Virus record (IMG/VR): IMGVR_UViG_3300035662_000007
Coordinates: 33,552 to 97,551 of that record
Strand: one strand, 5' to 3'
Length of the DNA stretch: 64,000 bases
From: a virus
Below are positions 1 through 64,000 of the stretch, one piece after another. The notes beneath the pieces were generated by a model, which did not search any database, was not told the origin of the DNA, and worked only from the letters and a program-made list of their open reading frames with translations. Each line of letters begins with the position of its first letter. The first letter of the stretch is position 1. The translations under genes and the position numbers were made by a program.

Positions 1-1
1 T

Positions 2-952
2 AAAGCTAGACCTATTGTTACTATTCCAGGAAATACAGATGCAACTAAAAGTTATAGAGTAAATTTAAAATTTACTCTTACAATGGAAATTTCACAGCAT
101 TTATTTACCGGAGTATACGGTATACTTGTGTATAGAACTAATATTGGTGATGGATATGCACCAGTAGATTCTTTAAGATTTAAACATACTCTTGGAATTA
201 ATCCTCCTGTAGGCACTGTGCATGTTTTTAAAAAATATATCTATGGAGGCATTGATGCAGAGTGGGGTAAAGAGACCAAAGATATAGTTGTAGATATTTT
301 AGAATCTACAGATGATGCTGCTAATAGTTTATATCCTGGCTATACCGCAATTCAACATGGTAAAACTTATAGCTATCATATTTATTTCTTTAGTATGCAA
401 TACGGCCAAGATCGAGTAACTGTTCAAACAAATAATTTTACGTACTATAATGGAGGTGATACAGTAATACCAATACCACATCTTGGACTATATGATATAA
501 AATATGGTTATATTGTTAGGGGCCCAGGACTACCTTCTACTTATTTTCGAAGAACTCCTACACTTGCGGCTAATAGTGAATACTTAAGATTTAATACTAG
601 TACTGATTTAAATATTGGTATGACTGTAAGTGGTCGAAGAATTCCTAAAAGATCTGCAATATATACTAAACCTAACAGTACAGAAATAAATTTAGCTACA
701 TTTGATGGATCTGGTTTTGGAAGAGATACAAGTTATGTACCTATTATACCTATAAGTAATTCGGATTGGGATAAAGTATTTTTTGGTCCTCCGTTAATTA
801 GAAGTATTAATAATGTTACAATAAGTATATGGGGACAGTTTTCAATACCTTGGCAGTCCACAATTACAATAGAGCCTCAATTATACGGAGGTAAAGTAGG
901 AGCTATATCTTATCCATCAGGAATTATAGAAACTATAGTTTATTATATTTAA
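2..952 (+). CDS. structural protein, 5' truncated by the window edge
   Basis: The reading frame is open from base 2, with no stop before the first ATG at 83, so the gene very likely starts outside the window; at least 316 codons are visible. The product is rich in Tyr, Thr, Gly and beta-branched residues, with no transmembrane segment or enzyme motif, as in phage tail or baseplate proteins. It lies just upstream of the fibre block and is followed at once by an intrinsic terminator. I do not recognise the family; the virion role is inferred from composition and position. Confidence 0.6.
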   Translation, partial: KARPIVTIPGNTDATKSYRVNLKFTLTMEISQHLFTGVYGILVYRTNIGDGYAPVDSLRFKHTLGINPPVGTVHVFKKYIYGGIDAEWGKETKDIVVDILESTDDAANSLYPGYTAIQHGKTYSYHIYFFSMQYGQDRVTVQTNNFTYYNGGDTVIPIPHLGLYDIKYGYIVRGPGLPSTYFRRTPTLAANSEYLRFNTSTDLNIGMTVSGRRIPKRSAIYTKPNSTEINLATFDGSGFGRDTSYVPIIPISNSDWDKVFFGPPLIRSINNVTISIWGQFSIPWQSTITIEPQLYGGKVGAISYPSGIIETIVYYI

Positions 953-963
953 ATTATTACTAA

Positions 964-1002
964 AAAAATACCCGACCCTAAACCAGGGCGGGTATTTTTT
1001 AC
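964..1002 (+). terminator. intrinsic terminator after the first structural gene
   Basis: AAATACCCG-A-CCCT pairs with AGGGCGGGTATTT around a short loop with one bulged A. A run of six T follows. It separates the partial structural gene from the next promoter. Confidence 0.85.
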
Positions 1003-1003
1003 A

Positions 1004-1032
1004 TTGACAACTTTATGCTCTTGTGTTACAAT
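1004..1032 (+). promoter_or_regulatory. sigma70-type promoter, rightward
   Basis: TTGACA (1004-1009), a 17-bp spacer and TACAAT (1027-1032) lie directly after a terminator and about 80 bp before the gene at 1114. It probably starts the fibre transcription unit. The predicted leader of about 75 nt has a weak AGCC/GGCT hairpin. Confidence 0.75.
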
Positions 1033-1113
1033 AGTTGAAAATGTCCGTTTCAAAACTAAAATTTTCAAGGAGCCAAACCTTTTAGGCTACTGCACGGAAA
1101 GAAAGGGTAAAGA

Positions 1114-1467
1114 ATGTTAGAAATATCAGAACAAGTCATTCAAGTCTTGGGCCTTATTGCTATAGCCGTTGTAGCCGCATTTTTTGGCATCCAGCAGCTA
1201 ATAAAAAATTGGAAAGCAACCCAAGCAGAGTCGGGAATTATACAAATTATGCACCGAGAGCTAGAGCGAATGGGTGAGCAGAATACTAAACTAAGCCTAG
1301 AGCTTGGTAGACTACACGAGCAGATTATAGCCCTGAACAGGGAACTAGAAAAGCTTACACTCGAAAACCAACGCTTACAGGTTGAGGTAGTTGCACTAAC
1401 AAATGAAGTCGGTATATTTAAACGACTAGCAAAACAAGGAGCATACCTAGATGCAACAACCAGCTAA
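1114..1467 (+). CDS. membrane-anchored coiled-coil protein
   Basis: 117 aa. One transmembrane helix (about residues 9-27) is followed by a long charged amphipathic segment (about 35-105) with heptad-like Leu/Ile spacing, typical of a coiled coil. The first gene behind the promoter at 1004, it overlaps the next by 17 bp. A holin-, spanin- or virion-chaperone-like role is possible, but I see no diagnostic motif. An AAAGGG purine run just upstream supports the ATG start. Confidence 0.65.
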   Translation: MLEISEQVIQVLGLIAIAVVAAFFGIQQLIKNWKATQAESGIIQIMHRELERMGEQNTKLSLELGRLHEQIIALNRELEKLTLENQRLQVEVVALTNEVGIFKRLAKQGAYLDATTS

Positions 1468-2050
1468 AATTAATTATAAAGTGTATCAGGGTGCAACCTT
1501 TCAAGAAATTTATCGTTGGGAATCGCAAACAAAAGTTTACACACCCATCTCACAAATTTCTCGGAGTGCGCCTTGTGTAATAACTACAACTACTGCATCA
1601 AACATTCCCATTGGCTGGCGATTTCGTGTGGCGGGCGCTGGCGGAATGAAAGAAATTAATAGTGTGGGTGAGGATAATTGGTATATAGCTACTGGGGTTA
1701 GTGGTACGCAAATTACCATAAATCAGGTAAATAGTTTGAGTTATACTCAGTACACCAGTGGCGGAGTAGTAGAGTATAATGACTGGGTTGGACTAAACAA
1801 TCTTACAGCACGTATGCAAATTCGTGAAACTGTTGAAAGTCCTGCCATAATATATCAGTGCGGAACCCAAACCGGTGAAATTGTCCTTGATCAAGTCTAC
1901 AAAACAATTACTATAACTATTCCTGCCGGCATAACCGAAGATTTTACTTTTGAAACTGCTGTATATTCTGTAGAATTAGTAGATCAACAAGGTAGAGTAA
2001 CTCCTTTCTTAACAGGTAATTTAGTACTAGTTAAGGAGGTAACCCGATGA
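1451..2050 (+). CDS. putative baseplate/neck-type virion protein
   Basis: 199 aa, beta-rich, no transmembrane segment. The opening 'YKVYQGATFQEIYRW' and the ending on alternating beta-strands resemble small phage proteins encoded next to fibre genes. It overlaps both neighbours (17 bp upstream, ATGA downstream), indicating translational coupling. The virion role is inferred from context. Confidence 0.55.
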   Translation: MQQPAKINYKVYQGATFQEIYRWESQTKVYTPISQISRSAPCVITTTTASNIPIGWRFRVAGAGGMKEINSVGEDNWYIATGVSGTQITINQVNSLSYTQYTSGGVVEYNDWVGLNNLTARMQIRETVESPAIIYQCGTQTGEIVLDQVYKTITITIPAGITEDFTFETAVYSVELVDQQGRVTPFLTGNLVLVKEVTR

Positions 2051-2313
2051 CAACTACAGTAGTCGTAGATAAAAATACTACAGTAACTATACGGGAACAA
2101 ACAGTAAATACTGTAGTTGTACGAGACCAAACTCCCAGAACTGTTATAACCGGTATAATGGGGCCTCCTGGAAAAACTACAGTAAGTGGCCTAGAAGATG
2201 TTGATGTAACCTCTTTAAATCCCGGAAGTATACTAGTATACAATACACAAACTCAAAAATGGATTTCAACTACCTTGCTGAATCAACAAACAGTTGATTC
2301 AGGCCAATATTAA
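2047..2313 (+). CDS. small fibre-linked protein with a GPPG motif
   Basis: 88 aa, starting in an ATGA overlap with the preceding stop. The N-terminal half is a Val/Thr-rich beta repeat; residues 36-40 read GPPGK, a single collagen-like turn, followed by '[18 protein letters not shown]', a sequence type common in phage fibre hinges. Probably a short fibre or connector. No catalytic features. Confidence 0.6.
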
Positions 2314-2324
2314 AAGGGACAAAA

Positions 2325-3746
2325 ATGGCTTCTATTATTAGAATTAAACGTTCAGAGGTAGCTGGAAATCCAAGTGTTCTAGCTGCAGGCGAAATGGCCT
2401 ACTCTGGATTAGTTAATAACGATTCAAATGGCGGTGACCGCCTATACATTGGTATGGGTAACGAAAATAATGGTAACGCTGTTAATCACGTAGTAATTGG
2501 TGGTAAATACTTTACTGACCTACTAGATCATACACGTGGTACACTAACAGCTAGTTCTGCCATTATCGTTGATGCAAATAAAAAGATCAATGAACTACTA
2601 GTAGATAATATTACAATAGATGGTAATAGCATCACTAGCACTGATAGCAATGGTAATATAAATATTACTCCAGACGGTACCGGTATTACCATAATTAAAA
2701 ATATTTATACCGATGCCAGCACTAGTCTTGCTGAGTATATCTACGACACTGTAGGTGGAGCAATTACTGCTGGTACAGGTATTACTGTAACTAATAGTGA
2801 TCCCGGTAATACTAGTACAATTAGTATCACTGCTACTGGCGTAACAGCTGGAAGTTACGGTTCTCAAACTGCAATACCTGTACTTACCGTTAATGCACAA
2901 GGTCAAATTACTAGTGTTAATACTGAAAATATTGCCACTAACCTAAATATTGCTGGCGGTACAGGTACTGATGCGGTTGCACTACTCACTGATACCTTAA
3001 CATTTACAGGCGGTACTGGCGTTACTACTGCAGTTACTAATAATACAGTAACTATTAGCATAGGTCAAGCTGTTGGTACTACCAGTGATGTAACGTTTAA
3101 TAATGTTACAGTAAATGGTCAATTAAGCAGTGATGATATTACAGCTGCAAATATTAGTGTAGCAGGTAATGCTACTATTACTGGTAATCTTACTGTTCAA
3201 GGTACTACTACCACTGTAAATAGTACGGCCGTTGCAATTACAGATATTAACATTGAACTAGCCAAAGATGCTACAACTGCTGCTCAAGCTAATGGTGCTG
3301 GTTTAACAGTAACAGGAGCTGGTGCAACACTTACTTATACCAGTGCAGATGATCGCTGGAATTTAAACAAAAACTTAGTAGTTACAGAAGTTATTGGTAA
3401 TAGTGCTACAACTACTAAATGGAAAACAGCCCGCGACTTAAGCCTAACTGGTGATGCTACTGCTACTCTAGTAGGCGTAGATGGTAGTGCTGCAGTAAGC
3501 GCTGCAATTACCCTAGCTACTGTTAATGCAAATGTTGGTAGTTTTGGTGATGGTTATACAGTACCTACAGTAACAGTTAATGCCAAAGGCTTAGTAACTG
3601 CAGTAACCACAACAGCAATTCCAACTGCAACTGCAGCAGCAACTAGCGGTGCAGCTACACTAGGCTTAGCAAAATTTAATAGTGCAAACTTTACAGTTGA
3701 CAGTGGCTGGGTAACTATAAGTGTAGTTGAAGGCGGAAGTTATTAA
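2325..3746 (+). CDS. tail fibre protein (473 aa)
   Basis: Long, low-complexity Thr/Gly/Ala/Val-rich beta protein with no Cys and no transmembrane segment, typical of trimeric fibres. The N terminus '[14 protein letters not shown]' is a common fibre attachment start. Residues about 285-345 contain a module ([19 protein letters not shown]) also present near the N terminus of the 2563-aa fibre, so the two share an ancestral block. Ribosome-binding site AAAGGGA precedes the ATG. Confidence 0.8.
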
Positions 3747-3792
3747 AAGGTAGTTTTTTAACTACTAGTACAAGTCCTTTTTAGGAAACACT

Positions 3793-6309
3793 ATGGCTAG
3801 ATTAATACTTAAAAAATCAGCGGTTATTACCGATGGTGCACCAAAACAACCTGCGCCAGGCGACCTTGAGTACGGTGAGCTTGCCCTTAACTATGCAGTT
3901 GGTACACTCTACTACAAAAAATCTGATAATACAATTGGTGCTATTGGCGCAGGTGCTTCACCTGGCAACGGCACCCTGACACTCCAGGCTCAGGCGGGCC
4001 TAACTAACACTAGTGTTTCCATTGGTACAGGTACAGGATTTAGTGCTAATACTGCAACTAATACAACCTATCAAGTTAATGTTGGTCCAGCACTTAGTGC
4101 ACTAGCTGGCACCATGACAGGTGCAGGTAGTGGCTTTTTACGCAAGTCGGGTGCTGATACTTATGAGGTAGATACTAATACGTACGCTACTGCAAGTAGT
4201 TTAGCTAATTACTTGCCGCTTGCTGGTGGCACCATGACTGGTGCTATTAACATGAGCGGGACTCAAACCCTTACACGTGCTGGTTTTGCTGGTATTGAGT
4301 ACTACAATACTGCTGGTACTTGGGAAGTCTATATTGGTACTGAAAATAACACCGGCAATGTACGGTATAATTCTAGACAGGGTACACATACTTGGTATGC
4401 AAATGGAACTTCCATAGGTTCTTTAGCTTCAACAGGGCTTAATGTTGCCGGAACCTTAACTTTACAAGGTAATAGACTAGGTATTAAAAATACTGCTATT
4501 ACCGCTGGCATAGACAGCGTAGCAGGATGGGCTTACGACAGCACATTTAGTGTTGCTAATCCAGTTGATATATTCTTTAAACCAGACGGTTTAATAATGT
4601 ATCTAGCGTTTTCTAATTCAATTACCCAGTATAATTTGTCAGTTGCATGGGATATCACCACAGCAGTAGCAGGCTCAACATTTTCAATGTCACTAATTGA
4701 CGTTAGTACATTAGGATTGTTTATTAGTCCAGATGGTACTAAGATGATAACCTCTGGTAACAGTGGAGTTGTTATTGCCAACGGTTCAGGTGTTGCAGGC
4801 GAAGATAGAGCTTACTATTTTACCTTAGGTACACCTTGGGATATAACAACCGCTAGTTTAGTAAGTTCAATACGATTTGCCATAGGTGATGCAGGTGGTA
4901 TTCCAGCAGCAATGACTGCACCACAGGCGGTAGACTTTAAGAATGATGGTACAATAATGTACATCATAGATTCAACTACTGATGCTGTGCATCAGTTTGC
5001 GTTGAGTTCGGCATATAATGTTGCAACGGCAACCTGGACTAAACAATTTAGTGTTAGTGGCCAAGAAAGCGGCCCAACTGGTCTGAGATTTAACACTGCT
5101 GGTACACGCATGTACGTATACGGTAGTACCGGAGACGACGTAAATGAATATAGATTGGGCACAGCGTGGGACATTGCCACTGCTGTATTTTATGATAAAT
5201 TCTACACAGGTTGGTTTGAACCTACTCCAACCGGTATATACATTAACGAATCTGCTAACGTAGCATTCTTATGCGGATCTAGTGGTGATGTAGTATTAAA
5301 ATTCCGCACAGATCGTCAGGCAGTAGAGATTGACGCAGAAACTACTACCAGTAAAATTGAACTTGCTGGCAACACGAGAGTTACAAATAACTTTTACGTT
5401 AACGGACGTACAGTACTTGAAGGTCGAGTTGACACCCTTGGAGATCTTGTTATCGGGGGTGATATTACAGTTCTTGGTAATGATTTAGTTGTTGGTTCTG
5501 CTACGAGTAGTGCGACATTATTCTCTGGATTAACGTCGGGTGCTTTAAGCATCGCTACCAGCGAAACAACTGGTGCAATTACTGTAGGCGGAACAGCAGC
5601 CACTGGTGTAATCACCGTCGGTCAGTCCACAGTTAATCAGACTTTAAACTTATCATCGGGTGCTACTACCGCAGTTTCGACTAAAGTTATTAATATTGGT
5701 ACCGCCGGTCTTGCAGGTTCGACTAGTACAATTAACATCGGATCAACAGTTTCGGGAGCACTGGGTGTTACTACAATAGGTGGAACACAAACTATAATTA
5801 GTTCTACTACTTCTGCTGTTTCAACTACTACTGGTGCATTAGTAGTTGCCGGTGGAACGGGTATTGGTGGAAATTTACATGTTGCCGGAACCCTAACACA
5901 CGCAGGCCTAGCTCCTAGTACCGGTACTGGTATAGATCAAGTATATACTCATCAACAAAGCATCACACTAACTACTAGCTGGCAAGATACTGGAGTAAAT
6001 GCTGCCGAACTTGCAACTGGTAGTTATATTGTTCAAGTAACTAACGTAAGTGACCATACAGTAGGTGGTACTCAATATCAAGAATACTATACTGGCGTAA
6101 TGAGTTGGTTTGCTGGCAATACTAATAGTGAAGTAACTGATGAAATTGTCTTGCACCGAGCAGGGCACGCACCAAATAGTGGAACAATATTCCTAAGAGT
6201 TCAAAGAACTCCTGGTGAAAACGCAGACGATTTAAAGCTACAGGTAGCTGGAACAACTACGAATAGTGCGGCATACCAGTACACATTTAAGTTTCGCAGA
6301 TTGATATAA
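3793..6309 (+). CDS. tail fibre with a beta-propeller-like insert (838 aa)
   Basis: The N terminus 'MARLILKKSAVI' resembles that of the preceding fibre. Residues about 240-510 hold at least four related units of the form F-x-x-D/N-G-T/L-x-MY-x, followed by 'WDITTA' or similar, as in bladed propellers. Thr/Gly/Ser-rich fibre sequence flanks this on both sides. The C-terminal 120 residues look like a compact beta-sandwich. Likely a receptor-contacting fibre; the propeller is inferred from repeat spacing. Confidence 0.75.
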   Translation: MARLILKKSAVITDGAPKQPAPGDLEYGELALNYAVGTLYYKKSDNTIGAIGAGASPGNGTLTLQAQAGLTNTSVSIGTGTGFSANTATNTTYQVNVGPALSALAGTMTGAGSGFLRKSGADTYEVDTNTYATASSLANYLPLAGGTMTGAINMSGTQTLTRAGFAGIEYYNTAGTWEVYIGTENNTGNVRYNSRQGTHTWYANGTSIGSLASTGLNVAGTLTLQGNRLGIKNTAITAGIDSVAGWAYDSTFSVANPVDIFFKPDGLIMYLAFSNSITQYNLSVAWDITTAVAGSTFSMSLIDVSTLGLFISPDGTKMITSGNSGVVIANGSGVAGEDRAYYFTLGTPWDITTASLVSSIRFAIGDAGGIPAAMTAPQAVDFKNDGTIMYIIDSTTDAVHQFALSSAYNVATATWTKQFSVSGQESGPTGLRFNTAGTRMYVYGSTGDDVNEYRLGTAWDIATAVFYDKFYTGWFEPTPTGIYINESANVAFLCGSSGDVVLKFRTDRQAVEIDAETTTSKIELAGNTRVTNNFYVNGRTVLEGRVDTLGDLVIGGDITVLGNDLVVGSATSSATLFSGLTSGALSIATSETTGAITVGGTAATGVITVGQSTVNQTLNLSSGATTAVSTKVINIGTAGLAGSTSTINIGSTVSGALGVTTIGGTQTIISSTTSAVSTTTGALVVAGGTGIGGNLHVAGTLTHAGLAPSTGTGIDQVYTHQQSITLTTSWQDTGVNAAELATGSYIVQVTNVSDHTVGGTQYQEYYTGVMSWFAGNTNSEVTDEIVLHRAGHAPNSGTIFLRVQRTPGENADDLKLQVAGTTTNSAAYQYTFKFRRLI

Positions 6310-6333
6310 CCTCTGATAAATAGGGACGAGGAT

Positions 6334-9300
6334 ATGTTTAAAGTAAAAGATGGTATCAGAATAGGTGCCCAAGAATTTGTAGACGGCAGCAGAAATGTAA
6401 CTGCAGGCACAGTCTCGGCCTCAGACGTTACCATTAGTGGCGAGCTTCGTGGCCCAGCTACTATGTATATTGACCCTGCCGGTATCGGTGATAATACAGG
6501 TACGCTAGTAATTCGTGGTAATTTACAAGTAGACGGTACAACTACTACAATTAACTCTACCACAGTAGCTATTGATGACCTAAACCTACAATTAGCTACG
6601 GATGCCCCTAATGCAGCTGCTGCAGATGGTGCAGGTATTACTATTGGTGGTGCAGGTGCAACCTTTACCTATGTGTCCAGTGGCGACAAGTGGCAGCTAA
6701 ATAAATCCTTAGAAATTAATGGCAATCAGGTTTGGCATGCTGGCAACTTAACAAATCTTAACCAACTTACTAATGGTCCAGGCTATATTACCGGTTATAC
6801 AGAAACAGATACACTCGCAACTGTAACTGCAAGAGGTGCAAGTACAAGTAATTCAGTTACACTGAGTGGAACGGGGAATCAGTTTGGTGGTCACTTCTAT
6901 TTTCTTCCTTGGGATTCTGCTGGAAATCACTATCCTCATTTTAACGACGGAGGTAATGCTTCAGGATCTAAAGTTAATTGGCGTCTATTTACCGGAGGCA
7001 CCAATAGCATAACACACTATTGGGATACTGGATATACGTATTTTGCGAATAGAGTTGAGTCTGCGAGTGACATGCGCGCTACACTATACTATGATGCTAC
7101 TAATACTTCTTATTATTTAGATCCAGCAGCAGGATTTTATCTGTTTGCGAGTTCATCAAGTGCTGTTATAAATGGCACAGAATCTTCTTCTGGGCTTATT
7201 ATTCAAAACAATTCCACTGGTGGTCCAAAACTTTCTCTTAAATCTACAGCAGCATCTGGAAAAGATCTATGGTTTATTTCCAATAATACCAGTAACACAG
7301 ATGGAGCTGGCAGACTCCAGTTATGGAATAATAGCGACGGCTACACTTTTGCTACTTTTGGCACTACTGCAGGCGCTAATCATTTTATCTATGGTGCATA
7401 TACACAAATGAGTGGTAGTGCGAGAGCACCAATATTCTATGATTCAGATAACACTGGTTATTATGTAGATCCAGCAAGTACGTCAAATCTTTCGGGTTTA
7501 ACTGTTAGTAATGCTATTTCGGGTAACGTTACAGGATACTCTAAGTGGATTGACAGAGTCCCTGCATATCAATGGAGCAACTCAACCCTGCCATCTGGGT
7601 ATAACTCCGGGGTGGAGACATCATTTGTTTCTTCTGCTGAAGGGTGGCCACAATACGGCGTTGTATTAAGTGTAATGGGACGTGTTCCTGTAGATCCGGG
7701 TGGAAATTTTCAATTATTCATGGGACATGGTGCAAGCTATGGAGGATTAGGGTTAAGAGTTAGATCAATCAATCAAACAAATAATCTTTGGACTTCTTGG
7801 AAAATTTTACTTGATGAAACTAACTACACTAATTATGCAATGCCTATTGGTTCTTCAGCAACAAACTCTGTTGATATAAGAGCACCGATATTCTATGATT
7901 CTGCTGACACTGGTTATTATGTCGATCCGAATAACACATCCCGTTTAGCTGAATTGAGAGTTGGCGGTGGACCTGGTGGTAGTACAGCGGGTAACTTATA
8001 CATACAAGGAAATAATGATTGGAGATGGATTGCCGGACACGTGCCAAACTATGGTGTAGGAAATGGATTTGGCTTATATAGCGATTCTCTTGGTTACTAT
8101 TTAATGTCTTTATCGACTTCAGGAAATTGGTATTTTGGTGAAAACAATCACAATTCATCTCACAGAGTAAGTATCAACGGTACCGGATATGCATCTGGTG
8201 ATTTTAGATCTCCTATCTTCTATGATTCAAACGATACTGCATATTATACAGATCCTGCAAGTACATCTAGGTTAAATAGCATTCTTCCAAATGAAATTCA
8301 ACTTTATGCAGGTAAAATACAACATGGATCTGGTTCTGGTGGAACTTCATTTGGTGGGGGCCATTATTCACAGGGTATGGATATAGCTAATGGCTATAGT
8401 AGTTGGTCATATCCATATAAAGACTATATCATTGGACACCATACTGGAATTAGAATAGGTGGTTATTATAATTACGGAGGAACACGATTCTATAATAATT
8501 CTCCGACAACTGATGCTGATATGAATGGTCATGGTGATGGTGGAGAAACACTATTATTCTCGACGGGAATGTGGGATAATAATGTTAGATCACACGTTAC
8601 GCTGTATGCTCCATTTATATACGACCTTGATGATACTAATTATTATCTAGATCCAAACAGTGGCTCTAGACTACTTCACATTTTTGCTGGAAACGTAAGT
8701 TCCAGCAATGATGGTAGTTGGAATGCTAGAATGAATCTTGTTGGTTCTGCTCATGCGAGATTAGATGTAGTTAGCAATAGTGATGGCATTATCACTACGA
8801 TGTATTCACACACTGGTCAAGGCGTGGGCAAAATTGGAACGATGTCTAATCATCCGCTAACGTTAATGGCACAAGGCGCTAATGACGGAGGATACGTTTA
8901 CAACGGATCAATTCGTTCACCAATTTTCTATGATGCTAATGATACTAATTATTATTTAGATCCAGCTAGCACATCGAGATTAAACACTTCGCGAATTGGG
9001 AACATTAATGTAGGTTCTGGAACTTATTTAAATACGATAACACCAATTGGTGATGGTAATATTAATTTAAGTGCACCAAGTGGGGCATTTTATTTTGACA
9101 CTTGGCCAAGGATGCCAGGATTATATGATATTAATGATACTGCATACTATGTAGATCCAAATTCAAATTCTAAACTCGTAAATCTTGGATTAGGTGGTGC
9201 CACACCAGACGTAAGATTAAGTATTAGTGGTGATGCACATGTATCAGGCTTCCTTTACATGGCGGGGACTGCAGGATCAGCTGGTAGCTGGGGATCGAGA

Positions 9301-12300
9301 GATTATACATCAGGAAGCAGTAGATACTTTAACGCTAACTACTATGAATTTAATAATGTTGGATATGGATCGACTTGGTCATTTACAATTAGCAGTGGAG
9401 ATACAACATCTTCTTCTTCATCTAGAGCACCTATATTCTATGATTCAAATAATACAGCATACTATACAGATCCAGCAAGCACATCCAGACTAAACTCAAT
9501 TACTATTGATGACGGCAATGTACAACTGTATAAACCACAAACAGTTGACATGTCGAACACTTCGACATATAGCACAAGCAATTACTATCCTGTAACTATA
9601 CAAGTTCCAACTGGCGGATGCTGGATAGAGATTCAAAATAATTTAAACTCTAACGTTCCATCTTGGGCTACACACCCAAGCGGATTTACTTTAAATCTAA
9701 GATGGTGGACTAACGGTAGTAGCTGGGGAACTACTGAAGTTAAGAGAAGGGTAGAACAATACCACGAAAGATTTACTAATTTGACTATTTGTGGTGGTAT
9801 TACGCAAATGATACATAGTAGTACTGAAGTTGTATGGCTACGCGGTGGTGGCACCTACTACTTTTATTTTAGTCGCAATTTAGGTGCTACTGCACAATCA
9901 AGTACTTACAGTATTAATAGTCAGAGTGTATCACCAACTTCATCAGCTCAAAATAGTGTTTGGGATTCTGCTTCTGGAGCACATACATCTTATAATACAC
10001 GCGTCGACGCCGATAGTCAGATGCGTTCACCGATATACTATGATTATAATGATACTGGTTATTATGTCGACCCTGGTGCCGATTTATCTTTTCGCACAGC
10101 TGGGTACATAAATTTATTTAGAAATGATGTACAAGCTATTTTACAATCGCAGAATACTTCTGCTGGAAGTCCTGCCCAATTTAATTTGCGCCATAGTTAT
10201 GGTGATGTAGTTTTAGAAAATTACAGAGGTGGGATCCTTGAGTATGCCACTGCGGTTCAAACCAACAATAGTTATCGCGCACCAATATTTTATGATTCAA
10301 ATGATACTGGTTATTATTTTGATGGTACAGGTGGAACACGTCAATCTAGATTTTTGACTATAAGTGGTGGAGCTACTGGCATCTACGGGAATGAATTAGT
10401 TGTTGGCGCTACTGCTGTACAATACTCTCTTCAAGATACTAATCAACGAGCAATTATTCAAGCACATGGCGCGTATCCGGTAATATCACTAAATCATACT
10501 GTTACGTCTAACACACAGCATGGACCAACTATTCAGTTTACATCTAATGGCACAGGGCATCAATTTGTTATTGGTACTAATGGTACTGGTACTATGTTGT
10601 CAATGGGTTATTCTTCTGCAGGTGACTGGAATCCTCACAATGGTATTTCTGGATATAATGGTACTTCATTCTTCCATGTTGGAACAAACGGCTACATCGG
10701 AATAGGATCTGAAGGCGACTGGACTGTTTCAGGTGGATCTGGAACACATACTCCTGGATATAATCTACACTTTATTGGAAGCAACAACGCAGTGAATGGA
10801 CACGCAGCTTTCTTTGATAATCGTGTAAGTGCAACAAATAACGGATCCGGATTCTTATTTAGAAATCTTCACGGAAACCATTCATGGGGTGTAGTGGCAG
10901 AATATAGAATTGATGGAGCCGGAGATAGACCTTCTATTTTATTTTCAAGTAATCAGGTAAATACTTCTTGGTCTGTAGGATTTGTAACAGGCAGTGACGA
11001 CACATTTCGTATAACTAAAAATCATGGTCATAGAGCATATTATGGTGGATGGACAGATGCTAGTACTGGATGGGGAGCACCATATTTAACCATCAATACT
11101 AGCGGTAACGTTACAGCTCCTGTTGACATGCGTTCACCAATCTTCTATGATTCTAATGATACTAGTTACTATTTAGACCCAAATAGCACTTCGTTTCAAC
11201 GAAGCCTATTCCTAGGAGCACACGATTCTGGTACTTCTGAATTCAGATTTGGTGAAGATAGTAGTGGCTGGTATGGTGACCGATGGTATTGGGATAGCCA
11301 ATATACTGCATATCGTTATAGCCGATATGCTGGAACAGATAGTTTAATTCACTACCACGACACCCGTGATGCCACAAGAATTACTTATGGTCGTAATATT
11401 GTATTTGACGACTACGGTAAAGGTATAGTTGGTGTATATTCTTCTTATAGATACCAAGGCGTGTTTGCAATGGGAGATTCGTATAAACTTCCTGCAGATG
11501 GTACTACTACTGGAAGCTTATATGGACTAGCTTGGTCACACCCAAATGCTGGTGGAACAGCCGGCAATCTAAACACACACGGCCTCCTAGTTTTAGAAAA
11601 TGGAGGTTTCTTAGCAGCCGTTTCAGGAAGTATTCGTGCTCGCGATGATATGCGCGCACCAATATTCTATGAGATAAATAACACTGGTTACTATGTCGAT
11701 CCAGGCAACAATGCAAACATAGCTGGCCAAGTTTATATTGGCGGCTGGTTTAGAAACTACGGACAACAAGGTTTGTATAATGAGTCTTATGGAAATCACT
11801 GGTATGCAACTGGCAACGACTACTGGAACTTAGCTGGAAATAATGGCATTAATGTTGGTATTATTTTTAGAACGGGCGGGCATCAAGGCACGTCTCGTGG
11901 ATATGTGTATGCAGACAGTAGTAATAATATTGGATTTTTAAACAGTGGGGCTAGTTGGAGACTGCGTGTTGTTGGAGATGATTATTCTGTAGCAGATGGC
12001 TCCTCTATGAGAGCGCAGATTTTCTATGACTCTAATGATACCACATACTATCTAGATCCAAATAGTACTACTAGTTCATTAAAAATCGCAGGCGCAATTG
12101 AACTAGGCGAAAATCATGCTTTCCCTAACGTAGAGTGGTCTTCGAGTGGAAGTAGTACTGGTATGATCATATTCAAGTTACCAGGTGGTAGCGGTAACTA
12201 TGGTATGGTACACATGGTATTTGATTATTACGAGTACAATTCTCCTCGCACTGCTACAATCATAGTCGGCGGACATAATTGGAATAGTGCTTGGTATAAT

Positions 12301-14025
12301 AATTCTTGTAATGTAGTTGGGTTCATTGACAAACAAGTAAGACTAGGATTTAAAGACGGTCAGTATTGTGTAGTCATTGGAACTTCTGGATCAGAGTGGA
12401 ACTACGGTACTGTAAGATTAAGAAAAATTCATAATGCTTCGTTTTATAACAATGCAATGGATCTTGGTGGATCATACAGCGTAGCTCAAACCACAACAGA
12501 GTCATTTACAAATATAACTAGCGACTTAAGAAACTTTAGAACACCTACAGCGTTACAGGTTGATGGTATTCTACAAGCATACACAGATGTACGCACGCCT
12601 ATTGTTTACGATCAAAACGACACCAATTACTACTGCGATCCTAACGGCAGCAGCAGACTCAATGATGTATTTCCTAATCAGATATACAACTATGGTTGGT
12701 TTAGAAATCAAAATTCTGCGACTGGTTTATACAATACTGCAACTGATTCGCATTTTTATTCTGCAGGTGCTAATTACTGGCACATTAATCCAGATAATGG
12801 TAGTGTTTCAGTTGGCGGATTAATATTTTATGACCAGTTTAACAGCACTCAAAATAGCTCAACCGGAAGAAAAGGATCTATTTATTGGGACAGTGCTGGA
12901 TTTGGTTTATTAGATAGCACGGGTAATTGGACAATAAATCTTCATCCAACAAATTATAGACGAGTCACTATAGGCGGTTACAATGGTCTTAACCCTTATA
13001 GTAGCGTTGATGGTATTCGCCTTATGTTTGGTGGCGGCGATGATAACGCGGCTGGCAGTTACTATATTGGTACTAACTTTGAAAACTATGGTGGCACATA
13101 TACCAAGCTCGATTTACGTTGGCACACCGGTATTCGCATGGGTGCTCAACCTGGCTATGGTGGTATTAGATTCTACAACAATGAAGGTCTTGAAACAATA
13201 AGATTCTCGATTAATAAAGGTGACGAACATACTCGAGTAGAGAGTGGTAGTTTTTATTCAAACTTAATGTATGATCGTGATAATACTGCTTATTATGTAG
13301 ATCCAGCAAGCACTTCTAGACTTCTTAAACTACGAGTTAATACTGCTAATGATCCTAGCGATAATGCATATGGAACGGCAACAGACATACCCATGTATAT
13401 GTCTGGTAGTACTCGTACTCAATCAACATTTTTAATCGAAAATACTAGTAATAGTTTTCTTGAATATCCTGTCATTGTTATTAGAAGAACACAAACTCCA
13501 ACAGCAGCTAGATTTGGATCATTTATACGTTTTGCTGATAGGAATTCTGGTGGTAATGATGTATTGACTCAAATTTTTACTTATAATAGACAAACCTCCC
13601 AAGATCTAAACATAGAGGCTAGTAGTAGTACAGGAGATCGTGTAATTATAACAGCAGGTAGTTCTTCTAATATATATGTTGGTGAAAACTATGTTTTTCA
13701 TTTAAAAGCTGCTAATTATAACGGTATCACTCCTGGAGCACTAGATATTGATTGTAGGCAAGGCAACTACTTTACAAAAACAATTGCTGGTAATAGTACA
13801 TTTACATTTAGTAATGTAACTAGTTTAAGTGGATATACTCTTGCATACTCATTTACACTTGAAGTAACACACACTAGTGGTACTATTACTTGGCCTTCAA
13901 CTGTAAAATGGCCGGGTAACACTGCTCCTTCCTTAACAACAGGTAAAACTCACTTATTTATGTTTGTTACAGATGATGCTGGAAGTAGATGGCGTGGTTC
14001 TTATTTAACTAACTACGATAATTAA
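6334..14025 (+). CDS. giant repeat-containing tail fibre (2563 aa)
   Basis: The largest gene in the window. Residues 1-140 share the GTTTT-NST module with the 473-aa fibre and end in 'VWHAGNL', a common fibre motif. From about 7071 to 13315 the motif R-(A/S)-P-I-F-Y-D-S-N-D-T-x-Y-Y-x-D-P recurs 15 times, each copy followed by a different 60-270 aa beta-rich segment. The C terminus, after 'NYNGITPGALDIDC', forms a distinct compact domain. Probably the main long fibre; diversified spacers between conserved linkers fit host-range evolution. Confidence 0.85.
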   Translation: MFKVKDGIRIGAQEFVDGSRNVTAGTVSASDVTISGELRGPATMYIDPAGIGDNTGTLVIRGNLQVDGTTTTINSTTVAIDDLNLQLATDAPNAAAADGAGITIGGAGATFTYVSSGDKWQLNKSLEINGNQVWHAGNLTNLNQLTNGPGYITGYTETDTLATVTARGASTSNSVTLSGTGNQFGGHFYFLPWDSAGNHYPHFNDGGNASGSKVNWRLFTGGTNSITHYWDTGYTYFANRVESASDMRATLYYDATNTSYYLDPAAGFYLFASSSSAVINGTESSSGLIIQNNSTGGPKLSLKSTAASGKDLWFISNNTSNTDGAGRLQLWNNSDGYTFATFGTTAGANHFIYGAYTQMSGSARAPIFYDSDNTGYYVDPASTSNLSGLTVSNAISGNVTGYSKWIDRVPAYQWSNSTLPSGYNSGVETSFVSSAEGWPQYGVVLSVMGRVPVDPGGNFQLFMGHGASYGGLGLRVRSINQTNNLWTSWKILLDETNYTNYAMPIGSSATNSVDIRAPIFYDSADTGYYVDPNNTSRLAELRVGGGPGGSTAGNLYIQGNNDWRWIAGHVPNYGVGNGFGLYSDSLGYYLMSLSTSGNWYFGENNHNSSHRVSINGTGYASGDFRSPIFYDSNDTAYYTDPASTSRLNSILPNEIQLYAGKIQHGSGSGGTSFGGGHYSQGMDIANGYSSWSYPYKDYIIGHHTGIRIGGYYNYGGTRFYNNSPTTDADMNGHGDGGETLLFSTGMWDNNVRSHVTLYAPFIYDLDDTNYYLDPNSGSRLLHIFAGNVSSSNDGSWNARMNLVGSAHARLDVVSNSDGIITTMYSHTGQGVGKIGTMSNHPLTLMAQGANDGGYVYNGSIRSPIFYDANDTNYYLDPASTSRLNTSRIGNINVGSGTYLNTITPIGDGNINLSAPSGAFYFDTWPRMPGLYDINDTAYYVDPNSNSKLVNLGLGGATPDVRLSISGDAHVSGFLYMAGTAGSAGSWGSRDYTSGSSRYFNANYYEFNNVGYGSTWSFTISSGDTTSSSSSRAPIFYDSNNTAYYTDPASTSRLNSITIDDGNVQLYKPQTVDMSNTSTYSTSNYYPVTIQVPTGGCWIEIQNNLNSNVPSWATHPSGFTLNLRWWTNGSSWGTTEVKRRVEQYHERFTNLTICGGITQMIHSSTEVVWLRGGGTYYFYFSRNLGATAQSSTYSINSQSVSPTSSAQNSVWDSASGAHTSYNTRVDADSQMRSPIYYDYNDTGYYVDPGADLSFRTAGYINLFRNDVQAILQSQNTSAGSPAQFNLRHSYGDVVLENYRGGILEYATAVQTNNSYRAPIFYDSNDTGYYFDGTGGTRQSRFLTISGGATGIYGNELVVGATAVQYSLQDTNQRAIIQAHGAYPVISLNHTVTSNTQHGPTIQFTSNGTGHQFVIGTNGTGTMLSMGYSSAGDWNPHNGISGYNGTSFFHVGTNGYIGIGSEGDWTVSGGSGTHTPGYNLHFIGSNNAVNGHAAFFDNRVSATNNGSGFLFRNLHGNHSWGVVAEYRIDGAGDRPSILFSSNQVNTSWSVGFVTGSDDTFRITKNHGHRAYYGGWTDASTGWGAPYLTINTSGNVTAPVDMRSPIFYDSNDTSYYLDPNSTSFQRSLFLGAHDSGTSEFRFGEDSSGWYGDRWYWDSQYTAYRYSRYAGTDSLIHYHDTRDATRITYGRNIVFDDYGKGIVGVYSSYRYQGVFAMGDSYKLPADGTTTGSLYGLAWSHPNAGGTAGNLNTHGLLVLENGGFLAAVSGSIRARDDMRAPIFYEINNTGYYVDPGNNANIAGQVYIGGWFRNYGQQGLYNESYGNHWYATGNDYWNLAGNNGINVGIIFRTGGHQGTSRGYVYADSSNNIGFLNSGASWRLRVVGDDYSVADGSSMRAQIFYDSNDTTYYLDPNSTTSSLKIAGAIELGENHAFPNVEWSSSGSSTGMIIFKLPGGSGNYGMVHMVFDYYEYNSPRTATIIVGGHNWNSAWYNNSCNVVGFIDKQVRLGFKDGQYCVVIGTSGSEWNYGTVRLRKIHNASFYNNAMDLGGSYSVAQTTTESFTNITSDLRNFRTPTALQVDGILQAYTDVRTPIVYDQNDTNYYCDPNGSSRLNDVFPNQIYNYGWFRNQNSATGLYNTATDSHFYSAGANYWHINPDNGSVSVGGLIFYDQFNSTQNSSTGRKGSIYWDSAGFGLLDSTGNWTINLHPTNYRRVTIGGYNGLNPYSSVDGIRLMFGGGDDNAAGSYYIGTNFENYGGTYTKLDLRWHTGIRMGAQPGYGGIRFYNNEGLETIRFSINKGDEHTRVESGSFYSNLMYDRDNTAYYVDPASTSRLLKLRVNTANDPSDNAYGTATDIPMYMSGSTRTQSTFLIENTSNSFLEYPVIVIRRTQTPTAARFGSFIRFADRNSGGNDVLTQIFTYNRQTSQDLNIEASSSTGDRVIITAGSSSNIYVGENYVFHLKAANYNGITPGALDIDCRQGNYFTKTIAGNSTFTFSNVTSLSGYTLAYSFTLEVTHTSGTITWPSTVKWPGNTAPSLTTGKTHLFMFVTDDAGSRWRGSYLTNYDN

Positions 14026-14026
14026 A

Positions 14027-14701
14027 ATGGATACAATTAGTTTTAATAATTTTATGGCTAGTGGTCAACCCAGAGGGTATACACTAACAGCCGGAACTAA
14101 AGCGCCAACCCTAGGTGCTGGTGGACATCCTAATTATCCTCCTAGTGGTTGGACAGGTTTATCATATGGAAATGTTGATGATAGTTTTGTTAGTGTTACT
14201 ATACCAAGCTTTGCACTTAATCTAAATAGTTTTACAACAGCCTATATCGGTTCAAATACTTATATTACTTTTGGCAGTGGTTCAACTGTTTTTAGTAGTT
14301 TAAGTGCAAGTAATCCTGCTCTACATAAAATTCACTTAGGAGCTGCCGATAATTCATATCAACAAGTTTCAATGATTCAATCTGGAACTGATTATACAAG
14401 AATTAGATATGAAGGAAATGGTAGTACTAGCGGTACTATTGGTTCACCTGGTATTGTATATGAAGCTACTTTTTTTAATAGCGCAAAAACAGGCGGAGTA
14501 CCTGTACTAGAAGTATTATTTGGTAATCATAATAGAACGAGTGGTGCATCTGGCATAGCTACTACAAACTCTTATCTAGCTACACCCTCTCCTGCAGGAT
14601 ACTTTTCAGCAAATCAAAGCTATGTTTTTGTAGGCAATGCTTCGGGCGGTACCGCATGGACTATATATACTGGATACTATATGGCAGGTACAGACTACTA
14701 A
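14027..14701 (+). CDS. putative fibre-associated or receptor-binding protein
   Basis: 224 aa, starting one base after the giant fibre stop, so it is co-translated. Gly/Ser/Thr/Tyr-rich beta protein without membrane segments or enzyme motifs; 'GNHNRTSGASG' is a loop-like stretch. Position suggests a fibre tip or adhesin. I do not recognise a specific family. Confidence 0.55.
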   Translation: MDTISFNNFMASGQPRGYTLTAGTKAPTLGAGGHPNYPPSGWTGLSYGNVDDSFVSVTIPSFALNLNSFTTAYIGSNTYITFGSGSTVFSSLSASNPALHKIHLGAADNSYQQVSMIQSGTDYTRIRYEGNGSTSGTIGSPGIVYEATFFNSAKTGGVPVLEVLFGNHNRTSGASGIATTNSYLATPSPAGYFSANQSYVFVGNASGGTAWTIYTGYYMAGTDY

Positions 14702-14714
14702 TTAAGGAAAACTA

Positions 14715-15173
14715 ATGATATATGTAAAATTAAATAGTAATGGTGAAATTGAGAAATACCCTTATAATCTGTACGATTTAAGAGTAGATTTTCCTAATAC
14801 ATCGTTTACTATTCCTGTAGAAGAAGATTCTCTGAATAGTAGAGGTATTTTTAGGGTAGCAGAAAGCGTAATGCCACAGATTGATCATACTAAAGAATTA
14901 GTTGAACTACAACCAACTCTACAAAACGGAACTTGGACAAGGGTTTGGAGTGTAGTTGATGCACTTCCAGAACACATTCAAACTAGATTTGATGCTGCTG
15001 CATACGACATAAGAAAACGGAGAAATGAACTACTTTCAAGCACAGATTGGACACAAGTAGCAGACACCCCTGTAGATAAACAAACATGGGCAACGTATAG
15101 ACAAGCTCTTAGAAATATTACCACACAATCAAACTTTCCTTGGTCAGTAGAATGGCCAACCCAACCCGTATAA
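14715..15173 (+). CDS. tail fibre assembly chaperone-like protein
   Basis: 152 aa. The C-terminal half has the pattern RR-NELLSSTDWTQ-D-P-W-YRQALR-I-FPW-WP, which matches the helical domain of phage tail assembly chaperone proteins encoded after fibre genes. The N-terminal half is a small beta domain. Its place directly after the fibres supports a role in fibre folding or trimerisation. Confidence 0.75.
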   Translation: MIYVKLNSNGEIEKYPYNLYDLRVDFPNTSFTIPVEEDSLNSRGIFRVAESVMPQIDHTKELVELQPTLQNGTWTRVWSVVDALPEHIQTRFDAAAYDIRKRRNELLSSTDWTQVADTPVDKQTWATYRQALRNITTQSNFPWSVEWPTQPV

Positions 15174-15298
15174 TAAGGAATTACTATGGTAACCTCTTAG
15201 TTACGCCCATCAAATAATAACAGTCAGAAATCAACAAGTTAAAAATGCTAGTAAGATAACTACTAGCAAAACAAGCGCCAACATTTTAGGAGAAAATA

Positions 15299-15676
15299 AT
15301 GGCAATTACTTATACATGGAAAGTAACTTCAGCAAAAACTAAAACTGAAGGTTCAAATCAAAATGCTATTGTTCAAACATACTGGACAAAAACTGGTACT
15401 GATGAAAATGGAAATACAGGAACATTTTCAGGTGCAACACCTTTTACTACAGTAGGAATGCCTGAAGGATATACATTTATTCCTTTTGACCAACTTACGG
15501 AAGAAATGGTTTTAGAATGGATTAAAGCTGTAGTCGTTGGCGGTTACGAAGAACACGTTAATGCTCAAATTCAAAAACAGATTGATGATAAATTAACTCC
15601 AGTAACTGAAGCTACACTACCTTGGGCTCCTGCACCTACACCTACTACTGCACCACCCGCACCTATTAATCCATAA
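15299..15676 (+). CDS. conserved small phage protein with a Pro-rich tail
   Basis: 125 aa, opening with a beta domain ('AITYTWKVT'), then a helical 'LTEEMVLEWIKAVV' segment and a Pro/Thr/Ala-rich tail. The pattern recalls small proteins encoded after fibres in many phages; function unknown. Ribosome-binding site AGGAGA precedes the ATG. The 125-bp gap upstream has two short hairpins (GTAAC/GTTAC and GCTAGTA/TACTAGC) and no gene. Confidence 0.6.
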   Translation: MAITYTWKVTSAKTKTEGSNQNAIVQTYWTKTGTDENGNTGTFSGATPFTTVGMPEGYTFIPFDQLTEEMVLEWIKAVVVGGYEEHVNAQIQKQIDDKLTPVTEATLPWAPAPTPTTAPPAPINP

Positions 15677-15691
15677 TACGTAGAGGTTACT

Positions 15692-16237
15692 ATGCGACAA
15701 TTAGTTTGGCTATTATTTTTGATTTCAAGCCTTGCCCTTGCCCAAACAACAGACAGGATTATTTCAGAATCAACAAGTAATAGTCAATCTAATTCGACTA
15801 GTACTAGCGTAAATGAAACTACAGTTAAATCGCCCCCACCTAGTGCTATTAGTCCAGGTATTACTGTAATTAACAATGATCTTTGTACTGTTGGTGTGTC
15901 AGGAGCAGTACAAACTCAAATCTTAGGTATTAGTGGTGGTAGTACTGTTCGGGATATGAACTGTGAACGTATTAAGCTTGCAAAGAATCTTTATGACATG
16001 GGCATGAAGGTTGCAGCGGTATCCACACTATGCCAAGATGATCGAGTATTTACTGCCATGATGAATGCTGGAACACCTTGTCCAGTGGATGGTAAGATCG
16101 GCGAAGAAGCTAAGAGAATATGGGACACCAATCCAACACGAAAACCTGAATCCGTAAAGGAGAGTAACAATGCAAGTTTCTGGCAAAAAGTTAGTGCTGG
16201 GCTTGGCGTCCTGGCTATTCTTCTCATTCTCCTGTAG
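15692..16237 (+). CDS. secreted or membrane protein of unknown function
   Basis: 181 aa. Signal peptide at residues 1-17 ending ALA-Q, a Ser/Thr-rich linker, then a domain with three to four Cys (LCTVGV, NCERIK, LCQDDRVF, TPCPVDG) and a C-terminal hydrophobic helix (ending VLAILLILL). This Cys pattern with 'MGMKVAAVSTLCQD' occurs in small proteins beside phage fibre genes; function unknown. It overlaps the next gene by 68 bp. Confidence 0.6.
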   Translation: MRQLVWLLFLISSLALAQTTDRIISESTSNSQSNSTSTSVNETTVKSPPPSAISPGITVINNDLCTVGVSGAVQTQILGISGGSTVRDMNCERIKLAKNLYDMGMKVAAVSTLCQDDRVFTAMMNAGTPCPVDGKIGEEAKRIWDTNPTRKPESVKESNNASFWQKVSAGLGVLAILLILL

Positions 16238-17618
16238 TGCTCAGGATATACATACAACACCCAATCTAATTCAAAATAGCTGGGCAAATACTGTTACAGG
16301 TAATTATACTCCAGGAGGAACATCTGGAGGAAATCGCGCAGCCTATAATCCTCAAACACAAACAATACTATTTGGTTATACACAGCAAATTGTTAACCAA
16401 GAAATAAGATTACGTGAAGCTCTACAAGGTACTCATCTAAGACTTTATGGATACAACTATTCTTTTCAATACATGAATAGTGAATTTAATAGAGGATTTG
16501 TTTCTTTTTCTGTTGATCTAAAAGATCAATTTGGATTCAGTAAACAAAAAGACAACTATACACTTAATCAAACAAATGGATGGGAAACTGTAAGTGGTAA
16601 AAGAAATTATGGCAGTCCATTTAATTTAGATTTTGTTGATAGGTTTGATGTAAGTTTTAATGGAAAAGATGATAGGTATTGGGCGGGTTATTATGGACCG
16701 CAGATTAAAAATGTTTCTTTAAATGCAATGTATGTGGTTGATGAGTGCGCTGTGAATCCACTTTATGCATCAACCTGTCCAAACTATCAACAAGCATATT
16801 TTCAATCTCAATGCAATATTAATTCTATATACAGTCCAAATTGTCAGGGGTATGCACAAGCATATCGTAGTCAACAATGCTCAGTGAATGTTTTGTTTTC
16901 TCCTGAGTGTCCCGGATACGAATCAGCATATCTAAATCAACAATGTGCTTCTAACCCCCTTTTTTCTACGGCCTGTTTACTGTACCCGCAGGCATACTTC
17001 AATCAACAATGCACAGCAAATCCTCTATACAATTCTGGTTGTTCAGGATATGCAAACGCTTTTAAAGAAAAACAGGTAACAGATGCGTGTAAATCTAATT
17101 CGCAGAGTAGTCCACAGTGTACCAATTATACTACTCCTACTCTTAGCCCTAGTCAATCAAATTCTTTAACCGATACTAGCAAACTAGCAGAAACTGTATT
17201 AATAGGGGACCCTCAAGCGCAGCAAGCAATTACTGTACCAAGTATTACTAGTACCACCAGTCCTACTTCTCAAATTAATATAAACCCACAACTTGGTACA
17301 GGTTTAACTGTATCCGGTATTACACCTCAACCTACAGCACAGCAGCAACGTCGAACCCAAGCCGCTCAAACCCAGCGCGCGGAGCGCGCTCGGCAAGACC
17401 CCCAGCAGCAGCAACAAGCACAACAAGTTGCACAAATGGGTACAGTACCGGGGTTTGATCAGTATCAACAAGTTAACCTACCAGACGCTGTATTTTATAC
17501 TAGCAAGGAAATTTATCGTAATCGTACACTACCAGATAATCCGCGTGCTCAGCGCGCACTTTCACAGCGCAGCGACCGGCTTCACCAGGAGATGATTGAT
17601 GAGCAATACAGAAAGTAA
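16170..17618 (+). CDS. secreted Cys-repeat protein (482 aa)
   Basis: Signal peptide at residues 1-24 (cleavage near CSAQ). After an N-terminal beta domain, residues about 190-320 hold six tandem units of 23-25 aa with the pattern C-x2-NPLY-x3-CP-x-Y-x2-AY-x2-Q, about two Cys per unit. A low-complexity Gln/Thr-rich region and a charged C terminus follow. Its own AAGGAGAG ribosome-binding site lies inside the upstream gene. An export signal plus paired Cys suggests disulphides in the periplasm or in virions. No enzymatic family recognised. Confidence 0.65.
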   Translation: MQVSGKKLVLGLASWLFFSFSCSAQDIHTTPNLIQNSWANTVTGNYTPGGTSGGNRAAYNPQTQTILFGYTQQIVNQEIRLREALQGTHLRLYGYNYSFQYMNSEFNRGFVSFSVDLKDQFGFSKQKDNYTLNQTNGWETVSGKRNYGSPFNLDFVDRFDVSFNGKDDRYWAGYYGPQIKNVSLNAMYVVDECAVNPLYASTCPNYQQAYFQSQCNINSIYSPNCQGYAQAYRSQQCSVNVLFSPECPGYESAYLNQQCASNPLFSTACLLYPQAYFNQQCTANPLYNSGCSGYANAFKEKQVTDACKSNSQSSPQCTNYTTPTLSPSQSNSLTDTSKLAETVLIGDPQAQQAITVPSITSTTSPTSQININPQLGTGLTVSGITPQPTAQQQRRTQAAQTQRAERARQDPQQQQQAQQVAQMGTVPGFDQYQQVNLPDAVFYTSKEIYRNRTLPDNPRAQRALSQRSDRLHQEMIDEQYRK

Positions 17619-18267
17619 TGTTGACATTAACAAAAAGGTAGAAGCTGCAGAAGCTGCCCTAAAAAAGTACGCTAGTAAAGATACTGTGATTAGTATAGGC
17701 GGGTACAGTTTTACACCTGCAAAGCTAATGATTGCGGCCGGTATTATAAGTAGTGTAGTCGGCGGCATGTATGGAGTTTTTGAAGCCTACAAAGACTACG
17801 AAAATATGAAGAAAAAGATTGCAAGCTATGTTGCACCCGACTTTAGTGAATATGAGGCTCGCATAATTAAACTAGAAGAAAATAGTGAAAAAGTAGTAGG
17901 CTATACTCGTGATATTAATCAAAATCTAAAAGGCGATATTCGTCGCACAGAAACTGTCTTAGAAGGTGTAGAGCGGGGATCTAAAGTTGCTCAGCGTGAA
18001 ACCGAAAAAGAAGTGGCTAGTATTCGTAGACAAGTTGATGACGATGTTAAAGAAATACGACGACAAGTAGATACAGAAATAAAAGAAATACGTCGTAGTG
18101 CTGATACCAGTGTTCGTGAAATGCAAAAACAAGTTGATGCAACTGTACAAACCGTAAATGAACGTGTAAACAGAATTGAACGTGATACTAACGGTGAACT
18201 ACGAGCTATTCGGCGTGAGGTAGATGACAAGATTAAAAAGGCACTAGATAATCCTCTTGCTAATTAA
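17599..18267 (+). CDS. membrane protein with a long coiled coil
   Basis: 222 aa from the ATG at 17599, chosen over a TTG at 17596 because AGGAG lies 7 bp upstream. One transmembrane helix at about residues 42-62, then 150 residues of charged coiled coil with repeating 'EIRRQVD' elements. It overlaps the preceding stop by 20 bp. A role in virion assembly or lysis is possible; nothing diagnostic. Confidence 0.6.
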   Translation: MSNTESNVDINKKVEAAEAALKKYASKDTVISIGGYSFTPAKLMIAAGIISSVVGGMYGVFEAYKDYENMKKKIASYVAPDFSEYEARIIKLEENSEKVVGYTRDINQNLKGDIRRTETVLEGVERGSKVAQRETEKEVASIRRQVDDDVKEIRRQVDTEIKEIRRSADTSVREMQKQVDATVQTVNERVNRIERDTNGELRAIRREVDDKIKKALDNPLAN

Positions 18268-18277
18268 GGGGAGTAGT

Positions 18278-18796
18278 ATGGATCCGCTAACGCTAATGGG
18301 TACGGTAACAGCTGCATTTAATGGCCTAAAAGCTGCTGTAAAAGTAGGTCAAGAAGTCGAGGGAGTATACCGTCAATTAAGTAAGTGGGCGGATGCTGCA
18401 GGGCAACTTCAACAACTAATCAATGATAATAAAACGGATACGGGTGAGCAAAAACCTGGCTTGTTTGAAAAAATAGGATTTGGTAAAACCGCAACAGCAG
18501 AAGCCTTTGATATAATTATAGCACAGCAAAAATTGCGAGAAATGGAAGCTGAAATATATCATATGTTTTATTATGGTGAACTTCAACACCTAGGAGCAGA
18601 GGGCTATAGTCAGTTTAATCAGCTACGTCGTGAAATTCGTGAGCGCCGTGAGCGTATGATTCGTGATCAAGCTCGCCGTAGAAAACGGTTTATTGAAAAC
18701 CTATTCTGGGGAACCTTACTAGTTATAACACTTACTATTGCAATTAAATTTTTTGTATGGTTATTTGATATTGGCCGCGAAGCAGGCCGATGGTAG
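18278..18796 (+). CDS. conserved phage protein with a C-terminal membrane helix
   Basis: 172 aa from the ATG at 18278, preceded by GGGGAG; a TTG 21 bp upstream is less likely. Helical throughout, with 'LREMEAEIYHMFYYGELQHLG' in the middle, a very basic Arg-rich stretch, then a transmembrane helix near residues 147-165. It sits directly before the spanin genes; function unknown. Confidence 0.55.
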   Translation: MDPLTLMGTVTAAFNGLKAAVKVGQEVEGVYRQLSKWADAAGQLQQLINDNKTDTGEQKPGLFEKIGFGKTATAEAFDIIIAQQKLREMEAEIYHMFYYGELQHLGAEGYSQFNQLRREIRERRERMIRDQARRRKRFIENLFWGTLLVITLTIAIKFFVWLFDIGREAGRW

Positions 18797-18804
18797 GAGA
18801 CGCA

Positions 18805-19239
18805 ATGTGGATTCTTCAATGGCTACCTTGGTGGCTATTTTATATGGTACTAGCCTTAGGATTATTTGGACTAGTGGTAACTTATTTACTTAAGTTTATT
18901 CCACTACCCATAATTCATGTGTACAAAACTCCACTACAAATTGGGTCTATTATACTTGTAGTTATCGGAGTTTATATGCTGGGCTCTATAGCTAATGAAC
19001 GTGCTTGGCAGGCTAGGATAAAAGAACTAGAAGTTAAACTAGCACAAGCTGAGGCTGAAGGGGCAAAAGAAAATATTAAGATAGTAGAAAAAGTAGTTGT
19101 GCAACAGAAAATAGTACGCGAACGCGGTCAAAATATAGTACAGTATGTTGACCGAGAAGTAGTTAAGTATGATACTCGGTGTGAAATTCCACAACCATTT
19201 GTAGACGCACATAATCGTGCGGCGGAAAAAATACAATGA
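18805..19239 (+). CDS. inner-membrane spanin (Rz-like)
   Basis: About 144 aa from the ATG at 18805, which has AGGAG 5 bp upstream; an ATG at 18790 overlaps the preceding stop. Two N-terminal membrane segments are followed by a coiled coil and a periplasmic C-terminal part with 'YVDREVVKYD-RCEIPQPFVDAHNRAA', the typical end of Rz-type i-spanins. It overlaps the lipoprotein gene by 4 bp, the usual i-spanin/o-spanin arrangement. Role: disruption of the outer membrane at lysis. Confidence 0.8.
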   Translation: MWILQWLPWWLFYMVLALGLFGLVVTYLLKFIPLPIIHVYKTPLQIGSIILVVIGVYMLGSIANERAWQARIKELEVKLAQAEAEGAKENIKIVEKVVVQQKIVRERGQNIVQYVDREVVKYDTRCEIPQPFVDAHNRAAEKIQ

Positions 19240-19499
19240 AATCGATAGTAATAGTATTATCACTAGCGTTAGTAGGCTGTAGCACTCCTGTTCCACTAAA
19301 ACCCAAATTTCCAGAAGCACCACAGGTATTACTAGAGCCTTGCAGATCTTTAAAACCACTAGAACAAAATGCTAAACTTAGTGATGTAGCTAAAACGGTT
19401 ACAGAAAATTATCACCTTTACCATGATTGTAGCTTAAAATCTAGTATGTGGCAGGAGTGGTACAAAACTCAACGTAAATTATTTGAGGACATAAAATGA
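19236..19499 (+). CDS. outer-membrane lipoprotein spanin (Rz1-like)
   Basis: 87 aa with a lipoprotein signal: MKSIVIVLSLALVGC gives a lipobox LVGC at residues 12-15. The mature part is Pro-rich at first ('PVPLKPKFPEAP'), then helical with two further Cys, ending 'WQEWYKTQRKLFE', a pattern common in phage o-spanins. It overlaps the i-spanin and the endolysin by 4 bp each (ATGA). Confidence 0.8.
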   Translation: MKSIVIVLSLALVGCSTPVPLKPKFPEAPQVLLEPCRSLKPLEQNAKLSDVAKTVTENYHLYHDCSLKSSMWQEWYKTQRKLFEDIK

Positions 19500-20119
19500 C
19501 CTTAACCTTAGAACAATTACAAAAATTAATACCACGAAATAAATATACAAGCTATTGGTTACAAGTTATTAATCAGCTATTTCCAGATTACGAAATTAAC
19601 ACTCCACTACGTCAAGCAGCTTGGATTGCACAGTGTGCACATGAGTCGGCTGAGTTTACAGTCTTACAAGAAAATCTTAACTATCGTTGGCAAAGCTTAC
19701 GCAAAGTATTTTCTAAATACTTTCCTACGGATGAACTAGCACAACAGTATGCTGGTAAACCCAATAAGCAAGAGGCAATAGCTAACCGTGTATATGCTAA
19801 TCGTATGGGTAATGGCGATGAGGCTTCAGGTGATGGATGGCGATACCGTGGCCGAGGACTTATTCAGCTAACTGGTAAAGATAATTATACTTGGTTTGCT
19901 CACAGCATAGAAATCAAACCAGAAGAAGCAGCAGATTACCTAGAAACCTTTGAAGGAGCTGCTCAAAGTGCGTGCTGGTTTTGGGAAACTAATAGCTTAA
20001 ATCGTTGGGCAGACCAAGGGGATATTTTAACCTTGACAAAACGAATTAATGGTGGTACAATAGGCATAGAAGATCGTAAAAAACACTACGAGCACGCCTT
20101 ACACATACTAGGAGGCTAA
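19496..20119 (+). CDS. endolysin, glycoside hydrolase family 19
   Basis: 207 aa chitinase/lysozyme-type hydrolase that cleaves peptidoglycan. Glu50 in 'CAHESAEF' is the expected catalytic acid; 'GDGWRYRGRGLIQLTG' is the family signature. There is no signal peptide, so a holin should release it. It follows the two spanin genes with ATGA coupling, completing a lysis cassette. A promoter-like sequence lies inside its 3' end (20033-20061). Confidence 0.9.
   Translation: MTLTLEQLQKLIPRNKYTSYWLQVINQLFPDYEINTPLRQAAWIAQCAHESAEFTVLQENLNYRWQSLRKVFSKYFPTDELAQQYAGKPNKQEAIANRVYANRMGNGDEASGDGWRYRGRGLIQLTGKDNYTWFAHSIEIKPEEAADYLETFEGAAQSACWFWETNSLNRWADQGDILTLTKRINGGTIGIEDRKKHYEHALHILGG
20033..20061 (+). promoter_or_regulatory. 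possible internal promoter in the endolysin gene
   Basis: TTGACA, 17 bp, TACAAT: the same hexamers and spacing as the promoter at 1004, also followed by AG. It could drive the downstream membrane genes and phoH. It lies in coding sequence, so chance is possible. Confidence 0.45.
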
Positions 20120-20121
20120 CG

Positions 20122-20412
20122 GTGATTAGTGATAAAAAACTATTTCTATTCTTGTTAATTTTACTTGCACTACCTGTTGCACTAGCTGCTTTTGGTAGCG
20201 ATAGGTTTAGATATCCTTGTCAAGATCCTCAAAACTGGGAAACTAAGCAGTGTCAGAAACCACTATGCGATGTTACTCGTACTTGTCCAGAGCATATATT
20301 TAAAGGGCAGCGAGATCCTAGACTAGGGCCGCCAGAGACCCGGCAAGAACCAATGACTCAAACTTGTCAACAGTGTCAACCAGATAAAGGAGGAGCTAAA
20401 GGTGCAAAATAA
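20122..20412 (+). CDS. small secreted Cys-rich protein of the lysis region
   Basis: 96 aa, GTG start with AGGAGG upstream. Hydrophobic N terminus (residues 6-22, signal or anchor), then six Cys in 'YPCQDPQNWETKQCQKPLC', 'TRTCPEHIF' and 'TCQQCQ'. Similar short proteins sit beside phage lysis genes; function unknown. It overlaps the next start by 11 bp. Confidence 0.6.
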   Translation: MISDKKLFLFLLILLALPVALAAFGSDRFRYPCQDPQNWETKQCQKPLCDVTRTCPEHIFKGQRDPRLGPPETRQEPMTQTCQQCQPDKGGAKGAK

Positions 20413-20845
20413 GGAGACTTTAATTTATACCGAAGAACAACTAATGGCTAGACTTAAATTCTTTATAGGAGTTTGTCTAGCACTTACACTAACAGGCATT
20501 GTATTTGTAGTTTTATACAGTATAATATTTGTTACACAGCCACTTAATGCTATGAGTCCAATTGATCAAAAGTTCTTTGAACTTATTGTACCTATAGCAA
20601 CATTTTTAACTGGTACACTTAGTGGTATTATGCTTGCAGGAGCTAAAAAAGAAGATCAAGAAGTAATGCTTCAAGCACAAAAACAACAACAAGATGGATT
20701 TAAAGCTACTATTGAGGCTATACGTACACCAGAACCTAAACCGCAGCACGTCAGACAAGAGCCAGTACTGTTTGCTAGTGGTCAGCCAGAAGCGGGATAC
20801 GGCGGAAAACCTAAGCCTCCACAAGCACCACACCCGGAGATTTAA
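20402..20845 (+). CDS. membrane protein, holin-like topology
   Basis: 147 aa, GTG start with AGGAGG 8 bp upstream. Two transmembrane helices (about 18-42 and 60-82), then a hydrophilic Pro/Gln-rich cytoplasmic tail. Position right after the endolysin makes it a holin or lysis-regulator candidate, but the long tail is unusual for a holin. Confidence 0.6.
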   Translation: MQNKETLIYTEEQLMARLKFFIGVCLALTLTGIVFVVLYSIIFVTQPLNAMSPIDQKFFELIVPIATFLTGTLSGIMLAGAKKEDQEVMLQAQKQQQDGFKATIEAIRTPEPKPQHVRQEPVLFASGQPEAGYGGKPKPPQAPHPEI

Positions 20846-21064
20846 ATGCTTAAATCACTACTACAAGATGGAGTAGATGGCAGCCTAAGCAGCAAACGTG
20901 TAATAACATTTTTAGCTTTTATGCTATGTAGCCTAGGTTTTGTAGCTAATTTATTTTTTGGGTATAAGGTAGACGGAACACTATACGATAGTATGATGTA
21001 CATAGTATTAGTAGGTTTAGGTGTAATTGTTACTGAAAAGTTTAGCCCACACAAAAAGGACTAA
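20846..21064 (+). CDS. putative holin
   Basis: 72 aa with two membrane helices (about 18-38 and 48-64) and a short charged C terminus (SPHKKD). The pattern 'SSKRVITFLAFMLCSLGFVANLFFGY' resembles small phage holins near spanin/endolysin genes. It begins directly after the preceding stop. Best holin candidate of this cassette. Confidence 0.6.
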   Translation: MLKSLLQDGVDGSLSSKRVITFLAFMLCSLGFVANLFFGYKVDGTLYDSMMYIVLVGLGVIVTEKFSPHKKD

Positions 21065-21066
21065 TC

Positions 21067-21264
21067 ATGAAATATATTTTAGCGGTATTAATTTCGTTGT
21101 TTGCTACAGGCTATGTGGCAGCTGAACCCGAAACAAAACGGGTCTGTGAGATCCAAAAGGATAGCAAAGGTAAAGAGCAAGAAGTTTGTAAAACTATAAA
21201 GATCCATAAGAAACTAGAAGGGGCTCAAAAGCCTAGTGAGGTAAAACCAGACACAAAAAAGTAA
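21067..21264 (+). CDS. small periplasmic protein
   Basis: 65 aa; signal peptide 1-19 (cleavage near VAA-E), then a short Lys-rich domain with two Cys (RVCEIQKD, EVCKTIKIHKK). Conserved-looking but of unknown function; it closes the run of envelope-targeted genes after the endolysin. Confidence 0.55.
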   Translation: MKYILAVLISLFATGYVAAEPETKRVCEIQKDSKGKEQEVCKTIKIHKKLEGAQKPSEVKPDTKK

Positions 21265-21304
21265 TCTAAGTGTTTAACCTTAACTTCTTAACAGGGTCGA
21301 ATCA

Positions 21305-21994
21305 ATGGCAACTAGATCAGGTAAAAAAGCTCGTAAACAACAAACCAATACTCAATCAAACCCAATTGAGTATGGATTTAGAGATGTAAAACCTCTTAAT
21401 TTTATACAAGAACAATACTTAAATGCTATAAAACAAAATGAGGTAGTTTTTGGAGTAGGCAGTGCAGGTACAGGTAAAACATTTGTAGCTGCTAGCTATG
21501 CTGCAGGAGAGCTTTTTCATAGACGCATAAATAAAATTATACTAACCCGTCCAAATGTAGAAACTGGCCGCGGCTTAGGATTTTTACCAGGTGAATTAGA
21601 GGAAAAGTATGCCCCATACTTAGAACCATTTGACAACGTGTTTCAACGATCTTTAGGTAAAGGATTCTATGAATATGCACTTAAAAATAAAGATATAGAA
21701 CCCCGGCCTATAGGATTTATGCGTGGAGCAACATTTGATAATGCAATAGTTTTAGTCGATGAAGCGCAAAACTTAACTAAAACTGAACTAAAAATGCTCT
21801 TATCACGCATAGGTAAAAATTGTAAAGTAATTTTAAGCGGTGACCCAGATCAGCGAGACTTAAATAATTCAGGACTAGAGGACGCTATAAAACGGCTAGA
21901 AGGTATTGAAGGTATTGAAGTAATTAGATTTTTAGATCAAGATATAGTTCGTAGCAAAATGTGTAAACAAATAATTTTAGCATATAAGGATTAA
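21305..21994 (+). CDS. phoH: PhoH-like ATPase
   Basis: 229 aa. Walker A GSAGTGKT at residues 52-59 and Walker B 'IVLVDEAQN' near 148-156 place it in the PhoH family of P-loop ATPases, common in phages. A basic N-terminal tail ('RSGKKARKQQ') precedes the domain. The role in phages is debated (RNA metabolism or phosphate-linked). It is in the late strand, next to an uncharacterised gene, rather than with the replication genes. Confidence 0.9.
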   Translation: MATRSGKKARKQQTNTQSNPIEYGFRDVKPLNFIQEQYLNAIKQNEVVFGVGSAGTGKTFVAASYAAGELFHRRINKIILTRPNVETGRGLGFLPGELEEKYAPYLEPFDNVFQRSLGKGFYEYALKNKDIEPRPIGFMRGATFDNAIVLVDEAQNLTKTELKMLLSRIGKNCKVILSGDPDQRDLNNSGLEDAIKRLEGIEGIEVIRFLDQDIVRSKMCKQIILAYKD

Positions 21995-21995
21995 A

Positions 21996-22646
21996 ATGGC
22001 AAAAACTTACAAACCCACTAGTGGCATGGCATCGGCAGCTCGTCGTGCCCTAAAGTGGAAAGACGAAGGTAAGCCTGGTGGTACCCTAGTAGGTTTAGCC
22101 AGAGCTAATCAATTAAAGGATCGTGATCCACTAAGCGCTTCAACTGTCCTACGAATGTACAGCTTTTTTTCTCGTCATGAAGTAGACAAAAGGGCTACAG
22201 GTTTTCGTAGCGGCGAAGAAGGTTTTCCTAGTAAGGGTAGAGTAGCTTGGGATCTCTGGGGAGGCGATGGTGGTTATTCGTGGAGCAAGGCTAAACGCAA
22301 TCAAATTATGCGTGAACGCGAAGGCAAAGCTCTTAAATTACTAAGCCTAACAGTAAAAGCATATGTAAAGCAGGAATATCTAGACATTGTAGCCGAAGCA
22401 ATTGAAGACTATGCTAACGAAAGTATCTCAGAAGAAGTAGAAGCCTTTGGTCAGTTTATGTACCACGCAGAACTACTACGTAATGGTCATGTTGATGTAT
22501 ACTTACAAGACTTACCAGACGTAGACCAACCTTATCGCGACATACTAGTAGAAATAGTTAGTACCTTATACGATAGTGATGAAGATAGTTCGGATGATAT
22601 GGATGATGAGGATAGTGACCAAGACACTGACGATTCACCCAGATAA
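21996..22646 (+). CDS. conserved phage protein with an acidic tail
   Basis: 216 aa, starting 1 bp after phoH. Residues about 10-110 carry 'GLARANQLKDRDPLSASTV', 'FFSRHEVDKRATGF' and 'AWDLWGGDGGYSWSKA', a recognisable block found in many phage and prophage proteins, of unknown function. The last 25 residues are almost all Asp/Glu/Ser. The gene ends at the bidirectional terminator. Confidence 0.6.
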   Translation: MAKTYKPTSGMASAARRALKWKDEGKPGGTLVGLARANQLKDRDPLSASTVLRMYSFFSRHEVDKRATGFRSGEEGFPSKGRVAWDLWGGDGGYSWSKAKRNQIMREREGKALKLLSLTVKAYVKQEYLDIVAEAIEDYANESISEEVEAFGQFMYHAELLRNGHVDVYLQDLPDVDQPYRDILVEIVSTLYDSDEDSSDDMDDEDSDQDTDDSPR

Positions 22647-22649
22647 CAA

Positions 22650-22684
22650 AAAGCCCCGTTACTTTACAGTAACGGGGCTTTTTG
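22650..22684. terminator. bidirectional intrinsic terminator between convergent blocks
   Basis: A perfect 15-bp inverted repeat (AAAAAGCCCCGTTAC / GTAACGGGGCTTTTT) around a 6-nt loop gives a T run on both strands. It separates the rightward late genes from the leftward replication genes. Confidence 0.95.
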
Positions 22685-22685
22685 T

Positions 22686-22862
22686 TTAACTAGCAGGCGT
22701 TTCAGGTGGAGGCTGAAGTGCTTGTAGTTGTTCTTGTGCTTCTTTTTGGATCTTTTGACTTAGAGGATTGCAAACTTTAGCAGGCAATTCTTGTAAGCCT
22801 GCTAAGAGTGCATTAATTTCGTTTACGCTAAGTGTAAGTGTTAAGATAGGATCATTATTCAT
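22686..22862 (-). CDS. small conserved protein downstream of RNR
   Basis: 58 aa: an acidic-to-neutral helical protein beginning MNNDPILTLTLSVNEINALL and ending in a Pro-rich tail (PPPETPAS). The 'NALLAGLQELPAKV..PLSQKIQ' pattern is seen in small phage proteins of unknown function. It follows the RNR stop by 9 bp and its own stop abuts the terminator, so it is the last gene of the leftward block. Confidence 0.7.
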   Translation of the reverse strand: MNNDPILTLTLSVNEINALLAGLQELPAKVCNPLSQKIQKEAQEQLQALQPPPETPAS

Positions 22863-22871
22863 ATTTAAATA

Positions 22872-24833
22872 TTACTTTACTGGGCATGCGCCGGTTAAAC
22901 ATTCGTCATCTAAGATTGCGTCAAAACTATTGGCACTATCTATATTGACGGCTTTTAGGTCTTGAACATATGTGCGAAACGTATATTCGTCGACAACTTC
23001 TTGTGGTAGGTATAGGTAGCCAAGATCTTTGGCTGTTTTTGTAGGATCACTTCTATAAATAAATGAAACTCCAACATAGCAGTCCCAATTATTCATTAAC
23101 CAATCTACAATTTGTGGAACTTCATGCGGCTCGTAGCTAATAGTTACTGAGGTATTTTGCTGAGTCCACGAAGTTTGAATTAGTTTATATCGTTCAAGTT
23201 GGTCAATAGCAGTTTCTAGGTTAACTTCTTTGCCATCTTGTTTGTGGAATGGAACATCCGACCACTCTACTGGAAAGGTTACTAGAACACCGGTATCGTC
23301 TGTGGGATGATTAAATACTCGGTAGTTTGCTTCACGCAATTTATCTACAACTGGATCGTACTTGCTAAACTGTACATTGTTGAAAATGTACTTGCCTAGA
23401 GGCTTATGAACTCCCTCAGTGGTATCCATAATTTTCGATAACGTGCCACTAGGCTTAACACAAGTAATATTCTTGGGACGTGGTAAGCCTAGCTCATCAG
23501 CCATACCAATTGCTGCACTAGTAGCTGTACGTTTTAGGTATTCATAATCGTAACCAGTCATGTCTGGACGCTTAGCAATACCAGTTAGGCCTACACCACA
23601 CAGTCGCAAGAAGTAATTGTTGAGATGCCATGCTTCTTGAAGGATACCGTCTTTGAGGTTAACACAGGTTTGACGGTAATTAGCTCGGGCGGCAAGCCGT
23701 ATAGCTTCGTGAAGTCCTGCGGTATTTCCCTTAAACTTTCCAATATCTGTTTCTGTAAGATTACAGAATGATTTGTTTCCGAGTAGAATCTCAACACAAG
23801 GATTTGCTCCCTTATACCAAGGTGCACGACGACGTGCTTCTTGTGCATTAATAAACCCTGGCTCACTTCCGCCAGCTTCTTGCATAATTGCAAAGATTTC
23901 GCTTAGTTGCTCGTAGGTAGGCTTTTCATTAAACACTAGACTATTGTTACTTTGCTGACGATGTGCATTGCCATGCAACCACCAGTCTTTTTTAGCTACT
24001 GCAAATTCTTGCCACTCCGGTTGGCCGTAGTCGAAAAGCGCAATCTCAGCACTTCGGCGACTAGACAGAATGGTACCAAGCCAATTAACAATATCCATGA
24101 TATCCATTCTGGTGAGTAGTGAATCTGCCCGTCCATTAAGGATACGGGCGATAGCAACATAAGCAGTACTGATAGCCGAGTCACCCGAACTAATCCATCC
24201 ATAGCCTTTTAACCTTTCACCAGCAGGACGCAGTTGACTGAAGTCTAGAACAAGAGTATCAGCAGGATATTTTCCTGCCATTAGTTTACCAATGCTTTTA
24301 GCCCATGCTTCTGCACTATCGCCAACCTGAATACGCCAAGTTTTTGTTTGCGGGTCCCAAGTTTCTACATTATGTTCACAGCCACCTTTTTCAGTACGCT
24401 GTGATCGTACCACTTCGATATTTTGAATAGGTTTTGAGAATCCATTTAGTGTGCCTATAATAGGCTTAAATCCTACGCCGCAACCTTGTAAAAGTAGCCA
24501 TAGTACATCTACTACGTCATATACAGTTTCAACCTCTGTAAAGCTACAATTAAACTGTGATGCTTCACGATTTTTAGCTACTTGTGTGCCGCCTAGCCAT
24601 AAGGTACGACCGCTCATAGAAACTTTACGCTCAAGCATAAGTTGTTCTAGGCGATTTAGTTCTGCGTACTCATTGGGAAGCAGCTGCCTACCGGCAGCAC
24701 GTTCCCACAACCATGCCTGATGTGAGATTACTCGGCTAACAGTATCTTGCCAAGTTTCAAATTGTTTGCCATCATCACTGATGGGTCTGTTATAAGTTCT
24801 GCGTGTAATTACTTGTGCTCGTGTGCTTGTCAT
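22872..24833 (-). CDS. adenosylcobalamin-dependent (class II) ribonucleotide reductase
   Basis: 653 aa, length of the monomeric ribonucleoside-triphosphate reductase. Conserved residues are visible: Cys96 (FNCSF) and Cys357 (SFCNL) as the redox pair, Cys346/Glu348 in NPCVEI as the thiyl-radical and acid residues, and Cys645/Cys650 in the C-terminal swinging arm. It makes dNTPs for phage DNA using B12, so it works with or without oxygen. It is grouped with dUTPase and exonuclease in a leftward operon. Confidence 0.92.
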   Translation of the reverse strand: MTSTRAQVITRRTYNRPISDDGKQFETWQDTVSRVISHQAWLWERAAGRQLLPNEYAELNRLEQLMLERKVSMSGRTLWLGGTQVAKNREASQFNCSFTEVETVYDVVDVLWLLLQGCGVGFKPIIGTLNGFSKPIQNIEVVRSQRTEKGGCEHNVETWDPQTKTWRIQVGDSAEAWAKSIGKLMAGKYPADTLVLDFSQLRPAGERLKGYGWISSGDSAISTAYVAIARILNGRADSLLTRMDIMDIVNWLGTILSSRRSAEIALFDYGQPEWQEFAVAKKDWWLHGNAHRQQSNNSLVFNEKPTYEQLSEIFAIMQEAGGSEPGFINAQEARRRAPWYKGANPCVEILLGNKSFCNLTETDIGKFKGNTAGLHEAIRLAARANYRQTCVNLKDGILQEAWHLNNYFLRLCGVGLTGIAKRPDMTGYDYEYLKRTATSAAIGMADELGLPRPKNITCVKPSGTLSKIMDTTEGVHKPLGKYIFNNVQFSKYDPVVDKLREANYRVFNHPTDDTGVLVTFPVEWSDVPFHKQDGKEVNLETAIDQLERYKLIQTSWTQQNTSVTISYEPHEVPQIVDWLMNNWDCYVGVSFIYRSDPTKTAKDLGYLYLPQEVVDEYTFRTYVQDLKAVNIDSANSFDAILDDECLTGACPVK

Positions 24834-24842
24834 GTTACTCCT

Positions 24843-25328
24843 CTATGTTCCTGTGCTGCCAAAGCCACCTGTACCTCGTTGGGTATCATTCCAGCAGTCT
24901 GTAAATGTGGCTAATTGAATTGGTACTATTACTAGCTGGGCAATTCTGTCGCCTTGTGAAATTTTATATAGGTCGCCTGAAATATTTTTTAACAGAACTT
25001 TTAGTTCGCCACGGTAATCACTGTCTATAACGCCTACGCTATTAGGCAGTATGATTCCCCTTTTTCCTTGACTGGATCTGTTAAAGATTAACCCGACAAA
25101 GCCTACTGGAATTTTGACTGCTATACCTGTACCAACAGCTTTGGTTTCTTCAGGATAAAGATCAATAGTTTCCGCACTACACAGATCGGCTCCTGCATCT
25201 GTGGGGTGCTGACGTTTAGGTAGCTCTGCATCTGCCGTTAGTCGTAAACATTGAATATTAAGTGTACTAGCATAAAATCCTGCTATATTAGTTGTTCCTG
25301 TTAGTGTTGCGCCATTTGTTATCATCAT
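24843..25328 (-). CDS. dut: dUTPase
   Basis: 161 aa trimeric-type dUTP pyrophosphatase. Visible motifs: 'DAGADLCSAE', 'NRSSQGKRGI', 'GVIDSDYRGELKV', 'GDRIAQLVI' and the C-terminal P-loop-like 'RGTGGFGSTG'. It prevents uracil incorporation and feeds dUMP to thymidylate synthesis (ThyX is at 60759). The ATG overlaps the exonuclease stop (ATGA). Confidence 0.93.
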   Translation of the reverse strand: MMITNGATLTGTTNIAGFYASTLNIQCLRLTADAELPKRQHPTDAGADLCSAETIDLYPEETKAVGTGIAVKIPVGFVGLIFNRSSQGKRGIILPNSVGVIDSDYRGELKVLLKNISGDLYKISQGDRIAQLVIVPIQLATFTDCWNDTQRGTGGFGSTGT

Positions 25329-26167
25329 TTAATATACTCTTGTAGGATGGTGTCTATTTGTCGGGTATTAGAACCTAGTGCATCTGCACAGTATGTAACT
25401 AAGTCCATAAGTTGATAGTTTAGCATGATAGTATCTGCACTATCATTAAGTGTTTTAACGTATTTTAGTTTGCTGGAGATAGGTAGATTTGCAACTATGT
25501 CAAGAGCAGTGCCCCATTCTTCCACAAGTTGATGAGCACGTTTAGGGCCGATGCCTTCTACTCCGCGAACATTATCTCCAGTATCACCCATTAGGCATTT
25601 AATACTAATGTATTGATCTTGTGTAAAGTCGTAGTGAGTGTGCCAATTATTAGCTGTAACTTCTTTGCGTGTTACATAACTAAATCTACTAGTATCTTCA
25701 CCCACTAGTAGATCCCAATCTTTATCGCTACTGATTAGCCAAGTATGGGTAACTGGATAGTTTTTGACCTGTTGAGTTATGTAAGCGGCTATATCATCAG
25801 CCTCAGTTTGTGGAAACTGAACAACCGGGTATGTAGTCTGAGTACGAATCCAGTCTAGTGTGTGCTGGTAGTCTTCAAAAAATCGCTCAAAAGCTGCACG
25901 TTCTGCTTCAGTTTGCTCAGCAAATTTATCTTTTCGGTTTTGCTTATATTCAGGATAAATCTGTTTACGATAGCTGCTTGAACCTTGATCCGCAGCCACA
26001 ATAACCCAGCGAGCTTTGTAACTCTTTTTAAGACTATCTATTGTACGCAAGTAATCTTCATAAAAGTCTGTTGCGCCATTGTGTTTCCAGCGAAATGCTA
26101 AGTTTAGTGCATCCACTACCATTAAGGTATTTTCTAATTCACTTACTTGTTGAAATGATTTACTCAT
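25325..26167 (-). CDS. 5'-3' exonuclease / flap endonuclease
   Basis: 280 aa PIN-like FEN protein. Acidic metal-binding residues appear in 'MVVDALNLAFR', 'AADQGSSSYRK', 'TEADDIAAY', 'SSDKDWDLL' and the helix-3-turn element 'GDTGDNVRGVEGIGPKRA'. It likely removes RNA primers or degrades duplex ends. The polymerase at 34384 lacks such a domain, so this gene supplies it separately. Confidence 0.9.
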   Translation of the reverse strand: MSKSFQQVSELENTLMVVDALNLAFRWKHNGATDFYEDYLRTIDSLKKSYKARWVIVAADQGSSSYRKQIYPEYKQNRKDKFAEQTEAERAAFERFFEDYQHTLDWIRTQTTYPVVQFPQTEADDIAAYITQQVKNYPVTHTWLISSDKDWDLLVGEDTSRFSYVTRKEVTANNWHTHYDFTQDQYISIKCLMGDTGDNVRGVEGIGPKRAHQLVEEWGTALDIVANLPISSKLKYVKTLNDSADTIMLNYQLMDLVTYCADALGSNTRQIDTILQEYIK

Positions 26168-26169
26168 AT

Positions 26170-27180
26170 TTAGTGCTTAATCTGACTCCAAACACGGGTT
26201 CTAATTTGAGCTTGTAGTGTCTCTGGAAGGTGTACATAATCAAGTTCTTCACTCATTTTAGCACCGTGTTTAAATGCCCAATCAAAAAACTTAATAGCTT
26301 CTTGGCTGGATTTTTTATCTTGTGGATCTTTGTACATGATAATAAAACTAGCAGTACTAATTGGCCAAGTATTCTTACCCGGTTGATCAACAATACTTAG
26401 ACCCATACCGGGTACACTAAACCAATCTGCACCAGCCGCAGCGGCAGCAAAAGTAGTATCATCAGGATTAACAAATATACCGTCCTTGTTTTGTAGTTTC
26501 ATGTAGGTCATGTTATTTTTCTTAACATAGGCATACTCTACATATCCCACAGAACCACGTACCCTACGCACATTAGCAGCCACGCCTTCATTACCTTTGC
26601 CACCTACACTGCTACTAGCAGGCCATTTTACTGCTGCGCCACGTCCTACACGACTCATCCAGTCTGGGCTTACTGTGCTCAAGTAATCAGTAAAATTAAA
26701 AGTAGTTCCCGATCCATCAGCTCTGTGTACTACGGTAATAGCCATATCTGGTAATTTTTTGGCTGGATTAAGTTGCTGAAGTTTAGGGTCATTCCACTTT
26801 GTAATCGTACCCATGAAAACTTCAGCCAGTACGGGTCCGGTAATAACAAGCTCACCGGGTTGGAATCCGTCAAGATTAATAATAGGAACTGTTCCACCTA
26901 TAATTGCAGGAAATTGAACTTGTCCCAGTTTATCTAGGTCTTCACCCTTAACCGGAGCATCTGTAGCTCCAAATGTTACTGTTTTATTATTAATTTGACG
27001 AATACCGCCAGAACTGCCAATACTTTGATAATTTAATCCAATTTTAGTCTCTTTTTGATAGGCTTCAGCCCATTTAGCGTATATTGGATAAGGAAAAGTA
27101 GCTCCTGCTGCTGTAATTGTTTGAGCTGCAACTGAAATAGAGGCTGTAGCAAGAATAATTCCAACTAATTTATTAATCAT
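26170..27180 (-). CDS. pstS: phosphate-binding protein PstS
   Basis: 336 aa periplasmic phosphate-binding protein. Signal peptide 1-19 (ends VAAQ), then 'GAGATFPYPIYAKW'-type start ('ITAAGATFPYP'), 'SSGGIRQI', 'FGATDAPV' and 'HRADGSGTTFNF', the family's ligand-binding segments. The ATG at 27180 has AGGA 6 bp upstream; a TTG at 27186 is less likely. No pstCAB is present, so it would work with the host transporter: an auxiliary metabolic gene for phosphate uptake during infection. Confidence 0.93.
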   Translation of the reverse strand: MINKLVGIILATASISVAAQTITAAGATFPYPIYAKWAEAYQKETKIGLNYQSIGSSGGIRQINNKTVTFGATDAPVKGEDLDKLGQVQFPAIIGGTVPIINLDGFQPGELVITGPVLAEVFMGTITKWNDPKLQQLNPAKKLPDMAITVVHRADGSGTTFNFTDYLSTVSPDWMSRVGRGAAVKWPASSSVGGKGNEGVAANVRRVRGSVGYVEYAYVKKNNMTYMKLQNKDGIFVNPDDTTFAAAAAGADWFSVPGMGLSIVDQPGKNTWPISTASFIIMYKDPQDKKSSQEAIKFFDWAFKHGAKMSEELDYVHLPETLQAQIRTRVWSQIKH

Positions 27181-27188
27181 AGACAATC

Positions 27189-27644
27189 CTAGGTTTTGAT
27201 AAACTCAATATTTTCATTTGTTATCCAATCTTCTGCTAGTGCAACAAAAAACTTATACTCGTCTCTGTTTATATACACATAAGGATATAGGTCATTAGGT
27301 ATATCTTGAAAGGCTACAAATATTTTACTACGATCAAACTTAAAGAATAGTAGTGGTTGTTTACCGACTTGACCACTTTCTCGTAGTGTTTGCTGCCACC
27401 AGTCTAGAAGCGTAGGACTTTTACTAGTTAATATATGGCTAGTAAGATGATCGTCTGCATAGCCTTTTACTTCTACGCAGTATATATTCTTTTCGCCCGG
27501 AATATATAAGTCACCTTTTAGGCCATGTTTTTCATTTAGGGCACCAGAACCTGGAACTCGTTCCCACTTTAACTGGGTATGTTCTCGTAAAAATTCTTTT
27601 ACTTTGGTTTCTGTTCTAGCGCCCTTTTGTCGGCTATCTACCAC
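27189..27644 (-). CDS. PD-(D/E)XK nuclease, Holliday junction resolvase-like
   Basis: 151 aa, GTG start. The N terminus 'KGARTETKVKEFL', then 'RVPGSGALNEKHGLKGDLYI' and 'YCVEVKGY' give the E...GD...EVK arrangement of archaeal Hjc-type and related phage nucleases. It overlaps the upstream gene by 11 bp. Probable junction or branch resolution during replication. Confidence 0.75.
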   Translation of the reverse strand: MVDSRQKGARTETKVKEFLREHTQLKWERVPGSGALNEKHGLKGDLYIPGEKNIYCVEVKGYADDHLTSHILTSKSPTLLDWWQQTLRESGQVGKQPLLFFKFDRSKIFVAFQDIPNDLYPYVYINRDEYKFFVALAEDWITNENIEFIKT

Positions 27645-27816
27645 GACGAATTTTTGGAACTACACCCACGGGCTTAGGATTTTTCCAGTTATCTATGGCT
27701 TGATTTATTTCTAGGGCTAGGGCATTCCAATCAGTTATCATGTCTAGTTTACCACCAGCGTGATAAACAAATGTGGTATGCTTGCCTTTTACAATCTTTG
27801 AGCGTTTGGGCTTCAC
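27634..27816 (-). CDS. small basic protein of unknown function
   Basis: 60 aa, GTG start sharing one base with the aldolase stop (TAGTG). Lys/Arg-rich at both ends with a helical centre ('DWNALALEINQAIDNW'). No family recognised; its place in a tight operon supports that it is expressed. Confidence 0.55.
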   Translation of the reverse strand: MKPKRSKIVKGKHTTFVYHAGGKLDMITDWNALALEINQAIDNWKNPKPVGVVPKIRRGR

Positions 27817-28463
27817 TATGTAGCTCCATGTAAAATAATTTTACATATATGCTCTAACCTTTCAATATGTTCAAAAGCACGCCAAGGACTGGTATCTACA
27901 GCTACAACGCCGTGCCTGTCCATTCCTACTATATTATACCCTAATGAGCCGTCTAGTTCAAGTTCAAGATTTCGAACACACGCATCAGCTAATTCTTGAG
28001 TTAGTGGTAAAAATGCTGGAACAGTTTTTCCAACTTTAGTATACCTACTTAATTCAGGGAACTCATTAGATAAAGTTGTTAAGTCAATTCCCTTATACAT
28101 AGCTGCAGTTGTATATGTAGGATGTAAGTGCAGAACAACTCTGGTATCTGTGTTAATTTCCTTTTGTAGAGCAAAGTGCATAGGAATTTCGCCGCTAGGT
28201 TTTAAGTTTTTACTTATAGGAGTATGTTCCGCCTCTTTCCAGTCTTTCCAATACATATCTGGCCCTACTATTCCGCTATGTATTCCACTAACAATATTTA
28301 GCTTTTTAAACTGATCTGGTTGAAGTGTTTGCTTACGAACACCACTAGGAGTTACATAAAAGTATTTTTGCTCACGATACCTAATACTAGCATTACCATC
28401 ACGAGTAGTTACCCAGCCGCGTCTGTACCCTTCTTGAAATATGTCACATATAGTTTCTAACAT
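27816..28463 (-). CDS. class II aldolase/adducin-family protein
   Basis: 215 aa. Family features: 'TTRDGNASIR', 'TPSGVRKQTL', the catalytic-region 'KPSGEIPMHFAL', the zinc-ligand 'LHLHPTY' and the C-terminal 'FEHIERLEHICKI'. Relatives include fuculose-phosphate aldolase and ribulose-phosphate epimerase; the substrate cannot be told from sequence. It lies between a recombination nuclease and a resolvase-like gene, an unusual place for a sugar enzyme. Confidence 0.85.
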   Translation of the reverse strand: MLETICDIFQEGYRRGWVTTRDGNASIRYREQKYFYVTPSGVRKQTLQPDQFKKLNIVSGIHSGIVGPDMYWKDWKEAEHTPISKNLKPSGEIPMHFALQKEINTDTRVVLHLHPTYTTAAMYKGIDLTTLSNEFPELSRYTKVGKTVPAFLPLTQELADACVRNLELELDGSLGYNIVGMDRHGVVAVDTSPWRAFEHIERLEHICKIILHGAT

Positions 28464-30260
28464 TTAGTCCTCTATCTTAGAGATATTTTGTTTCTTAACA
28501 ACTGTAATCTTTTCTAACAGGGGATGGGTAAATCCGTGTGATACTAGTAGTGTATTTAAGTTTTCTTCACGTAGTAAGATTTCTACAAGTTTTTCTTTTC
28601 CGTCTAGGTCTAGAGCTTCTACAGTTTCATCTAAGATTAGTAAGTTTACTCGATTTTGAGATAAACTCTGCATTAGCTTACGAATAGCAAGCAGTGTAGC
28701 TACATTAACTCTGGCACGCTCTCCGCCGCTTAATGCTTGTATATCAATGTTATTACCATTGTCTACAATAATAACATTAAGTTTGTCATTACCACTAATC
28801 TCAAACGCAAGTTGAAATCTTCCACTACTTAATTCAGCTAAATATTGATTGGTTAGTACCTCTAGATCTTTTACTAAGTTTTCTATTTTATAAGCTACTA
28901 AACCAGTTGTACTAAATGTTTTTACTAGAATCGCTAGTATATTTAGGCGGCTTTGTAAACCTGCAAGATTAGCTTGCCAAGTAGTTAAATCTTCTTGCAT
29001 ATCAGCAAGCTGAGACTTTAAAAGTTCTGCTTTACTGTTATGCTGTTGTCGTGCTTGATTTTCTAGCTCAATAGTTTGAATTGCAGTTTTAGCTTGTTGT
29101 ATGGATTTTTGCAACTCATCTAGCTGTTTTTGTAGAATTTTTTCATCTAAGAGTTCATTGGGTAAATCATTATCAATTAGTTGATAGTATTTTTCCCATT
29201 CTGCCTGAGCTTCTATAGCTTCTTTCCACAGTTTTAATCTGTTTTCAATATCTTGAATTTTTGTGTTTACTTGTTGGCTAAACTCTTTACTAGTTGTAAC
29301 GATTTGTTCATATTCATTAAGCAATTGTTGAGTTTTTTCTCTGTTAATTGCTTGTAAACAAGTAGGACAAGAATCTGATAGATTAGTTAGTTTACGAATA
29401 AACTGTTGAGCATCTTGTGCAGTTTTATCATGTTCAGCACGTTTAGTTATATATTCGCTAATAGTTTCTGTAGGTTTTTCTGGTACAGGTAACAGTTTTA
29501 ATTTACCTTGAACTGTTTTATATGTATTGTTCTGAGAAATCTTTTTATTTTTAGCACTTATAGTACTAATAGTTTCTCGAATACTAGCATATTGGCTTAT
29601 ATCATCTTCTGGCTGGGAAGGAACTGGTAGAAGTGGTTTTTGTTCTAAATTTTGTTTGTTATACTTATCAATCCAGTCTTGAATTGTTCGCAACTTAGAT
29701 TCTGCACTGGCTACTAGTACTCCTAGATCTTGGTGTAGGCGTTTAAATTGATCACCAGTTTCTGTGTACCTAGTTAAGTTTAGGAGTTCAATTAAAAACT
29801 TTTTACGAGCCGTATCCGCACTAGTTAGAAACTCTAGACTATTTGCACCACTTTGGTAAACTACTTGCGTAAAAGTTTTGTGATCAATACCTATAATGTC
29901 TTCAATAATTTTATAGGTTGTAGTAGCAGTATGCCCACTTATATCTTTGCCATTCTTATACAACTTAACAATCTGAGAACCAGATCGTTTTGTTTCTATC
30001 CTATACTCATCGTTATCTTTTGTTAGTGCAAGTTCTACGTTATACCAGTTATCTTTTACATATCGGTTTAAAATATCTGCTTTTTTAATACCTTTGCTAT
30101 TCTTATTATATAGAACTTCTTCAAGTATAAGAGCTATAGAACTTTTACCGTGTCCGTTTTTACCAATTAATTGCATTAGTGGAGCACTAGTAAAGTTTAT
30201 TTGATTATCTTTGCCGTAACTAAAACAGTTAGACCATTTTAAGTGCTTTATTGTTATCAT
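28464..30260 (-). CDS. SbcC/Rad50-type ATPase (T4 gp46-like)
   Basis: 598 aa. Walker A GKNGHGKSS at residues 33-41, long coiled-coil arms, zinc hook CPTC at 298-301, ABC signature 'LSGGERARV' and Walker B 'NLLILDE' near the C terminus. With the SbcD-like protein at 30476 it forms the double-strand-end processing nuclease for recombination-dependent replication. Its 5' end overlaps the glutaredoxin gene by 32 bp. Confidence 0.92.
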   Translation of the reverse strand: MITIKHLKWSNCFSYGKDNQINFTSAPLMQLIGKNGHGKSSIALILEEVLYNKNSKGIKKADILNRYVKDNWYNVELALTKDNDEYRIETKRSGSQIVKLYKNGKDISGHTATTTYKIIEDIIGIDHKTFTQVVYQSGANSLEFLTSADTARKKFLIELLNLTRYTETGDQFKRLHQDLGVLVASAESKLRTIQDWIDKYNKQNLEQKPLLPVPSQPEDDISQYASIRETISTISAKNKKISQNNTYKTVQGKLKLLPVPEKPTETISEYITKRAEHDKTAQDAQQFIRKLTNLSDSCPTCLQAINREKTQQLLNEYEQIVTTSKEFSQQVNTKIQDIENRLKLWKEAIEAQAEWEKYYQLIDNDLPNELLDEKILQKQLDELQKSIQQAKTAIQTIELENQARQQHNSKAELLKSQLADMQEDLTTWQANLAGLQSRLNILAILVKTFSTTGLVAYKIENLVKDLEVLTNQYLAELSSGRFQLAFEISGNDKLNVIIVDNGNNIDIQALSGGERARVNVATLLAIRKLMQSLSQNRVNLLILDETVEALDLDGKEKLVEILLREENLNTLLVSHGFTHPLLEKITVVKKQNISKIED

Positions 30261-30501
30261 TTAAAAATCTTCTAAATTCCTGTAGTCCACCAATCCATTT
30301 ACCATCTACTACAATTTGTGGAACACTGCGTGCACCCGGTAGTGTACTAAAAAATAGTTGTTTAGTTTCTGGCGTATCTATTACGTTAACTTGGTATAGA
30401 ACACCAAGTTGATCTAATAATTTTTTAACCGTATCACACCCAGGGCAGTTTGGCTGCGACCATACAACAACTTGTTTAATCTGTAAGTTTGTCTCTGGCA
30501 T
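30229..30501 (-). CDS. glutaredoxin
   Basis: 90 aa thioredoxin-fold protein with active site CPGC at about residues 18-21 and cis-Pro segment 'SVPQIVVDG', then 'IGGLQEF'. Likely electron donor for the ribonucleotide reductase. It is inserted between the two recombination nuclease subunits, overlapping both (26 and 32 bp). Confidence 0.88.
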   Translation of the reverse strand: MPETNLQIKQVVVWSQPNCPGCDTVKKLLDQLGVLYQVNVIDTPETKQLFFSTLPGARSVPQIVVDGKWIGGLQEFRRFLNDNNKALKMV

Positions 30502-31444
30502 TATAAAATTCCTCTAATACGCTATTAATTGTAGTCTGATCTAGTTCTAGAATATAGGTAAGATATTCACGAACTTCCTCAGCCATAGTCATATTAGGGT
30601 CTAGAATAAGCTGAGTATCTTGTGCTCGTTTTACTACTTTTTTATCGATTAGGTCACTATCTTCTAGTTGACTTAATTCGTGCAAGTTACCCTCAATCTC
30701 ATAGATTGTATGATCGGGGTATGTCTGCGGTTTAGGGTCGCTTACGCCTACTGTTCGCTTAATAAGCTGTGGTAGATCAAACTTTAGCCACTCATGTTCC
30801 AAATTGTCCAAGTCAAGTAAGATGCATCCAGTTTCAACTCTGTTACGATGAAAGCTAGTAGTATAAGGACTACCGGGATAGAGAATATTACGCTGAGAGT
30901 TTTCATAACTGTGTAGATCTCCTGCTAGTACTACTTGCCAGCGATTTAGTAGTTCTAGATTAATTTCTGCCTTAACGTGTGGAGGAATATCTCCACGAAC
31001 ATGAGTTACTAGTACTCTACCTTGAAAGTCTAAATTACTGTAATTATCTTGAAAATCCCGTAATTTATTATAAGGAATAATATCAATGTCTCCACCAAGT
31101 AAATCACTCCTATAGTCATCACATACAGTTACTAGTTTATTTAATCGCCAAGTTGCACGTTTTAGATATGTTAAAAAGGTAGTATCCTTTTTAACCATTT
31201 CATGATTACCACTATAAATAACACTGGGTTTTTGAAGGCTAGCTACTAGGTCAAAATATAGCTCGACTTCATCCATATTAGGCAGTCTGTCAAATATATC
31301 ACCGCCTATAATAATCATATCAGCTTTATCTTGCATCTCATGAAATTGATCTACAAATAGCTGAAATCTATTTTTAGCCCATTCTGTGGGCACATTCTTT
31401 TGACCTAGTTTAATGTGAATGTCGGCTGTAAAAAGTAATTTCAT
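30476..31444 (-). CDS. SbcD/Mre11-type nuclease (T4 gp47-like)
   Basis: 322 aa calcineurin-like nuclease. Metal-ligand motifs in order: 'FTADIHI', 'IIGGDIFDR', 'YSGNHEM', 'VTHVRGD' and 'AGDLHSY'. Partner of the gp46-like ATPase downstream. The start lies 14 bp after a strong hairpin that ends the SSB unit; no good ribosome-binding site is visible. Confidence 0.9.
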   Translation of the reverse strand: MKLLFTADIHIKLGQKNVPTEWAKNRFQLFVDQFHEMQDKADMIIIGGDIFDRLPNMDEVELYFDLVASLQKPSVIYSGNHEMVKKDTTFLTYLKRATWRLNKLVTVCDDYRSDLLGGDIDIIPYNKLRDFQDNYSNLDFQGRVLVTHVRGDIPPHVKAEINLELLNRWQVVLAGDLHSYENSQRNILYPGSPYTTSFHRNRVETGCILLDLDNLEHEWLKFDLPQLIKRTVGVSDPKPQTYPDHTIYEIEGNLHELSQLEDSDLIDKKVVKRAQDTQLILDPNMTMAEEVREYLTYILELDQTTINSVLEEFYNARDKLTD

Positions 31445-31458
31445 AATATAAGATAAAA

Positions 31459-31487
31459 TAGCCTGCTAAACTTTTGGCTTAGCAGGC
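31459..31487 (-). terminator. hairpin after the SSB gene (attenuator or weak terminator)
   Basis: AGCCTGCTAA / TTAGCAGGCT is a perfect 10-bp stem, followed on the minus strand by ATTTTAT rather than a pure T run. It could reduce read-through from the SSB unit into the recombination genes. Confidence 0.65.
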
Positions 31488-31494
31488 TGGATTA

Positions 31495-32139
31495 TTAAGC
31501 TAAATCTTTAACAGCTTCACGTTCGCTATCTGTTTGATTCTCTTGTTCCTCTTCTTGACCTTTTTGCAGTTTCTCGATTAAGGCTTTTACCTCGTCGCTG
31601 GTGGGGCGAGGATACTTTTCATCAATAGATACTGCGGTATCAGCTAGCTTACGCTCGTTATCACCAAGGCTGCGCTGTTTACAACGAAGAACTTGCAGGG
31701 TGTATTCAACATTAAAAGCTAGTGGGCCAGTTTTATTACGCTTAAACACTACATCCCAACCAGTATCGTAGTCAGTAGGGTCGCCCAGATCTTCTGCAGC
31801 AGTTAGGATTTGCTCAAACAGTTTCTTTTTAAGATTTAGTACTTTAACTTTTCCATCCTTAGGATCAATACAGTTAACTGCATAGCTCCAGGAGCACTTC
31901 AAGTCAGGATACGAATCTTGTACCCAATCTTTTTCTAGATTATCAAATTTTTCTTTTTCACGACTAAAAGCTAGACATTCAATAGGAATATCTTTGTTAT
32001 TAGTACCTTTTACCCAGTATACATAGCGTGGAAGAACCCCACCAATAAGCCTAACAGAGTTTTCTCCGTCTTTGTACTCGTAAGATTCAACTTTAGATGT
32101 TTGTGCTTTGCCTTTGGTTTGTTTAAATGAGAGTGCCAT
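31495..32139 (-). CDS. single-stranded DNA-binding protein (gp32-like)
   Basis: 214 aa. A basic N terminus, a core with aromatic residues and Cys ('YVYWVKGTNNKDIPIECLAF', 'KCSWSYAVNCID') and a strongly acidic C-terminal tail fit a phage SSB of the gp32 type. It sits with the recombination and replication genes and has its own promoter unit (32543) and terminator-like hairpin, consistent with high expression. Assignment rests on composition and context. Confidence 0.7.
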   Translation of the reverse strand: MALSFKQTKGKAQTSKVESYEYKDGENSVRLIGGVLPRYVYWVKGTNNKDIPIECLAFSREKEKFDNLEKDWVQDSYPDLKCSWSYAVNCIDPKDGKVKVLNLKKKLFEQILTAAEDLGDPTDYDTGWDVVFKRNKTGPLAFNVEYTLQVLRCKQRSLGDNERKLADTAVSIDEKYPRPTSDEVKALIEKLQKGQEEEQENQTDSEREAVKDLA

Positions 32140-32524
32140 TTGTTTCCTCGTATATAAATTTTATATGTGCGTGTTTAATTATTAATAGCGGATTGTGTTT
32201 AATTGTAGCTATATTTAAGTCTGGGTATAAGGTTAAGTCAAGATGTTTTTGTTTTATGGTTTTATAGGAAAGATAATCTCTGCGTCCAGCTAGCCTAATA
32301 TACTGTGCCTTAAATATTGCATCTGTTATTTTATCTTCAAATAGTGCTTTTGGATTTAACAAATAACTACTGCCTGCTTCTAGCCCCAAAATAGGTTTGT
32401 ACTTTTCTCGTGCATTTTTAGGTATCCGAATACCAAGAAAACACTTATGTAGAGCTGCAACTAAATATTCAGGGTCGTTGTTTGTAGCAAACTCTAATTT
32501 GTTTAGGTTAAAAAAGAAGATCAT
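32123..32524 (-). CDS. unknown protein upstream of SSB
   Basis: 133 aa, mixed alpha/beta, Lys-rich, with 'NAREKYKPILGLEAGSSYLLNPKALF' in the centre. Not recognised. First gene after the promoter at 32543 and overlapping the SSB gene by 17 bp, so probably a replication accessory factor. Confidence 0.55.
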   Translation of the reverse strand: MIFFFNLNKLEFATNNDPEYLVAALHKCFLGIRIPKNAREKYKPILGLEAGSSYLLNPKALFEDKITDAIFKAQYIRLAGRRDYLSYKTIKQKHLDLTLYPDLNIATIKHNPLLIIKHAHIKFIYEETNGTLI

Positions 32525-32542
32525 TCTTTGAAGTAAAATAAT

Positions 32543-32571
32543 ATTATATCACTTTGTAGAACATTTTGCAA
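32543..32571 (-). promoter_or_regulatory. leftward promoter upstream of the SSB unit
   Basis: Minus strand TTGCAA (32571-32566), 17 bp, TATAAT (32548-32543), followed by ATTATT. Confidence 0.75.
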
Positions 32572-32582
32572 GTCAAAATTTT

Positions 32583-33875
32583 TTAAACCGTTTCAATGTG
32601 CCAGCCCTTTCTAAGGTACAAGCCTAGGCGGTTTCTGTTTTGCTTTTTATCAGCCCAACCAGCAAACTGTAGATCTACTACTAGTGGATCTAATTTACCA
32701 GGATGTTGTCGTTGTATTCTACCAATAACTTGCTCTAACAAGCTATCGTTGTTCATTGGTATTGCTAGGATAACACAGGAGAGTGAGTTGATTGAGATTC
32801 CTTCTGAGAAGATTTGTCTGCTACCAGCAATCGACATTTTTTCACGGTTAAGGAGCTGTTGTTTAATCGTCTGACGCTCATCAAACCCGGTTTCGCCAGT
32901 AACCAACACACAATTTTCTCCGATGTATTCTTTGACATTTCGTAAAAACTCCACCCTATCTGCAATTATAAGTACTTGATGCCCTGTTTCTATTTCTTGT
33001 TTAGCAATGCCAGCAATAAACTCTTGATAACTGGTATCGTTTGCTAGTGTATTTACTTTTTCAACCCATGTAGCGCCATGTTTAAGTGTGATTCCAGTGT
33101 TAACTGTCCTGACCGTTGGGGCCAGTGTGTTACTTTGTGGGGGCTTGATAACATGATTTCCAAAATAATCTTGAAATAAGACGTGTTTTCCATCTTTACG
33201 TTGCATTGTTCCCGACAGAGCAATGCGAAATCTACTGTGAAAAGTGTCAATAATTTGTGTAAATGTTGTTGCTGGACAGTGGTGTGCTTCATCTAGAATA
33301 ATTGTTCCAAATTCTTTGCTTAGTGTATTACAGTGCTTTACAAGCGTTTGCACATTAGCCACAGTAATAGCATGATCTTCCCAATCTAACTTACCACTAC
33401 CTATAATTCCAGCTCTAATACCAAATAGGTTTTCTACTTCTTCACACCATTGATCTCTAAGCGCTGTAGTGTGAGTAATTACTAGTGTTTTTTGACCCAG
33501 CTTTCTAGCAAGATGTAGTGCGGTAAATGTTTTACCCCAGCCTACTAGTGCATTAATAAAGCAGGTATCTGTAATCTCGTCACATACGGCCTGTTGTTCT
33601 GGGCGTAGCTCAAACTTAGGGTCTGGAAACGGAGCAGGAACAAGTACTCGTTTATCTACTACTTCCCAGCCTTGAGGAATTAAATCTTTACGGCCTTGTG
33701 GAACACTAATAATACCATTACCAATTATTTTATAGTTTCTAATAGTTTCTATACTACTAAAATGTTTACTACCAGTATCTTTTTTAAACTTATAGGTAAG
33801 AGTATCAATAATTTTTTTAGATAGTTCTGCACCTGGATCATTTAAGTATATTTTATTACTTATGACTGCTTTCAT
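32583..33875 (-). CDS. superfamily 2 DNA helicase (UvsW-like)
   Basis: 430 aa. Walker A 'GWGKT' near residues 112-116, DEAH box 'LDEAHH', motif III 'SGTMQRKDG' and motif VI 'VIGRIQRQHPGK'. Architecture fits UvsW/RadD-type branch-migration or annealing helicases of phages. It lies between polymerase and SSB. Confidence 0.88.
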   Translation of the reverse strand: MKAVISNKIYLNDPGAELSKKIIDTLTYKFKKDTGSKHFSSIETIRNYKIIGNGIISVPQGRKDLIPQGWEVVDKRVLVPAPFPDPKFELRPEQQAVCDEITDTCFINALVGWGKTFTALHLARKLGQKTLVITHTTALRDQWCEEVENLFGIRAGIIGSGKLDWEDHAITVANVQTLVKHCNTLSKEFGTIILDEAHHCPATTFTQIIDTFHSRFRIALSGTMQRKDGKHVLFQDYFGNHVIKPPQSNTLAPTVRTVNTGITLKHGATWVEKVNTLANDTSYQEFIAGIAKQEIETGHQVLIIADRVEFLRNVKEYIGENCVLVTGETGFDERQTIKQQLLNREKMSIAGSRQIFSEGISINSLSCVILAIPMNNDSLLEQVIGRIQRQHPGKLDPLVVDLQFAGWADKKQNRNRLGLYLRKGWHIETV

Positions 33876-33878
33876 TTG

Positions 33879-34418
33879 CTAGATTAGCCTGTAGGTAGTT
33901 TTAAATTGATCCAAGTATAAGCCGTATAACATATAACCTAAACCCCACTGTAGTATACCAGCATAGCGTTCACCATTTTGTGGATGTCTGAGAGACTTAA
34001 ATCTCTGATCTAGACCCTCAATTTCTAGAATACACCCTAGATTGGTCGCAGGTAACACCCTTTTAATCTTCCGGCAAACCAGCTTGGCGCGTGTGGATTT
34101 TTTGTACTGAAATAAGTTTCCATGGTTGTCTATAAACCATGTAGTAGGCTTTGCTAATTTTATTAAATCCACCAAGAAGTATATTGCGCGAGTAATAGGA
34201 AACAGTTTTGATTGGTCAAGCTGATATTTTAAGTGCAATCGTCTCAGCCCTAGGGTCGGTGCATCTACAGTTCTATCGTCTACAAGACGAAAACCTATAA
34301 AACTATTTGTAGAATCTTTATCTACGTACTCTTTAGAGTAGAACACAACCCCATCCTCAACAGTAGGCTTGTGCTCTCCTAGTCTAAATACGGGCCAGAC
34401 GATCTCCCCTAAATTCAT
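33879..34418 (-). CDS. unknown protein overlapping the polymerase gene
   Basis: 179 aa from the ATG at 34418, preceded by GAGGAAA; an earlier ATG at 34457 lacks this. It overlaps the polymerase 3' end by 35 bp. Basic middle region ('YKKSTRAKLVCRKIKRV') and an aromatic C terminus. Family not recognised; conserved position suggests a replication accessory role. Confidence 0.6.
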   Translation of the reverse strand: MNLGEIVWPVFRLGEHKPTVEDGVVFYSKEYVDKDSTNSFIGFRLVDDRTVDAPTLGLRRLHLKYQLDQSKLFPITRAIYFLVDLIKLAKPTTWFIDNHGNLFQYKKSTRAKLVCRKIKRVLPATNLGCILEIEGLDQRFKSLRHPQNGERYAGILQWGLGYMLYGLYLDQFKTTYRLI

Positions 34419-36666
34419 AAGTTTCCTCAAAAGATCCAAAACTGTAGTCATCACCAATATCTTGGTCTACTCCAATAGGTGAGCCAGAAATACTGCACCC
34501 ACGATCAGTTTGAGTTCTAGTTTTTAGGATTTTGCAATAAGTATCAACATCTTTTTCATTAACTAGCGCAACAATAGAGTCATGTACTAACATGAATATT
34601 TTAGCATCCAAACCAAGTTTATTGACTTCTTGTTGAGTTTCCATTGCAGCCAGCAAGTTCATATCGCTGGCTAGAGATTGTACTTCGCTGTTAATACCGC
34701 TGCGTACCTCGTGCGCTGCAATACCTTTATCACTAGAAAACACATTGGGCAACCTACGCTTTCTGCCAAAAAAGCTATAAGTAAACCCATTTTCTTCAAT
34801 AAACCGTTTGCGACCGTCCAGCCACTTTTTTAGTTTATTAAACTTGTTAAAATATGCGTCAATGTCATCTTGTGCCTGTCTAACTGGATAAGGCTTTCCA
34901 GTAGCTTTTGTAACAGTTACAGACACTTTTTGAGCACCAGATCCATATAGGATACCAAAGCTAATAGCCTTAGCACTTTGCCGCATTTCTGGGTATAGTT
35001 TCTTAACCTGATCTACTTCACAAGGCAGATTAAACACCATTTTAGCAATCGTACTGTGAAAGTCTCCGCCGCTGCTAAACACTTGTTGCAGGTTTTTATC
35101 TGCACTTAATACAGCCGCATAATACATCTCTGCAGTAGTCAAGTCTTGCGAGATTATTTTGTAGCCCAAGGGAGCTCGGATACATCCTTTAATAATTGGA
35201 TCATCTCGTGGTATTTGTTGTGCATTAAATTTACCGCTAGAACTAAGTCGGCCACTTGTTGTGAAAATAAGATTAAAATTAGTCCTAATTCTACCATCTT
35301 TGTCTAGCTCCGGCAGGATTTTATTGATATAAGTATTTTGAATTTTACCTAATTGCCTAACCTTTAGGATAGCACCTGGCAGAGGGTGTTCTTCACTAAG
35401 TTTTTCTAGGACTTCGGCGTCTGTAGAAACCGCTCCGGTACTAGTTTTTTTACCTGTAGGCTGTAGTCCAACATAGTCGAATAGTACCTCACGTAGATGA
35501 AACACAGAATTAGCGTTAAAGATTTTACCAGAATCTTTTTCAAATTCTTGTACCTCCTTGTAGGTAAATATAGCCTGTTTTGCTTCTTCAATCTGATCGT
35601 CTAGATAAAGTTTTGCTGCCTGCATTCTTTTTACACTAATAGGAATACCTACTTCTTCCATATTCATGAGAAACACAGTACCATCGATTAACAGATTTTT
35701 ATATACCCACAAAAACTTATCATTCTTTTGAATAATAGGCCAGAACTTTTGATATAGCTCATAGGTTACAGCAGTATCAATACTTGCATATTCTGAGATA
35801 ATATCAAAAGGAATCAAATCATAGGTAAACTGCTCTTCTAGAATACCTTTTGATCTACAGTATTCTTTTTTGAAAGTGTCTAGAGCAGAATCATAATCAC
35901 CAAAATCTGTGTACTTTAGGGCTAGTTCTTTTAAGCCATGACTATCAGTTTCATCAAGCACATAGTGCATAACCATAGTGTCATGAACATGGTCTGGTCT
36001 AAAGTCAATTCCAAGATGATAGCGAATCATCTTAAAGTCAAACTTTAGATTATGAAATACAATGTCAAAAGTATCAGCAATTTCTTGAATAAGCTGAATA
36101 CATTCTTCATCTAGACAATCTGTAAGAATGTATCTGCCATGTTTTGACCTGTAGGTTACACTAAGGCCAAGCACATAGCCATCTCGAGGATATAGTGCGG
36201 TAGTTTCTGTATCCATACACACCACGCCCTGGGCACCAGCCAAAACCTCCCTAAAGAATTCTTTAGCCTCTACAGTATCATCAATACCCTTATAGTCGCC
36301 AGCCTGTAGTGGCTTAACTTCACCATTATAAATTTTGATGATTTTGTCTAGTGCACGCTCAAAGTCAGGTTTACCCTCTGGCTTGAACGCAAGCATTGCC
36401 GGGTTAGTAATACACACAAACTTATCGTCTACTAGCTGCCCAGCCATGTTAGTAACGCTGGTAACTTTAGCATATTCTTTAGCAGCTTCTGCGCCCACTA
36501 GAATAACTAGATCATACAGTTCATGATCAAAATCTAAATCAACATCTTTTTTGAGCAACTTAGTAATAGGAACACTACTCATATGAAAGTGTTCAAACTC
36601 AAAAAGAAAGTAGTCAGAATATCTAGTTCTATTTGGTGCTTTGTCAATTAAGGCTACGCGCTTCAT
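34384..36666 (-). CDS. DNA polymerase, family A, with 3'-5' exonuclease
   Basis: 760 aa. Exonuclease motifs: Exo I 'MDTETT' (Asp152, Glu154), Exo II 'HNLKFDF', Exo III 'YASIDTAV'. Polymerase: 'SGRLSSSGKFNAQQIPR', motif A with Asp in 'ISQDLTTAEMYY', motif B 'RQSAKAISFGILYGSG' (about 562-577), motif C 'LVHDSIV' (Asp696). The usual Glu after His-Asp is Ser here. No 5' nuclease domain. Replicative polymerase of the phage. Confidence 0.95.
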   Translation of the reverse strand: MKRVALIDKAPNRTRYSDYFLFEFEHFHMSSVPITKLLKKDVDLDFDHELYDLVILVGAEAAKEYAKVTSVTNMAGQLVDDKFVCITNPAMLAFKPEGKPDFERALDKIIKIYNGEVKPLQAGDYKGIDDTVEAKEFFREVLAGAQGVVCMDTETTALYPRDGYVLGLSVTYRSKHGRYILTDCLDEECIQLIQEIADTFDIVFHNLKFDFKMIRYHLGIDFRPDHVHDTMVMHYVLDETDSHGLKELALKYTDFGDYDSALDTFKKEYCRSKGILEEQFTYDLIPFDIISEYASIDTAVTYELYQKFWPIIQKNDKFLWVYKNLLIDGTVFLMNMEEVGIPISVKRMQAAKLYLDDQIEEAKQAIFTYKEVQEFEKDSGKIFNANSVFHLREVLFDYVGLQPTGKKTSTGAVSTDAEVLEKLSEEHPLPGAILKVRQLGKIQNTYINKILPELDKDGRIRTNFNLIFTTSGRLSSSGKFNAQQIPRDDPIIKGCIRAPLGYKIISQDLTTAEMYYAAVLSADKNLQQVFSSGGDFHSTIAKMVFNLPCEVDQVKKLYPEMRQSAKAISFGILYGSGAQKVSVTVTKATGKPYPVRQAQDDIDAYFNKFNKLKKWLDGRKRFIEENGFTYSFFGRKRRLPNVFSSDKGIAAHEVRSGINSEVQSLASDMNLLAAMETQQEVNKLGLDAKIFMLVHDSIVALVNEKDVDTYCKILKTRTQTDRGCSISGSPIGVDQDIGDDYSFGSFEETYEFRGDRLARI

Positions 36667-37523
36667 GTGTTATATCCAATATAATTTTTTATGCTGTCTA
36701 CTGTTTCTTGATCTAGTTCGCCAGGGTCTGTATCTTCAGGTAGATTTATAATTTCTACTAGAAATCCACAATCTTCAATTAGTGGTTTTAGTGTTTGCAT
36801 AGCATTTTGACCTGCTTCGTCGCCATCAAACATCAAGTAGATTTTTGTTATACCTTGGGCTCTGTATGGTAATAGTTTAAGCTGTGTATCGTTTTGAAGT
36901 GTATTTGTACCAAATGTGCATACTACTGGGTGTAGTCCTTTATCGTAGACATTTAGTAAATCAAATATGCCTTCAACCATCACTAGGCTAGTTGATTCGT
37001 ACGGCATATGTGGTGGGAATAAGGGAATCTGCACACCACTAGGATAATTTACATATCTAGGATTGCCATTGCTCATAGTATGCCGGGCTACAAATACTTG
37101 GATTTTATTAGTAATGTCCCAAATAGGAAACACTATTCTATCCTGAAGTTTTTCTACTTGATTTGTATAAAATGCTTCAAATTTCTTTAAAGTTTTTGGA
37201 CTAATACCTCTAAATTGCTTTGTGTAAGGAGTAGCTCCTAGAGGCATATCTAGTCCAGTATTTGTAACCATAAGATCACGTAATTTTTTCTTTAATTTAG
37301 CTATTTTAATTGGTACTGGATTTGTAAAAACATTAAAATGTTTAAATACATTTGTTTTAAATCCGCAGCTAAAGCAGTGGGCGACTCCAGTTACTCGATC
37401 TATTCTAAAACTAGGATTTGAATCGTCATGCTCTGGATTAATACATTTTACAAGATAATCTCTGCCGCTTACGGTATAACTTAATCCTTGTTTTTGCAAT
37501 AGTTCTAGTACTGGATCGCTCAT
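36663..37523 (-). CDS. DNA primase (DnaG-type)
   Basis: 286 aa. N-terminal zinc-binding element with Cys27, His32, Cys50 and Cys53, then a TOPRIM domain with 'VMVEGIFDLLNV' and 'YLMFDGDEAGQNA'. It is shorter than cellular DnaG and lacks a helicase-interaction domain; the helicase is encoded next door with a 0-bp gap. It overlaps the polymerase start by 4 bp. Confidence 0.9.
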   Translation of the reverse strand: MSDPVLELLQKQGLSYTVSGRDYLVKCINPEHDDSNPSFRIDRVTGVAHCFSCGFKTNVFKHFNVFTNPVPIKIAKLKKKLRDLMVTNTGLDMPLGATPYTKQFRGISPKTLKKFEAFYTNQVEKLQDRIVFPIWDITNKIQVFVARHTMSNGNPRYVNYPSGVQIPLFPPHMPYESTSLVMVEGIFDLLNVYDKGLHPVVCTFGTNTLQNDTQLKLLPYRAQGITKIYLMFDGDEAGQNAMQTLKPLIEDCGFLVEIINLPEDTDPGELDQETVDSIKNYIGYNT

Positions 37524-38900
37524 TTATGTGTTCCAAGGTAGATCGTCTACTGGTTCTTGTGTTTTCTTAGTTTTTCCTGCGCGTTTTACTTTTTCTTCGT
37601 GCTCTGGTTTTTCTATAGTTTGAGGACTAATACGTAGTGTATCCCAATCAATAGGACAGGTAAACTGCATTTCTTTACCGCCACGTATTTTAGTAGTTTC
37701 AAAGGTAATTGCTTGCTTTTCTTTATCGTGTGCTTCCATTACTAATGCAATATCGGCAGCATCAAGAATACCTTTTGAAAATCTTGCCTCACCACTGGCA
37801 TCAATTTGATACGGACTTACTAGTACTATTTCATACTTACGAGCCAGATTCTTTAATTTTTTGGATACCTCAATTTGTGGTTTCCAGTCATACTGGTCTA
37901 TACCATCGGCAACAATTTGATTTAAGTAGTCTACTACTACAACAGCTAGTTTATCGCCAAATCTAGCCTTCATTTTACCAATGTGCAAGTCAATAGCACC
38001 TATGCTCAAGTCTCTATCATCAACAATAACCATTTGATTGGTTTGTTTTAGACGATAGTTTCTGACTAGTGTTTCTTCAAATTTAAATCTATCTCTGTGA
38101 CGCATAAACTCTAGAACGGTTTGATCCGCATCTTCAAACATCTCGGCTCTGGCTTTTACTACTTTAAGCACTTCTTCATCAGTTAATTTATTTTGTTTTA
38201 GGCTTTGATGATTAACATTAGCTAGAATAGCTAGGTTTCGCTCCATTACTTCTATAGCTGTCATCTCTATGCTAAAGTAAAGGCAACTATTACCACTCTC
38301 ATACTGATTAATAAAAATATTACTACTAGTAATACTCTTACCGCTACCTCGTTTACCACCGATGAGTATGAGTTCCTGTCTAGCCACGCCGCCAAGCACA
38401 GCATCAAAAGTATTGTTAAGTCCAAGATAAACACGTTCTTTTTCTAACTCTTGAGGATTGCGGAATAGAAGAATATCGCTCATTGTGTATACTTTTTCAC
38501 TAGTATGAGTCTTTTCTTCTATGGTTAGGGCTATTGTTGATAAGTTTTCTTTTATTTCGTTGGAGTCGTAAAGTGGCAGTTTGTCTACAAATTTATCTAA
38601 TAATTTTACAGTTTCGTTCTGAGTATACTGATCTATAAGAGCATCAAGGGCTACTTCAGCACTAACATCGGGTAACTCAGTTAGCTTTAGTGTAGCTAGA
38701 GTTTTAGCTGCCGGACCTTCTCTAATAGTAAGTTCTAAGTCATCAAAGTTAGGTAGTTTATTATACCGTTCATAGTGCTTATTGATGACACTATACAAAG
38801 AGGAGTATGCCGGGTCTAAAAACACCAGCTTAAGCTTTGCCCATATATCTAGGCTCTGCTCAGATAGCAATTTATTTAAGACTACGGCGGATACATCCAC
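37524..38900 (-). CDS. replicative DNA helicase (DnaB-like)
   Basis: 458 aa RecA-fold helicase. Walker A 'GGKRGSGKS' at residues 181-189, Walker B 'LAVVVVDYLNQI', and motif H4-like 'EIVLVSPYQIDASGEARFSKG'. The N-terminal 130 residues are helical, as in DnaB. Basic C-terminal tail. Placed directly upstream of primase and polymerase: a compact replisome operon. Confidence 0.92.
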   Translation of the reverse strand: MDVSAVVLNKLLSEQSLDIWAKLKLVFLDPAYSSLYSVINKHYERYNKLPNFDDLELTIREGPAAKTLATLKLTELPDVSAEVALDALIDQYTQNETVKLLDKFVDKLPLYDSNEIKENLSTIALTIEEKTHTSEKVYTMSDILLFRNPQELEKERVYLGLNNTFDAVLGGVARQELILIGGKRGSGKSITSSNIFINQYESGNSCLYFSIEMTAIEVMERNLAILANVNHQSLKQNKLTDEEVLKVVKARAEMFEDADQTVLEFMRHRDRFKFEETLVRNYRLKQTNQMVIVDDRDLSIGAIDLHIGKMKARFGDKLAVVVVDYLNQIVADGIDQYDWKPQIEVSKKLKNLARKYEIVLVSPYQIDASGEARFSKGILDAADIALVMEAHDKEKQAITFETTKIRGGKEMQFTCPIDWDTLRISPQTIEKPEHEEKVKRAGKTKKTQEPVDDLPWNT

Positions 38901-38901
38901 A

Positions 38902-39201
38902 TTAACCTACCTTAGATTCATTGTCTACTATAACTTGGTCTATAATTTCTGTAACTTTATAAACAATATTTTCTCGTAACTTTTTAATATCTTGCTGATA
39001 ACTACTACCTTTGTCAAATAGTAGACTTAGCTGTTCATGTGTTACGAGCTGTTGTAAGCCAAAATATATATGGTCGTATGCCATTGTAGATTCTGGCATG
39101 ACTTCTACTTGAGCTTGGCGACCATAGTTATGTACTGCTTGCTTTACTACTTCTTCTACAGTAAACGATTCTGTATCGTGATATGTGATTGTAACTTTCA
39201 T
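38902..39201 (-). CDS. unknown small protein upstream of the helicase
   Basis: 99 aa; N-terminal beta strand (KVTITYHDTESFTVEEVVKQAV) followed by helices. Not recognised. It ends 1 bp before the helicase start and begins after the strong terminator at 39218, so it is the first gene of the replisome operon. A helicase loader or accessory role would be plausible but is not shown. Confidence 0.55.
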   Translation of the reverse strand: MKVTITYHDTESFTVEEVVKQAVHNYGRQAQVEVMPESTMAYDHIYFGLQQLVTHEQLSLLFDKGSSYQQDIKKLRENIVYKVTEIIDQVIVDNESKVG

Positions 39202-39217
39202 TTACAGTATCCAAAGT

Positions 39218-39250
39218 AAAAAGGCCGGGAGTTGATTAGACTCCCGGCCT
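39218..39250 (-). terminator. intrinsic terminator after the HTH-repeat protein gene
   Basis: AGGCCGGGAGT / ACTCCCGGCCT, an 11-bp perfect stem with a 7-nt loop, followed by TTTTT on the minus strand. Confidence 0.92.
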
Positions 39251-39270
39251 AGTGTTATGCCTAATCTAGA

Positions 39271-40017
39271 TTAGGCAGCAGCTTTAGCCTCGGCCTTGGC
39301 TTTCTTGTCTGCGCCTTTGTAATCGGCAACATTAATTCCGCGGCGGGTAAGAAGGGTACGAAGACCACGCTCAGTCTTATCAACTTCTTTGGCAATCTCT
39401 GCTACAGTCATAGTAGCAATACGACTACCAAGAGCAACGATAGGATCAACCTGATCTTTAGCATGGGACTCGCGCTGTGCGGGAATCTTAGCAATTTGAC
39501 CTTTACGAGTAAGGCTAAGAGCCTTGCCACGTACACTTGCAACAGTCTTGTTAAGGGCAGCAGCAATATCCTCGATAAAGGCACCGCGCTCAGCCATTTG
39601 AACAAATTTTGCTTCTTCAGCTTCTGTGTAAGTACGAGCAACTTCAACTTTCTCGGCAGGCTTTACAGCGCCGGTAAGTTCTAGGGCAAGAAGTTTACCC
39701 TGAATCTGTTTAGCAGTAAACTTGCCATCAGCAAAGTTTTCTGCAATTTCTTTGTAGGTATAACGACCAACATTATCCTCAACAAAGTTGGCAAGATCAT
39801 CAGTCTCGTCTTCGGTGAAGGCAGTGGTCTTTTCTTTGGCCATGCTAGCAACATCACGGTCTAGCTGGCGGAGTTTAGCAGCAATACTACGAGTAGTGAA
39901 TCCAAGGGTTTCGGCGGCTTCTTCAACTTTAGCTACGCTAACGGGGCTTTGGCTACCAACGATTTGAAGCAGTTGGTCAACAACCTCGTCATTCCATTTT
40001 TTAGCTTTTTCAGTCAT
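39271..40017 (-). CDS. DNA-binding protein with HTH-like repeats
   Basis: 248 aa. Three to four related helical units recur (W/F-x-D/E-E-x2-D-x-L.., '..IAENFADGKFTAKQIQGKL', '..IAAALNKTVASVRGKAL', '..IAKEVDKTERGLRTLL'), each like a helix-turn-helix, and the tail is Lys/Ala-rich like histones. Closed by a strong terminator, which suggests abundant expression. Possibly a genome-organising or transcription-modulating protein. Confidence 0.65.
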   Translation of the reverse strand: MTEKAKKWNDEVVDQLLQIVGSQSPVSVAKVEEAAETLGFTTRSIAAKLRQLDRDVASMAKEKTTAFTEDETDDLANFVEDNVGRYTYKEIAENFADGKFTAKQIQGKLLALELTGAVKPAEKVEVARTYTEAEEAKFVQMAERGAFIEDIAAALNKTVASVRGKALSLTRKGQIAKIPAQRESHAKDQVDPIVALGSRIATMTVAEIAKEVDKTERGLRTLLTRRGINVADYKGADKKAKAEAKAAA

Positions 40018-40771
40018 CTTTATTTTCTTTCAAAAATTGTTGTAGGTCTGTGATAATTTTAATATTTAGTTCTTCGGCACGTTTACGCTTAGAACTAGAT
40101 TTGTCAGATTCGTCAACTAGAAAGTCTAGGGATTTGGTTACAGTTTCGGAAATTTTAAATCCAAGCTGTTCAAGTTGATCGTATGCTTCTTGTTTTGTTT
40201 TGAAACTTTTTAGTTTACCAGTAATACAAATAGTTTTTCTATCTTCTAGGGCATCTACTACATGGTTAGAGTGAAATGAGAACGGCAGAAATTCTCTCAT
40301 TTCTTGAAAATCTGTTTGAATCCAATTCATAAGATTTTCGGTGGCTTTTTCCCCTAAACCAGCTTCACGGCATTTTTCTGTGGTAAGTTCGTCAATATGA
40401 CTGATTACTTTAGAAACTTTCTGTGATGCGGTGTTACCAATTAAGGGAATACTAAAACTTGCTAGGACTTCGGCTAGACTTGCACTACGGCTGCGATTGA
40501 TTTCATCAATCAGTTTCTCAGCCATACGCTCACTGCCCAAGCACTCAGCAATCTCACTTTCCTCTAGGTAGTAGAGTTCAGTAATATCTGCCAGTTCTAG
40601 TTTTTCTATAGTCTTAGAACCCATGCCCTTGATACCAAGGGTTTTGCAGAAGTGTTCTAACTTTTTATCAAGCTGAGCACTACAAGCCTGATTCCGGCAA
40701 AACAGCTGGTCATTAACCCACTCAAGTGGGTATTCACAACACGGACAATTTGTGGGAATCGTGATTTTCAT
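40010..40771 (-). CDS. NAD+-dependent DNA ligase, C-terminal subunit
   Basis: 253 aa. Starts with the ligase zinc finger (Cys9/Cys12, Cys25, Cys30), continues with helix-hairpin-helix units ('LGIKGMGSKTIEKL', 'REAGLGEKATENLM') and ends in a BRCT domain ('RKTICITGKLKSF...DFLVDESDKSSSKRKRAEEL'). It lacks the nucleotidyltransferase, encoded separately at 40859. Its own promoter lies between the two genes. Split ligases are known from T5-like phages. Confidence 0.88.
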   Translation of the reverse strand: MKITIPTNCPCCEYPLEWVNDQLFCRNQACSAQLDKKLEHFCKTLGIKGMGSKTIEKLELADITELYYLEESEIAECLGSERMAEKLIDEINRSRSASLAEVLASFSIPLIGNTASQKVSKVISHIDELTTEKCREAGLGEKATENLMNWIQTDFQEMREFLPFSFHSNHVVDALEDRKTICITGKLKSFKTKQEAYDQLEQLGFKISETVTKSLDFLVDESDKSSSKRKRAEELNIKIITDLQQFLKENKDD

Positions 40772-40797
40772 GGGGTTTTATCCAACAGAATATAAAT

Positions 40798-40826
40798 ATT
40801 ATACACTAATTGTATAGGCTTAGCAA
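40798..40826 (-). promoter_or_regulatory. leftward promoter between the ligase halves
   Basis: Minus strand TTGCTA (40826-40821), 17 bp, TATAAT (40803-40798), preceded by AAATTTAGAC, an upstream element shared with the promoter at 56493. Confidence 0.8.
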
Positions 40827-40858
40827 GTCTAAATTTTACTTGCCCGAGCCTGATAAAT

Positions 40859-41815
40859 TTAGGCATCTACTTTGTGCAGCACACAGGGAATGATTTCTCC
40901 AGCCCTGATTACAGCTACCCTGTCGCCAATTTCAAGGCCCAGTGCTTCGATAAAGCCTGGATTGTTTAGGGTAGCTCGGCTCACTTGTGCATCGCCAATC
41001 ATAACAGGTTCTAGAATAGCCACAGGGGTAACCTTGCCAGTTTTACCTACTTGCCATTCTACGCCTAAGAGTGTAGTTTCTACGTGTTCAGCTCGTTCTT
41101 TTCTAGCGTATGCACCACGGGGATGCTTGCTAGTATAGCCCAAGGCTTCAAACTCTTGGTTTGAGTCACAACGAAATACTACACCATCACAAGGATAAAT
41201 TTTATCTAAGTCTGCTTCCAAGACAGTTTGAAAACCCTGCTTACGCAGCCATTTCATATCTTGCGAATATGAGTCTGACCAGTGCGGGAATAAGCCATAG
41301 GCAAAGAAACTAATGGCTCGCGTTCTAAATTCATCTAGATCCTTTAGATTAAGGGAGCCAGCGGCATAGTTTCGGCTATTTTCAATATGGCTTGGAGCAA
41401 CAATTTCTCCGGTAATTTGGAGAATAGGCGTATAGGAAATTTTATGCGGTACTAGGTTAGTTGACAACAGCTTGTCAGTAATCAGTTGACCCTCTACTCC
41501 ATCGCCCCGAGTAAGTGCTTGAACTAACTCGCCGTTGATGTAAAGCAGTGAGATGGCTGCGCCATCAAGTTTGGGAGTAACACTAACTTCCCGAACGCCT
41601 TCTAGTGGATTACGCTGACCCTCATCATCATAGAATTTCTGCAGACTATACATTTGCCTAAAGTGTTTAGCCTTATTGGTCTGCGGAGCACTACCTACCT
41701 CGCCGTAGCCAATCAACTCAGCAAGACTATCAAACTGCTTATCACTAATAATAGGCCAGCCGTCGTAATAGTGCTTGCTTGCTGTGTCAAGAAATTCTTT
41801 GAGTTTGTTTGTCAT
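40859..41815 (-). CDS. NAD+-dependent DNA ligase, adenylation/OB subunit
   Basis: 318 aa. Short Ia-like helical start ('YYDGWPIISDKQFDSL'), nucleotidyltransferase with the adenylated Lys82 in 'TPKLDGAAISL', 'ALTRGDGVEGQ', and an OB fold ('VEWQVGKTGKVTPVAILEPV') ending in 'IPCVLHKV', exactly where the zinc finger normally follows. Together with the 40010 gene it makes a complete LigA. Confidence 0.9.
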   Translation of the reverse strand: MTNKLKEFLDTASKHYYDGWPIISDKQFDSLAELIGYGEVGSAPQTNKAKHFRQMYSLQKFYDDEGQRNPLEGVREVSVTPKLDGAAISLLYINGELVQALTRGDGVEGQLITDKLLSTNLVPHKISYTPILQITGEIVAPSHIENSRNYAAGSLNLKDLDEFRTRAISFFAYGLFPHWSDSYSQDMKWLRKQGFQTVLEADLDKIYPCDGVVFRCDSNQEFEALGYTSKHPRGAYARKERAEHVETTLLGVEWQVGKTGKVTPVAILEPVMIGDAQVSRATLNNPGFIEALGLEIGDRVAVIRAGEIIPCVLHKVDA

Positions 41816-41839
41816 GTTAAACTTTCACAAGAGTTTAAT

Positions 41840-41868
41840 ATTATAACAGTTTAGGGTCGTGTGGTCAA
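41840..41868 (-). promoter_or_regulatory. leftward promoter upstream of the ligase
   Basis: Minus strand TTGACC (41868-41863), 17 bp, TATAAT (41845-41840), followed by ATTA. Confidence 0.82.
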
Positions 41869-41869
41869 G

Positions 41870-42151
41870 TTAGGATTTCTTGAGCTGGTTATGGTAGTGC
41901 TCAATGATTTCCTCACCCTCTGCTTCAGCGCAGATTTCCATCATGCCGTCAAGAAGGTTGTAAATATTCTCCATACTAGCTGGGAAACTTACACCTTCTC
42001 GGCTGGCAACCCACTCGCCTTCATAGCTTAAAAAGTATTTTCGGAGTTGAATATAGATTGTTTCCCTGAAGTCATTGACCACCAGTTTGATCTGAAAGCC
42101 TTTTTCCAAGTTTTCTTCTATAAGTTTTTCATAGATAATGTTATTATCCAT
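41870..42151 (-). CDS. unknown acidic protein
   Basis: 93 aa, helical and acidic, ending 'EICAEAEGEEIIEHYHNQLKKS'. It shares its start region with the preceding stop (1-bp overlap at 42151), indicating coupling. No family recognised. Confidence 0.5.
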   Translation of the reverse strand: MDNNIIYEKLIEENLEKGFQIKLVVNDFRETIYIQLRKYFLSYEGEWVASREGVSFPASMENIYNLLDGMMEICAEAEGEEIIEHYHNQLKKS

Positions 42152-42774
42152 TAGAATTGAACTCCAACTTCTTTTAAGTGCTTAAGAGAGGCTAATTCAC
42201 AGGCTGGTTGGTAGGCATACTGTAGCCACTTTTCATTAGTTAGCCATACACGGTAAACCCAGCCATAAGTAGGATCAGGCAGTTCTGTAATAATTTTTGC
42301 AGTAGAATCATATCTGCTGCTATATACAGTTTCTCCTACTTCAAACTTATCCTGCATTGCGCCTTCAGGAATAAGTTGGGGATGAAAATAGTCGTGAGAA
42401 CTATTTCGTTTTGGAACGTGGTTTTCTTCTAGAATTCGTTTAATGAATTCCCCACCACGATACGTGGACCTAGAAATACCCTCAATGGTATTACCCTCAA
42501 GATATTCACGAATAATAAATCCGGTTTCTTGTTGGGTTGCAGGTTTTCCACGTAGTGCTGCCCGACGCTCACCATCTCGACGTTGACGCTCTTTGAACTG
42601 TTCAAGAAGTGTTTCTAGGCGTGAAGTGTTATAGTTCATGCCTAGAATCGCGCAAGCTTCTTTTTTGGTTATAGGCTTAGTGTTGGCATCTTTAGGCTCA
42701 AGTAGACCAATAACCTTTTGTAGATTAGTGTCTGTCATACGCTCTTGTTCAAGAGCTGATCGTTTCTTTGCCAT
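42151..42774 (-). CDS. putative HTH DNA-binding protein
   Basis: 207 aa. Residues about 35-60 ('ITKKEACAILGMNYNTSRLETLLEQF') and 85-115 ('IIREYLEGNTIEGISRSTYRGGEFIKRIL') look like helix-turn-helix units; the C-terminal part ('FEVGETVYSSRYDSTAKII') resembles a small beta barrel. Probably regulatory or DNA-structural. Family not recognised. Confidence 0.55.
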   Translation of the reverse strand: MAKKRSALEQERMTDTNLQKVIGLLEPKDANTKPITKKEACAILGMNYNTSRLETLLEQFKERQRRDGERRAALRGKPATQQETGFIIREYLEGNTIEGISRSTYRGGEFIKRILEENHVPKRNSSHDYFHPQLIPEGAMQDKFEVGETVYSSRYDSTAKIITELPDPTYGWVYRVWLTNEKWLQYAYQPACELASLKHLKEVGVQF

Positions 42775-42789
42775 AGCCTATAACCTCGA

Positions 42790-42814
42790 AAAATAAGGGC
42801 AGCAATGGCTGCCC
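42790..42814 (-). terminator. intrinsic terminator
   Basis: GGGCAGC / GCTGCCC with a 4-nt loop, then TTATTTTTC on the minus strand; just after the 42821 gene. Confidence 0.8.
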
Positions 42815-42820
42815 GGAATA

Positions 42821-43186
42821 TTAAGCCTTGATAACACTCAACAGGTAAACAGCAGCTTTACCAGTCAGTTTGCCAAGAATATCCTCGTCGATAGGAGCAC
42901 CCTTGGCTTCGATAGCTTTGGTAAGCTCAGCAATAGCTGCTTCTTTGCTTACACGCTTAGTGCCTTCGCCGGTTTTGGCGGTACTGCCGCCCTTGCTAGT
43001 GCTGGCGGAGGCTTCTTTCTTAACATAGACACCCGCTTGAACAAGAACCATGCGAACACCGTTAGGTGAGGCTTCGATCTCGTCAGCAATGTCTTTGATA
43101 ATCTCAGTGCTGCTCTCAGGGGTAGGATCAGCATCTTGATACATTTTAACAACTTGTTCTTTAAGTTCAGGAGTCCATTGAGTCAT
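42821..43186 (-). CDS. small putative DNA-binding protein
   Basis: 121 aa. N-terminal helical unit ('WTPELKEQVVKMYQDADP...EIIKDIADEIEASPNGVRMVLVQAGVY') has an HTH-like pattern; a low-complexity Ser/Thr/Lys linker leads to a C-terminal helix pair. It resembles the repeat unit of the 39271 protein in layout and, like it, is closed by a strong terminator. Confidence 0.6.
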   Translation of the reverse strand: MTQWTPELKEQVVKMYQDADPTPESSTEIIKDIADEIEASPNGVRMVLVQAGVYVKKEASASTSKGGSTAKTGEGTKRVSKEAAIAELTKAIEAKGAPIDEDILGKLTGKAAVYLLSVIKA

Positions 43187-43195
43187 TTTTAATCC

Positions 43196-43453
43196 TTAGT
43201 GTATATTGTCTTTGTCAGAGCGTAAGTTTCCGGTTTTTGTAAGTTCGTATTCAATTAGTTTGTTATATGCTGCATCAAAACTTGCGGCTAAAATGTAAAG
43301 TTTTTCTGTAGGTATTAAGCTAGGTGGTAACATAGCTGGAATAGTTTTATTTTGTCGGCAAGTTTCGTCAATAATTGCGCCTAATTGAATGGCGATTTTA
43401 GCTGCTTCTTGAAGTGTTATGGCATCCCATATTCTGAATGGTTTATCTGTCAT
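43196..43453 (-). CDS. unknown helical protein
   Basis: 85 aa, mostly alpha-helical ('LQEAAKIAIQLGAIIDETCRQ'). Its ATG overlaps the preceding stop (ATGA). Not recognised. Confidence 0.5.
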   Translation of the reverse strand: MTDKPFRIWDAITLQEAAKIAIQLGAIIDETCRQNKTIPAMLPPSLIPTEKLYILAASFDAAYNKLIEYELTKTGNLRSDKDNIH

Positions 43454-43722
43454 ACTAAAGTAGTTTCGGTAATTTGCATCCGATCAGGAACAAACTGCCG
43501 ATAATTGTGTTTAAGATCATGGCGAGCCATTAGCTGCATAATTTCTTCATGTTGACGATTCTTTACTTGACGATACTCGTCCAAGAAAAGTGCAAAGCTA
43601 GACTCATCAAGTTGAGTGAGATCAATACCAGCGTAATTACGCTGAGGTTCTTGCAGTACCATAACAGCACGTTGTGATTGGGAACCATCTTGTTTTGTGT
43701 AATTGAATTCTACAAGTTTCAT
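43450..43722 (-). CDS. unknown small protein
   Basis: 90 aa; beta start (KLVEFNYTKQDGSQSQRAVMVLQEP), then a helical 'LFLDEYRQVKNRQHEEIMQLM'. Short proteins of this sort occur in phage early regions, of unknown function. First gene after the promoter at 43752. Confidence 0.55.
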   Translation of the reverse strand: MKLVEFNYTKQDGSQSQRAVMVLQEPQRNYAGIDLTQLDESSFALFLDEYRQVKNRQHEEIMQLMARHDLKHNYRQFVPDRMQITETTLV

Positions 43723-43751
43723 AGTCTGTGTTTTCCTAATGAAGAAATAAT

Positions 43752-43780
43752 ATTATAGCAATATATGGCACACGATTCAA
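43752..43780 (-). promoter_or_regulatory. leftward promoter
   Basis: Minus strand TTGAAT (43780-43775), 17 bp ending TTGC, TATAAT (43757-43752), then ATTATT. Drives the 43722-to-42821 unit. Confidence 0.82.
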
Positions 43781-43791
43781 GATTAAATTTT

Positions 43792-44052
43792 TTAATCTTC
43801 GTTAATTGCTCGCCGCATTCCTGCTCTAGCCGATTCAAACATTGATGGAATAAATACTATTGGAAGTACGATAGGAGCCATTAGTGTGTTTAGCAAAATA
43901 AACACTACAGAGCTTAACTTGGGACTACGAGTAATATCGTTAATTACTCCTGCCTGAATAGCCTCTCTAACTAAGGGTCTAAACATAAACCACCAACTAA
44001 CAATGCTAGTAGCTAGTGCAATTGAAAAATATACTATAATAATTTCATGCAT
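43792..44052 (-). CDS. small membrane protein
   Basis: 86 aa with two hydrophobic helices (about 4-24 and 45-69) separated by a short charged loop. Function unknown; inner-membrane location expected. Confidence 0.55.
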   Translation of the reverse strand: MHEIIIVYFSIALATSIVSWWFMFRPLVREAIQAGVINDITRSPKLSSVVFILLNTLMAPIVLPIVFIPSMFESARAGMRRAINED

Positions 44053-44055
44053 AGA

Positions 44056-44367
44056 TTACCAGCAATCGCCAATTACTTCTTCGCTATCTCCCTCTACCTT
44101 TTCTTCAAGCTCTTTGCCGCGCTTAATATCATCGTTCATATCCCGTACACGAACTAGTGCATCAATAAGTTCATTAATATGGTCAATGCTAACTGGAACT
44201 TCTCGATCACAGGTATCACGCAACATTACGTCTTCCATACCACCGTTATTAGTGCCCCACTCAAGCTCGTAATAAAAGTATTTAGTAGGTGCTTCATCAG
44301 TAGTAAACAGCTCATCTGCATCAAGCTCGCTGGGATCGTAGTCTACTGCGCCAAAAAAGATTTTCAT
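44056..44367 (-). CDS. unknown acidic protein
   Basis: 103 aa from the ATG at 44367, which has AAGGAAA 5 bp upstream; an ATG at 44406 lies in the upstream gene. Asp/Glu-rich with 'KYFYYELEWGTNNGG' and a charged helix at the end. Not recognised. Confidence 0.55.
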   Translation of the reverse strand: MKIFFGAVDYDPSELDADELFTTDEAPTKYFYYELEWGTNNGGMEDVMLRDTCDREVPVSIDHINELIDALVRVRDMNDDIKRGKELEEKVEGDSEEVIGDCW

Positions 44368-44377
44368 TTGTGTTTCC

Positions 44378-44572
44378 TTAGTTAATTTCAATAAAGTTAA
44401 TTGCAATATCTTGATCTGTACACCACTCTAAGAGTTTGTCTAGGGTAGCAATACCGGGCGGTTTTGCGCCTAAGTAGTTAACTACAGCATCAAAATCTGT
44501 ATCCGCGTGTATGATTTTTTGATCTACAGTTCCGGTATGATTCATGTAGCTAGCTACAATATATTTGCTCAA
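44378..44572 (-). CDS. unknown small protein
   Basis: 64 aa; beta-alpha pattern 'KYIVASYMNHTGTVDQKIIHADTDFDAVVNYLG'. It overlaps the upstream gene by 4 bp (ATGA). No family recognised. Confidence 0.5.
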   Translation of the reverse strand: MSKYIVASYMNHTGTVDQKIIHADTDFDAVVNYLGAKPPGIATLDKLLEWCTDQDIAINFIEIN

Positions 44573-44814
44573 CTTGGATCTCCTAGTAGTTTAAGATTTA
44601 GGGTAAAGTTTTCTACTGTTGTTCTGACTAGAGTAGCTAAGATTAGCATTTCTCGTTCAGTTTCAGGATAGCCAAACAGGTCTACTAGTCCGTTTGCGAT
44701 TAGCAAATAAGCACTGTTTTCATCTACGCTTAGCATACCCCAGTCAATAGGATCGTTAACTTCTTCCTCTTGTGCTAGTTCAATAATTTGTGCTAATTGT
44801 GGAATATTATTCAT
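44569..44814 (-). CDS. unknown small helical protein
   Basis: 81 aa, acidic and helical ('QLAQIIELAQEEEVNDPIDWGML'). It starts 5 bp after the tRNA-Met CCA end, so it is probably co-transcribed with that tRNA. Not recognised. Confidence 0.5.
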   Translation of the reverse strand: MNNIPQLAQIIELAQEEEVNDPIDWGMLSVDENSAYLLIANGLVDLFGYPETEREMLILATLVRTTVENFTLNLKLLGDPS

Positions 44815-44819
44815 AGTAT

Positions 44820-44897
44820 TGGTGGGCCCCCTGGGAGTCGAACCCAGTACCTGCCGATTATGAGTCGGATGCTCTAACCACCGTGAGCTAGAGGCCC
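44820..44897 (-). tRNA. tRNA-Met(CAU), elongator-type
   Basis: Acceptor GGGCCTC pairs with GGGGCCC; loop CTCATAA gives CAU; T-arm TGGG-TTCGACT-CCCA; A73 and an encoded CCA. G1-C72 pairing marks an elongator (or a lysidine-type Ile) rather than an initiator. Confidence 0.9.
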
Positions 44898-44904
44898 GTA
44901 TAGG

Positions 44905-45099
44905 TTACATAAATGCTGCCCACAGCAGCGGCATGAAAAGTAGAACACCAAAAAACACAGCAACAATCCAACCTGGATCTTTGAGTGTAAGTACGGTTTG
45001 TTTGCTGACAGGAACCCCTGCATATTCTACAGTATTTTGTGTGTTAGTATTAGTTAGGGTTTCTGAGCTACGTGGCCACGGCCAACTTTTATTTTGCAC
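44905..45099 (-). CDS. tail-anchored small membrane protein
   Basis: 64 aa from a GTG at 45099 with AAGG about 10 bp upstream (a TTG at 45108 is too close to it). Hydrophilic N terminus and one transmembrane helix at the extreme C terminus ('GWIVAVFFGVLLFMPLLWAAF'). Function unknown. It ends 7 bp before the tRNA-Met 5' end. Confidence 0.55.
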   Translation of the reverse strand: MQNKSWPWPRSSETLTNTNTQNTVEYAGVPVSKQTVLTLKDPGWIVAVFFGVLLFMPLLWAAFM

Positions 45100-45625
45100 T
45101 TTTTGCAATCCTTTTATTTATATCTGCTAGGCTGACCGGAGTATAGTTGTCAAGGCACTCCATGCTAACATTTATGTAACGTGGGTCTGGGTGGCCGTTT
45201 GGTAAGAGCACTCGTTTGTAGTGCAGGTGTCCGTGTAAGTTAGTGCCCCAGCGATCCAAACTCTCTGGATGTATAGGCACATGAGTCATTACTACACCGT
45301 ACCTATGGCATACTCCACGAACATCATCAAAGTATTGTGCATACTGTGCTAGCTTACACTCGTCGTGATTACCACGGATCAATATTTTTATACCGTTAAG
45401 ACGACCTAGAATTTCTAGTCCTGTTGCATTCTTAGTCATGCAAACATCGCCTAGGAAGTATACTTTGTCATCAGGTTTGACCACACTGTTGTGTTGAGCA
45501 ATAATGTGCTCGTGCATATGGTTAATGCCATTAAAACTACGTAGTTGTGTGCCGTCACTTCTAAGAAACTTTAAGATGTTCTCGTGATGAAAGTGATGGT
45601 CACTAGCAAAAAATACATTGCTCAT
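45089..45625 (-). CDS. calcineurin-like metallophosphoesterase
   Basis: 178 aa. Metal-binding motifs 'FASDHHFHH', 'YFLGDV', 'IRGNHDE', 'VVMTHVPIHP' and 'NLHGHLHY' in order. It belongs to the small phosphoesterase group common in phages; substrate unknown. AAGG precedes the ATG and a promoter lies 45 bp upstream. Confidence 0.88.
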   Translation of the reverse strand: MSNVFFASDHHFHHENILKFLRSDGTQLRSFNGINHMHEHIIAQHNSVVKPDDKVYFLGDVCMTKNATGLEILGRLNGIKILIRGNHDECKLAQYAQYFDDVRGVCHRYGVVMTHVPIHPESLDRWGTNLHGHLHYKRVLLPNGHPDPRYINVSMECLDNYTPVSLADINKRIAKSAK

Positions 45626-45645
45626 TTTTAAACCTTAAAAATAAT

Positions 45646-45690
45646 GCCCAGCCTGTGTGACATTTTTATATTATATCACACTGACTGGGC
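45646..45690 (-). terminator. terminator-like inverted repeat overlapping a promoter
   Basis: GCCCAG(TCA)GTGTGA pairs with TCACAC(AGG)CTGGGC around a 15-nt loop that contains TATAAT; ATTATTTTT follows on the minus strand. Read-through RNA from tRNA-Val could terminate here, while RNA from the enclosed promoter would miss the left arm. Confidence 0.6.
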
Positions 45691-45698
45691 CTGTGCAA
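45670..45698 (-). promoter_or_regulatory. leftward promoter embedded in an inverted repeat
   Basis: Minus strand TTGCAC (45698-45693), 17 bp, TATAAT (45675-45670). Drives the phosphoesterase and tRNA-Met unit. Confidence 0.8.
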
Positions 45699-45708
45699 GT
45701 TTAAGTTT

Positions 45709-45783
45709 TGGTAGTACCTGAGGGTTTCGAACCCACGACCCTCTCGGTGTAAACGAGATGCTCTACCACTGAGCTAAGGTACT
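45709..45783 (-). tRNA. tRNA-Val(UAC)
   Basis: Acceptor AGTACCT/AGGTACT, anticodon loop TTTACAC, T-arm with TTCGAA, A73 and encoded CCA. Its first two bases are the AG of the upstream gene's TAG stop. Confidence 0.93.
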
Positions 45784-46351
45784 AGGGATTTGCTAGGTAA
45801 AAAGCTAGGGCAAAGCCTAGTGGAGTCATACTACGCAATTCTTTAGTTCGTTCTGATTTACCACCTAATTGCATTATTGGCGATTTAGGGTCGGGATCAA
45901 CTGGTGATTGAGGCAGGTCACGATTAAATGTGCCCCACAATCCTGTTTTCTTGGTGTAGGCGTCACCAAACCACCACGGCTGAAAGTACCAAGGTGTGCC
46001 TAGTTCTGGCCTAAGTTTTGCTAGTCTACCCACAGGATTTTCAATCACCCACCATTTGGGTTCATGATAGCTTATGATTTCTAGGGTTTTATCTACTAGC
46101 TGTAGGCTCTGCTGGGTACGCCCATCCCTATCTTTTTGCCCCCAGTACTGAGCACCACTACTAGCAAAGTCTGTGCAAGGTGGAGCAGCTAGGATGCCGT
46201 GTATGGGTTGTGGTAAGTCGCCGGGAGTTATATCAAGTATATCAAGACCAAGTTTAACGTCTACTTGATATACGTCATATAATCCGCTGTCGCGGTAGTA
46301 TTTAGGCCAATTGCCACTATAATCGAACAGGGAAAGTATAATTTTTTTCAT
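45782..46351 (-). CDS. DNA cytosine methyltransferase-like protein
   Basis: 189 aa starting at the ATG at 46351. 'ILSLFDYSGNWPKYYRDSGLYDV' is a SAM-binding-like start, 'GILAAPPCTDFASSG' has the Pro-Cys of C5-methyltransferases, 'WWVIENPVGRL' is the ENV-like motif and 'KTGLWGTF' follows. It is shorter than usual and lacks an obvious target-recognition domain. The start A is the last base of tRNA-Gly CCA, and the stop overlaps tRNA-Val. Confidence 0.75.
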   Translation of the reverse strand: MKKIILSLFDYSGNWPKYYRDSGLYDVYQVDVKLGLDILDITPGDLPQPIHGILAAPPCTDFASSGAQYWGQKDRDGRTQQSLQLVDKTLEIISYHEPKWWVIENPVGRLAKLRPELGTPWYFQPWWFGDAYTKKTGLWGTFNRDLPQSPVDPDPKSPIMQLGGKSERTKELRSMTPLGFALAFYLANP

Positions 46352-46428
46352 GGAGCGGGTAGGGAGATTCGAACTCCTCACTTCGAGTTTGGAAGACTGG
46401 CGTGCTAACCGTTAAACACTATACCCGC
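46351..46428 (-). tRNA. tRNA-Gly(UCC)
   Basis: GCGGGTA/TACCCGC acceptor, loop CTTCCAA (UCC), TTCGAAT T-loop, T73 and encoded CCA. One mismatch in the anticodon stem (C28-C42). The final A is also the first base of the methyltransferase ATG. Confidence 0.9.
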
Positions 46429-46591
46429 TAGTATACCTAACTTGTCTATAGAATAGTTTATTAACTACTTGTTCTCGTTGTTTGTCTGTGTATGCTGTCC
46501 AGTCTTGGATTTCTTCCCTAGTTCTCCAGCAGTCTATACATAGCTCTAGTTTAGGGTCTAGCCTACACACTTTAATACAAGGGGTAATCAT
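46412..46591 (-). CDS. DUF1289-like small Cys protein
   Basis: 59 aa. 'TPCIKVCRLDPKLELCIDCWRTREEIQDW' has the CxxxC...CxxC spacing of the DUF1289 family (N-terminal SPCIxVC and CxGCxRT). Function of that family is unknown; metal binding is likely. The reading frame ends with TAA inside the tRNA-Gly D-arm, overlapping the tRNA by 17 nt. It starts 1 bp after the preceding stop. Confidence 0.75.
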   Translation of the reverse strand: MITPCIKVCRLDPKLELCIDCWRTREEIQDWTAYTDKQREQVVNKLFYRQVRYTSGYSV

Positions 46592-46592
46592 A

Positions 46593-46715
46593 TTAGTCTA
46601 AGACTAGCACTTCTACATCCCAGAATCCCCACTCGTCCACAGTCCAATTTAGGAACATTTTAGTTGGTAGGGGAATAAGGTAGCCAGCACTGGGTGGAAT
46701 TTTTGTTTGGTTCAT
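46593..46715 (-). CDS. very small protein between tRNA genes
   Basis: 40 aa from the ATG at 46715: MNQTKIPPSAGYLIPLP followed by an aromatic-acidic end ('WTVDEWGFWDVEVLVLD'). The frame could extend upstream only by starting inside tRNA-Ser. No clear ribosome-binding site; its stop lies directly before the DUF1289-like ATG. Moderately supported. Confidence 0.45.
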   Translation of the reverse strand: MNQTKIPPSAGYLIPLPTKMFLNWTVDEWGFWDVEVLVLD

Positions 46716-46726
46716 TGGCGCAAATC

Positions 46727-46756
46727 TAAAAAGTAGAGGGTGCTGGGCACCCTCTA
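46727..46756 (-). terminator. intrinsic terminator after tRNA-Ser(UGA)
   Basis: TAGAGGGTGC / GCACCCTCTA, 10-bp perfect stem, 3-nt loop, followed by CTTTTTAG on the minus strand, 4 nt beyond the tRNA CCA. Confidence 0.88.
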
Positions 46757-46759
46757 TGT

Positions 46760-46849
46760 TGGCAGAAGCGGTGAGATTCGAACTCACGGACCCCTTACGG
46801 AATCGTCGGTTTTCAAGACCGGTGCCTTAAACCCCTCGACCACGCTTCT
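46760..46849 (-). tRNA. tRNA-Ser(UGA)
   Basis: AGAAGCG/CGCTTCT acceptor, loop CTTGAAA, long variable arm, G73 and CCA. Its first two bases lie in the hsp20 stop codon. Confidence 0.93.
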
Positions 46850-47288
46850 AAAGATCAAGCTGTTGTTGTCCACCAATAGGAATACGCTTAGGCTTCAGGG
46901 TTTCTTGCAAGCCTAGGTAAACCTTTAACAAGCCGTCTTTAAGCTCGGCATGTAGGACTTCATACTGATTGTCTAGGAAAAAGCTACGAGTAAAGCCTCT
47001 GTAGGCAATACCTTGATGAATCCAAGCTGTATAATCTTTATCTTCTTCCTGCTCAGACTTTTGAGCAGTAATTACAAGTTCGCCTTTTGATACTTCCAGA
47101 CTAATCTCTGATTCCTTAAAACCAGCAACAGCTAGTTCTAGGAGATACTTGTGATCTTCTGCTTTGCGAACATTGTATGGTGGATAATTAACATTTGCTT
47201 TAGCAATCATTTGCGTATGCAATTTGTTAATGCGATCTTGGGCTTCATCAAAGCCTAGAAAGTATTTATTAATATCTTTTAGTGTCAT
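46848..47288 (-). CDS. small heat-shock protein Hsp20
   Basis: 146 aa with an alpha-crystallin domain: 'YPPYNVRKAEDHKYLLELAVAGFKESEISLEVSKGELVITAQK' and 'GIAYRGFTRSFFL', close to IbpA/B in layout and length; a C-terminal 'KRIPIGG' supplies the I-x-I/V-type tail. ATP-independent holdase. GAGGAG precedes the ATG. It is placed directly after the tmRNA, so the two stress-related functions are neighbours. Confidence 0.9.
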   Translation of the reverse strand: MTLKDINKYFLGFDEAQDRINKLHTQMIAKANVNYPPYNVRKAEDHKYLLELAVAGFKESEISLEVSKGELVITAQKSEQEEDKDYTAWIHQGIAYRGFTRSFFLDNQYEVLHAELKDGLLKVYLGLQETLKPKRIPIGGQQQLDL

Positions 47289-47320
47289 CTCATTCTCCTC
47301 GGTTGAGCAAGAATTGTTAA

Positions 47321-47342
47321 TAAAAATGCCAAATGGCCATTT
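47321..47342 (-). terminator. intrinsic terminator after the tmRNA
   Basis: AATGGCC / GGCATT with one bulged G and a short ATTT loop, followed by TTTTTATT on the minus strand. Confidence 0.7.
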
Positions 47343-47344
47343 AA

Positions 47345-47655
47345 GTCCAGGTTTTCTGTTACGAGGATAACCTGGAACCCTAAGCCGAGTTTAGGCGGCT
47401 AATGCGAACGTTTCATCGTTTGCGTTTAGTTTGTTTGCTTCTCTAGCCGGGTAGTCCCAGCCCTACGGCTTCTGCATTGCCGAGTTGTCCATCTTCCTAC
47501 TCTGCACCCTGTCGAAACCATGACTAGCCCATCAGAAACATTCTCACGGTTTATCTTTCCGTTCCCAAATACATGGACAAAAATGTTTCTGGTGGACCAG
47601 GCGGGAGTCGAACCCGCGTCCAAAGCACCTTTGGGTTAACTTCATACAACTATAT
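47345..47655 (-). ncRNA. ssrA: circularly permuted (two-piece) tmRNA
   Basis: Order on the minus strand: acceptor piece first (T-arm GCGGG-TTCGACT-CCCGC, acceptor strand CTGGTCC, A, CCA ending at 47590), a 59-nt intervening segment (47531-47589), then the coding piece starting GGGCTAG at 47530, which pairs with CTGGTCC and continues TCATGGTTTCGACAGGG. AGAAACATT and AATGTTTCT within the intervening segment form a stem that brings the two ends together. The tag frame (47423-47391) encodes ANDETFALAA and a TAA stop. The exact 5' end of the acceptor piece and 3' end of the coding piece are estimated. It rescues stalled ribosomes and tags the nascent peptides. Confidence 0.93.
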
Positions 47656-47829
47656 CTTCTTTTGCGTAACACTACAACTACCAACTAGGGTTTTACCTTT
47701 AGTTTCGTAGTCTAGTTTAAGTTTGGCTAGTGCTTGTTCGCACTCAGCTCTGCTAGAGTATGCACCTCTAGTTCCGTGCTCGCCGCCAGTGCCTAACACA
47801 GAAAATAGTATAATCCATACCCAAGCCAT
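47650..47829 (-). CDS. small protein with a signal peptide or anchor
   Basis: 59 aa from the ATG at 47829 (AGGA upstream). Hydrophobic residues 2-15 ('AWVWIILFSVLGT'), then a soluble helix with two Cys. It ends just before the tmRNA acceptor piece, so the transcript continues into the tmRNA. Confidence 0.55.
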   Translation of the reverse strand: MAWVWIILFSVLGTGGEHGTRGAYSSRAECEQALAKLKLDYETKGKTLVGSCSVTQKKI

Positions 47830-47834
47830 AGTAT

Positions 47835-48224
47835 TTATCCTATATCTTGTGCCCAAGAATGCTGATTCCAGAACTCACTAACTTTTGCTTGGTCAAGACC
47901 ACAAAACTCAGCAAATTTAGTTAGCAAGTTGTCATCATGTTCAGCATCAAAAATGCTATTATGTATAGTCAGGTATCCTGCCATCTGTGCAGGAGCATAG
48001 GCTTCTGGCCCGAACTCAAACACATTGTAGAGAACATACCTGTAAGTGCCCTTGTCCTCAATATCACCTTTGTAGATGCGACGACACACTGCACAGAATG
48101 CATCAAGCTGTTGCTCTTTGGTTAAACTATTCCAGTACTCCTCACTAGCCTGCTCAATATTTAGCATAGCTTTATTCCAAGCTTCGCCAATTTCACTTAG
48201 TGAATCTTTAAGTTCTTCGTTCAT
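47835..48224 (-). CDS. conserved phage protein of unknown function
   Basis: 129 aa. 'EEYWNSLTKEQQLDAFCAVCRRIYKGDIEDKGTYRYVLYNVFEFGPEAY' is a recognisable pattern among small phage early proteins; function unknown. It is followed 5 bp later by the next gene. Confidence 0.6.
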   Translation of the reverse strand: MNEELKDSLSEIGEAWNKAMLNIEQASEEYWNSLTKEQQLDAFCAVCRRIYKGDIEDKGTYRYVLYNVFEFGPEAYAPAQMAGYLTIHNSIFDAEHDDNLLTKFAEFCGLDQAKVSEFWNQHSWAQDIG

Positions 48225-48236
48225 GATTATACTTAG

Positions 48237-48311
<75 letters not shown>

Positions 48312-48315
48312 GGTG

Positions 48316-48391
48316 TGGAGTAGATGACAGGACTCGAACCTGCATATACTGGATTTGCAATCCAGTCCCTAGCCTTTCGGGTCACATCTAC
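48316..48391 (-). tRNA. tRNA-Cys(GCA)
   Basis: GTAGATG/CATCTAC acceptor, CTGGA-TTGCAAA-TCCAG anticodon arm, T73 and CCA. The TAG at bases 2-4 is the stop of the upstream gene. Four bases separate it from tRNA-Thr. Confidence 0.92.
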
Positions 48392-48609
48392 ATAATTCGG
48401 GGATCTAGCTTACGTTGGGTAACCAGCTGCTCAAATGTTGCAAAGGTGCGCTCAAACTTAAGGTGATAAAGAGTCTTAAGTCCAAGTAAGAGATTATGCA
48501 CATCGTCACTAAGTTCAAGACTATCAGTTTCCATAATAGTCTGCAGATCATCGGTAATATGCCAGCAATCTAGGATTTCTTGTTCAAGATCAAAGCGGTC
48601 TTTAGTCAT
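48388..48609 (-). CDS. conserved small phage protein
   Basis: 73 aa, acidic and helical: 'RFDLEQEILDCWHITDDLQTI' and 'LLGLKTLYHLKFERTFATFEQL'. The pattern occurs widely in phages without assigned function. The stop TAG is inside tRNA-Cys (4-nt overlap). It starts just after the preceding stop (TAAAATG). Confidence 0.65.
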   Translation of the reverse strand: MTKDRFDLEQEILDCWHITDDLQTIMETDSLELSDDVHNLLLGLKTLYHLKFERTFATFEQLVTQRKLDPRIM

Positions 48610-48610
48610 T

Positions 48611-49081
48611 TTAGTTTGAAAGAATAAATTTTAGTCGGTCTGCTGCGTAACTTGCTGCAAATGCTTGAGGTTTAACTTGTGCTTCTATATTACAGGTGCC
48701 ACGAATATATCCAATAGCTTGAGAAATTACTTGTGAACTAGCATAGCGATCATCTGGATTAATATCTAGATGCACTTCTACGTGTCGGTCTTGGAGTACA
48801 TCGCTTAGCTCATTAAATAGCTGTGCGACCTTATACACTTCACCCATGAGTCGTAGCGCAGGCTTATCTCGGCGTTGATCATAGTCTCGCTCACGAGTAA
48901 TATGACCAAATATCTTACAGCCGTGTTTGCCTTCAATGTGAACTACAACCGCTAGGTAGTATTCAGCCATCCAGCAATCACCACCACTTACACGCTCACT
49001 ATCTGCGCCCAAGTATATTCGAGTATCTGCGCTTTGAGCACTAATAAACTGTTTAATTTCGTCTAGGTCGAATTGTTTCAT
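48611..49081 (-). CDS. RNase H-like fold protein (DUF458/YkuK-like)
   Basis: 156 aa from the ATG at 49081; the longer frame would start inside tRNA-Gln. 'RIYLGADSERV', 'YYLAVVVHIEGKHGCKIFGHIT' and 'VEVHLDINPDDRYASSQVISQAIGYIRG' follow the pattern of the DUF458 RNase H-like family. Catalytic activity is not certain. No strong ribosome-binding site; it lies 6 bp after tRNA-Gln. Confidence 0.65.
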   Translation of the reverse strand: MKQFDLDEIKQFISAQSADTRIYLGADSERVSGGDCWMAEYYLAVVVHIEGKHGCKIFGHITRERDYDQRRDKPALRLMGEVYKVAQLFNELSDVLQDRHVEVHLDINPDDRYASSQVISQAIGYIRGTCNIEAQVKPQAFAASYAADRLKFILSN

Positions 49082-49087
49082 GATTTG

Positions 49088-49161
49088 TGGCAGGGGTACT
49101 TGGAGTCGAACCAAGAATATGGGAATCAAAATCCTGTGTGATACCGTTTCACTATACCCCA
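49088..49161 (-). tRNA. tRNA-Gln(UUG), with weak stems
   Basis: TGGGGTA against TACCCCT gives a U1-U72 mismatch; loop TTTTGAT reads UUG; the outer two pairs of the anticodon stem are mismatched; T-arm CTTGG-TTCGACT-CCAAG is perfect; G73 and CCA. Probably functional but degenerate. Confidence 0.8.
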
Positions 49162-49163
49162 CT

Positions 49164-49238
49164 TGGCTCCACAGGCTGGGATCGAACCAACGACCAATTG
49201 ATTAACAGTCAACTGCTCTACCGCTGAGCTACTGTGGA
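49164..49238 (-). tRNA. tRNA-Asn(GUU)
   Basis: TCCACAG/CTGTGGA acceptor, GTTGA-CTGTTAA-TCAAT anticodon arm, G73 and CCA. U8-A9-G10 is the stop codon of the upstream gene. Two bases separate it from tRNA-Gln. Confidence 0.93.
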
Positions 49239-49426
49239 ATATAATTAAGCTGTGCTAGAATGTACCGGTATACTGTTCTACGAGGTTCATCCCCTGACTC
49301 CAACATTTGGAGTGGAGTTTGCATACCAAATGCACGATTAGGTGATTCGTACCACTTGTCTACTAGCTCTTGTGAACCTAGCATACTCTTTAGGCACATA
49401 TTAAGTGTAGCGTATGGATACTTCAT
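49229..49426 (-). CDS. small protein resembling the Xre/MbcA/ParS C-terminal domain
   Basis: 65 aa. 'KWYESPNRAFGMQTPLQMLESGDEPRRTVYRYI' follows the (W)-x-PN-x-F/LG-x-TP-x2-L/M-x-SG pattern of the DUF2384 antitoxin/toxin-binding domain. There is no HTH part and no RES toxin beside it. It may be a stand-alone anti-toxin mimic, but the similarity is short. The stop is at bases 8-10 of tRNA-Asn. Confidence 0.55.
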   Translation of the reverse strand: MKYPYATLNMCLKSMLGSQELVDKWYESPNRAFGMQTPLQMLESGDEPRRTVYRYILAQLNYIPQ

Positions 49427-49443
49427 TCAGATTCCTAAGTGTA

Positions 49444-49529
49444 TGGTGCCCCGAGCCGGACTCGAACCGGCACGCATTTTCAGCGAGGGATTTTAAGTCC
49501 CTTGTGTCTACCTATTTCACCATCAGGGC
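49444..49529 (-). tRNA. tRNA-Leu(UAA)
   Basis: GCCCTGA/TCGGGGC acceptor, GGGA-CTTAAAA-TCCC anticodon arm, long variable arm, TTCGAGT T-loop, A73 and CCA. Confidence 0.92.
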
Positions 49530-49534
49530 TTAGA

Positions 49535-49750
49535 TCAGACTAGTACAGTTCCCCTGTCGTAGAGGATATAGATATTTTGGAACTGCTGGTGCATTAGGTC
49601 AAGGTCGCGGATCGAGCAGTAGGGTCCGCCTTCAATTTGAAAGTCTTTGCCACCCTGCCAGTCGCGGAGCGCTTGCTCACGAGTCTTATACTGGCGACCA
49701 TAGGCAGGCAGCAAGAACATGGGACTAGTAACTTGGTTCAACGCTTCCAT
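49535..49750 (-). CDS. conserved small phage protein
   Basis: 71 aa. 'FLLPAYGRQYKTREQALRDWQGGKDFQIEGGPYCSIRDL' is a well-recognised block of small phage proteins of unknown function. It is 5 bp before the tRNA-Leu 5' end and is the first gene after the promoter at 49780. Confidence 0.65.
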   Translation of the reverse strand: MEALNQVTSPMFLLPAYGRQYKTREQALRDWQGGKDFQIEGGPYCSIRDLDLMHQQFQNIYILYDRGTVLV

Positions 49751-49779
49751 TTAGATTCCTAAATTGTCACAGAAATAAT

Positions 49780-49808
49780 ATTATAGCAAATCTGCGATTT
49801 AGGGTCAA
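49780..49808 (-). promoter_or_regulatory. leftward promoter for the central tRNA/tmRNA unit
   Basis: Minus strand TTGACC (49808-49803), 17 bp ending TTGC, TATAAT (49785-49780), then ATTATT. The next leftward promoter is at 45670, so this one probably transcribes tRNA-Leu(UAA) through the tmRNA. Confidence 0.85.
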
Positions 49809-49822
49809 GACAAAAATTTTCT

Positions 49823-49896
49823 TGGCCTCCCCATACGGACTCGAACCGCAACCAACAGTTTTGGAGACTGTGATGCTGCCATTACACCATGAGGAG
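49823..49896 (-). tRNA. tRNA-Trp(CCA)
   Basis: CTCCTCA/TGGGGAG acceptor, ACAGT-CTCCAAA-ACTGT anticodon arm, G73 and CCA. Confidence 0.92.
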
Positions 49897-49901
49897 GTTA
49901 G

Positions 49902-49975
49902 TGGTTGCGGGAGAGGGAATCGAACCCCCATCTGGAGCTTATGAGACTCCTGAATTACCTTTACTCTATCCCGCG
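49902..49975 (-). tRNA. initiator-like tRNA-Met(CAU)
   Basis: C1 faces A72 (CGCGGGA with TCCCGCA), and the D-stem has an A11-U24 pair: two initiator features. Loop CTCATAA reads CAU; A73 and CCA are encoded. The three G-C pairs of bacterial initiators at the base of the anticodon loop are not kept (A-U, G-C, U-G here). Confidence 0.8.
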
Positions 49976-49983
49976 AAAATTAG

Positions 49984-50142
49984 TTATTGTGAGCGATTGA
50001 ACCAGTTACTAGTAGTAAGCCAGCGCTTTTCTAGATCTTCTAGTTCTTTGTGGTCTTTAGGGCCGTATTCTTTGACATAATCCTCGAATGTGTACGGACG
50101 AACAAATTCCAGGACGCGCTGCCACATATCAGCGACTTTCAT
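49984..50142 (-). CDS. small helical protein
   Basis: 52 aa: MKVADMWQRVLEFVRPYTF..., charged and helical, ending 'RWLTTSNWFNRSQ'. It overlaps the upstream gene by 14 bp and ends 8 bp before the initiator-like tRNA. Family not recognised, but composition and tight packing support it. Confidence 0.6.
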   Translation of the reverse strand: MKVADMWQRVLEFVRPYTFEDYVKEYGPKDHKELEDLEKRWLTTSNWFNRSQ

Positions 50143-50368
50143 TATTTACAAAGCCGTATAGCTCTTTGGCTTTCTCTAGAATATCTTTAAAATCATAAAA
50201 CTTGGGCATATGCGTAGCCCAATCTTCGGGCTGAACCTTGCCAAGCTCTACCATCTGGTGAAATGTTTGCTCTGCAAATTGTTTATTAGCTTCAAACTGT
50301 TGTTGAAGATAGCCCTGAGCAAGTTGTAGCAGCTCAGTGCGAATTTCGTACGGATTTTTAGTTGTCAT
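50129..50368 (-). CDS. conserved small phage protein
   Basis: 79 aa. 'NPYEIRTELLQLAQGYLQQQFEANKQFAEQ' and 'MPKFYDFKDILEKAKELYGFV' are a pattern shared by small early proteins of many phages; function unknown. AAGGAAG precedes the ATG, which follows the terminator at 50400. Confidence 0.65.
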   Translation of the reverse strand: MTTKNPYEIRTELLQLAQGYLQQQFEANKQFAEQTFHQMVELGKVQPEDWATHMPKFYDFKDILEKAKELYGFVNNESR

Positions 50369-50399
50369 GATACTTCCTTGTGTGTTGTGTGTGTAAAAG

Positions 50400-50423
50400 A
50401 AAAAAGCCGGTTACCTGTCCGGC
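50400..50423 (-). terminator. intrinsic terminator after the tRNA-Pro unit
   Basis: GCCGG / CCGGC stem with an 8-nt loop followed by TTTTTTC on the minus strand. Confidence 0.8.
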
Positions 50424-50511
50424 ATAACCCGTATCGTCTGTTATGGATGACGCTAGCACTGCCGCGGCTAGTAACGGCTATAGCGGTTTAGGTTCTATAG
50501 CTAACCAGGAT
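50424..50511 (-). ncRNA. candidate small structured RNA after tRNA-Pro
   Basis: 88 nt without an open frame hold three consecutive hairpins on the minus strand: GCTATAG/CTATAGC (50501-50477), CTAGC/GCTAG (50471-50453) and ATAAC/GTTAT (50444-50424), then the terminator. It could be a processed RNA or a folded tRNA trailer. Confidence 0.4.
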
Positions 50512-50590
50512 TGGTCTCGGGGGTGGGATTCGAACTCACGATCTCCTGCTCCCAAAGCAGGCGCTTTAAGCCGGACTAAGCTACACCGAG
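50512..50590 (-). tRNA. tRNA-Pro(UGG)
   Basis: CTCGGTG/CCCCGAG acceptor (one mismatch), CCTGC-TTTGGGA-GCAGG anticodon arm, A73 and CCA. Confidence 0.92.
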
Positions 50591-50592
50591 TA

Positions 50593-50669
50593 TGGCACAC
50601 CTAAGGGGATTCGAACCCCTGATCTACTCCGTGAAAGGGAGTTGTCCTAGGCCGCTAGACGATAGGTGC
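50593..50669 (-). tRNA. tRNA-Glu(UUC)
   Basis: GCACCTA/TAGGTGT acceptor, anticodon region CCCTTTCACGG (UUC), T-arm GGGG-TTCGAAT-CCCC, G73 and CCA. Two bases before tRNA-Pro. Confidence 0.92.
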
Positions 50670-50828
50670 TTATTTTTTCGGCGGTTTAGGGTAAGGTTTC
50701 TTGCCCTTGTCACCTTCACGAGCATGAATAGCTGCTTCAGCAGCTTTACATGACTCTAGTGTGTCAAACTGGCAGTTGCCACGTTGACCATATTTGTACT
50801 TACCGTTTGCGCATTTATAGCAAGGCAT
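50670..50828 (-). CDS. small Cys-rich protein
   Basis: 52 aa. MPCYKCANGKYKYGQRGNC has a CxxC and further Cys, then a helix ('LESCKAAEAAIHA') and a Lys/Pro-rich tail. Small proteins of this form occur in phages; a zinc-binding fold is likely. Its TAA is directly followed by tRNA-Glu base 1. Confidence 0.65.
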   Translation of the reverse strand: MPCYKCANGKYKYGQRGNCQFDTLESCKAAEAAIHAREGDKGKKPYPKPPKK

Positions 50829-50830
50829 GG

Positions 50831-51136
50831 TTAATCCAGTGCAGGAATTTTTGTTAGAGTTTTTGTTTTATGCCCTACAATAGTATCTGTAGGCTTGTAC
50901 TCGCCATCTTGTTCCCTGTACACTCTGATTAAAGCACCTGGGTCATCTGGCGTTCCTGTAATTTTAAAACTACTACCGGGGATTTGTTCCTCGCCATTAG
51001 TAATTACTTTGGTAACTTTGCCACGAGCAGTACCGCCGCTTGAATTCCAACTAACGCTATCGCCCCTTTTAACATTTTTTGCTTTAGTAATTATAGCATC
51101 TAAGGCTGCTATAAGCGTTTCTGTAGAGTAGTTCAT
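50831..51136 (-). CDS. DUF2945-like small protein
   Basis: 101 aa from the ATG at 51136 with GGAG 6 bp upstream; a longer frame would start inside tRNA-Ser. 'KRGDSVSWNSSGGTARGKVTKV' matches the start of DUF2945 (Tudor-like) proteins, here with an N-terminal helical extension. Function unknown. It ends 2 bp before the next start. Confidence 0.65.
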   Translation of the reverse strand: MNYSTETLIAALDAIITKAKNVKRGDSVSWNSSGGTARGKVTKVITNGEEQIPGSSFKITGTPDDPGALIRVYREQDGEYKPTDTIVGHKTKTLTKIPALD

Positions 51137-51147
51137 AGTATTCTCCG

Positions 51148-51240
51148 TGGCAGTGAGTGTGGGATTCGAACCCACGGACCCGGTTGACCCGAATCGACGG
51201 TTTAGCAAACCGCTGCCTTAAGCCACTCAGCCAACTCACT
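51148..51240 (-). tRNA. tRNA-Ser(GCU)
   Basis: AGTGAGT/ACTCACT acceptor, GCGGT-TTGCTAA-ACCGT anticodon arm, long variable arm, G73 and CCA. Confidence 0.92.
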
Positions 51241-51246
51241 AGGTTA

Positions 51247-51347
51247 TGGTAGAAGGGGTGGGAATCGAACCCACATTAACTGCCTTATCTGGACAGTGCT
51301 TACGAGTTTATAAGGCTCGCCCTAAGGCCAATATTAGCAACCCTTCC
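51247..51347 (-). tRNA. class II tRNA with anticodon UAU
   Basis: GGAAGGG/CCCTTCT acceptor (G1-U72), D-arm with GG, CGAGC-CTTATAA-ACTCG anticodon arm (C31-A39 mismatch), a variable arm of about 28 nt with an ACTG/CAGT stem, T-arm GTGGG-TTCGATT-CCCAC, A73 and CCA. The anticodon should read AUA (Ile), but long variable arms belong to Leu, Ser and Tyr tRNAs. Identity is therefore uncertain. Confidence 0.75.
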
Positions 51348-51353
51348 ATTAAC

Positions 51354-51470
51354 TTATGCATCTAGTTTGCGATTTAGTTGACCACGAACTTGTTTATGGG
51401 TTTTGGTATGTGAACCCGCCCTACGTTTGCGGGCTAGTGCCACATACGGATTACGAGGTTTTAGTTTCAT
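51354..51470 (-). CDS. very small basic protein
   Basis: 38 aa: MKLKPRNPYVALARKRRAG followed by a His/Lys/Arg-rich stretch; pI very high. Similar 'KPRNPxVA' mini-proteins occur in phages of betaproteobacteria; function unknown, nucleic-acid binding is plausible. It ends 6 bp before the UAU tRNA. Confidence 0.6.
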   Translation of the reverse strand: MKLKPRNPYVALARKRRAGSHTKTHKQVRGQLNRKLDA

Positions 51471-51526
51471 GATATACCTAAATTAAATATAAATTACTTT
51501 GCAGTTTTAATCAACGCCAAAGTAAT

Positions 51527-51555
51527 ATTATAGCAAACTAGATTGCATAGTTCAA
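51527..51555 (-). promoter_or_regulatory. leftward promoter
   Basis: Minus strand TTGAAC (51555-51550), 17 bp ending TTGC, TATAAT (51532-51527), then ATTA. Drives the 51470-to-50512 unit, which ends at the terminator at 50400. Confidence 0.85.
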
Positions 51556-51565
51556 TATTAAAATT

Positions 51566-51781
51566 TTAACTGTCTTGTTCTACATAACGATAGTGTTTAG
51601 TTATCTCTGTAAAACATTCTTGAAATTGATCGCGGGCTTGTAGGAACTGTGTATAGGCTTGAGCACCGTTAGTTGCTAGAGCAAGACTAGCTGCACCCAA
51701 GTCATCTACAGCTTGCATTATGGTTTTGTAATCTTGTTCTTGTTTTGGGCACCAGTATTTATGAATTTTTAAAGCTGACAT
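51566..51781 (-). CDS. unknown small helical protein
   Basis: 71 aa, helical ('DYKTIMQAVDDLGAASLALATNGAQAYTQFLQARDQF'). Last gene of the fibre-like leftward unit; it ends just upstream of the promoter at 51527. Not recognised. Confidence 0.5.
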   Translation of the reverse strand: MSALKIHKYWCPKQEQDYKTIMQAVDDLGAASLALATNGAQAYTQFLQARDQFQECFTEITKHYRYVEQDS

Positions 51782-51786
51782 TTTTA

Positions 51787-51858
51787 CTACTTTTTATTTA
51801 ACTGTAATTTGAGAGCAGTCACACCCGCATGTAATCTACTATAGTGCAGCCGCCTCAT
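51787..51858 (-). CDS. possible 23-aa leader peptide
   Basis: ATG at 51858 opens a 23-codon frame (MRRLHYSRLHAGVTALKLQL...). The ATG lies in the loop of a 9-bp hairpin (CTACTATAG/CTATAGTAG), and an AGGAGG lies further upstream than normal. Could be real or chance. Confidence 0.3.
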   Translation of the reverse strand: MRRLHYSRLHAGVTALKLQLNKK

Positions 51859-51887
51859 CTATAGTAGTGTTATCGATACCGTCCTCC

Positions 51888-52292
51888 TTATATTACGTTC
51901 CAATTTGTTCCGCGGAACACTAGTGTAATTGCTCCATCTGTGGCGGCTAATATTGTGTAGCTTGCTGCATTTTCAATGGTTTCTGCACCATTGGGCGTAA
52001 CGGTAATATCGCTGGTTTGTCCAGCTTCGCTTTTGATAACTACTGTTCTACCGTCTACACCGGCAGTTAGGTTAATAGCAATCGCAGCTCCAGTGCCTAC
52101 TACGCCTAAGTAGTAATTTGGAGTAGTACCTGCACTGTCTAGGGTATAGGGACTTGCTGCGTTGTTGACTAGCTGTGTATTAACAGTTTCATTTCCTACA
52201 ACAGAAATAACGCCGTTAGTAACTGTAATATTTGATCCAACCTTTACTACACCGTAGTTGGTGGTTGAGGTTAATGGTGAATTATATGCCAT
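51888..52292 (-). CDS. small fibre-like virion protein
   Basis: 134 aa. N-terminal 'SPLTSTTNYGVVKVGSNITVTNGVIS' is a fibre-type repeat; the C-terminal half ends 'DGAITLVFRGTNWNVI', a compact beta domain repeated in the next two fibre genes upstream. No membrane or enzyme motifs. Part of a four-gene fibre cassette on the strand opposite the main tail genes. Confidence 0.65.
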   Translation of the reverse strand: MAYNSPLTSTTNYGVVKVGSNITVTNGVISVVGNETVNTQLVNNAASPYTLDSAGTTPNYYLGVVGTGAAIAINLTAGVDGRTVVIKSEAGQTSDITVTPNGAETIENAASYTILAATDGAITLVFRGTNWNVI

Positions 52293-52330
52293 GGATTTTC
52301 TCCTGTTATTGTTATTGTTGGCACTGAAAA

Positions 52331-52636
52331 TTACCCTGCTATACTCTTCCAGTTAGTGCCGTCGTAAGTAAGTAGTACGCGGCTATATGGAGTATTTAAT
52401 ATTGCAAAACTTGCACCATCAATGGTTTTTCCACTGGGTGCAGTAATAGTTATAGGATTTATTTTTGAATTACCTGAAAAATCTTTGATATAATAAGTTT
52501 TACCAGTATTACTTCCAGATAGGTTTGGTAGTACCAGTGATGACGCAGTTGTTACATTACTAAATATAACCTCATCGTCTTTATCAATTGTGGCGGGTGT
52601 TGTTGTAATAGTTCTAGTATCATAAGTTATACTCAT
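52331..52636 (-). CDS. small fibre-tip-like protein
   Basis: 101 aa beta domain: 'TYYIKDFSGNSKINPITITAPSGKTIDGA' and 'LLTYDGTNWKSI' match the C-terminal domain of the 53195 collagen-like protein, so it is a free-standing copy of that module. Probably virion decoration or fibre tip. Confidence 0.65.
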   Translation of the reverse strand: MSITYDTRTITTTPATIDKDDEVIFSNVTTASSLVLPNLSGSNTGKTYYIKDFSGNSKINPITITAPSGKTIDGASFAILNTPYSRVLLTYDGTNWKSIAG

Positions 52637-52637
52637 A

Positions 52638-53198
52638 TTATCCTATCCTTGTTAGTGTAACCTTGACTGCATAACCTGTTGGTCTAACAGGATTTACTTG
52701 AGCAGCTAGTGGGCTAAAACCAGTAGTTATATCTGGACTACTCCAACAGGTTTGTATGTTATCTCCTGCTGCTAAACTCAGTGTATAATTACCGCTTAAG
52801 AATACTATAGATAATACGTTTGTTAGTTGTAACTCTTGTGCTGAGCCTGTTATATCTACACCGTTTTTTCGTAACCATATACTTAGTGTGGCTGTGCCAC
52901 CGCTGGTTTTTGTGGTTATAAGTGTAAATATTTGAGTATATATACCTGCATTTGCAACAGTGATATTGTTACCGCCGCCGCCTATGCTTACTCCATTAGC
53001 TGGGCCTAATGTATCAAATGTAATAACATTAACCTGATTAGCAACTGGATTAGTTTGTGGGGTACTACTATTAACAAATCCATATTCGCCAAAACTGCTG
53101 CTAGTTGCAGTAACAATACCATTTGTTACACTTAATCCACTTCCTACTTTGATTACGCCATAGTCTGTGGTACTTGCTAGTGCTTGATTATAGCTCAT
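52638..53198 (-). CDS. fibre protein with a C1q/TNF-like head
   Basis: 186 aa from the ATG at 53198 (a frame at 53210 adds four residues). N terminus 'YNQALASTTDYGVIKVGSGLSVTNGI' repeats the fibre motif of the 51888 gene; residues about 50-186 form a jelly-roll-like domain with 'AGIYTQIFTLITTK' and 'LSIWLRKNGVDI', as in C1q/TNF-type trimeric heads. It overlaps the upstream gene by 4 bp. Confidence 0.65.
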   Translation of the reverse strand: MSYNQALASTTDYGVIKVGSGLSVTNGIVTATSSSFGEYGFVNSSTPQTNPVANQVNVITFDTLGPANGVSIGGGGNNITVANAGIYTQIFTLITTKTSGGTATLSIWLRKNGVDITGSAQELQLTNVLSIVFLSGNYTLSLAAGDNIQTCWSSPDITTGFSPLAAQVNPVRPTGYAVKVTLTRIG

Positions 53199-53686
53199 AC
53201 TACATTCCATTCTATGCCATTATAGACCAAACCAATACTGCCCCAGTCTGTGTCTAAAACATAAGTTAATTCGCCATCAATACTACTGCCTGTAGTAGTC
53301 ACAGTAATTGGATTTGTATTAGCATCCCCCGCACTATCTTTGATAATAAACACTTTGCCAAGGGTTCCACTAGGAAGTGTAACCGTTACTGCACCATTAT
53401 AAATTACGCCTAAAAAGTACTCATCTGTGGTAGCACTATAGGTTGGCGTATCTATGAGTTGCACAGGCACATCTGCTAGTGAGCCTGGTGGTCCTTGTGG
53501 TCCTTCCGGACCCTGAGGACCAGGTGGTCCTGGTGGACCGGGTGGTCCGGGCGTGCCTATGCCATAGTTGATAAATAAGTCATTATCTTCCATGATTGGA
53601 GGCGGCAGGGGCGGAGCAGGAACAAGAGCAAACCCTTGCTTTTGCCACATAAATGGTGGCAATAAGTGTTGTTTTTGTCTTTGCAC
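53195..53686 (-). CDS. collagen-like fibre protein
   Basis: 163 aa, GTG start with AGGAG upstream. Residues about 44-68 are eight Gly-X-Y triplets (GPPGPPGPPGPQGPEGPQG), a collagen-like triple-helix segment, followed by the 'VFIIKDSAGDANTNPITVT' beta module. A trimeric fibre with adhesive tip is likely. Confidence 0.8.
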   Translation of the reverse strand: MQRQKQHLLPPFMWQKQGFALVPAPPLPPPIMEDNDLFINYGIGTPGPPGPPGPPGPQGPEGPQGPPGSLADVPVQLIDTPTYSATTDEYFLGVIYNGAVTVTLPSGTLGKVFIIKDSAGDANTNPITVTTTGSSIDGELTYVLDTDWGSIGLVYNGIEWNVV

Positions 53687-53699
53687 AATAATCTCCTAT

Positions 53700-53733
53700 A
53701 AAAAGCGCCCCCAGGTCTTTTGAACGTGGGGGG
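53700..53733 (-). terminator. intrinsic terminator
   Basis: CCCCCA / TGGGGG stem with a CG extension and a GTTCAAAAGACC-type loop, followed by CTTTTTATAG on the minus strand, between the 53752 and 53195 genes. Confidence 0.75.
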
Positions 53734-53751
53734 CCAACCGTTAATTAGAGA

Positions 53752-54513
53752 TTATCTAATATTTGTATTTGTGTTTGCTGGATTAGCGGTTTGTGTTCCA
53801 CTACCAACATTGATTGCTGAGTTAGTATTCTGAATGTTTTGAGCAAGGGCCCAGAGAGCATTGTAAAGCTGACCGTATTGTTGTTGCTGTTGAGCTTGCT
53901 GTTGCATCTGGTTAACAGTGGTTGTTGTATTGACCTCTACACCACGTGTACGCTCTGCGGTATCAAAACGAGATTGCAGTGCAATAATGTTTGCATTAGC
54001 ATCGCTGAGTTGACGGTTTAGAGTGGCTTCGTATTGACTAGTGATTAAGGCACGAGTCTTGTCACCATCATTGTTAATGTCTTGTGCCAACTGGTAACGG
54101 TTTTCCATTACTTGTTGTTGTACGCCATTAAGTTGCTGTGAAAGCAGCATAGCGGTCGCATTAACTGCTTCTTTGGTACCGTCAACACGAGTTGCCAATG
54201 AGCCTGTTTGTGCATTGAGCTGGTTTGTAAAAGCAATGGTTTGATTGGCTTGTGACGCTTCCATGGCTGCTGTACTAACAGCTACTGCCTTGTCTACTTG
54301 ACCAATGCTCTGCATTAGGCTCATGTTGGCTTGAACTTGCTCAGGCGGACTACGTAGAGTTGCTCCAGCAGCTGCGCCATCTCCTCCAAAGAGATTACCA
54401 TTGTTGCGTAGGAGCGAGCCTAGGATAAGACCGCCAATAAGACCGCCGCCTCCGAAAAGACCGTCGCCGCCGCCACTCATCATCATGCCTGCAGGTGTGA
54501 TTGATTCTGCCAT
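53752..54513 (-). CDS. Gly-rich/coiled-coil protein, probable virion component
   Basis: 253 aa. Gly-rich hydrophobic N terminus ('GGGDGLFGGGGLIGGLILGSLL'), a long helical coiled coil (about 55-215) and a Gln/Asn-rich tail. This layout is found in abundant phage structural or ejection-type proteins. A strong terminator follows. It sits at the head of the collagen-like cassette. Confidence 0.6.
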   Translation of the reverse strand: MAESITPAGMMMSGGGDGLFGGGGLIGGLILGSLLRNNGNLFGGDGAAAGATLRSPPEQVQANMSLMQSIGQVDKAVAVSTAAMEASQANQTIAFTNQLNAQTGSLATRVDGTKEAVNATAMLLSQQLNGVQQQVMENRYQLAQDINNDGDKTRALITSQYEATLNRQLSDANANIIALQSRFDTAERTRGVEVNTTTTVNQMQQQAQQQQQYGQLYNALWALAQNIQNTNSAINVGSGTQTANPANTNTNIR

Positions 54514-54546
54514 TTTGTTCTCCGTTTTTTATTATTGTTTGTGGAG

Positions 54547-54583
54547 TTAAACGGCTACTAGGCCGGCAAGCCTAGCTGCCGAC
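54547..54583 (-). other. stem-loop upstream of the Gly-rich protein gene
   Basis: CTAGGC...GCCTAG inside GGC...GCC arms forms a stable hairpin in the leader of the 53752 gene. There is no T run, so it looks like a regulatory or stabilising stem rather than a terminator. Confidence 0.4.
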
Positions 54584-54588
54584 CATAA

Positions 54589-54792
54589 TTAACTAACTAT
54601 GGGTTTCTCTGTGATTACTTCGTACTCATCTAGGGTAAGGCACTCGTCGTGTTTACTTAACCACATCAAGTTTTCCATCATATAGTTTATATGATCTTGC
54701 GTTACCTTAGGGTCTTTGATATGTTCTAAGAGCTTTTTCATGAGTTTAGGGCTAACCTCAATCTCTACGAACTTGTAATATTTATCGCCCAT
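54589..54792 (-). CDS. small helical protein, tandem paralogue A
   Basis: 67 aa. 'EVSPKLMKKLLEHIKD' and 'NLMWLSKHDECLTLDEYEVI' align with the upstream neighbour (54792 gene), with matching length and spacing. Function unknown; likely a tandem duplication. Confidence 0.55.
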   Translation of the reverse strand: MGDKYYKFVEIEVSPKLMKKLLEHIKDPKVTQDHINYMMENLMWLSKHDECLTLDEYEVITEKPIVS

Positions 54793-54989
54793 TAAAAACC
54801 CCCTCTATCAACTATTGTGTCATAGTGTTTCATAGTGAGGAGAGTATTTGTTTGCATTAGCCTGATTAGGTGTTCTGCTACAAAGTGCAAATCTTTATCG
54901 TGTTTAGCATCTTCGCGCGCAAATTCCATCAATCTAAGCATTAGCGGAACATCGACTGAAATAATGTCTAATCCGTTATATGCCATCAT
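54792..54989 (-). CDS. small helical protein, tandem paralogue B
   Basis: About 65 aa; several ATGs are clustered at 54995-54986, and 54989 has GGAG at the best distance. 'DVPLMLRLMEFARED' and 'HLIRLMQTNTLLTMKHYDTI' match paralogue A. It shares 1 bp with the following gene. Function unknown. Confidence 0.55.
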   Translation of the reverse strand: MMAYNGLDIISVDVPLMLRLMEFAREDAKHDKDLHFVAEHLIRLMQTNTLLTMKHYDTIVDRGGF

Positions 54990-55053
54990 ACACATCTCCG
55001 TGTGTTTAAATTCCCCTTACGGGGGCTGTTTGGGTTGGTTCCCAAATCTTTTA

Positions 55054-55128
55054 TGGTGGACCGCCGGAGGATCGAACTCCGACCTATGCCGTGCAAAGGC
55101 ACCGTGCTCCCATTATCACTAGCAGCCC
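55054..55128 (-). tRNA. tRNA-Ala(UGC)
   Basis: GGGCTGC/GCGGTCC acceptor, GTGCC-TTTGCAC-GGCAT anticodon arm, T-arm CGGAG-TTCGATC-CTCCG, A73 and CCA. A TTTGGG/CCCAAA hairpin and a CCCC/GGGG hairpin follow (55000-55045). Confidence 0.93.
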
Positions 55129-55446
55129 TTAATAATAATATACGTGTGGTTTACGTCCTACTGCGGGCGGATCTACTAGCTCTAGGTCTGTGGTCTTGAG
55201 CACTGCGTGCTCCCATACACGGCCACGACGACGCTGTGGACGATTCATAGTAATACGAGTCCACCAGCTAGGTGTTGTGCTATACCAGCGAAAATGACAG
55301 TAGTTTCTACGCTTTTTAGTTTTCTTGCCCGCAACTTGTATGTAACGAAAACCAAAGCTACTAGTATCTACACGAATAGCATCGTATAAGTAGTGATCTT
55401 CTGGATACGCTACAGTGTGCGGTTTATCTTTTAGAGTACGACTCAT
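55129..55446 (-). CDS. conserved small basic protein
   Basis: 105 aa from the ATG at 55446, with GGAG just after the terminator T run. 'MSRTLKDKPH' start, then basic 'KKTKKRRNYCHFRW' and 'NRPQRRRGRVWEHAVLK' stretches. The pattern recalls a family of short Arg-rich phage proteins, unknown role. Its TAA is directly followed by tRNA-Ala. Confidence 0.6.
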   Translation of the reverse strand: MSRTLKDKPHTVAYPEDHYLYDAIRVDTSSFGFRYIQVAGKKTKKRRNYCHFRWYSTTPSWWTRITMNRPQRRRGRVWEHAVLKTTDLELVDPPAVGRKPHVYYY

Positions 55447-55456
55447 TATTATCTCC

Positions 55457-55498
55457 AAAAAACCATAGTTCAAATCACGAGTATGAGTTGAACTATGG
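55457..55498 (-). terminator. strong intrinsic terminator of the ornate RNA
   Basis: CCATAGTTCAA / TTGAACTATGG, 11-bp perfect stem, followed by TTTTTT on the minus strand. It marks the 3' end of the structured noncoding transcript. Confidence 0.92.
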
Positions 55499-55955
55499 CC
55501 CCACTCCCTAAAGTGGCTTCATAGTGTCTTGTTACTATTGGGCGACGGCCCGCAGGTCTAGAATGTCCAGTTACGTAGTCCACCATCACTAGTAACTTTT
55601 ATCGCCCTGTTGCGCGGTATAGTCTAGGGATACGACTATGTAAGCGTGGCGGGAACTATTATATGCAGGTGCTCATTCCTGCTTGCTCTAGACTTCACTG
55701 TTCACGTTGTACAGTCGAATATCTTTACGGGGTACGACCCCAGCCTAGTCACCAGCCTAGAGTTTATAGGTTCAGCGTGAGCAGCGCAATTACGGATGTT
55801 GACTAGAAATAAGTTTTCCCAGTTCAGGCTTTAGAGTGCCTTATCGGGCTAGTCAACAACCATATTGAAACACACTGTGGTCTATACATACTTTCCTTGA
55901 GAGGTATGTGGTGTACCAGCCCTGATCTTTTTAGGGATTTTAATGTGCTTCAATA

Positions 55956-56042
55956 TGGTGGATGCGGATGGATTCGAACCACCAGCGTTTCTAGTGTCAC
56001 GAGTTTACAGCCCGCTGCCGTCAACCATTTGGCTACGCATCC
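55956..56042 (-). tRNA. tRNA-Tyr(GUA)
   Basis: GGATGCG/CGCATCC perfect acceptor, GCGGG-CTGTAAA-CTCGT anticodon arm, long variable arm, A73 and CCA. The CCA begins the 5' arm of the downstream bracketing stem. Confidence 0.92.
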
Positions 56043-56225
56043 ATAGTAAAGTATTTTGCTTACTGCCTGCTCGCGCATGAGTTAATCTTCCTGCCATATG
56101 ATCCCGCTAAGGATCGGCTACGATTAACTTCAGCCCGCTTTAGGGATATACCGGCCGGGTACCCTTATTTCTCTGGGCTGCAATGTCCTGTTTATTTCAC
56201 CTAGGACGAACAAAATACTTAACTA

Positions 56226-56308
56226 TGGTGCCCTGGGACGGACTCGAACCGTCACGCTCGCGCACTGGCTTCTAAGACCAGCGTGTCTACCAATTCCACC
56301 ACCTGGGC
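56226..56308 (-). tRNA. tRNA-Leu(UAG)
   Basis: GCCCAGG/CCAGGGC acceptor with one A-A mismatch, CTGGT-CTTAGAA-GCCAG anticodon arm, variable arm TGCGCGAGCGT, A73 and CCA. The CCA starts the 18-bp stem in the ornate RNA. Confidence 0.92.
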
Positions 56309-56401
56309 ATGGTAACGATCTAAGGTTTTAATCGTTGTGGCTCATGCACCCCAAGCTGACGCTTGTTGAGCTTTTGCGGTTTGTGCCGCCCCATATATAA
56401 T

Positions 56402-56430
56402 ATTATACAGTATTAGTTAGCGTGAATCAA
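56402..56430 (-). promoter_or_regulatory. leftward promoter P1 of the ornate RNA
   Basis: Minus strand TTGATT (56430-56425), 17 bp, TATAAT (56407-56402), then ATTATAT. Confidence 0.85.
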
Positions 56431-56492
56431 GACAAGAAATTAAACGGTAATAGTTGTATTGCTATTTCTTTCTTAATTCACACTATACACAT

Positions 56493-56521
56493 ATTATATC
56501 ACGTTTACTGGTCTAGTGCAA
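56493..56521 (-). promoter_or_regulatory. leftward promoter P2 upstream of the ornate RNA
   Basis: Minus strand TTGCAC (56521-56516), 17 bp, TATAAT (56498-56493), preceded by AAATTTAGAC. The 60 bp between P2 and P1 contain an AAGAAAT/ATTTCTT inverted repeat. Confidence 0.82.
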
Positions 56522-56523
56522 GT

Positions 56524-57525
56524 CTAAATTTTCATTTGCTTGACAAAAGCAGCCTGAGCAAGGTTTTTCTCTTTGGACTCTAGCATAATGTCGCTATACT
56601 CTAGAAAACTACCGGCCCACTCGTTACAAGCTAGGTTCCAGTAGTAGTCACTATGTGCACGCAATTTAGCTCGCGTGAATCCTTGTGTTAACAATTCCTG
56701 CAGGTTGGGTCGGGCATTGCGATCATGTTCGACTACAACATCTTCACGACTCAAGCTGTAGTGGATTACTGGCCTAACACCTCGCCAAGATTCCCATAAC
56801 CGCTGTACACGAGGATCGGTTGGCTCAATGTATTCCCCACTCATAATCCAGTGATGGTGAATGTCTAGGACTAGTGCACAGTGATCTACTAGCTCTAGAC
56901 TAGCATTAATACCCCAGCTAAACTCAGCGTTCTCAATGGTAAGCACATTGCGAGCTTCACGACTAAGACGCTTAAGTGCTTGTTTGATACCTTCTGGACC
57001 TTGTTTGCCACCAATATGTACGTTGCACTTAAAGTCTTGAAATTCACGACCATAACCCATGTAGCGAATAAGGTCTACATGATACTCAAACTCTTGAATA
57101 GAGTTTTCAACAACATTTGGGTTTTCACTAGCTAGTACACAAAACTGACCGGGATGAAAACTAAGTCGAATATCGTGTTGTCTAGCTAGGTTGCCAATCA
57201 TATCAAATCTAGCCTCTAGCTCGCGAACTACGTCTGGCTCCCAGTACCACCACGACCAGTCGTCGTGGGTATATGCTGGAAGCAAGTCGCTGCTTAGGCG
57301 GAACATACGCTCTTGTGCTGGCTTTTTAGCTACCCACTCTAGTTGCCTGATTATGGCGTTAGTATTCTTGTCCAGAATACCCCATAGCTTGGCTACAGCT
57401 ACATCTCGGGTCTGATTATTTAGCCAAGTAATTGTGGTAGTGCCGGTGTTTAGGCCTGGAGCTGCTTTGTCATGGCTTTCTTGAATCTTGCAAGCAAAAC
57501 CAACTCTGGGGTGTTGTTTGAACAT
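56524..57525 (-). CDS. uvsE: UV damage endonuclease (UvdE/UvsE)
   Basis: 333 aa TIM-barrel endonuclease that nicks 5' of UV lesions. Family signs: 'RVGFACKIQ' start, 'LSFHPGQFCVLASENP', 'CNVHIGGKQGPEG', 'VLTIENAEFSWG', 'VLDIHHHWI' and 'KLRAHSDYYWN', placing His/Glu/Asp metal ligands in order. Length is as expected. It shares one base with the preceding gene (TAATG). Confidence 0.92.
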   Translation of the reverse strand: MFKQHPRVGFACKIQESHDKAAPGLNTGTTTITWLNNQTRDVAVAKLWGILDKNTNAIIRQLEWVAKKPAQERMFRLSSDLLPAYTHDDWSWWYWEPDVVRELEARFDMIGNLARQHDIRLSFHPGQFCVLASENPNVVENSIQEFEYHVDLIRYMGYGREFQDFKCNVHIGGKQGPEGIKQALKRLSREARNVLTIENAEFSWGINASLELVDHCALVLDIHHHWIMSGEYIEPTDPRVQRLWESWRGVRPVIHYSLSREDVVVEHDRNARPNLQELLTQGFTRAKLRAHSDYYWNLACNEWAGSFLEYSDIMLESKEKNLAQAAFVKQMKI

Positions 57526-57713
57526 TATCGTGTGTTTTTATAGTTACGGACTGCTTCGGCGTCCAAGCTAGCATAGACTCTGAATTTGTCTTTGCCGACT
57601 TGGTCGTAGAGGTCGCTAGCCAGTTTGTACTGCTTTTCGGTGGTTTCAAGTCCCAGTGGCTCATATCTGCTCGCAAAACATTCCAACAAAAATTCACGGG
57701 TATAGCCTGCCAT
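57525..57713 (-). CDS. small protein upstream of uvsE
   Basis: 62 aa from the ATG at 57713, with GGAG 8 bp upstream and the promoter at 57738 just before it; a longer upstream frame would start before the promoter. 'MAGYTREFLLECFASRYEPLG' start, helical. Not recognised. Confidence 0.6.
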   Translation of the reverse strand: MAGYTREFLLECFASRYEPLGLETTEKQYKLASDLYDQVGKDKFRVYASLDAEAVRNYKNTR

Positions 57714-57737
57714 GTTTTCTTCTCCAAATGAAAAGAT

Positions 57738-57766
57738 ATTATAGCACACCGTATCCACTAAGTCAA
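57738..57766 (-). promoter_or_regulatory. leftward promoter of the uvsE unit
   Basis: Minus strand TTGACT (57766-57761), 17 bp ending TGTGC, TATAAT (57743-57738). Confidence 0.85.
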
Positions 57767-57865
57767 GATTAAAAATAACCCAACTACACACCCCACAACA
57801 ATAATTAGTCGCTCTACTACGGTAAAACTTCCACAATGTATAAAGTTGTGTAATCGGATATTCAT
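57758..57865 (-). CDS. 35-aa single-pass membrane protein
   Basis: MNIRLHNFIHCGSFTVVERL followed by a C-terminal hydrophobic helix ('IIVVGCVVGLFLILT'). GGAG lies 9 bp before the ATG, overlapping the phosphoesterase 3' end. Short but with a good start and topology. Confidence 0.55.
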   Translation of the reverse strand: MNIRLHNFIHCGSFTVVERLIIVVGCVVGLFLILT

Positions 57866-57868
57866 AGC

Positions 57869-58726
57869 CTACTCCAAGTCAATCCAGACTTTACTGCTAG
57901 CCTGTTCAAAACGCTCAGCCTGTCGCTCGTAACCAGCATATCCACGAGGATTACTTACCACACGGCAACTACCGATCTGGTAGTCATTCATCGAATGCAC
58001 ATGACCATGTGCCCATAGCTTAACCTGCGGATTGTCTAGGATGATGTTAGTAAGATCACTGTAGTATGCATGGTTGATATAACCATGTACGTGCTCACGG
58101 TACTCACTAGCAATTGACTCGTAGCTAGGAGCATGGTGAGTCATCACAATAGTTTTGTGGTTGGGGTAGGCTAGTAGAAATTCTTCTAGTCGAGCACGGC
58201 TATACCGGTGCTCTTGCTCACTATCACTAGGGGTGAACTTGTTAGTCCAGTAGCCACCACCAGCTCCCTCTACAAACCTAGCAGGCTCGTGTTTGATTAC
58301 TTGGTAATCACTCATGAGTCCACCAATAGCATGGGCAACTGTGGGATTGCCACGATCATTATCCGTCCACATGGTAGCGCCCCAGATCAGGTAATCTTCA
58401 ATCTTAACATAACTGTTTTGTAGAATAGTTACGTTAGGGGGTAGAAGGGGTTCAATACGCTTACGCGCAGTTGAGAAATCATGCTGGTAGTACTCGTGAT
58501 TGCCAAACACGTATAGGACCTGTGCATACTTAGGCAGTTGGGTATCACAAAACTTGTGGTACGCATCTAGAGTACTCATACCACGACCCACATTGTGTGC
58601 TAGTCGGATATGTCCTGCCTCTAAGAGGTCACCGCATAGGAGCAGGAGATCACCACCCGGCAGGACTAGTGTGTCGTGTCCGGTATCAAAGTTAATGTGT
58701 AGGTCGCTAGCGATATGCACTCGCAT
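57869..58726 (-). CDS. metallophosphoesterase
   Basis: 285 aa calcineurin-like protein. Motifs in order: 'HIASDLHINF', 'LLLCGDLLEAG', 'VFGNHEYY', 'IVMTHHAPS' and 'LWAHGHVHS'. Resembles stand-alone phage and bacterial phosphoesterases; substrate unknown. The third protein of this superfamily in the window. Confidence 0.88.
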   Translation of the reverse strand: MRVHIASDLHINFDTGHDTLVLPGGDLLLLCGDLLEAGHIRLAHNVGRGMSTLDAYHKFCDTQLPKYAQVLYVFGNHEYYQHDFSTARKRIEPLLPPNVTILQNSYVKIEDYLIWGATMWTDNDRGNPTVAHAIGGLMSDYQVIKHEPARFVEGAGGGYWTNKFTPSDSEQEHRYSRARLEEFLLAYPNHKTIVMTHHAPSYESIASEYREHVHGYINHAYYSDLTNIILDNPQVKLWAHGHVHSMNDYQIGSCRVVSNPRGYAGYERQAERFEQASSKVWIDLE

Positions 58727-58756
58727 GATGTTCTCTGTGTGAATTATTTATAAAAT

Positions 58757-58785
58757 ATTATATAATTTTTGAGATTTAGGGTCAA
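58757..58785 (-). promoter_or_regulatory. leftward promoter of the phosphoesterase unit
   Basis: Minus strand TTGACC (58785-58780), 17 bp, TATAAT (58762-58757), then ATTTTAT. Confidence 0.83.
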
Positions 58786-58797
58786 GATAGAAATCTT

Positions 58798-58872
58798 TGG
58801 CCCGGCCGGAGGGAATCGAACCCCCATTCGCACTTTAGAAGAATGCTGTCCTATCCGTTGAACGACGGCCAG
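58798..58872 (-). tRNA. tRNA-Arg(UCU)
   Basis: CTGGCCG/CGGCCGG acceptor, GCATT-CTTCTAA-AGTGC anticodon arm, T-arm with TTCGATT, G73 and CCA. Confidence 0.92.
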
Positions 58873-58876
58873 TGTT

Positions 58877-59104
58877 TTACATACCAGCTATATCCCTGCA
58901 TACACTACAAATGGGATTTTGATCTAGGTCTAGGATTAGTCGCTTAGACCAGATGTTACAGTGTGTACACTGCTCTATGCCAATGTCCATTTCTAGTATA
59001 CTTTCGTAGTCTAGGTCAAGTTCATTGCATACTTTTTTAAGCGGCACACGGGTACGCTCTAGGCGTTTAACCAGCTCACTTAGTTTCAGGCTTCCAGCGG
59101 TCAT
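58877..59104 (-). CDS. small zinc-ribbon protein
   Basis: 75 aa from the ATG at 59104. An N-terminal helical part ('LKLSELVKRLERTRVPLKKV') precedes a CTHC...CSVC zinc-ribbon pair. Possibly DNA-binding. It overlaps the MazZ-like gene by 29 bp and ends 4 bp before tRNA-Arg. Confidence 0.6.
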   Translation of the reverse strand: MTAGSLKLSELVKRLERTRVPLKKVCNELDLDYESILEMDIGIEQCTHCNIWSKRLILDLDQNPICSVCRDIAGM

Positions 59105-59531
59105 CGAGTTCACGGTGTGTTTTTTCAAATTCTAGGAGGAACATAATGCAACACATAGCATGAGCTAGGTGGCTTAGTCCCGATTCAGGGTCACGATCTT
59201 CGCCGTCTTGAAAAGCTAGGATGTGACGTAGTGCTGCACTAAGTGGACGAGACCACTCAAATCCGCCACGCCAATTATGTGCAGCGTACTTCTCTTTGCC
59301 AAAGGCTAGTACCATAGCAGTTTGATGTAGTGCTTCACTGCTGAGTAGGCTCATAGGAGCCTTATAACTATCGTACTTTAGTGCAGTACCTTGCGGTTTT
59401 GGTGTAGCCTCTTGCCAAGCAGGCTTACTCCAGCCAGGCCCAAAAAACTGATTTGTTTCTATAGCCTGCTTCATTTTGTCTACTTCTTCTTGCGAGTATA
59501 GTGGTGTTTGTGTAAAATTTATAGTTGTCAT
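59076..59531 (-). CDS. dATP/dGTP pyrophosphohydrolase-like protein (DUF5664, MazZ-like)
   Basis: 151 aa from the ATG at 59531. 'PMSLLSSEALHQTAMVLAFGKEKYAAHNWRGG' and 'LRHILAFQDGEDRDPESGLSHLAHAMCCIMFLL' are characteristic of the MazG-related DUF5664 family, with E-x-x-D/H metal ligands in the second helix pair. MazZ enzymes supply dGMP and remove dATP in 2-aminoadenine phages; no purZ is in this window. It may simply balance dNTP pools. Confidence 0.8.
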   Translation of the reverse strand: MTTINFTQTPLYSQEEVDKMKQAIETNQFFGPGWSKPAWQEATPKPQGTALKYDSYKAPMSLLSSEALHQTAMVLAFGKEKYAAHNWRGGFEWSRPLSAALRHILAFQDGEDRDPESGLSHLAHAMCCIMFLLEFEKTHRELDDRWKPETK

Positions 59532-59550
59532 GGTTGTAGTATAGACAAAG

Positions 59551-59581
59551 GCGGCCAAGTCTCGTAGGAGAACTTGGCCGC
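59551..59581 (-). other. 10-bp hairpin in the leader of the MazZ-like gene
   Basis: GCGGCCAAGT / ACTTGGCCGC with an 11-nt loop, 20 bp before the start codon. No T run, so it may be a regulatory or stability element. The predicted leader (59532-59732) is about 200 nt; a partly open frame in it has no good start. Confidence 0.5.
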
Positions 59582-59738
59582 GGGAACACACTTACCTGTA
59601 CACAGGACTTATAGTGTAGCATCCAACTTGTACCTCCAAGCCGTGTACGGCCCAGATTATATAGTGGATTAAGGCATTTGAGTTGTTTCTTGCAACTAGC
59701 AGTTCGTGGTCAAATCCTTGAACACCACGCAAAGTAAT

Positions 59739-59767
59739 ATTATAGCATTTGTGGAAGATTATGTCAA
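59739..59767 (-). promoter_or_regulatory. perfect-consensus leftward promoter
   Basis: Minus strand TTGACA (59767-59762), 17 bp, TATAAT (59744-59739) with TGC before it (extended -10). Full sigma70 consensus. Confidence 0.9.
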
Positions 59768-59769
59768 CG

Positions 59770-59952
59770 CTACTTTTTTGGTGGTTTAAATAGTGCGGGA
59801 ACCTGCTGTTCACGACGAACCGCAAGTGTTTCTATAAGTTCATTTACTTTAGGACTAGTTTCTATGGTGTGTTCTCTATTATACTTTAAATACGTAGGAA
59901 GCAATTCTTGTCTAATAACCTGTTCTAGGTTTTTAGTGTAATCTGTTTGCAT
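59770..59952 (-). CDS. conserved small phage protein
   Basis: 60 aa from the ATG at 59952 with GGAGG 7 bp upstream. 'DYTKNLEQVIRQELLPTYLKYNREHT' and the end 'VPALFKPPKK' are a pattern of small early phage proteins, function unknown. First leftward gene after the divergent promoters. Confidence 0.65.
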   Translation of the reverse strand: MQTDYTKNLEQVIRQELLPTYLKYNREHTIETSPKVNELIETLAVRREQQVPALFKPPKK

Positions 59953-59976
59953 AGTAAATCCTCCACAATTTTTATA

Positions 59977-60006
59977 ATTATAGCACTCTAGCAGAACCTT
60001 GTGCAA
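59977..60006 (-). promoter_or_regulatory. leftward promoter of the divergent pair
   Basis: Minus strand TTGCAC (60006-60001), 18 bp, TATAAT (59982-59977). Back to back with the rightward promoter at 60052. Confidence 0.8.
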
Positions 60007-60051
60007 CACAAAATTTTTATTGCCCATCAAAGACCTGGTTATATTTCGGAC

Positions 60052-60080
60052 TTGATTTATTTTTGTTGATAGAGTATAAT
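60052..60080 (+). promoter_or_regulatory. rightward promoter of the divergent pair
   Basis: TTGATT (60052-60057), 17 bp, TATAAT (60075-60080), then ATATA. Starts the right-arm transcription unit. Confidence 0.85.
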
Positions 60081-60145
60081 ATATAATCTAGTCATTACTT
60101 TTTAGGCTAGAACCCATTAATAACCTTTACCAAATCACACCAAAA

Positions 60146-60292
60146 ATGCAAATCGTAAAAATGGATAAAGTGCCGCTTCTAGCTAACGAATTCCTATTCT
60201 ATCTAGACGCATGGCTTCATTGTTACAAAAATCAAATTGATCTTAACCGAATCCAACGAAAGAACTGGCAAGTATGGCAAATTGTAGACTAA
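60146..60292 (+). CDS. 48-aa small protein
   Basis: MQIVKMDKVPLLANEFLFYL, then 'DAWLHCYKNQIDLNRIQRKNWQVWQIVD': aromatic and helical. First frame after the rightward promoter, with a leader of about 60 nt; no clear ribosome-binding site (a second ATG is at 60161). Codon pattern and position support it; function unknown. Confidence 0.6.
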   Translation: MQIVKMDKVPLLANEFLFYLDAWLHCYKNQIDLNRIQRKNWQVWQIVD

Positions 60293-60306
60293 ACTAGTGT
60301 GTGATT

Positions 60307-60334
60307 TGAGCAATCCACCAAGGAGGCTCAAATG
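60307..60334 (+). promoter_or_regulatory. hairpin that may mask the ribosome-binding site of the SleB-like gene
   Basis: TTGAGC / GCTCAA surrounds AAGGAGG, with a possible inner TCC/GGA stem; the ATG at 60332 is at its base. Could slow translation initiation. Confidence 0.45.
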
Positions 60335-60757
60335 AAAAAGTTTTTTGTTGTGTTGTGTGGCGCAGTGCTAATTTCTGCTGCTGGGGCAAAGCCCACGGAT
60401 CCAGAAACACAGTGCTTGGCCCGTAATGTTTACCACGAAGCTCGTGGTGAATCTTGGCAGGGTAAGATGGCAGTGGCTATAACTACCATAAATCGTACTA
60501 ATCACTGGCAGTTTCCTAAAACTATTTGTAAAGTAGTTTATCAACCCGGACAGTTTCACTGGACTAGAAACAAACATCTTAGGATAACTGATATACCGGC
60601 TTGGAATGATAGCATCCTAGTAGCACTTATTGCACAAGAGTTTGCACATGAGTATGCAAAACACTTTCCTGCACTATACTTTCACAATCACACAGTTCGT
60701 CCACGTTGGCAACACCGCAAGCTGGCTACTATAGGTCGGCACACATTTTACCACTAA
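60332..60757 (+). CDS. SleB/CwlJ-like cell-wall hydrolase
   Basis: 141 aa. Signal peptide 1-19 (AAGA-KP), then 'CLARNVYHEARGESWQGKMAVAITTINR' with the family's catalytic Glu, 'FPKTICKVVYQPGQFHW' and 'ALYFHNHTVRPRW'. Exported peptidoglycan hydrolase. It lies in the right arm, away from the GH19 lysis cassette, so a role in entry, superinfection or envelope remodelling is possible. Confidence 0.88.
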   Translation: MKKFFVVLCGAVLISAAGAKPTDPETQCLARNVYHEARGESWQGKMAVAITTINRTNHWQFPKTICKVVYQPGQFHWTRNKHLRITDIPAWNDSILVALIAQEFAHEYAKHFPALYFHNHTVRPRWQHRKLATIGRHTFYH

Positions 60758-60758
60758 A

Positions 60759-61658
60759 ATGAGCAATATAAAAGCTACTATTATCAGGGACAGTGTATAT
60801 ACTCCCACTAAGTCCAGAATTACTACATTTGAAATTGAGTACCCACGCTTTATCCTAGCTGAGTTTAATACTCACCGTATGCTATCGCGCAATACAGCTA
60901 GTTCGCGTGCAATTCCTGTACAAAAAATGCACGAACACATTCGTGATAACACTGCGGTTCCTGTGGTTTGGGGTCAAAATAAAGCAGGCATGCAAGCAGA
61001 TGAAGAAATACTGCCAGATATGCAAAACTATGCTAGGCTAACTTGGATGGAAGCTCGAGATAGTGCTATTCGCTACAGCAGGTTACTAGCAGATTTTGAT
61101 GTACACAAGCAGATTACTAACCGGCTCACAGAGCCATTTCAAATTGTTAAAACTGTAGTAACTGCGACGGAGTGGGAAAACTTCTTCTGGCTACGAGACC
61201 ATGAGATGGCACAGCCTGAGTTTAAGGAACTTGCCCATCAAATGCATGAACTGTACCGCGCATCACAACCTCAAGCACTACAACCGGACGAATGGCACCT
61301 ACCCTATGTTCGTACAACTCGTGCTGCTAATCATACGCAGATGTTTATTGATGAACAAACAGGCCTAGAAATCAAGCTGGCCGACGCTATCAAGATTAGT
61401 GCTAGTTGTTGTGCACAGGTAAGCTATCGCAAGCAGGATACCTCACTAGACAAAGCTATTCGTATCTATGATCAATTAGTAGAATCTAAACCCGCACACG
61501 CTAGTCCAGTTGAACATCAGGCTACTCCTATTACGCAGTGGGATACCCTAGAGCGTATTGGTGTATCGCATCAGGATCGATATGGTCAGCTATGGTCGGG
61601 CAACTTCTGCGGTTGGGTTCAATACCGCAAACTTATTCCAGGAGAAGCAAAGTGGTAA
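60759..61658 (+). CDS. thyX: flavin-dependent thymidylate synthase ThyX
   Basis: 299 aa. The ThyX motif appears as 'THRMLSRNTASSRAIP'. N-terminal 'EIEYPRFILAEFNTHR' and C-terminal 'SPVEHQATP' with 'GNFCGWVQYR' fit the family; length is at the long end. Makes dTMP from dUMP supplied by dUTPase. It starts 1 bp after the SleB stop. Confidence 0.93.
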   Translation: MSNIKATIIRDSVYTPTKSRITTFEIEYPRFILAEFNTHRMLSRNTASSRAIPVQKMHEHIRDNTAVPVVWGQNKAGMQADEEILPDMQNYARLTWMEARDSAIRYSRLLADFDVHKQITNRLTEPFQIVKTVVTATEWENFFWLRDHEMAQPEFKELAHQMHELYRASQPQALQPDEWHLPYVRTTRAANHTQMFIDEQTGLEIKLADAIKISASCCAQVSYRKQDTSLDKAIRIYDQLVESKPAHASPVEHQATPITQWDTLERIGVSHQDRYGQLWSGNFCGWVQYRKLIPGEAKW

Positions 61659-61852
61659 AAAATATTGGATTTAATTTATTAGCCCTATTACTTTTTCTAC
61701 CACTACTAGTAGGCGTGGTTGATTTGTGGGCACTAATTATGCTGGACACTACATTTATTGTGGAATGGGATTCTCAAAAGTTTACGGGTGCTTGGTTGCT
61801 TAGCATTGCTGGTGTTTTTGTTAAAATTGCACATACCTGGAGTAAGGCATAA
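61652..61852 (+). CDS. small membrane protein
   Basis: 66 aa, GTG start at 61652 with GGAG 7 bp upstream, overlapping the thyX stop. Two hydrophobic helices (about 7-27 and 45-60). Function unknown. The stop shares one base with the next ATG. Confidence 0.6.
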   Translation: MVKNIGFNLLALLLFLPLLVGVVDLWALIMLDTTFIVEWDSQKFTGAWLLSIAGVFVKIAHTWSKA

Positions 61853-62631
61853 TGAGAACCCACTATTGGTCGTGTACACCACTAGCGGACAGGATTCGTG
61901 GTACACTTAAGCCCACAGCCTTGGGCTGGGACGAGTGGGAAGGCTGGAAGGTAGAAGCTAAGCAAAAACATCCCCTACGCTACTGGATTGCCGAAACACT
62001 TCTAGATAAGGTACAAGCCACCATCCACTGGGTTCCGGATCGGATTGATAGCCTAGTATACTGGGTGTACACTCGCTGGCAGAGACCAACACACGTGCTC
62101 AGATCACACAAGGAACACATCCGGCCCGGAACAGGCTGGGACTTCTGTGATCGTCTCCTACCCTGTGTAATGAGTGAGCTGGTCGACTTTGTAGAGATTG
62201 ATAAAGCACTGGATCAAGTTCGCTGGGATCGGGAGGCCGGTAAACGGTATCAGGCACCGTGGTGGTTGTTCAAGTGGCCATACCCTCGTGGCTGGCGGTG
62301 TCCCAAAGCAGGTCTTGACTACCTAGACTGGGAGATCCAACTGGGTTCGGAGAGTCCAGATCAAGCTCACGCTGCACAAGAGCTTAAAGAACTCTACCTT
62401 TGGTGGACTCAGGCGCGACCCAACCGGCCTGATCCCTACGAGGTCACCGGCTGGAACAAATGGTCGGCAAGTCAAAAGGGGCTAGGCTTTACTAGTCGTG
62501 AGTTTGATCCTGATACCAAGGCTCAAGTTGAACAAATGCTAGACGAGCTTAACAGGCTAGAGATGGCCTATCTAGCCGAAGATAAGCAGCAGCTTCATCG
62601 TGTAGTTGATATTTACAGGAGACTGTGGTGA
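61852..62631 (+). CDS. conserved phage protein of unknown function
   Basis: 259 aa, Trp-rich (about 19 Trp). 'THYWSCTPLADRIRGTLKP', 'KHPLRYWIAE', 'TRWQRPTHVLRSHKEHIRPGTGWDFCDRLLPC' and 'ELVDFVEID' are recognisable blocks of a family shared by many phages with large genomes. No catalytic motif known to me. Confidence 0.65.
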   Translation: MRTHYWSCTPLADRIRGTLKPTALGWDEWEGWKVEAKQKHPLRYWIAETLLDKVQATIHWVPDRIDSLVYWVYTRWQRPTHVLRSHKEHIRPGTGWDFCDRLLPCVMSELVDFVEIDKALDQVRWDREAGKRYQAPWWLFKWPYPRGWRCPKAGLDYLDWEIQLGSESPDQAHAAQELKELYLWWTQARPNRPDPYEVTGWNKWSASQKGLGFTSREFDPDTKAQVEQMLDELNRLEMAYLAEDKQQLHRVVDIYRRLW

Positions 62632-62996
62632 ACATAGTACTATATACCCGAGACTTTGAGCCTATCACAATCCTTGACCTGCCCACTTGGTTAATCGAAC
62701 AAATGGAAAAACAGGGCCGAGTACGGGTAGCGGTACAAGAGCCGGCCACTACCCAGTGGATGACAGATGCAGACTCCAGCACCCCCCACCAGCCAAAAAC
62801 TGTGGTCCTAGAGTGCTACAGGCTGCGCTGGAGTGACGGCTCTCAAAAACCTATTATTGTTACCCAAGACGACGAGCTAGCACTTACCCTTAGACCCGAC
62901 TGGCTGCCAGGACAACGTGCTAGTATCAACAACTACAAGCAAACTATTAATAACCTTGTTTATATGCTTAAAAAGGCAATGAATCGCAATGACTGA
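62628..62996 (+). CDS. unknown protein
   Basis: 122 aa from the GTG at 62628, overlapping the upstream TGA (GTGA) with AGGAG 7 bp before it; a GTG at 62625 is the alternative. Beta-alpha fold-like start ('NIVLYTRDFEPITILDLPTWLIEQM'). Not recognised. Confidence 0.55.
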   Translation: MNIVLYTRDFEPITILDLPTWLIEQMEKQGRVRVAVQEPATTQWMTDADSSTPHQPKTVVLECYRLRWSDGSQKPIIVTQDDELALTLRPDWLPGQRASINNYKQTINNLVYMLKKAMNRND

Positions 62997-63195
62997 AAAA
63001 CTTACTTGGAAGATCCTACTTGGCAACACTTGGATTCTGGTAGATACCATGAACCGTATTCAAGCACAGGTAATGCGACCTGGTGTGCATAGTAGGGACT
63101 GGATTGCTATGGCTGAGGGTCGTAGCCTAGGCCGATTCCTAAACCCGGATGAAGGCAAACTCCTAGTAGAACAAACCTTAGGAATTCGCACTTGA
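62989..63195 (+). CDS. unknown small protein
   Basis: 68 aa; 'LTWKILLGNTWILVDTMNRIQAQVM' then a charged C terminus. Overlaps the previous gene by 8 bp. Not recognised. Confidence 0.5.
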   Translation: MTEKLTWKILLGNTWILVDTMNRIQAQVMRPGVHSRDWIAMAEGRSLGRFLNPDEGKLLVEQTLGIRT

Positions 63196-63220
63196 TTGTG
63201 TGCGACTAACTGTGTATAAT
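63192..63220 (+). promoter_or_regulatory. rightward promoter
   Basis: TTGATT (63192-63197), 17 bp, TATAAT (63215-63220), then ATATTC; same -35 hexamer as the promoter at 60052. Confidence 0.83.
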
Positions 63221-63247
63221 ATATTCTTTGCAAAATTAAAAAAGGCA

Positions 63248-63466
63248 ATGACTACAATGTTTTTCTGCGTTAATCCACAGTGTCAAGATGATGTGCCCCG
63301 TGAGCGGTATCTCCACATTAGTAAACTGTGCATGGTGTGTGGTGAAAAACGAGCACGCCAACAAACACACTGCGTAGTTCCGCTCGCTAAAGGTGCTTAT
63401 CAGCCTATTATTAATCCCGAACTGCTCAAGGGTCTTGGCAAGTATCACAACATGGAAACGGTATGA
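63248..63466 (+). CDS. zinc-finger phage protein
   Basis: 72 aa from the ATG at 63248; an upstream GTG would precede the transcription start. 'FFCVNPQCQDDVP' and 'LCMVCGEKRARQQTHCVVPLAKGAY' give a CxxxxC...CxxC zinc-finger layout seen in small phage proteins of unknown role. Confidence 0.65.
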   Translation: MTTMFFCVNPQCQDDVPRERYLHISKLCMVCGEKRARQQTHCVVPLAKGAYQPIINPELLKGLGKYHNMETV

Positions 63467-63657
63467 ACGAAGAAAATAAAACCCTGGTACACTGGACAGT
63501 AGTAGGTATGTTTGTGCTGGTCACACTAGCCTATGTAGCAAACACCATCAAATACCACCTAGACCCACACCAAGACTGCTTTACCCGCGGCGGTGTAGTA
63601 ATCAAAACTCAACATGGATGGCACTGCAGTGAACAATCAAGCTCAGCATATAAGTGA
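63463..63657 (+). CDS. small membrane protein
   Basis: 64 aa, one transmembrane helix (about 9-29), then a short domain with two Cys ('DCFTRGGVVIKTQHGWHC'). ATGA overlap with the zinc-finger gene. Function unknown. Confidence 0.55.
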   Translation: MNEENKTLVHWTVVGMFVLVTLAYVANTIKYHLDPHQDCFTRGGVVIKTQHGWHCSEQSSSAYK

Positions 63658-63853
63658 AGGGGTTTGGGACCTGTGGGTTAAATCTCAACTAGCGGCCCCA
63701 ATTAATACCAGTCCAGTAGACTGGTTTGTTAACCAACTGGTAGAACAGATTGACCAAATTCTTGCCAACAGCTATGGTGGCCCACTACCACAATGTGCCG
63801 AGGCTATTGAGCTAGCCCGGTTGAGGGTAAAGGAGTGGGTATTTCATGGGTAA
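63614..63853 (+). CDS. unknown helical protein
   Basis: 79 aa, overlapping the previous gene by 44 bp; a GTG at 63629 is an alternative start. Helical, with 'DWFVNQLVEQIDQILANSY' and 'AIELARLRVKEWVF'. Not recognised. Confidence 0.5.
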   Translation: MDGTAVNNQAQHISEGVWDLWVKSQLAAPINTSPVDWFVNQLVEQIDQILANSYGGPLPQCAEAIELARLRVKEWVFHG

Positions 63854-64000
63854 TTACTACATAAACGAACATGGGCAGGTTGGGGTACTAGTCACACACC
63901 GGTACGGTAGTGGTTGGTTTACCTACCACTGGATCTGGCGACTTTGTGTGGATGCCGAGTTGTGTAGAGCTGTTGATGAAGAGGACTGGGAACTTGCGCT
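63846..64000 (+). CDS. conserved phage protein, 3' truncated by the window edge
   Basis: The frame starts MGNYYINEHGQVGVLVTHRYGSG and runs off the window after 51 codons. It overlaps the previous stop by 8 bp. The 'NYYxNExGxVGVLVxxxxGxGW' start is common among small phage proteins of unknown function. Confidence 0.6.
   Translation, partial: MGNYYINEHGQVGVLVTHRYGSGWFTYHWIWRLCVDAELCRAVDEEDWELA

Follow-up and report, generated by a model that had tools for sequence, protein, structure and literature searches.

In animal mitochondria, protein genes are punctuated by tRNAs whose excision yields functional mRNAs, and incomplete stop codons are completed by polyadenylation. The locus described here resembles that arrangement in that a protein gene lies without a spacer between two tRNA genes of the same strand, so that tRNA excision would set the ends of the mRNA. 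It differs in that the ATG and TAG of the phage gene are complete in the DNA, where excision would remove part of them, and in that processing in the phage case would be of the bacterial type. A second point of comparison is provided by the tRNA clusters and arrays of tailed phages, in which many tRNAs on one strand are likewise separated by small ORFs; unlike in the usual phage cluster, a base of the start codon is common here to the tRNA CCA end, which is rare (none of 458 control tRNAs). The economy of bases also recalls the ATGA-type overlapping stop and start codons of translationally coupled genes, and in tRNA-less relatives of this locus a DUF1289 frame does meet the methyltransferase ATG. 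Unlike in ATGA-type overlaps, however, the partner is a structural RNA, and the use of shared bases in one product may deprive the other of them. The gene product itself shares with C5-cytosine DNA methyltransferases such as M.HaeIII and DNMT3 the fold, the PPC and ENP(V) motifs and the SAM-binding N-terminal strand and loop, but it has only 189 residues, and no target-recognition domain separates its motif VIII-like part from its C-terminal part.

An overlap between a tRNA and a coding sequence is easily taken for an annotation error; here it is conserved and recurrent. The question matters for the expression of phage tRNA clusters: should tRNAs and proteins share transcripts, each molecule may have to become one or the other, or else cutting and repair are needed. 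As a small locus that can be cloned, the case lends itself to direct tests.

A methyltransferase-like gene between two tRNA genes

The window, the whole stretch of 64,000 nucleotides analysed here, is part of an uncultivated virus record of 97,551 bases (IMGVR_UViG_3300035662_000007). All contigs used in this work are uncultivated, and ORF calls near tRNAs are mechanical. A megablast search with 24 kb of the window against annotated phages returned no near relative. Using ARAGORN, we located 18 minus-strand tRNAs, together with a tmRNA of the same strand, within about 14 kb (44820-58872). The features needed below are as follows.

45709-45783, minus strand: tRNA-Val(UAC); ARAGORN, Rfam 67.4 bits
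45782-46351, minus strand: C5-cytosine-methyltransferase-like gene, 189 aa; ATG at 46351-46349, TAG at 45784-45782
46351-46428, minus strand: tRNA-Gly(UCC) with encoded CCA, last A at 46351; ARAGORN, Rfam RF00005 45.7 bits
46412-46591, minus strand: DUF1289 gene, 59 aa, TAA stop 17 nt into tRNA-Gly; PF06945 56.6 bits
46760-46849, minus strand: tRNA-Ser(UGA), first two bases AG completing the TAG of the Hsp20 gene; ARAGORN, Rfam
46848-47288, minus strand: Hsp20 gene, PF00011; TAG shares AG with tRNA-Ser (overlap -2)
47300-47682, minus strand (region 47300-47710): permuted tmRNA, tag ANDETFALAA; ARAGORN, Rfam RF04321 114.5 bits and RF01850 111 bits
48388-48609, minus strand: 73-aa ORF; TAG among bases 1-4 of tRNA-Cys (48316-48391), overlap -4
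49229-49426, minus strand: 65-aa ORF; TAG is U8-A9-G10 of tRNA-Asn (49164-49238), overlap -10

The preliminary description had placed the ATG of the gene on the final A of the tRNA-Gly CCA and had its TAG run two bases into tRNA-Val. Sequence and ARAGORN call together bear out the former to the base, A46351 being common to the CCA end and the ATG (a one-nucleotide overlap). The latter is equally exact: A45783 and G45782 are bases 1 and 2 of tRNA-Val and the AG of the TAG (a two-nucleotide overlap). Both tRNAs exceed the Rfam cut-off. Folding of the junction RNA gave no signal beyond that of shuffled sequences (z -0.05).

The assignment of the gene as a methyltransferase homologue was confirmed by profile and by fold. 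The 189-aa protein matches PF00145 with 27.1 bits (cut-off 22) and PHROG 757, 'DNA methyltransferase', with an E-value of 7e-39. An AlphaFold2 model built with 29 homologues reached a pLDDT of 91.2 and a pTM of 0.88, and the best solved structures matched by Foldseek were the C5-cytosine methyltransferases DNMT3A/B, M.HaeIII and M.HhaI, with TM scores on the query of about 0.5-0.63 (DNMT3B, E 2.4e-7; M.HaeIII 1dct, 0.60). Across the 29 homologues, A55 A56 P57 P58 C59 (motif IV PPC, with the catalytic Cys) and E104 N105 P106 (motif VI ENP/ENV) are invariant. No target-recognition domain is present, only about 20 residues separating the KKTGLW motif from the conserved GGKSE segment. With a confidently predicted fold, the protein is thus best described as C5-cytosine-methyltransferase-like, a putative DNA methyltransferase without a target-recognition domain. 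Comparison with relatives, in which synonymous codon changes far outnumber nonsynonymous ones (62 and 5 against L007; 61 and 25 against L009), indicates that the gene is real and under strong purifying selection.

In the model, residues 3-8 form strand beta-1, and the residue encoded by the ATG is also the one at which the homologues begin; together these fix ATG 46351 as the start, as previously proposed. The frame is also open upstream to a GTG at 46381 within tRNA-Gly, from which a protein of 199 residues would be made. We regard this start as extremely improbable and rejected it as not conserved: L008 and L009 have no GTG there, the homologues begin at the ATG position instead, and the added residues would be encoded by tRNA T-arm sequence. 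Downstream of Met1, in-frame ATG, GTG or TTG codons occur at GTG102, GTG107, TTG138 and ATG160, with further start codons at 172 and 175. The statement that the next in-frame start would cost the SAM-binding segment accordingly holds, as initiation at codon 102 would lose both motif I and the catalytic PPC.

Conservation and exchange at the junctions

We compared the locus with nine close relatives from IMG/VR (L001-L009, 87-100% identity, from separate metagenome samples). The one-base CCA/ATG overlap is present in eight of the nine; in the exception, L008, the sequence reads CCA-AAGT-ATG, with a 4-nt spacer between the tRNA-Gly CCA and the ATG. The stop overlap with tRNA-Val is kept in all nine, L008 included. 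The double overlap, retained in eight of nine relatives from separate samples, exceeds chance.

Were tRNA-Gly or tRNA-Val a decaying or non-expressed copy, the overlap would have no consequence for processing. The score of tRNA-Gly (45.7 bits) does lie below that of most tRNAs in the cluster, but each of the nine close relatives has both tRNAs with the CCA intact, and comparison of L009 with the window revealed compensatory changes in the acceptor and T-stem of tRNA-Gly; this tRNA is therefore also under constraint, and decay is very unlikely.

Many relatives at 75-77% identity have no tRNA upstream of the methyltransferase gene, and in several of these the DUF1289 frame itself extends to the ATG. 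L028 and L030 carry a class II tRNA-like element 5-6 bases 5' of the gene, which matches the Rfam tRNA-Sec model with 42.2 and 36.9 bits, under its gathering score, and whose anticodon loop reads by eye as Ser UGA. The start overlap is dispensable, as seen from the spacer in L008 and from the gene standing without a tRNA in relatives at 75-77% identity. At 70% identity, L032 shows a one-base CCA/ATG overlap with a tRNA-Cys, apparently an independent gain. On the L032/L087 contig, an unrelated 181-aa ORF fills the slot from tRNA-Gly to tRNA-Val and ends on the T|AG of tRNA-Val; the slot is exchangeable, with cassettes replaced between fixed tRNAs. Different phages have unrelated small genes in this tRNA-Gly(UCC)-tRNA-Val(UAC) slot, as seen on the reverse strand of L087 (12031-12576) and in L090.

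Other junctions in the cluster are of similar kind. That between the Hsp20 gene and tRNA-Ser is of the same type as the methyltransferase/tRNA-Val junction and is kept in L082-L086, and the junction of the 65-aa ORF with tRNA-Asn is kept in L082-L085. In L083-L085 the 73-aa ORF ends in TGA with its -4 overlap unchanged. The overlap of DUF1289 with tRNA-Gly varies among relatives (-17, -24, or none, at +4).

Start and stop overlaps among viral tRNAs

We then considered how unusual each of the two overlaps is. Among ORFs of the window that end beside a tRNA, 5/11 stop inside that tRNA, and in the viral loci examined the same was true of 46/135 single-ORF spacers between same-strand tRNAs, a set from partly pattern-selected loci with mechanical ORF calling. 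It is therefore common in viral tRNA clusters for a stop to overlap the downstream tRNA. The 46 stops include 16 at -10 and 8 at -2; a peak at tRNA positions 8-10 coincides with the conserved U8-A9-G10, which reads TAG.

Start overlap on the CCA is rare. In viral loci obtained with a control pattern, ORFs that begin on the CCA and span 60 codons or more were found at 0/458 CCA tRNAs, and the same count gave 4/131 in relatives of the window. Where a viral tRNA is followed by TG, 20/60 frames are open for at least 60 codons, against 60/676 in the same register at other tRNAs (Fisher p 7e-7), and this excess argues that many such starts are real. The proportion of true tRNAs with open ORFs was 9/14 for starts at -1, 1/7 at 0, 7/9 at +1 and 6/15 at +3. 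A universal preference for -1 was rejected, as open ORFs are also frequent at +1 and +3, and, with the A supplied by the CCA, a start at -1 arises about three times more easily. A limited test, a search of the open-access literature, found no description of a CCA/AUG overlap.

The window case pointed to what is a better natural example, an unrelated viral contig:

G012, IMGVR_UViG_3300017963_000316: 54.7 kb, about 34 tRNAs

In G012 the one-base CCA/ATG overlap occurs at eight tRNAs, two of them ascertained via the search pattern (L430 = G012:32500-52499, reverse strand). Fusions with ORFs of 60 codons or more involve 6/24 tRNAs, compared with 0/458 in controls (p 8e-9). One fused ORF is a PHROG 547 phosphoesterase, and several others have, by eye, a common C-x2-C-x(3-4)-F-x-C motif. 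When junction conservation was sought for one G012 ORF, a single distant locus was found besides itself. G012 also encodes a tRNA nucleotidyltransferase (L494:9553-10968, plus strand; PF01743 123 bits, PHROG 2244 E 2e-70). PF01743 is found in 4/22 other contigs, chosen from start-overlap loci with L009 and L032 added and G012 kept separate, against 1/28 control tRNA-rich contigs; this enrichment is only suggestive, and an exclusive link of the fusions with phage CCA-adding enzymes was not upheld. It is conceivable, though we think it unlikely, that certain phages use CCA/AUG fusions as a functional way to start genes, in which a cut within the CCA would yield a leaderless mRNA and a CCA-adding enzyme, from the host or the phage, would repair the tRNA. 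G012 would then be the clearest case and the window methyltransferase its single-gene version.

Processing of the tRNAs and expression of the gene

RNase P cuts tRNA precursors immediately before base 1 (PMC4681348); tRNA-Val maturation would therefore leave an mRNA ending at the U of the UAG. At the 3' end, E. coli cuts a few nucleotides downstream of the CCA and then trims, whereas in S. coelicolor most encoded CCA ends are cut between the two Cs, and a partial CCA is repairable by nucleotidyltransferases (PMC4681348). Most tRNase Z enzymes are inhibited by CCA (PMC3161902). The preliminary description had held that excision of either tRNA destroys an end of the mRNA. For tRNA-Val this stands, as a base-1 cut would leave a stop-less message. 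For tRNA-Gly it is not established, because the start would be lost only if the 3' cut lies beyond the CCA, as in E. coli.

No Shine-Dalgarno sequence precedes the methyltransferase ATG (median of window genes, -4.2 kcal/mol), and the same holds for tRNA-fused relatives except L032, where a weak one is present. The upstream sequence that a ribosome would need falls within the T-arm and acceptor stem of tRNA-Gly. A promoter of the gene's own, giving a leaderless mRNA at the ATG, was rejected, as there is no promoter-like match at the right place.

The double overlap is probably a case of extreme compaction of a co-oriented phage tRNA/ORF array, the methyltransferase being translated from the unprocessed transcript. 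The tRNA ends would supply part of its start and stop codons, and we infer that the array is co-transcribed and that the protein is most likely made from nascent, unprocessed polycistronic RNA without a Shine-Dalgarno sequence, before processing, with tRNAs derived from the same transcripts or from other transcript copies. An RNase P cut at tRNA-Val would leave ribosomes on a stop-less mRNA in need of rescue, for which the phage's own nearby tmRNA might serve, and 3' maturation of tRNA-Gly beyond the CCA would remove the start codon. Such per-transcript exclusivity would be a by-product of compaction, with no dedicated switch. Compaction is favoured because the same junction type recurs nearby, on unrelated genes, and because the slot is exchangeable (L032/L087) and the overlap dispensable (L008). 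Against it, the rarity of the start overlap (0/458) means that tolerance alone may not explain retention in 8/9 relatives. Moreover, a terminator-like hairpin with 10 bp and a T-rich tail lies directly 3' of tRNA-Ser (46756-46734, minus strand) and could split the cluster into transcription units; a promoter search between this hairpin and DUF1289 gave no convincing match.

Second in our ranking is a 3' cut within the CCA or after the discriminator, leaving a near-leaderless (C)(C)AUG mRNA and a tRNA repaired by a CCA-adding enzyme. If the cut fell inside the CCA as in S. coelicolor, one transcript could give both products, a leaderless mRNA and a repairable tRNA. The lack of a Shine-Dalgarno sequence in tRNA-fused relatives, bar the weak one in L032, would suit this reading, as would the eight fused tRNAs and the nucleotidyltransferase of G012. 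It is improbable for the window, however, given the inhibition of most tRNase Z enzymes by CCA, the E. coli cut downstream of the CCA and the lack of a PF01743 gene in the window's phage record, although a host enzyme would suffice. Comparison of viral starts at -1, 0, +1 and +3 gave no clear surplus at -1 once the supplied A is allowed for, and the PF01743 enrichment (4/22 and G012 against 1/28) is of the suggestive kind noted above.

The lock proposed earlier, a competition of translation with tRNA processing for one transcript, ranks third; it is doubtful and, as a dedicated switch that would couple the amount of methyltransferase to the need for tRNA or the capacity to process it, not supported. 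In its favour, the double overlap is retained in 8/9 close relatives, translation of DUF1289, which ends inside tRNA-Gly, could open the acceptor stem and so free the ATG, and the RNase P cut would give a stop-less mRNA in a phage that has its own tmRNA. Nevertheless, L008 lacks the start overlap while its protein is still under selection, more distant relatives lack the tRNA or have a gap of 5-6 nt, and the DUF1289 overlap is variable in length. Similar stop overlaps occur on unrelated genes, stops inside tRNAs being common in the window and in viral spacers alike. A special device for competition is thus not established, and compaction remains our preferred explanation.

Exact matches to the tag peptide ANDETFALAA come mainly from Paraburkholderia/Caballeronia/Pandoraea and from Colwelliaceae-like genomes, which together with the beta_tmRNA model match suggests a Burkholderiales-type host. 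Permuted tmRNAs of the betaproteobacterial type were also seen in G006 (L085), L086, L088 and L028. Elsewhere in the window, a 98-nt Rfam tRNA match missed by ARAGORN lies at 51250-51347 (minus strand, 39.9 bits), and an ORF at 26170-27186 (minus strand) resembles by eye a PstS-type phosphate-binding protein, possibly a host-derived metabolic gene.
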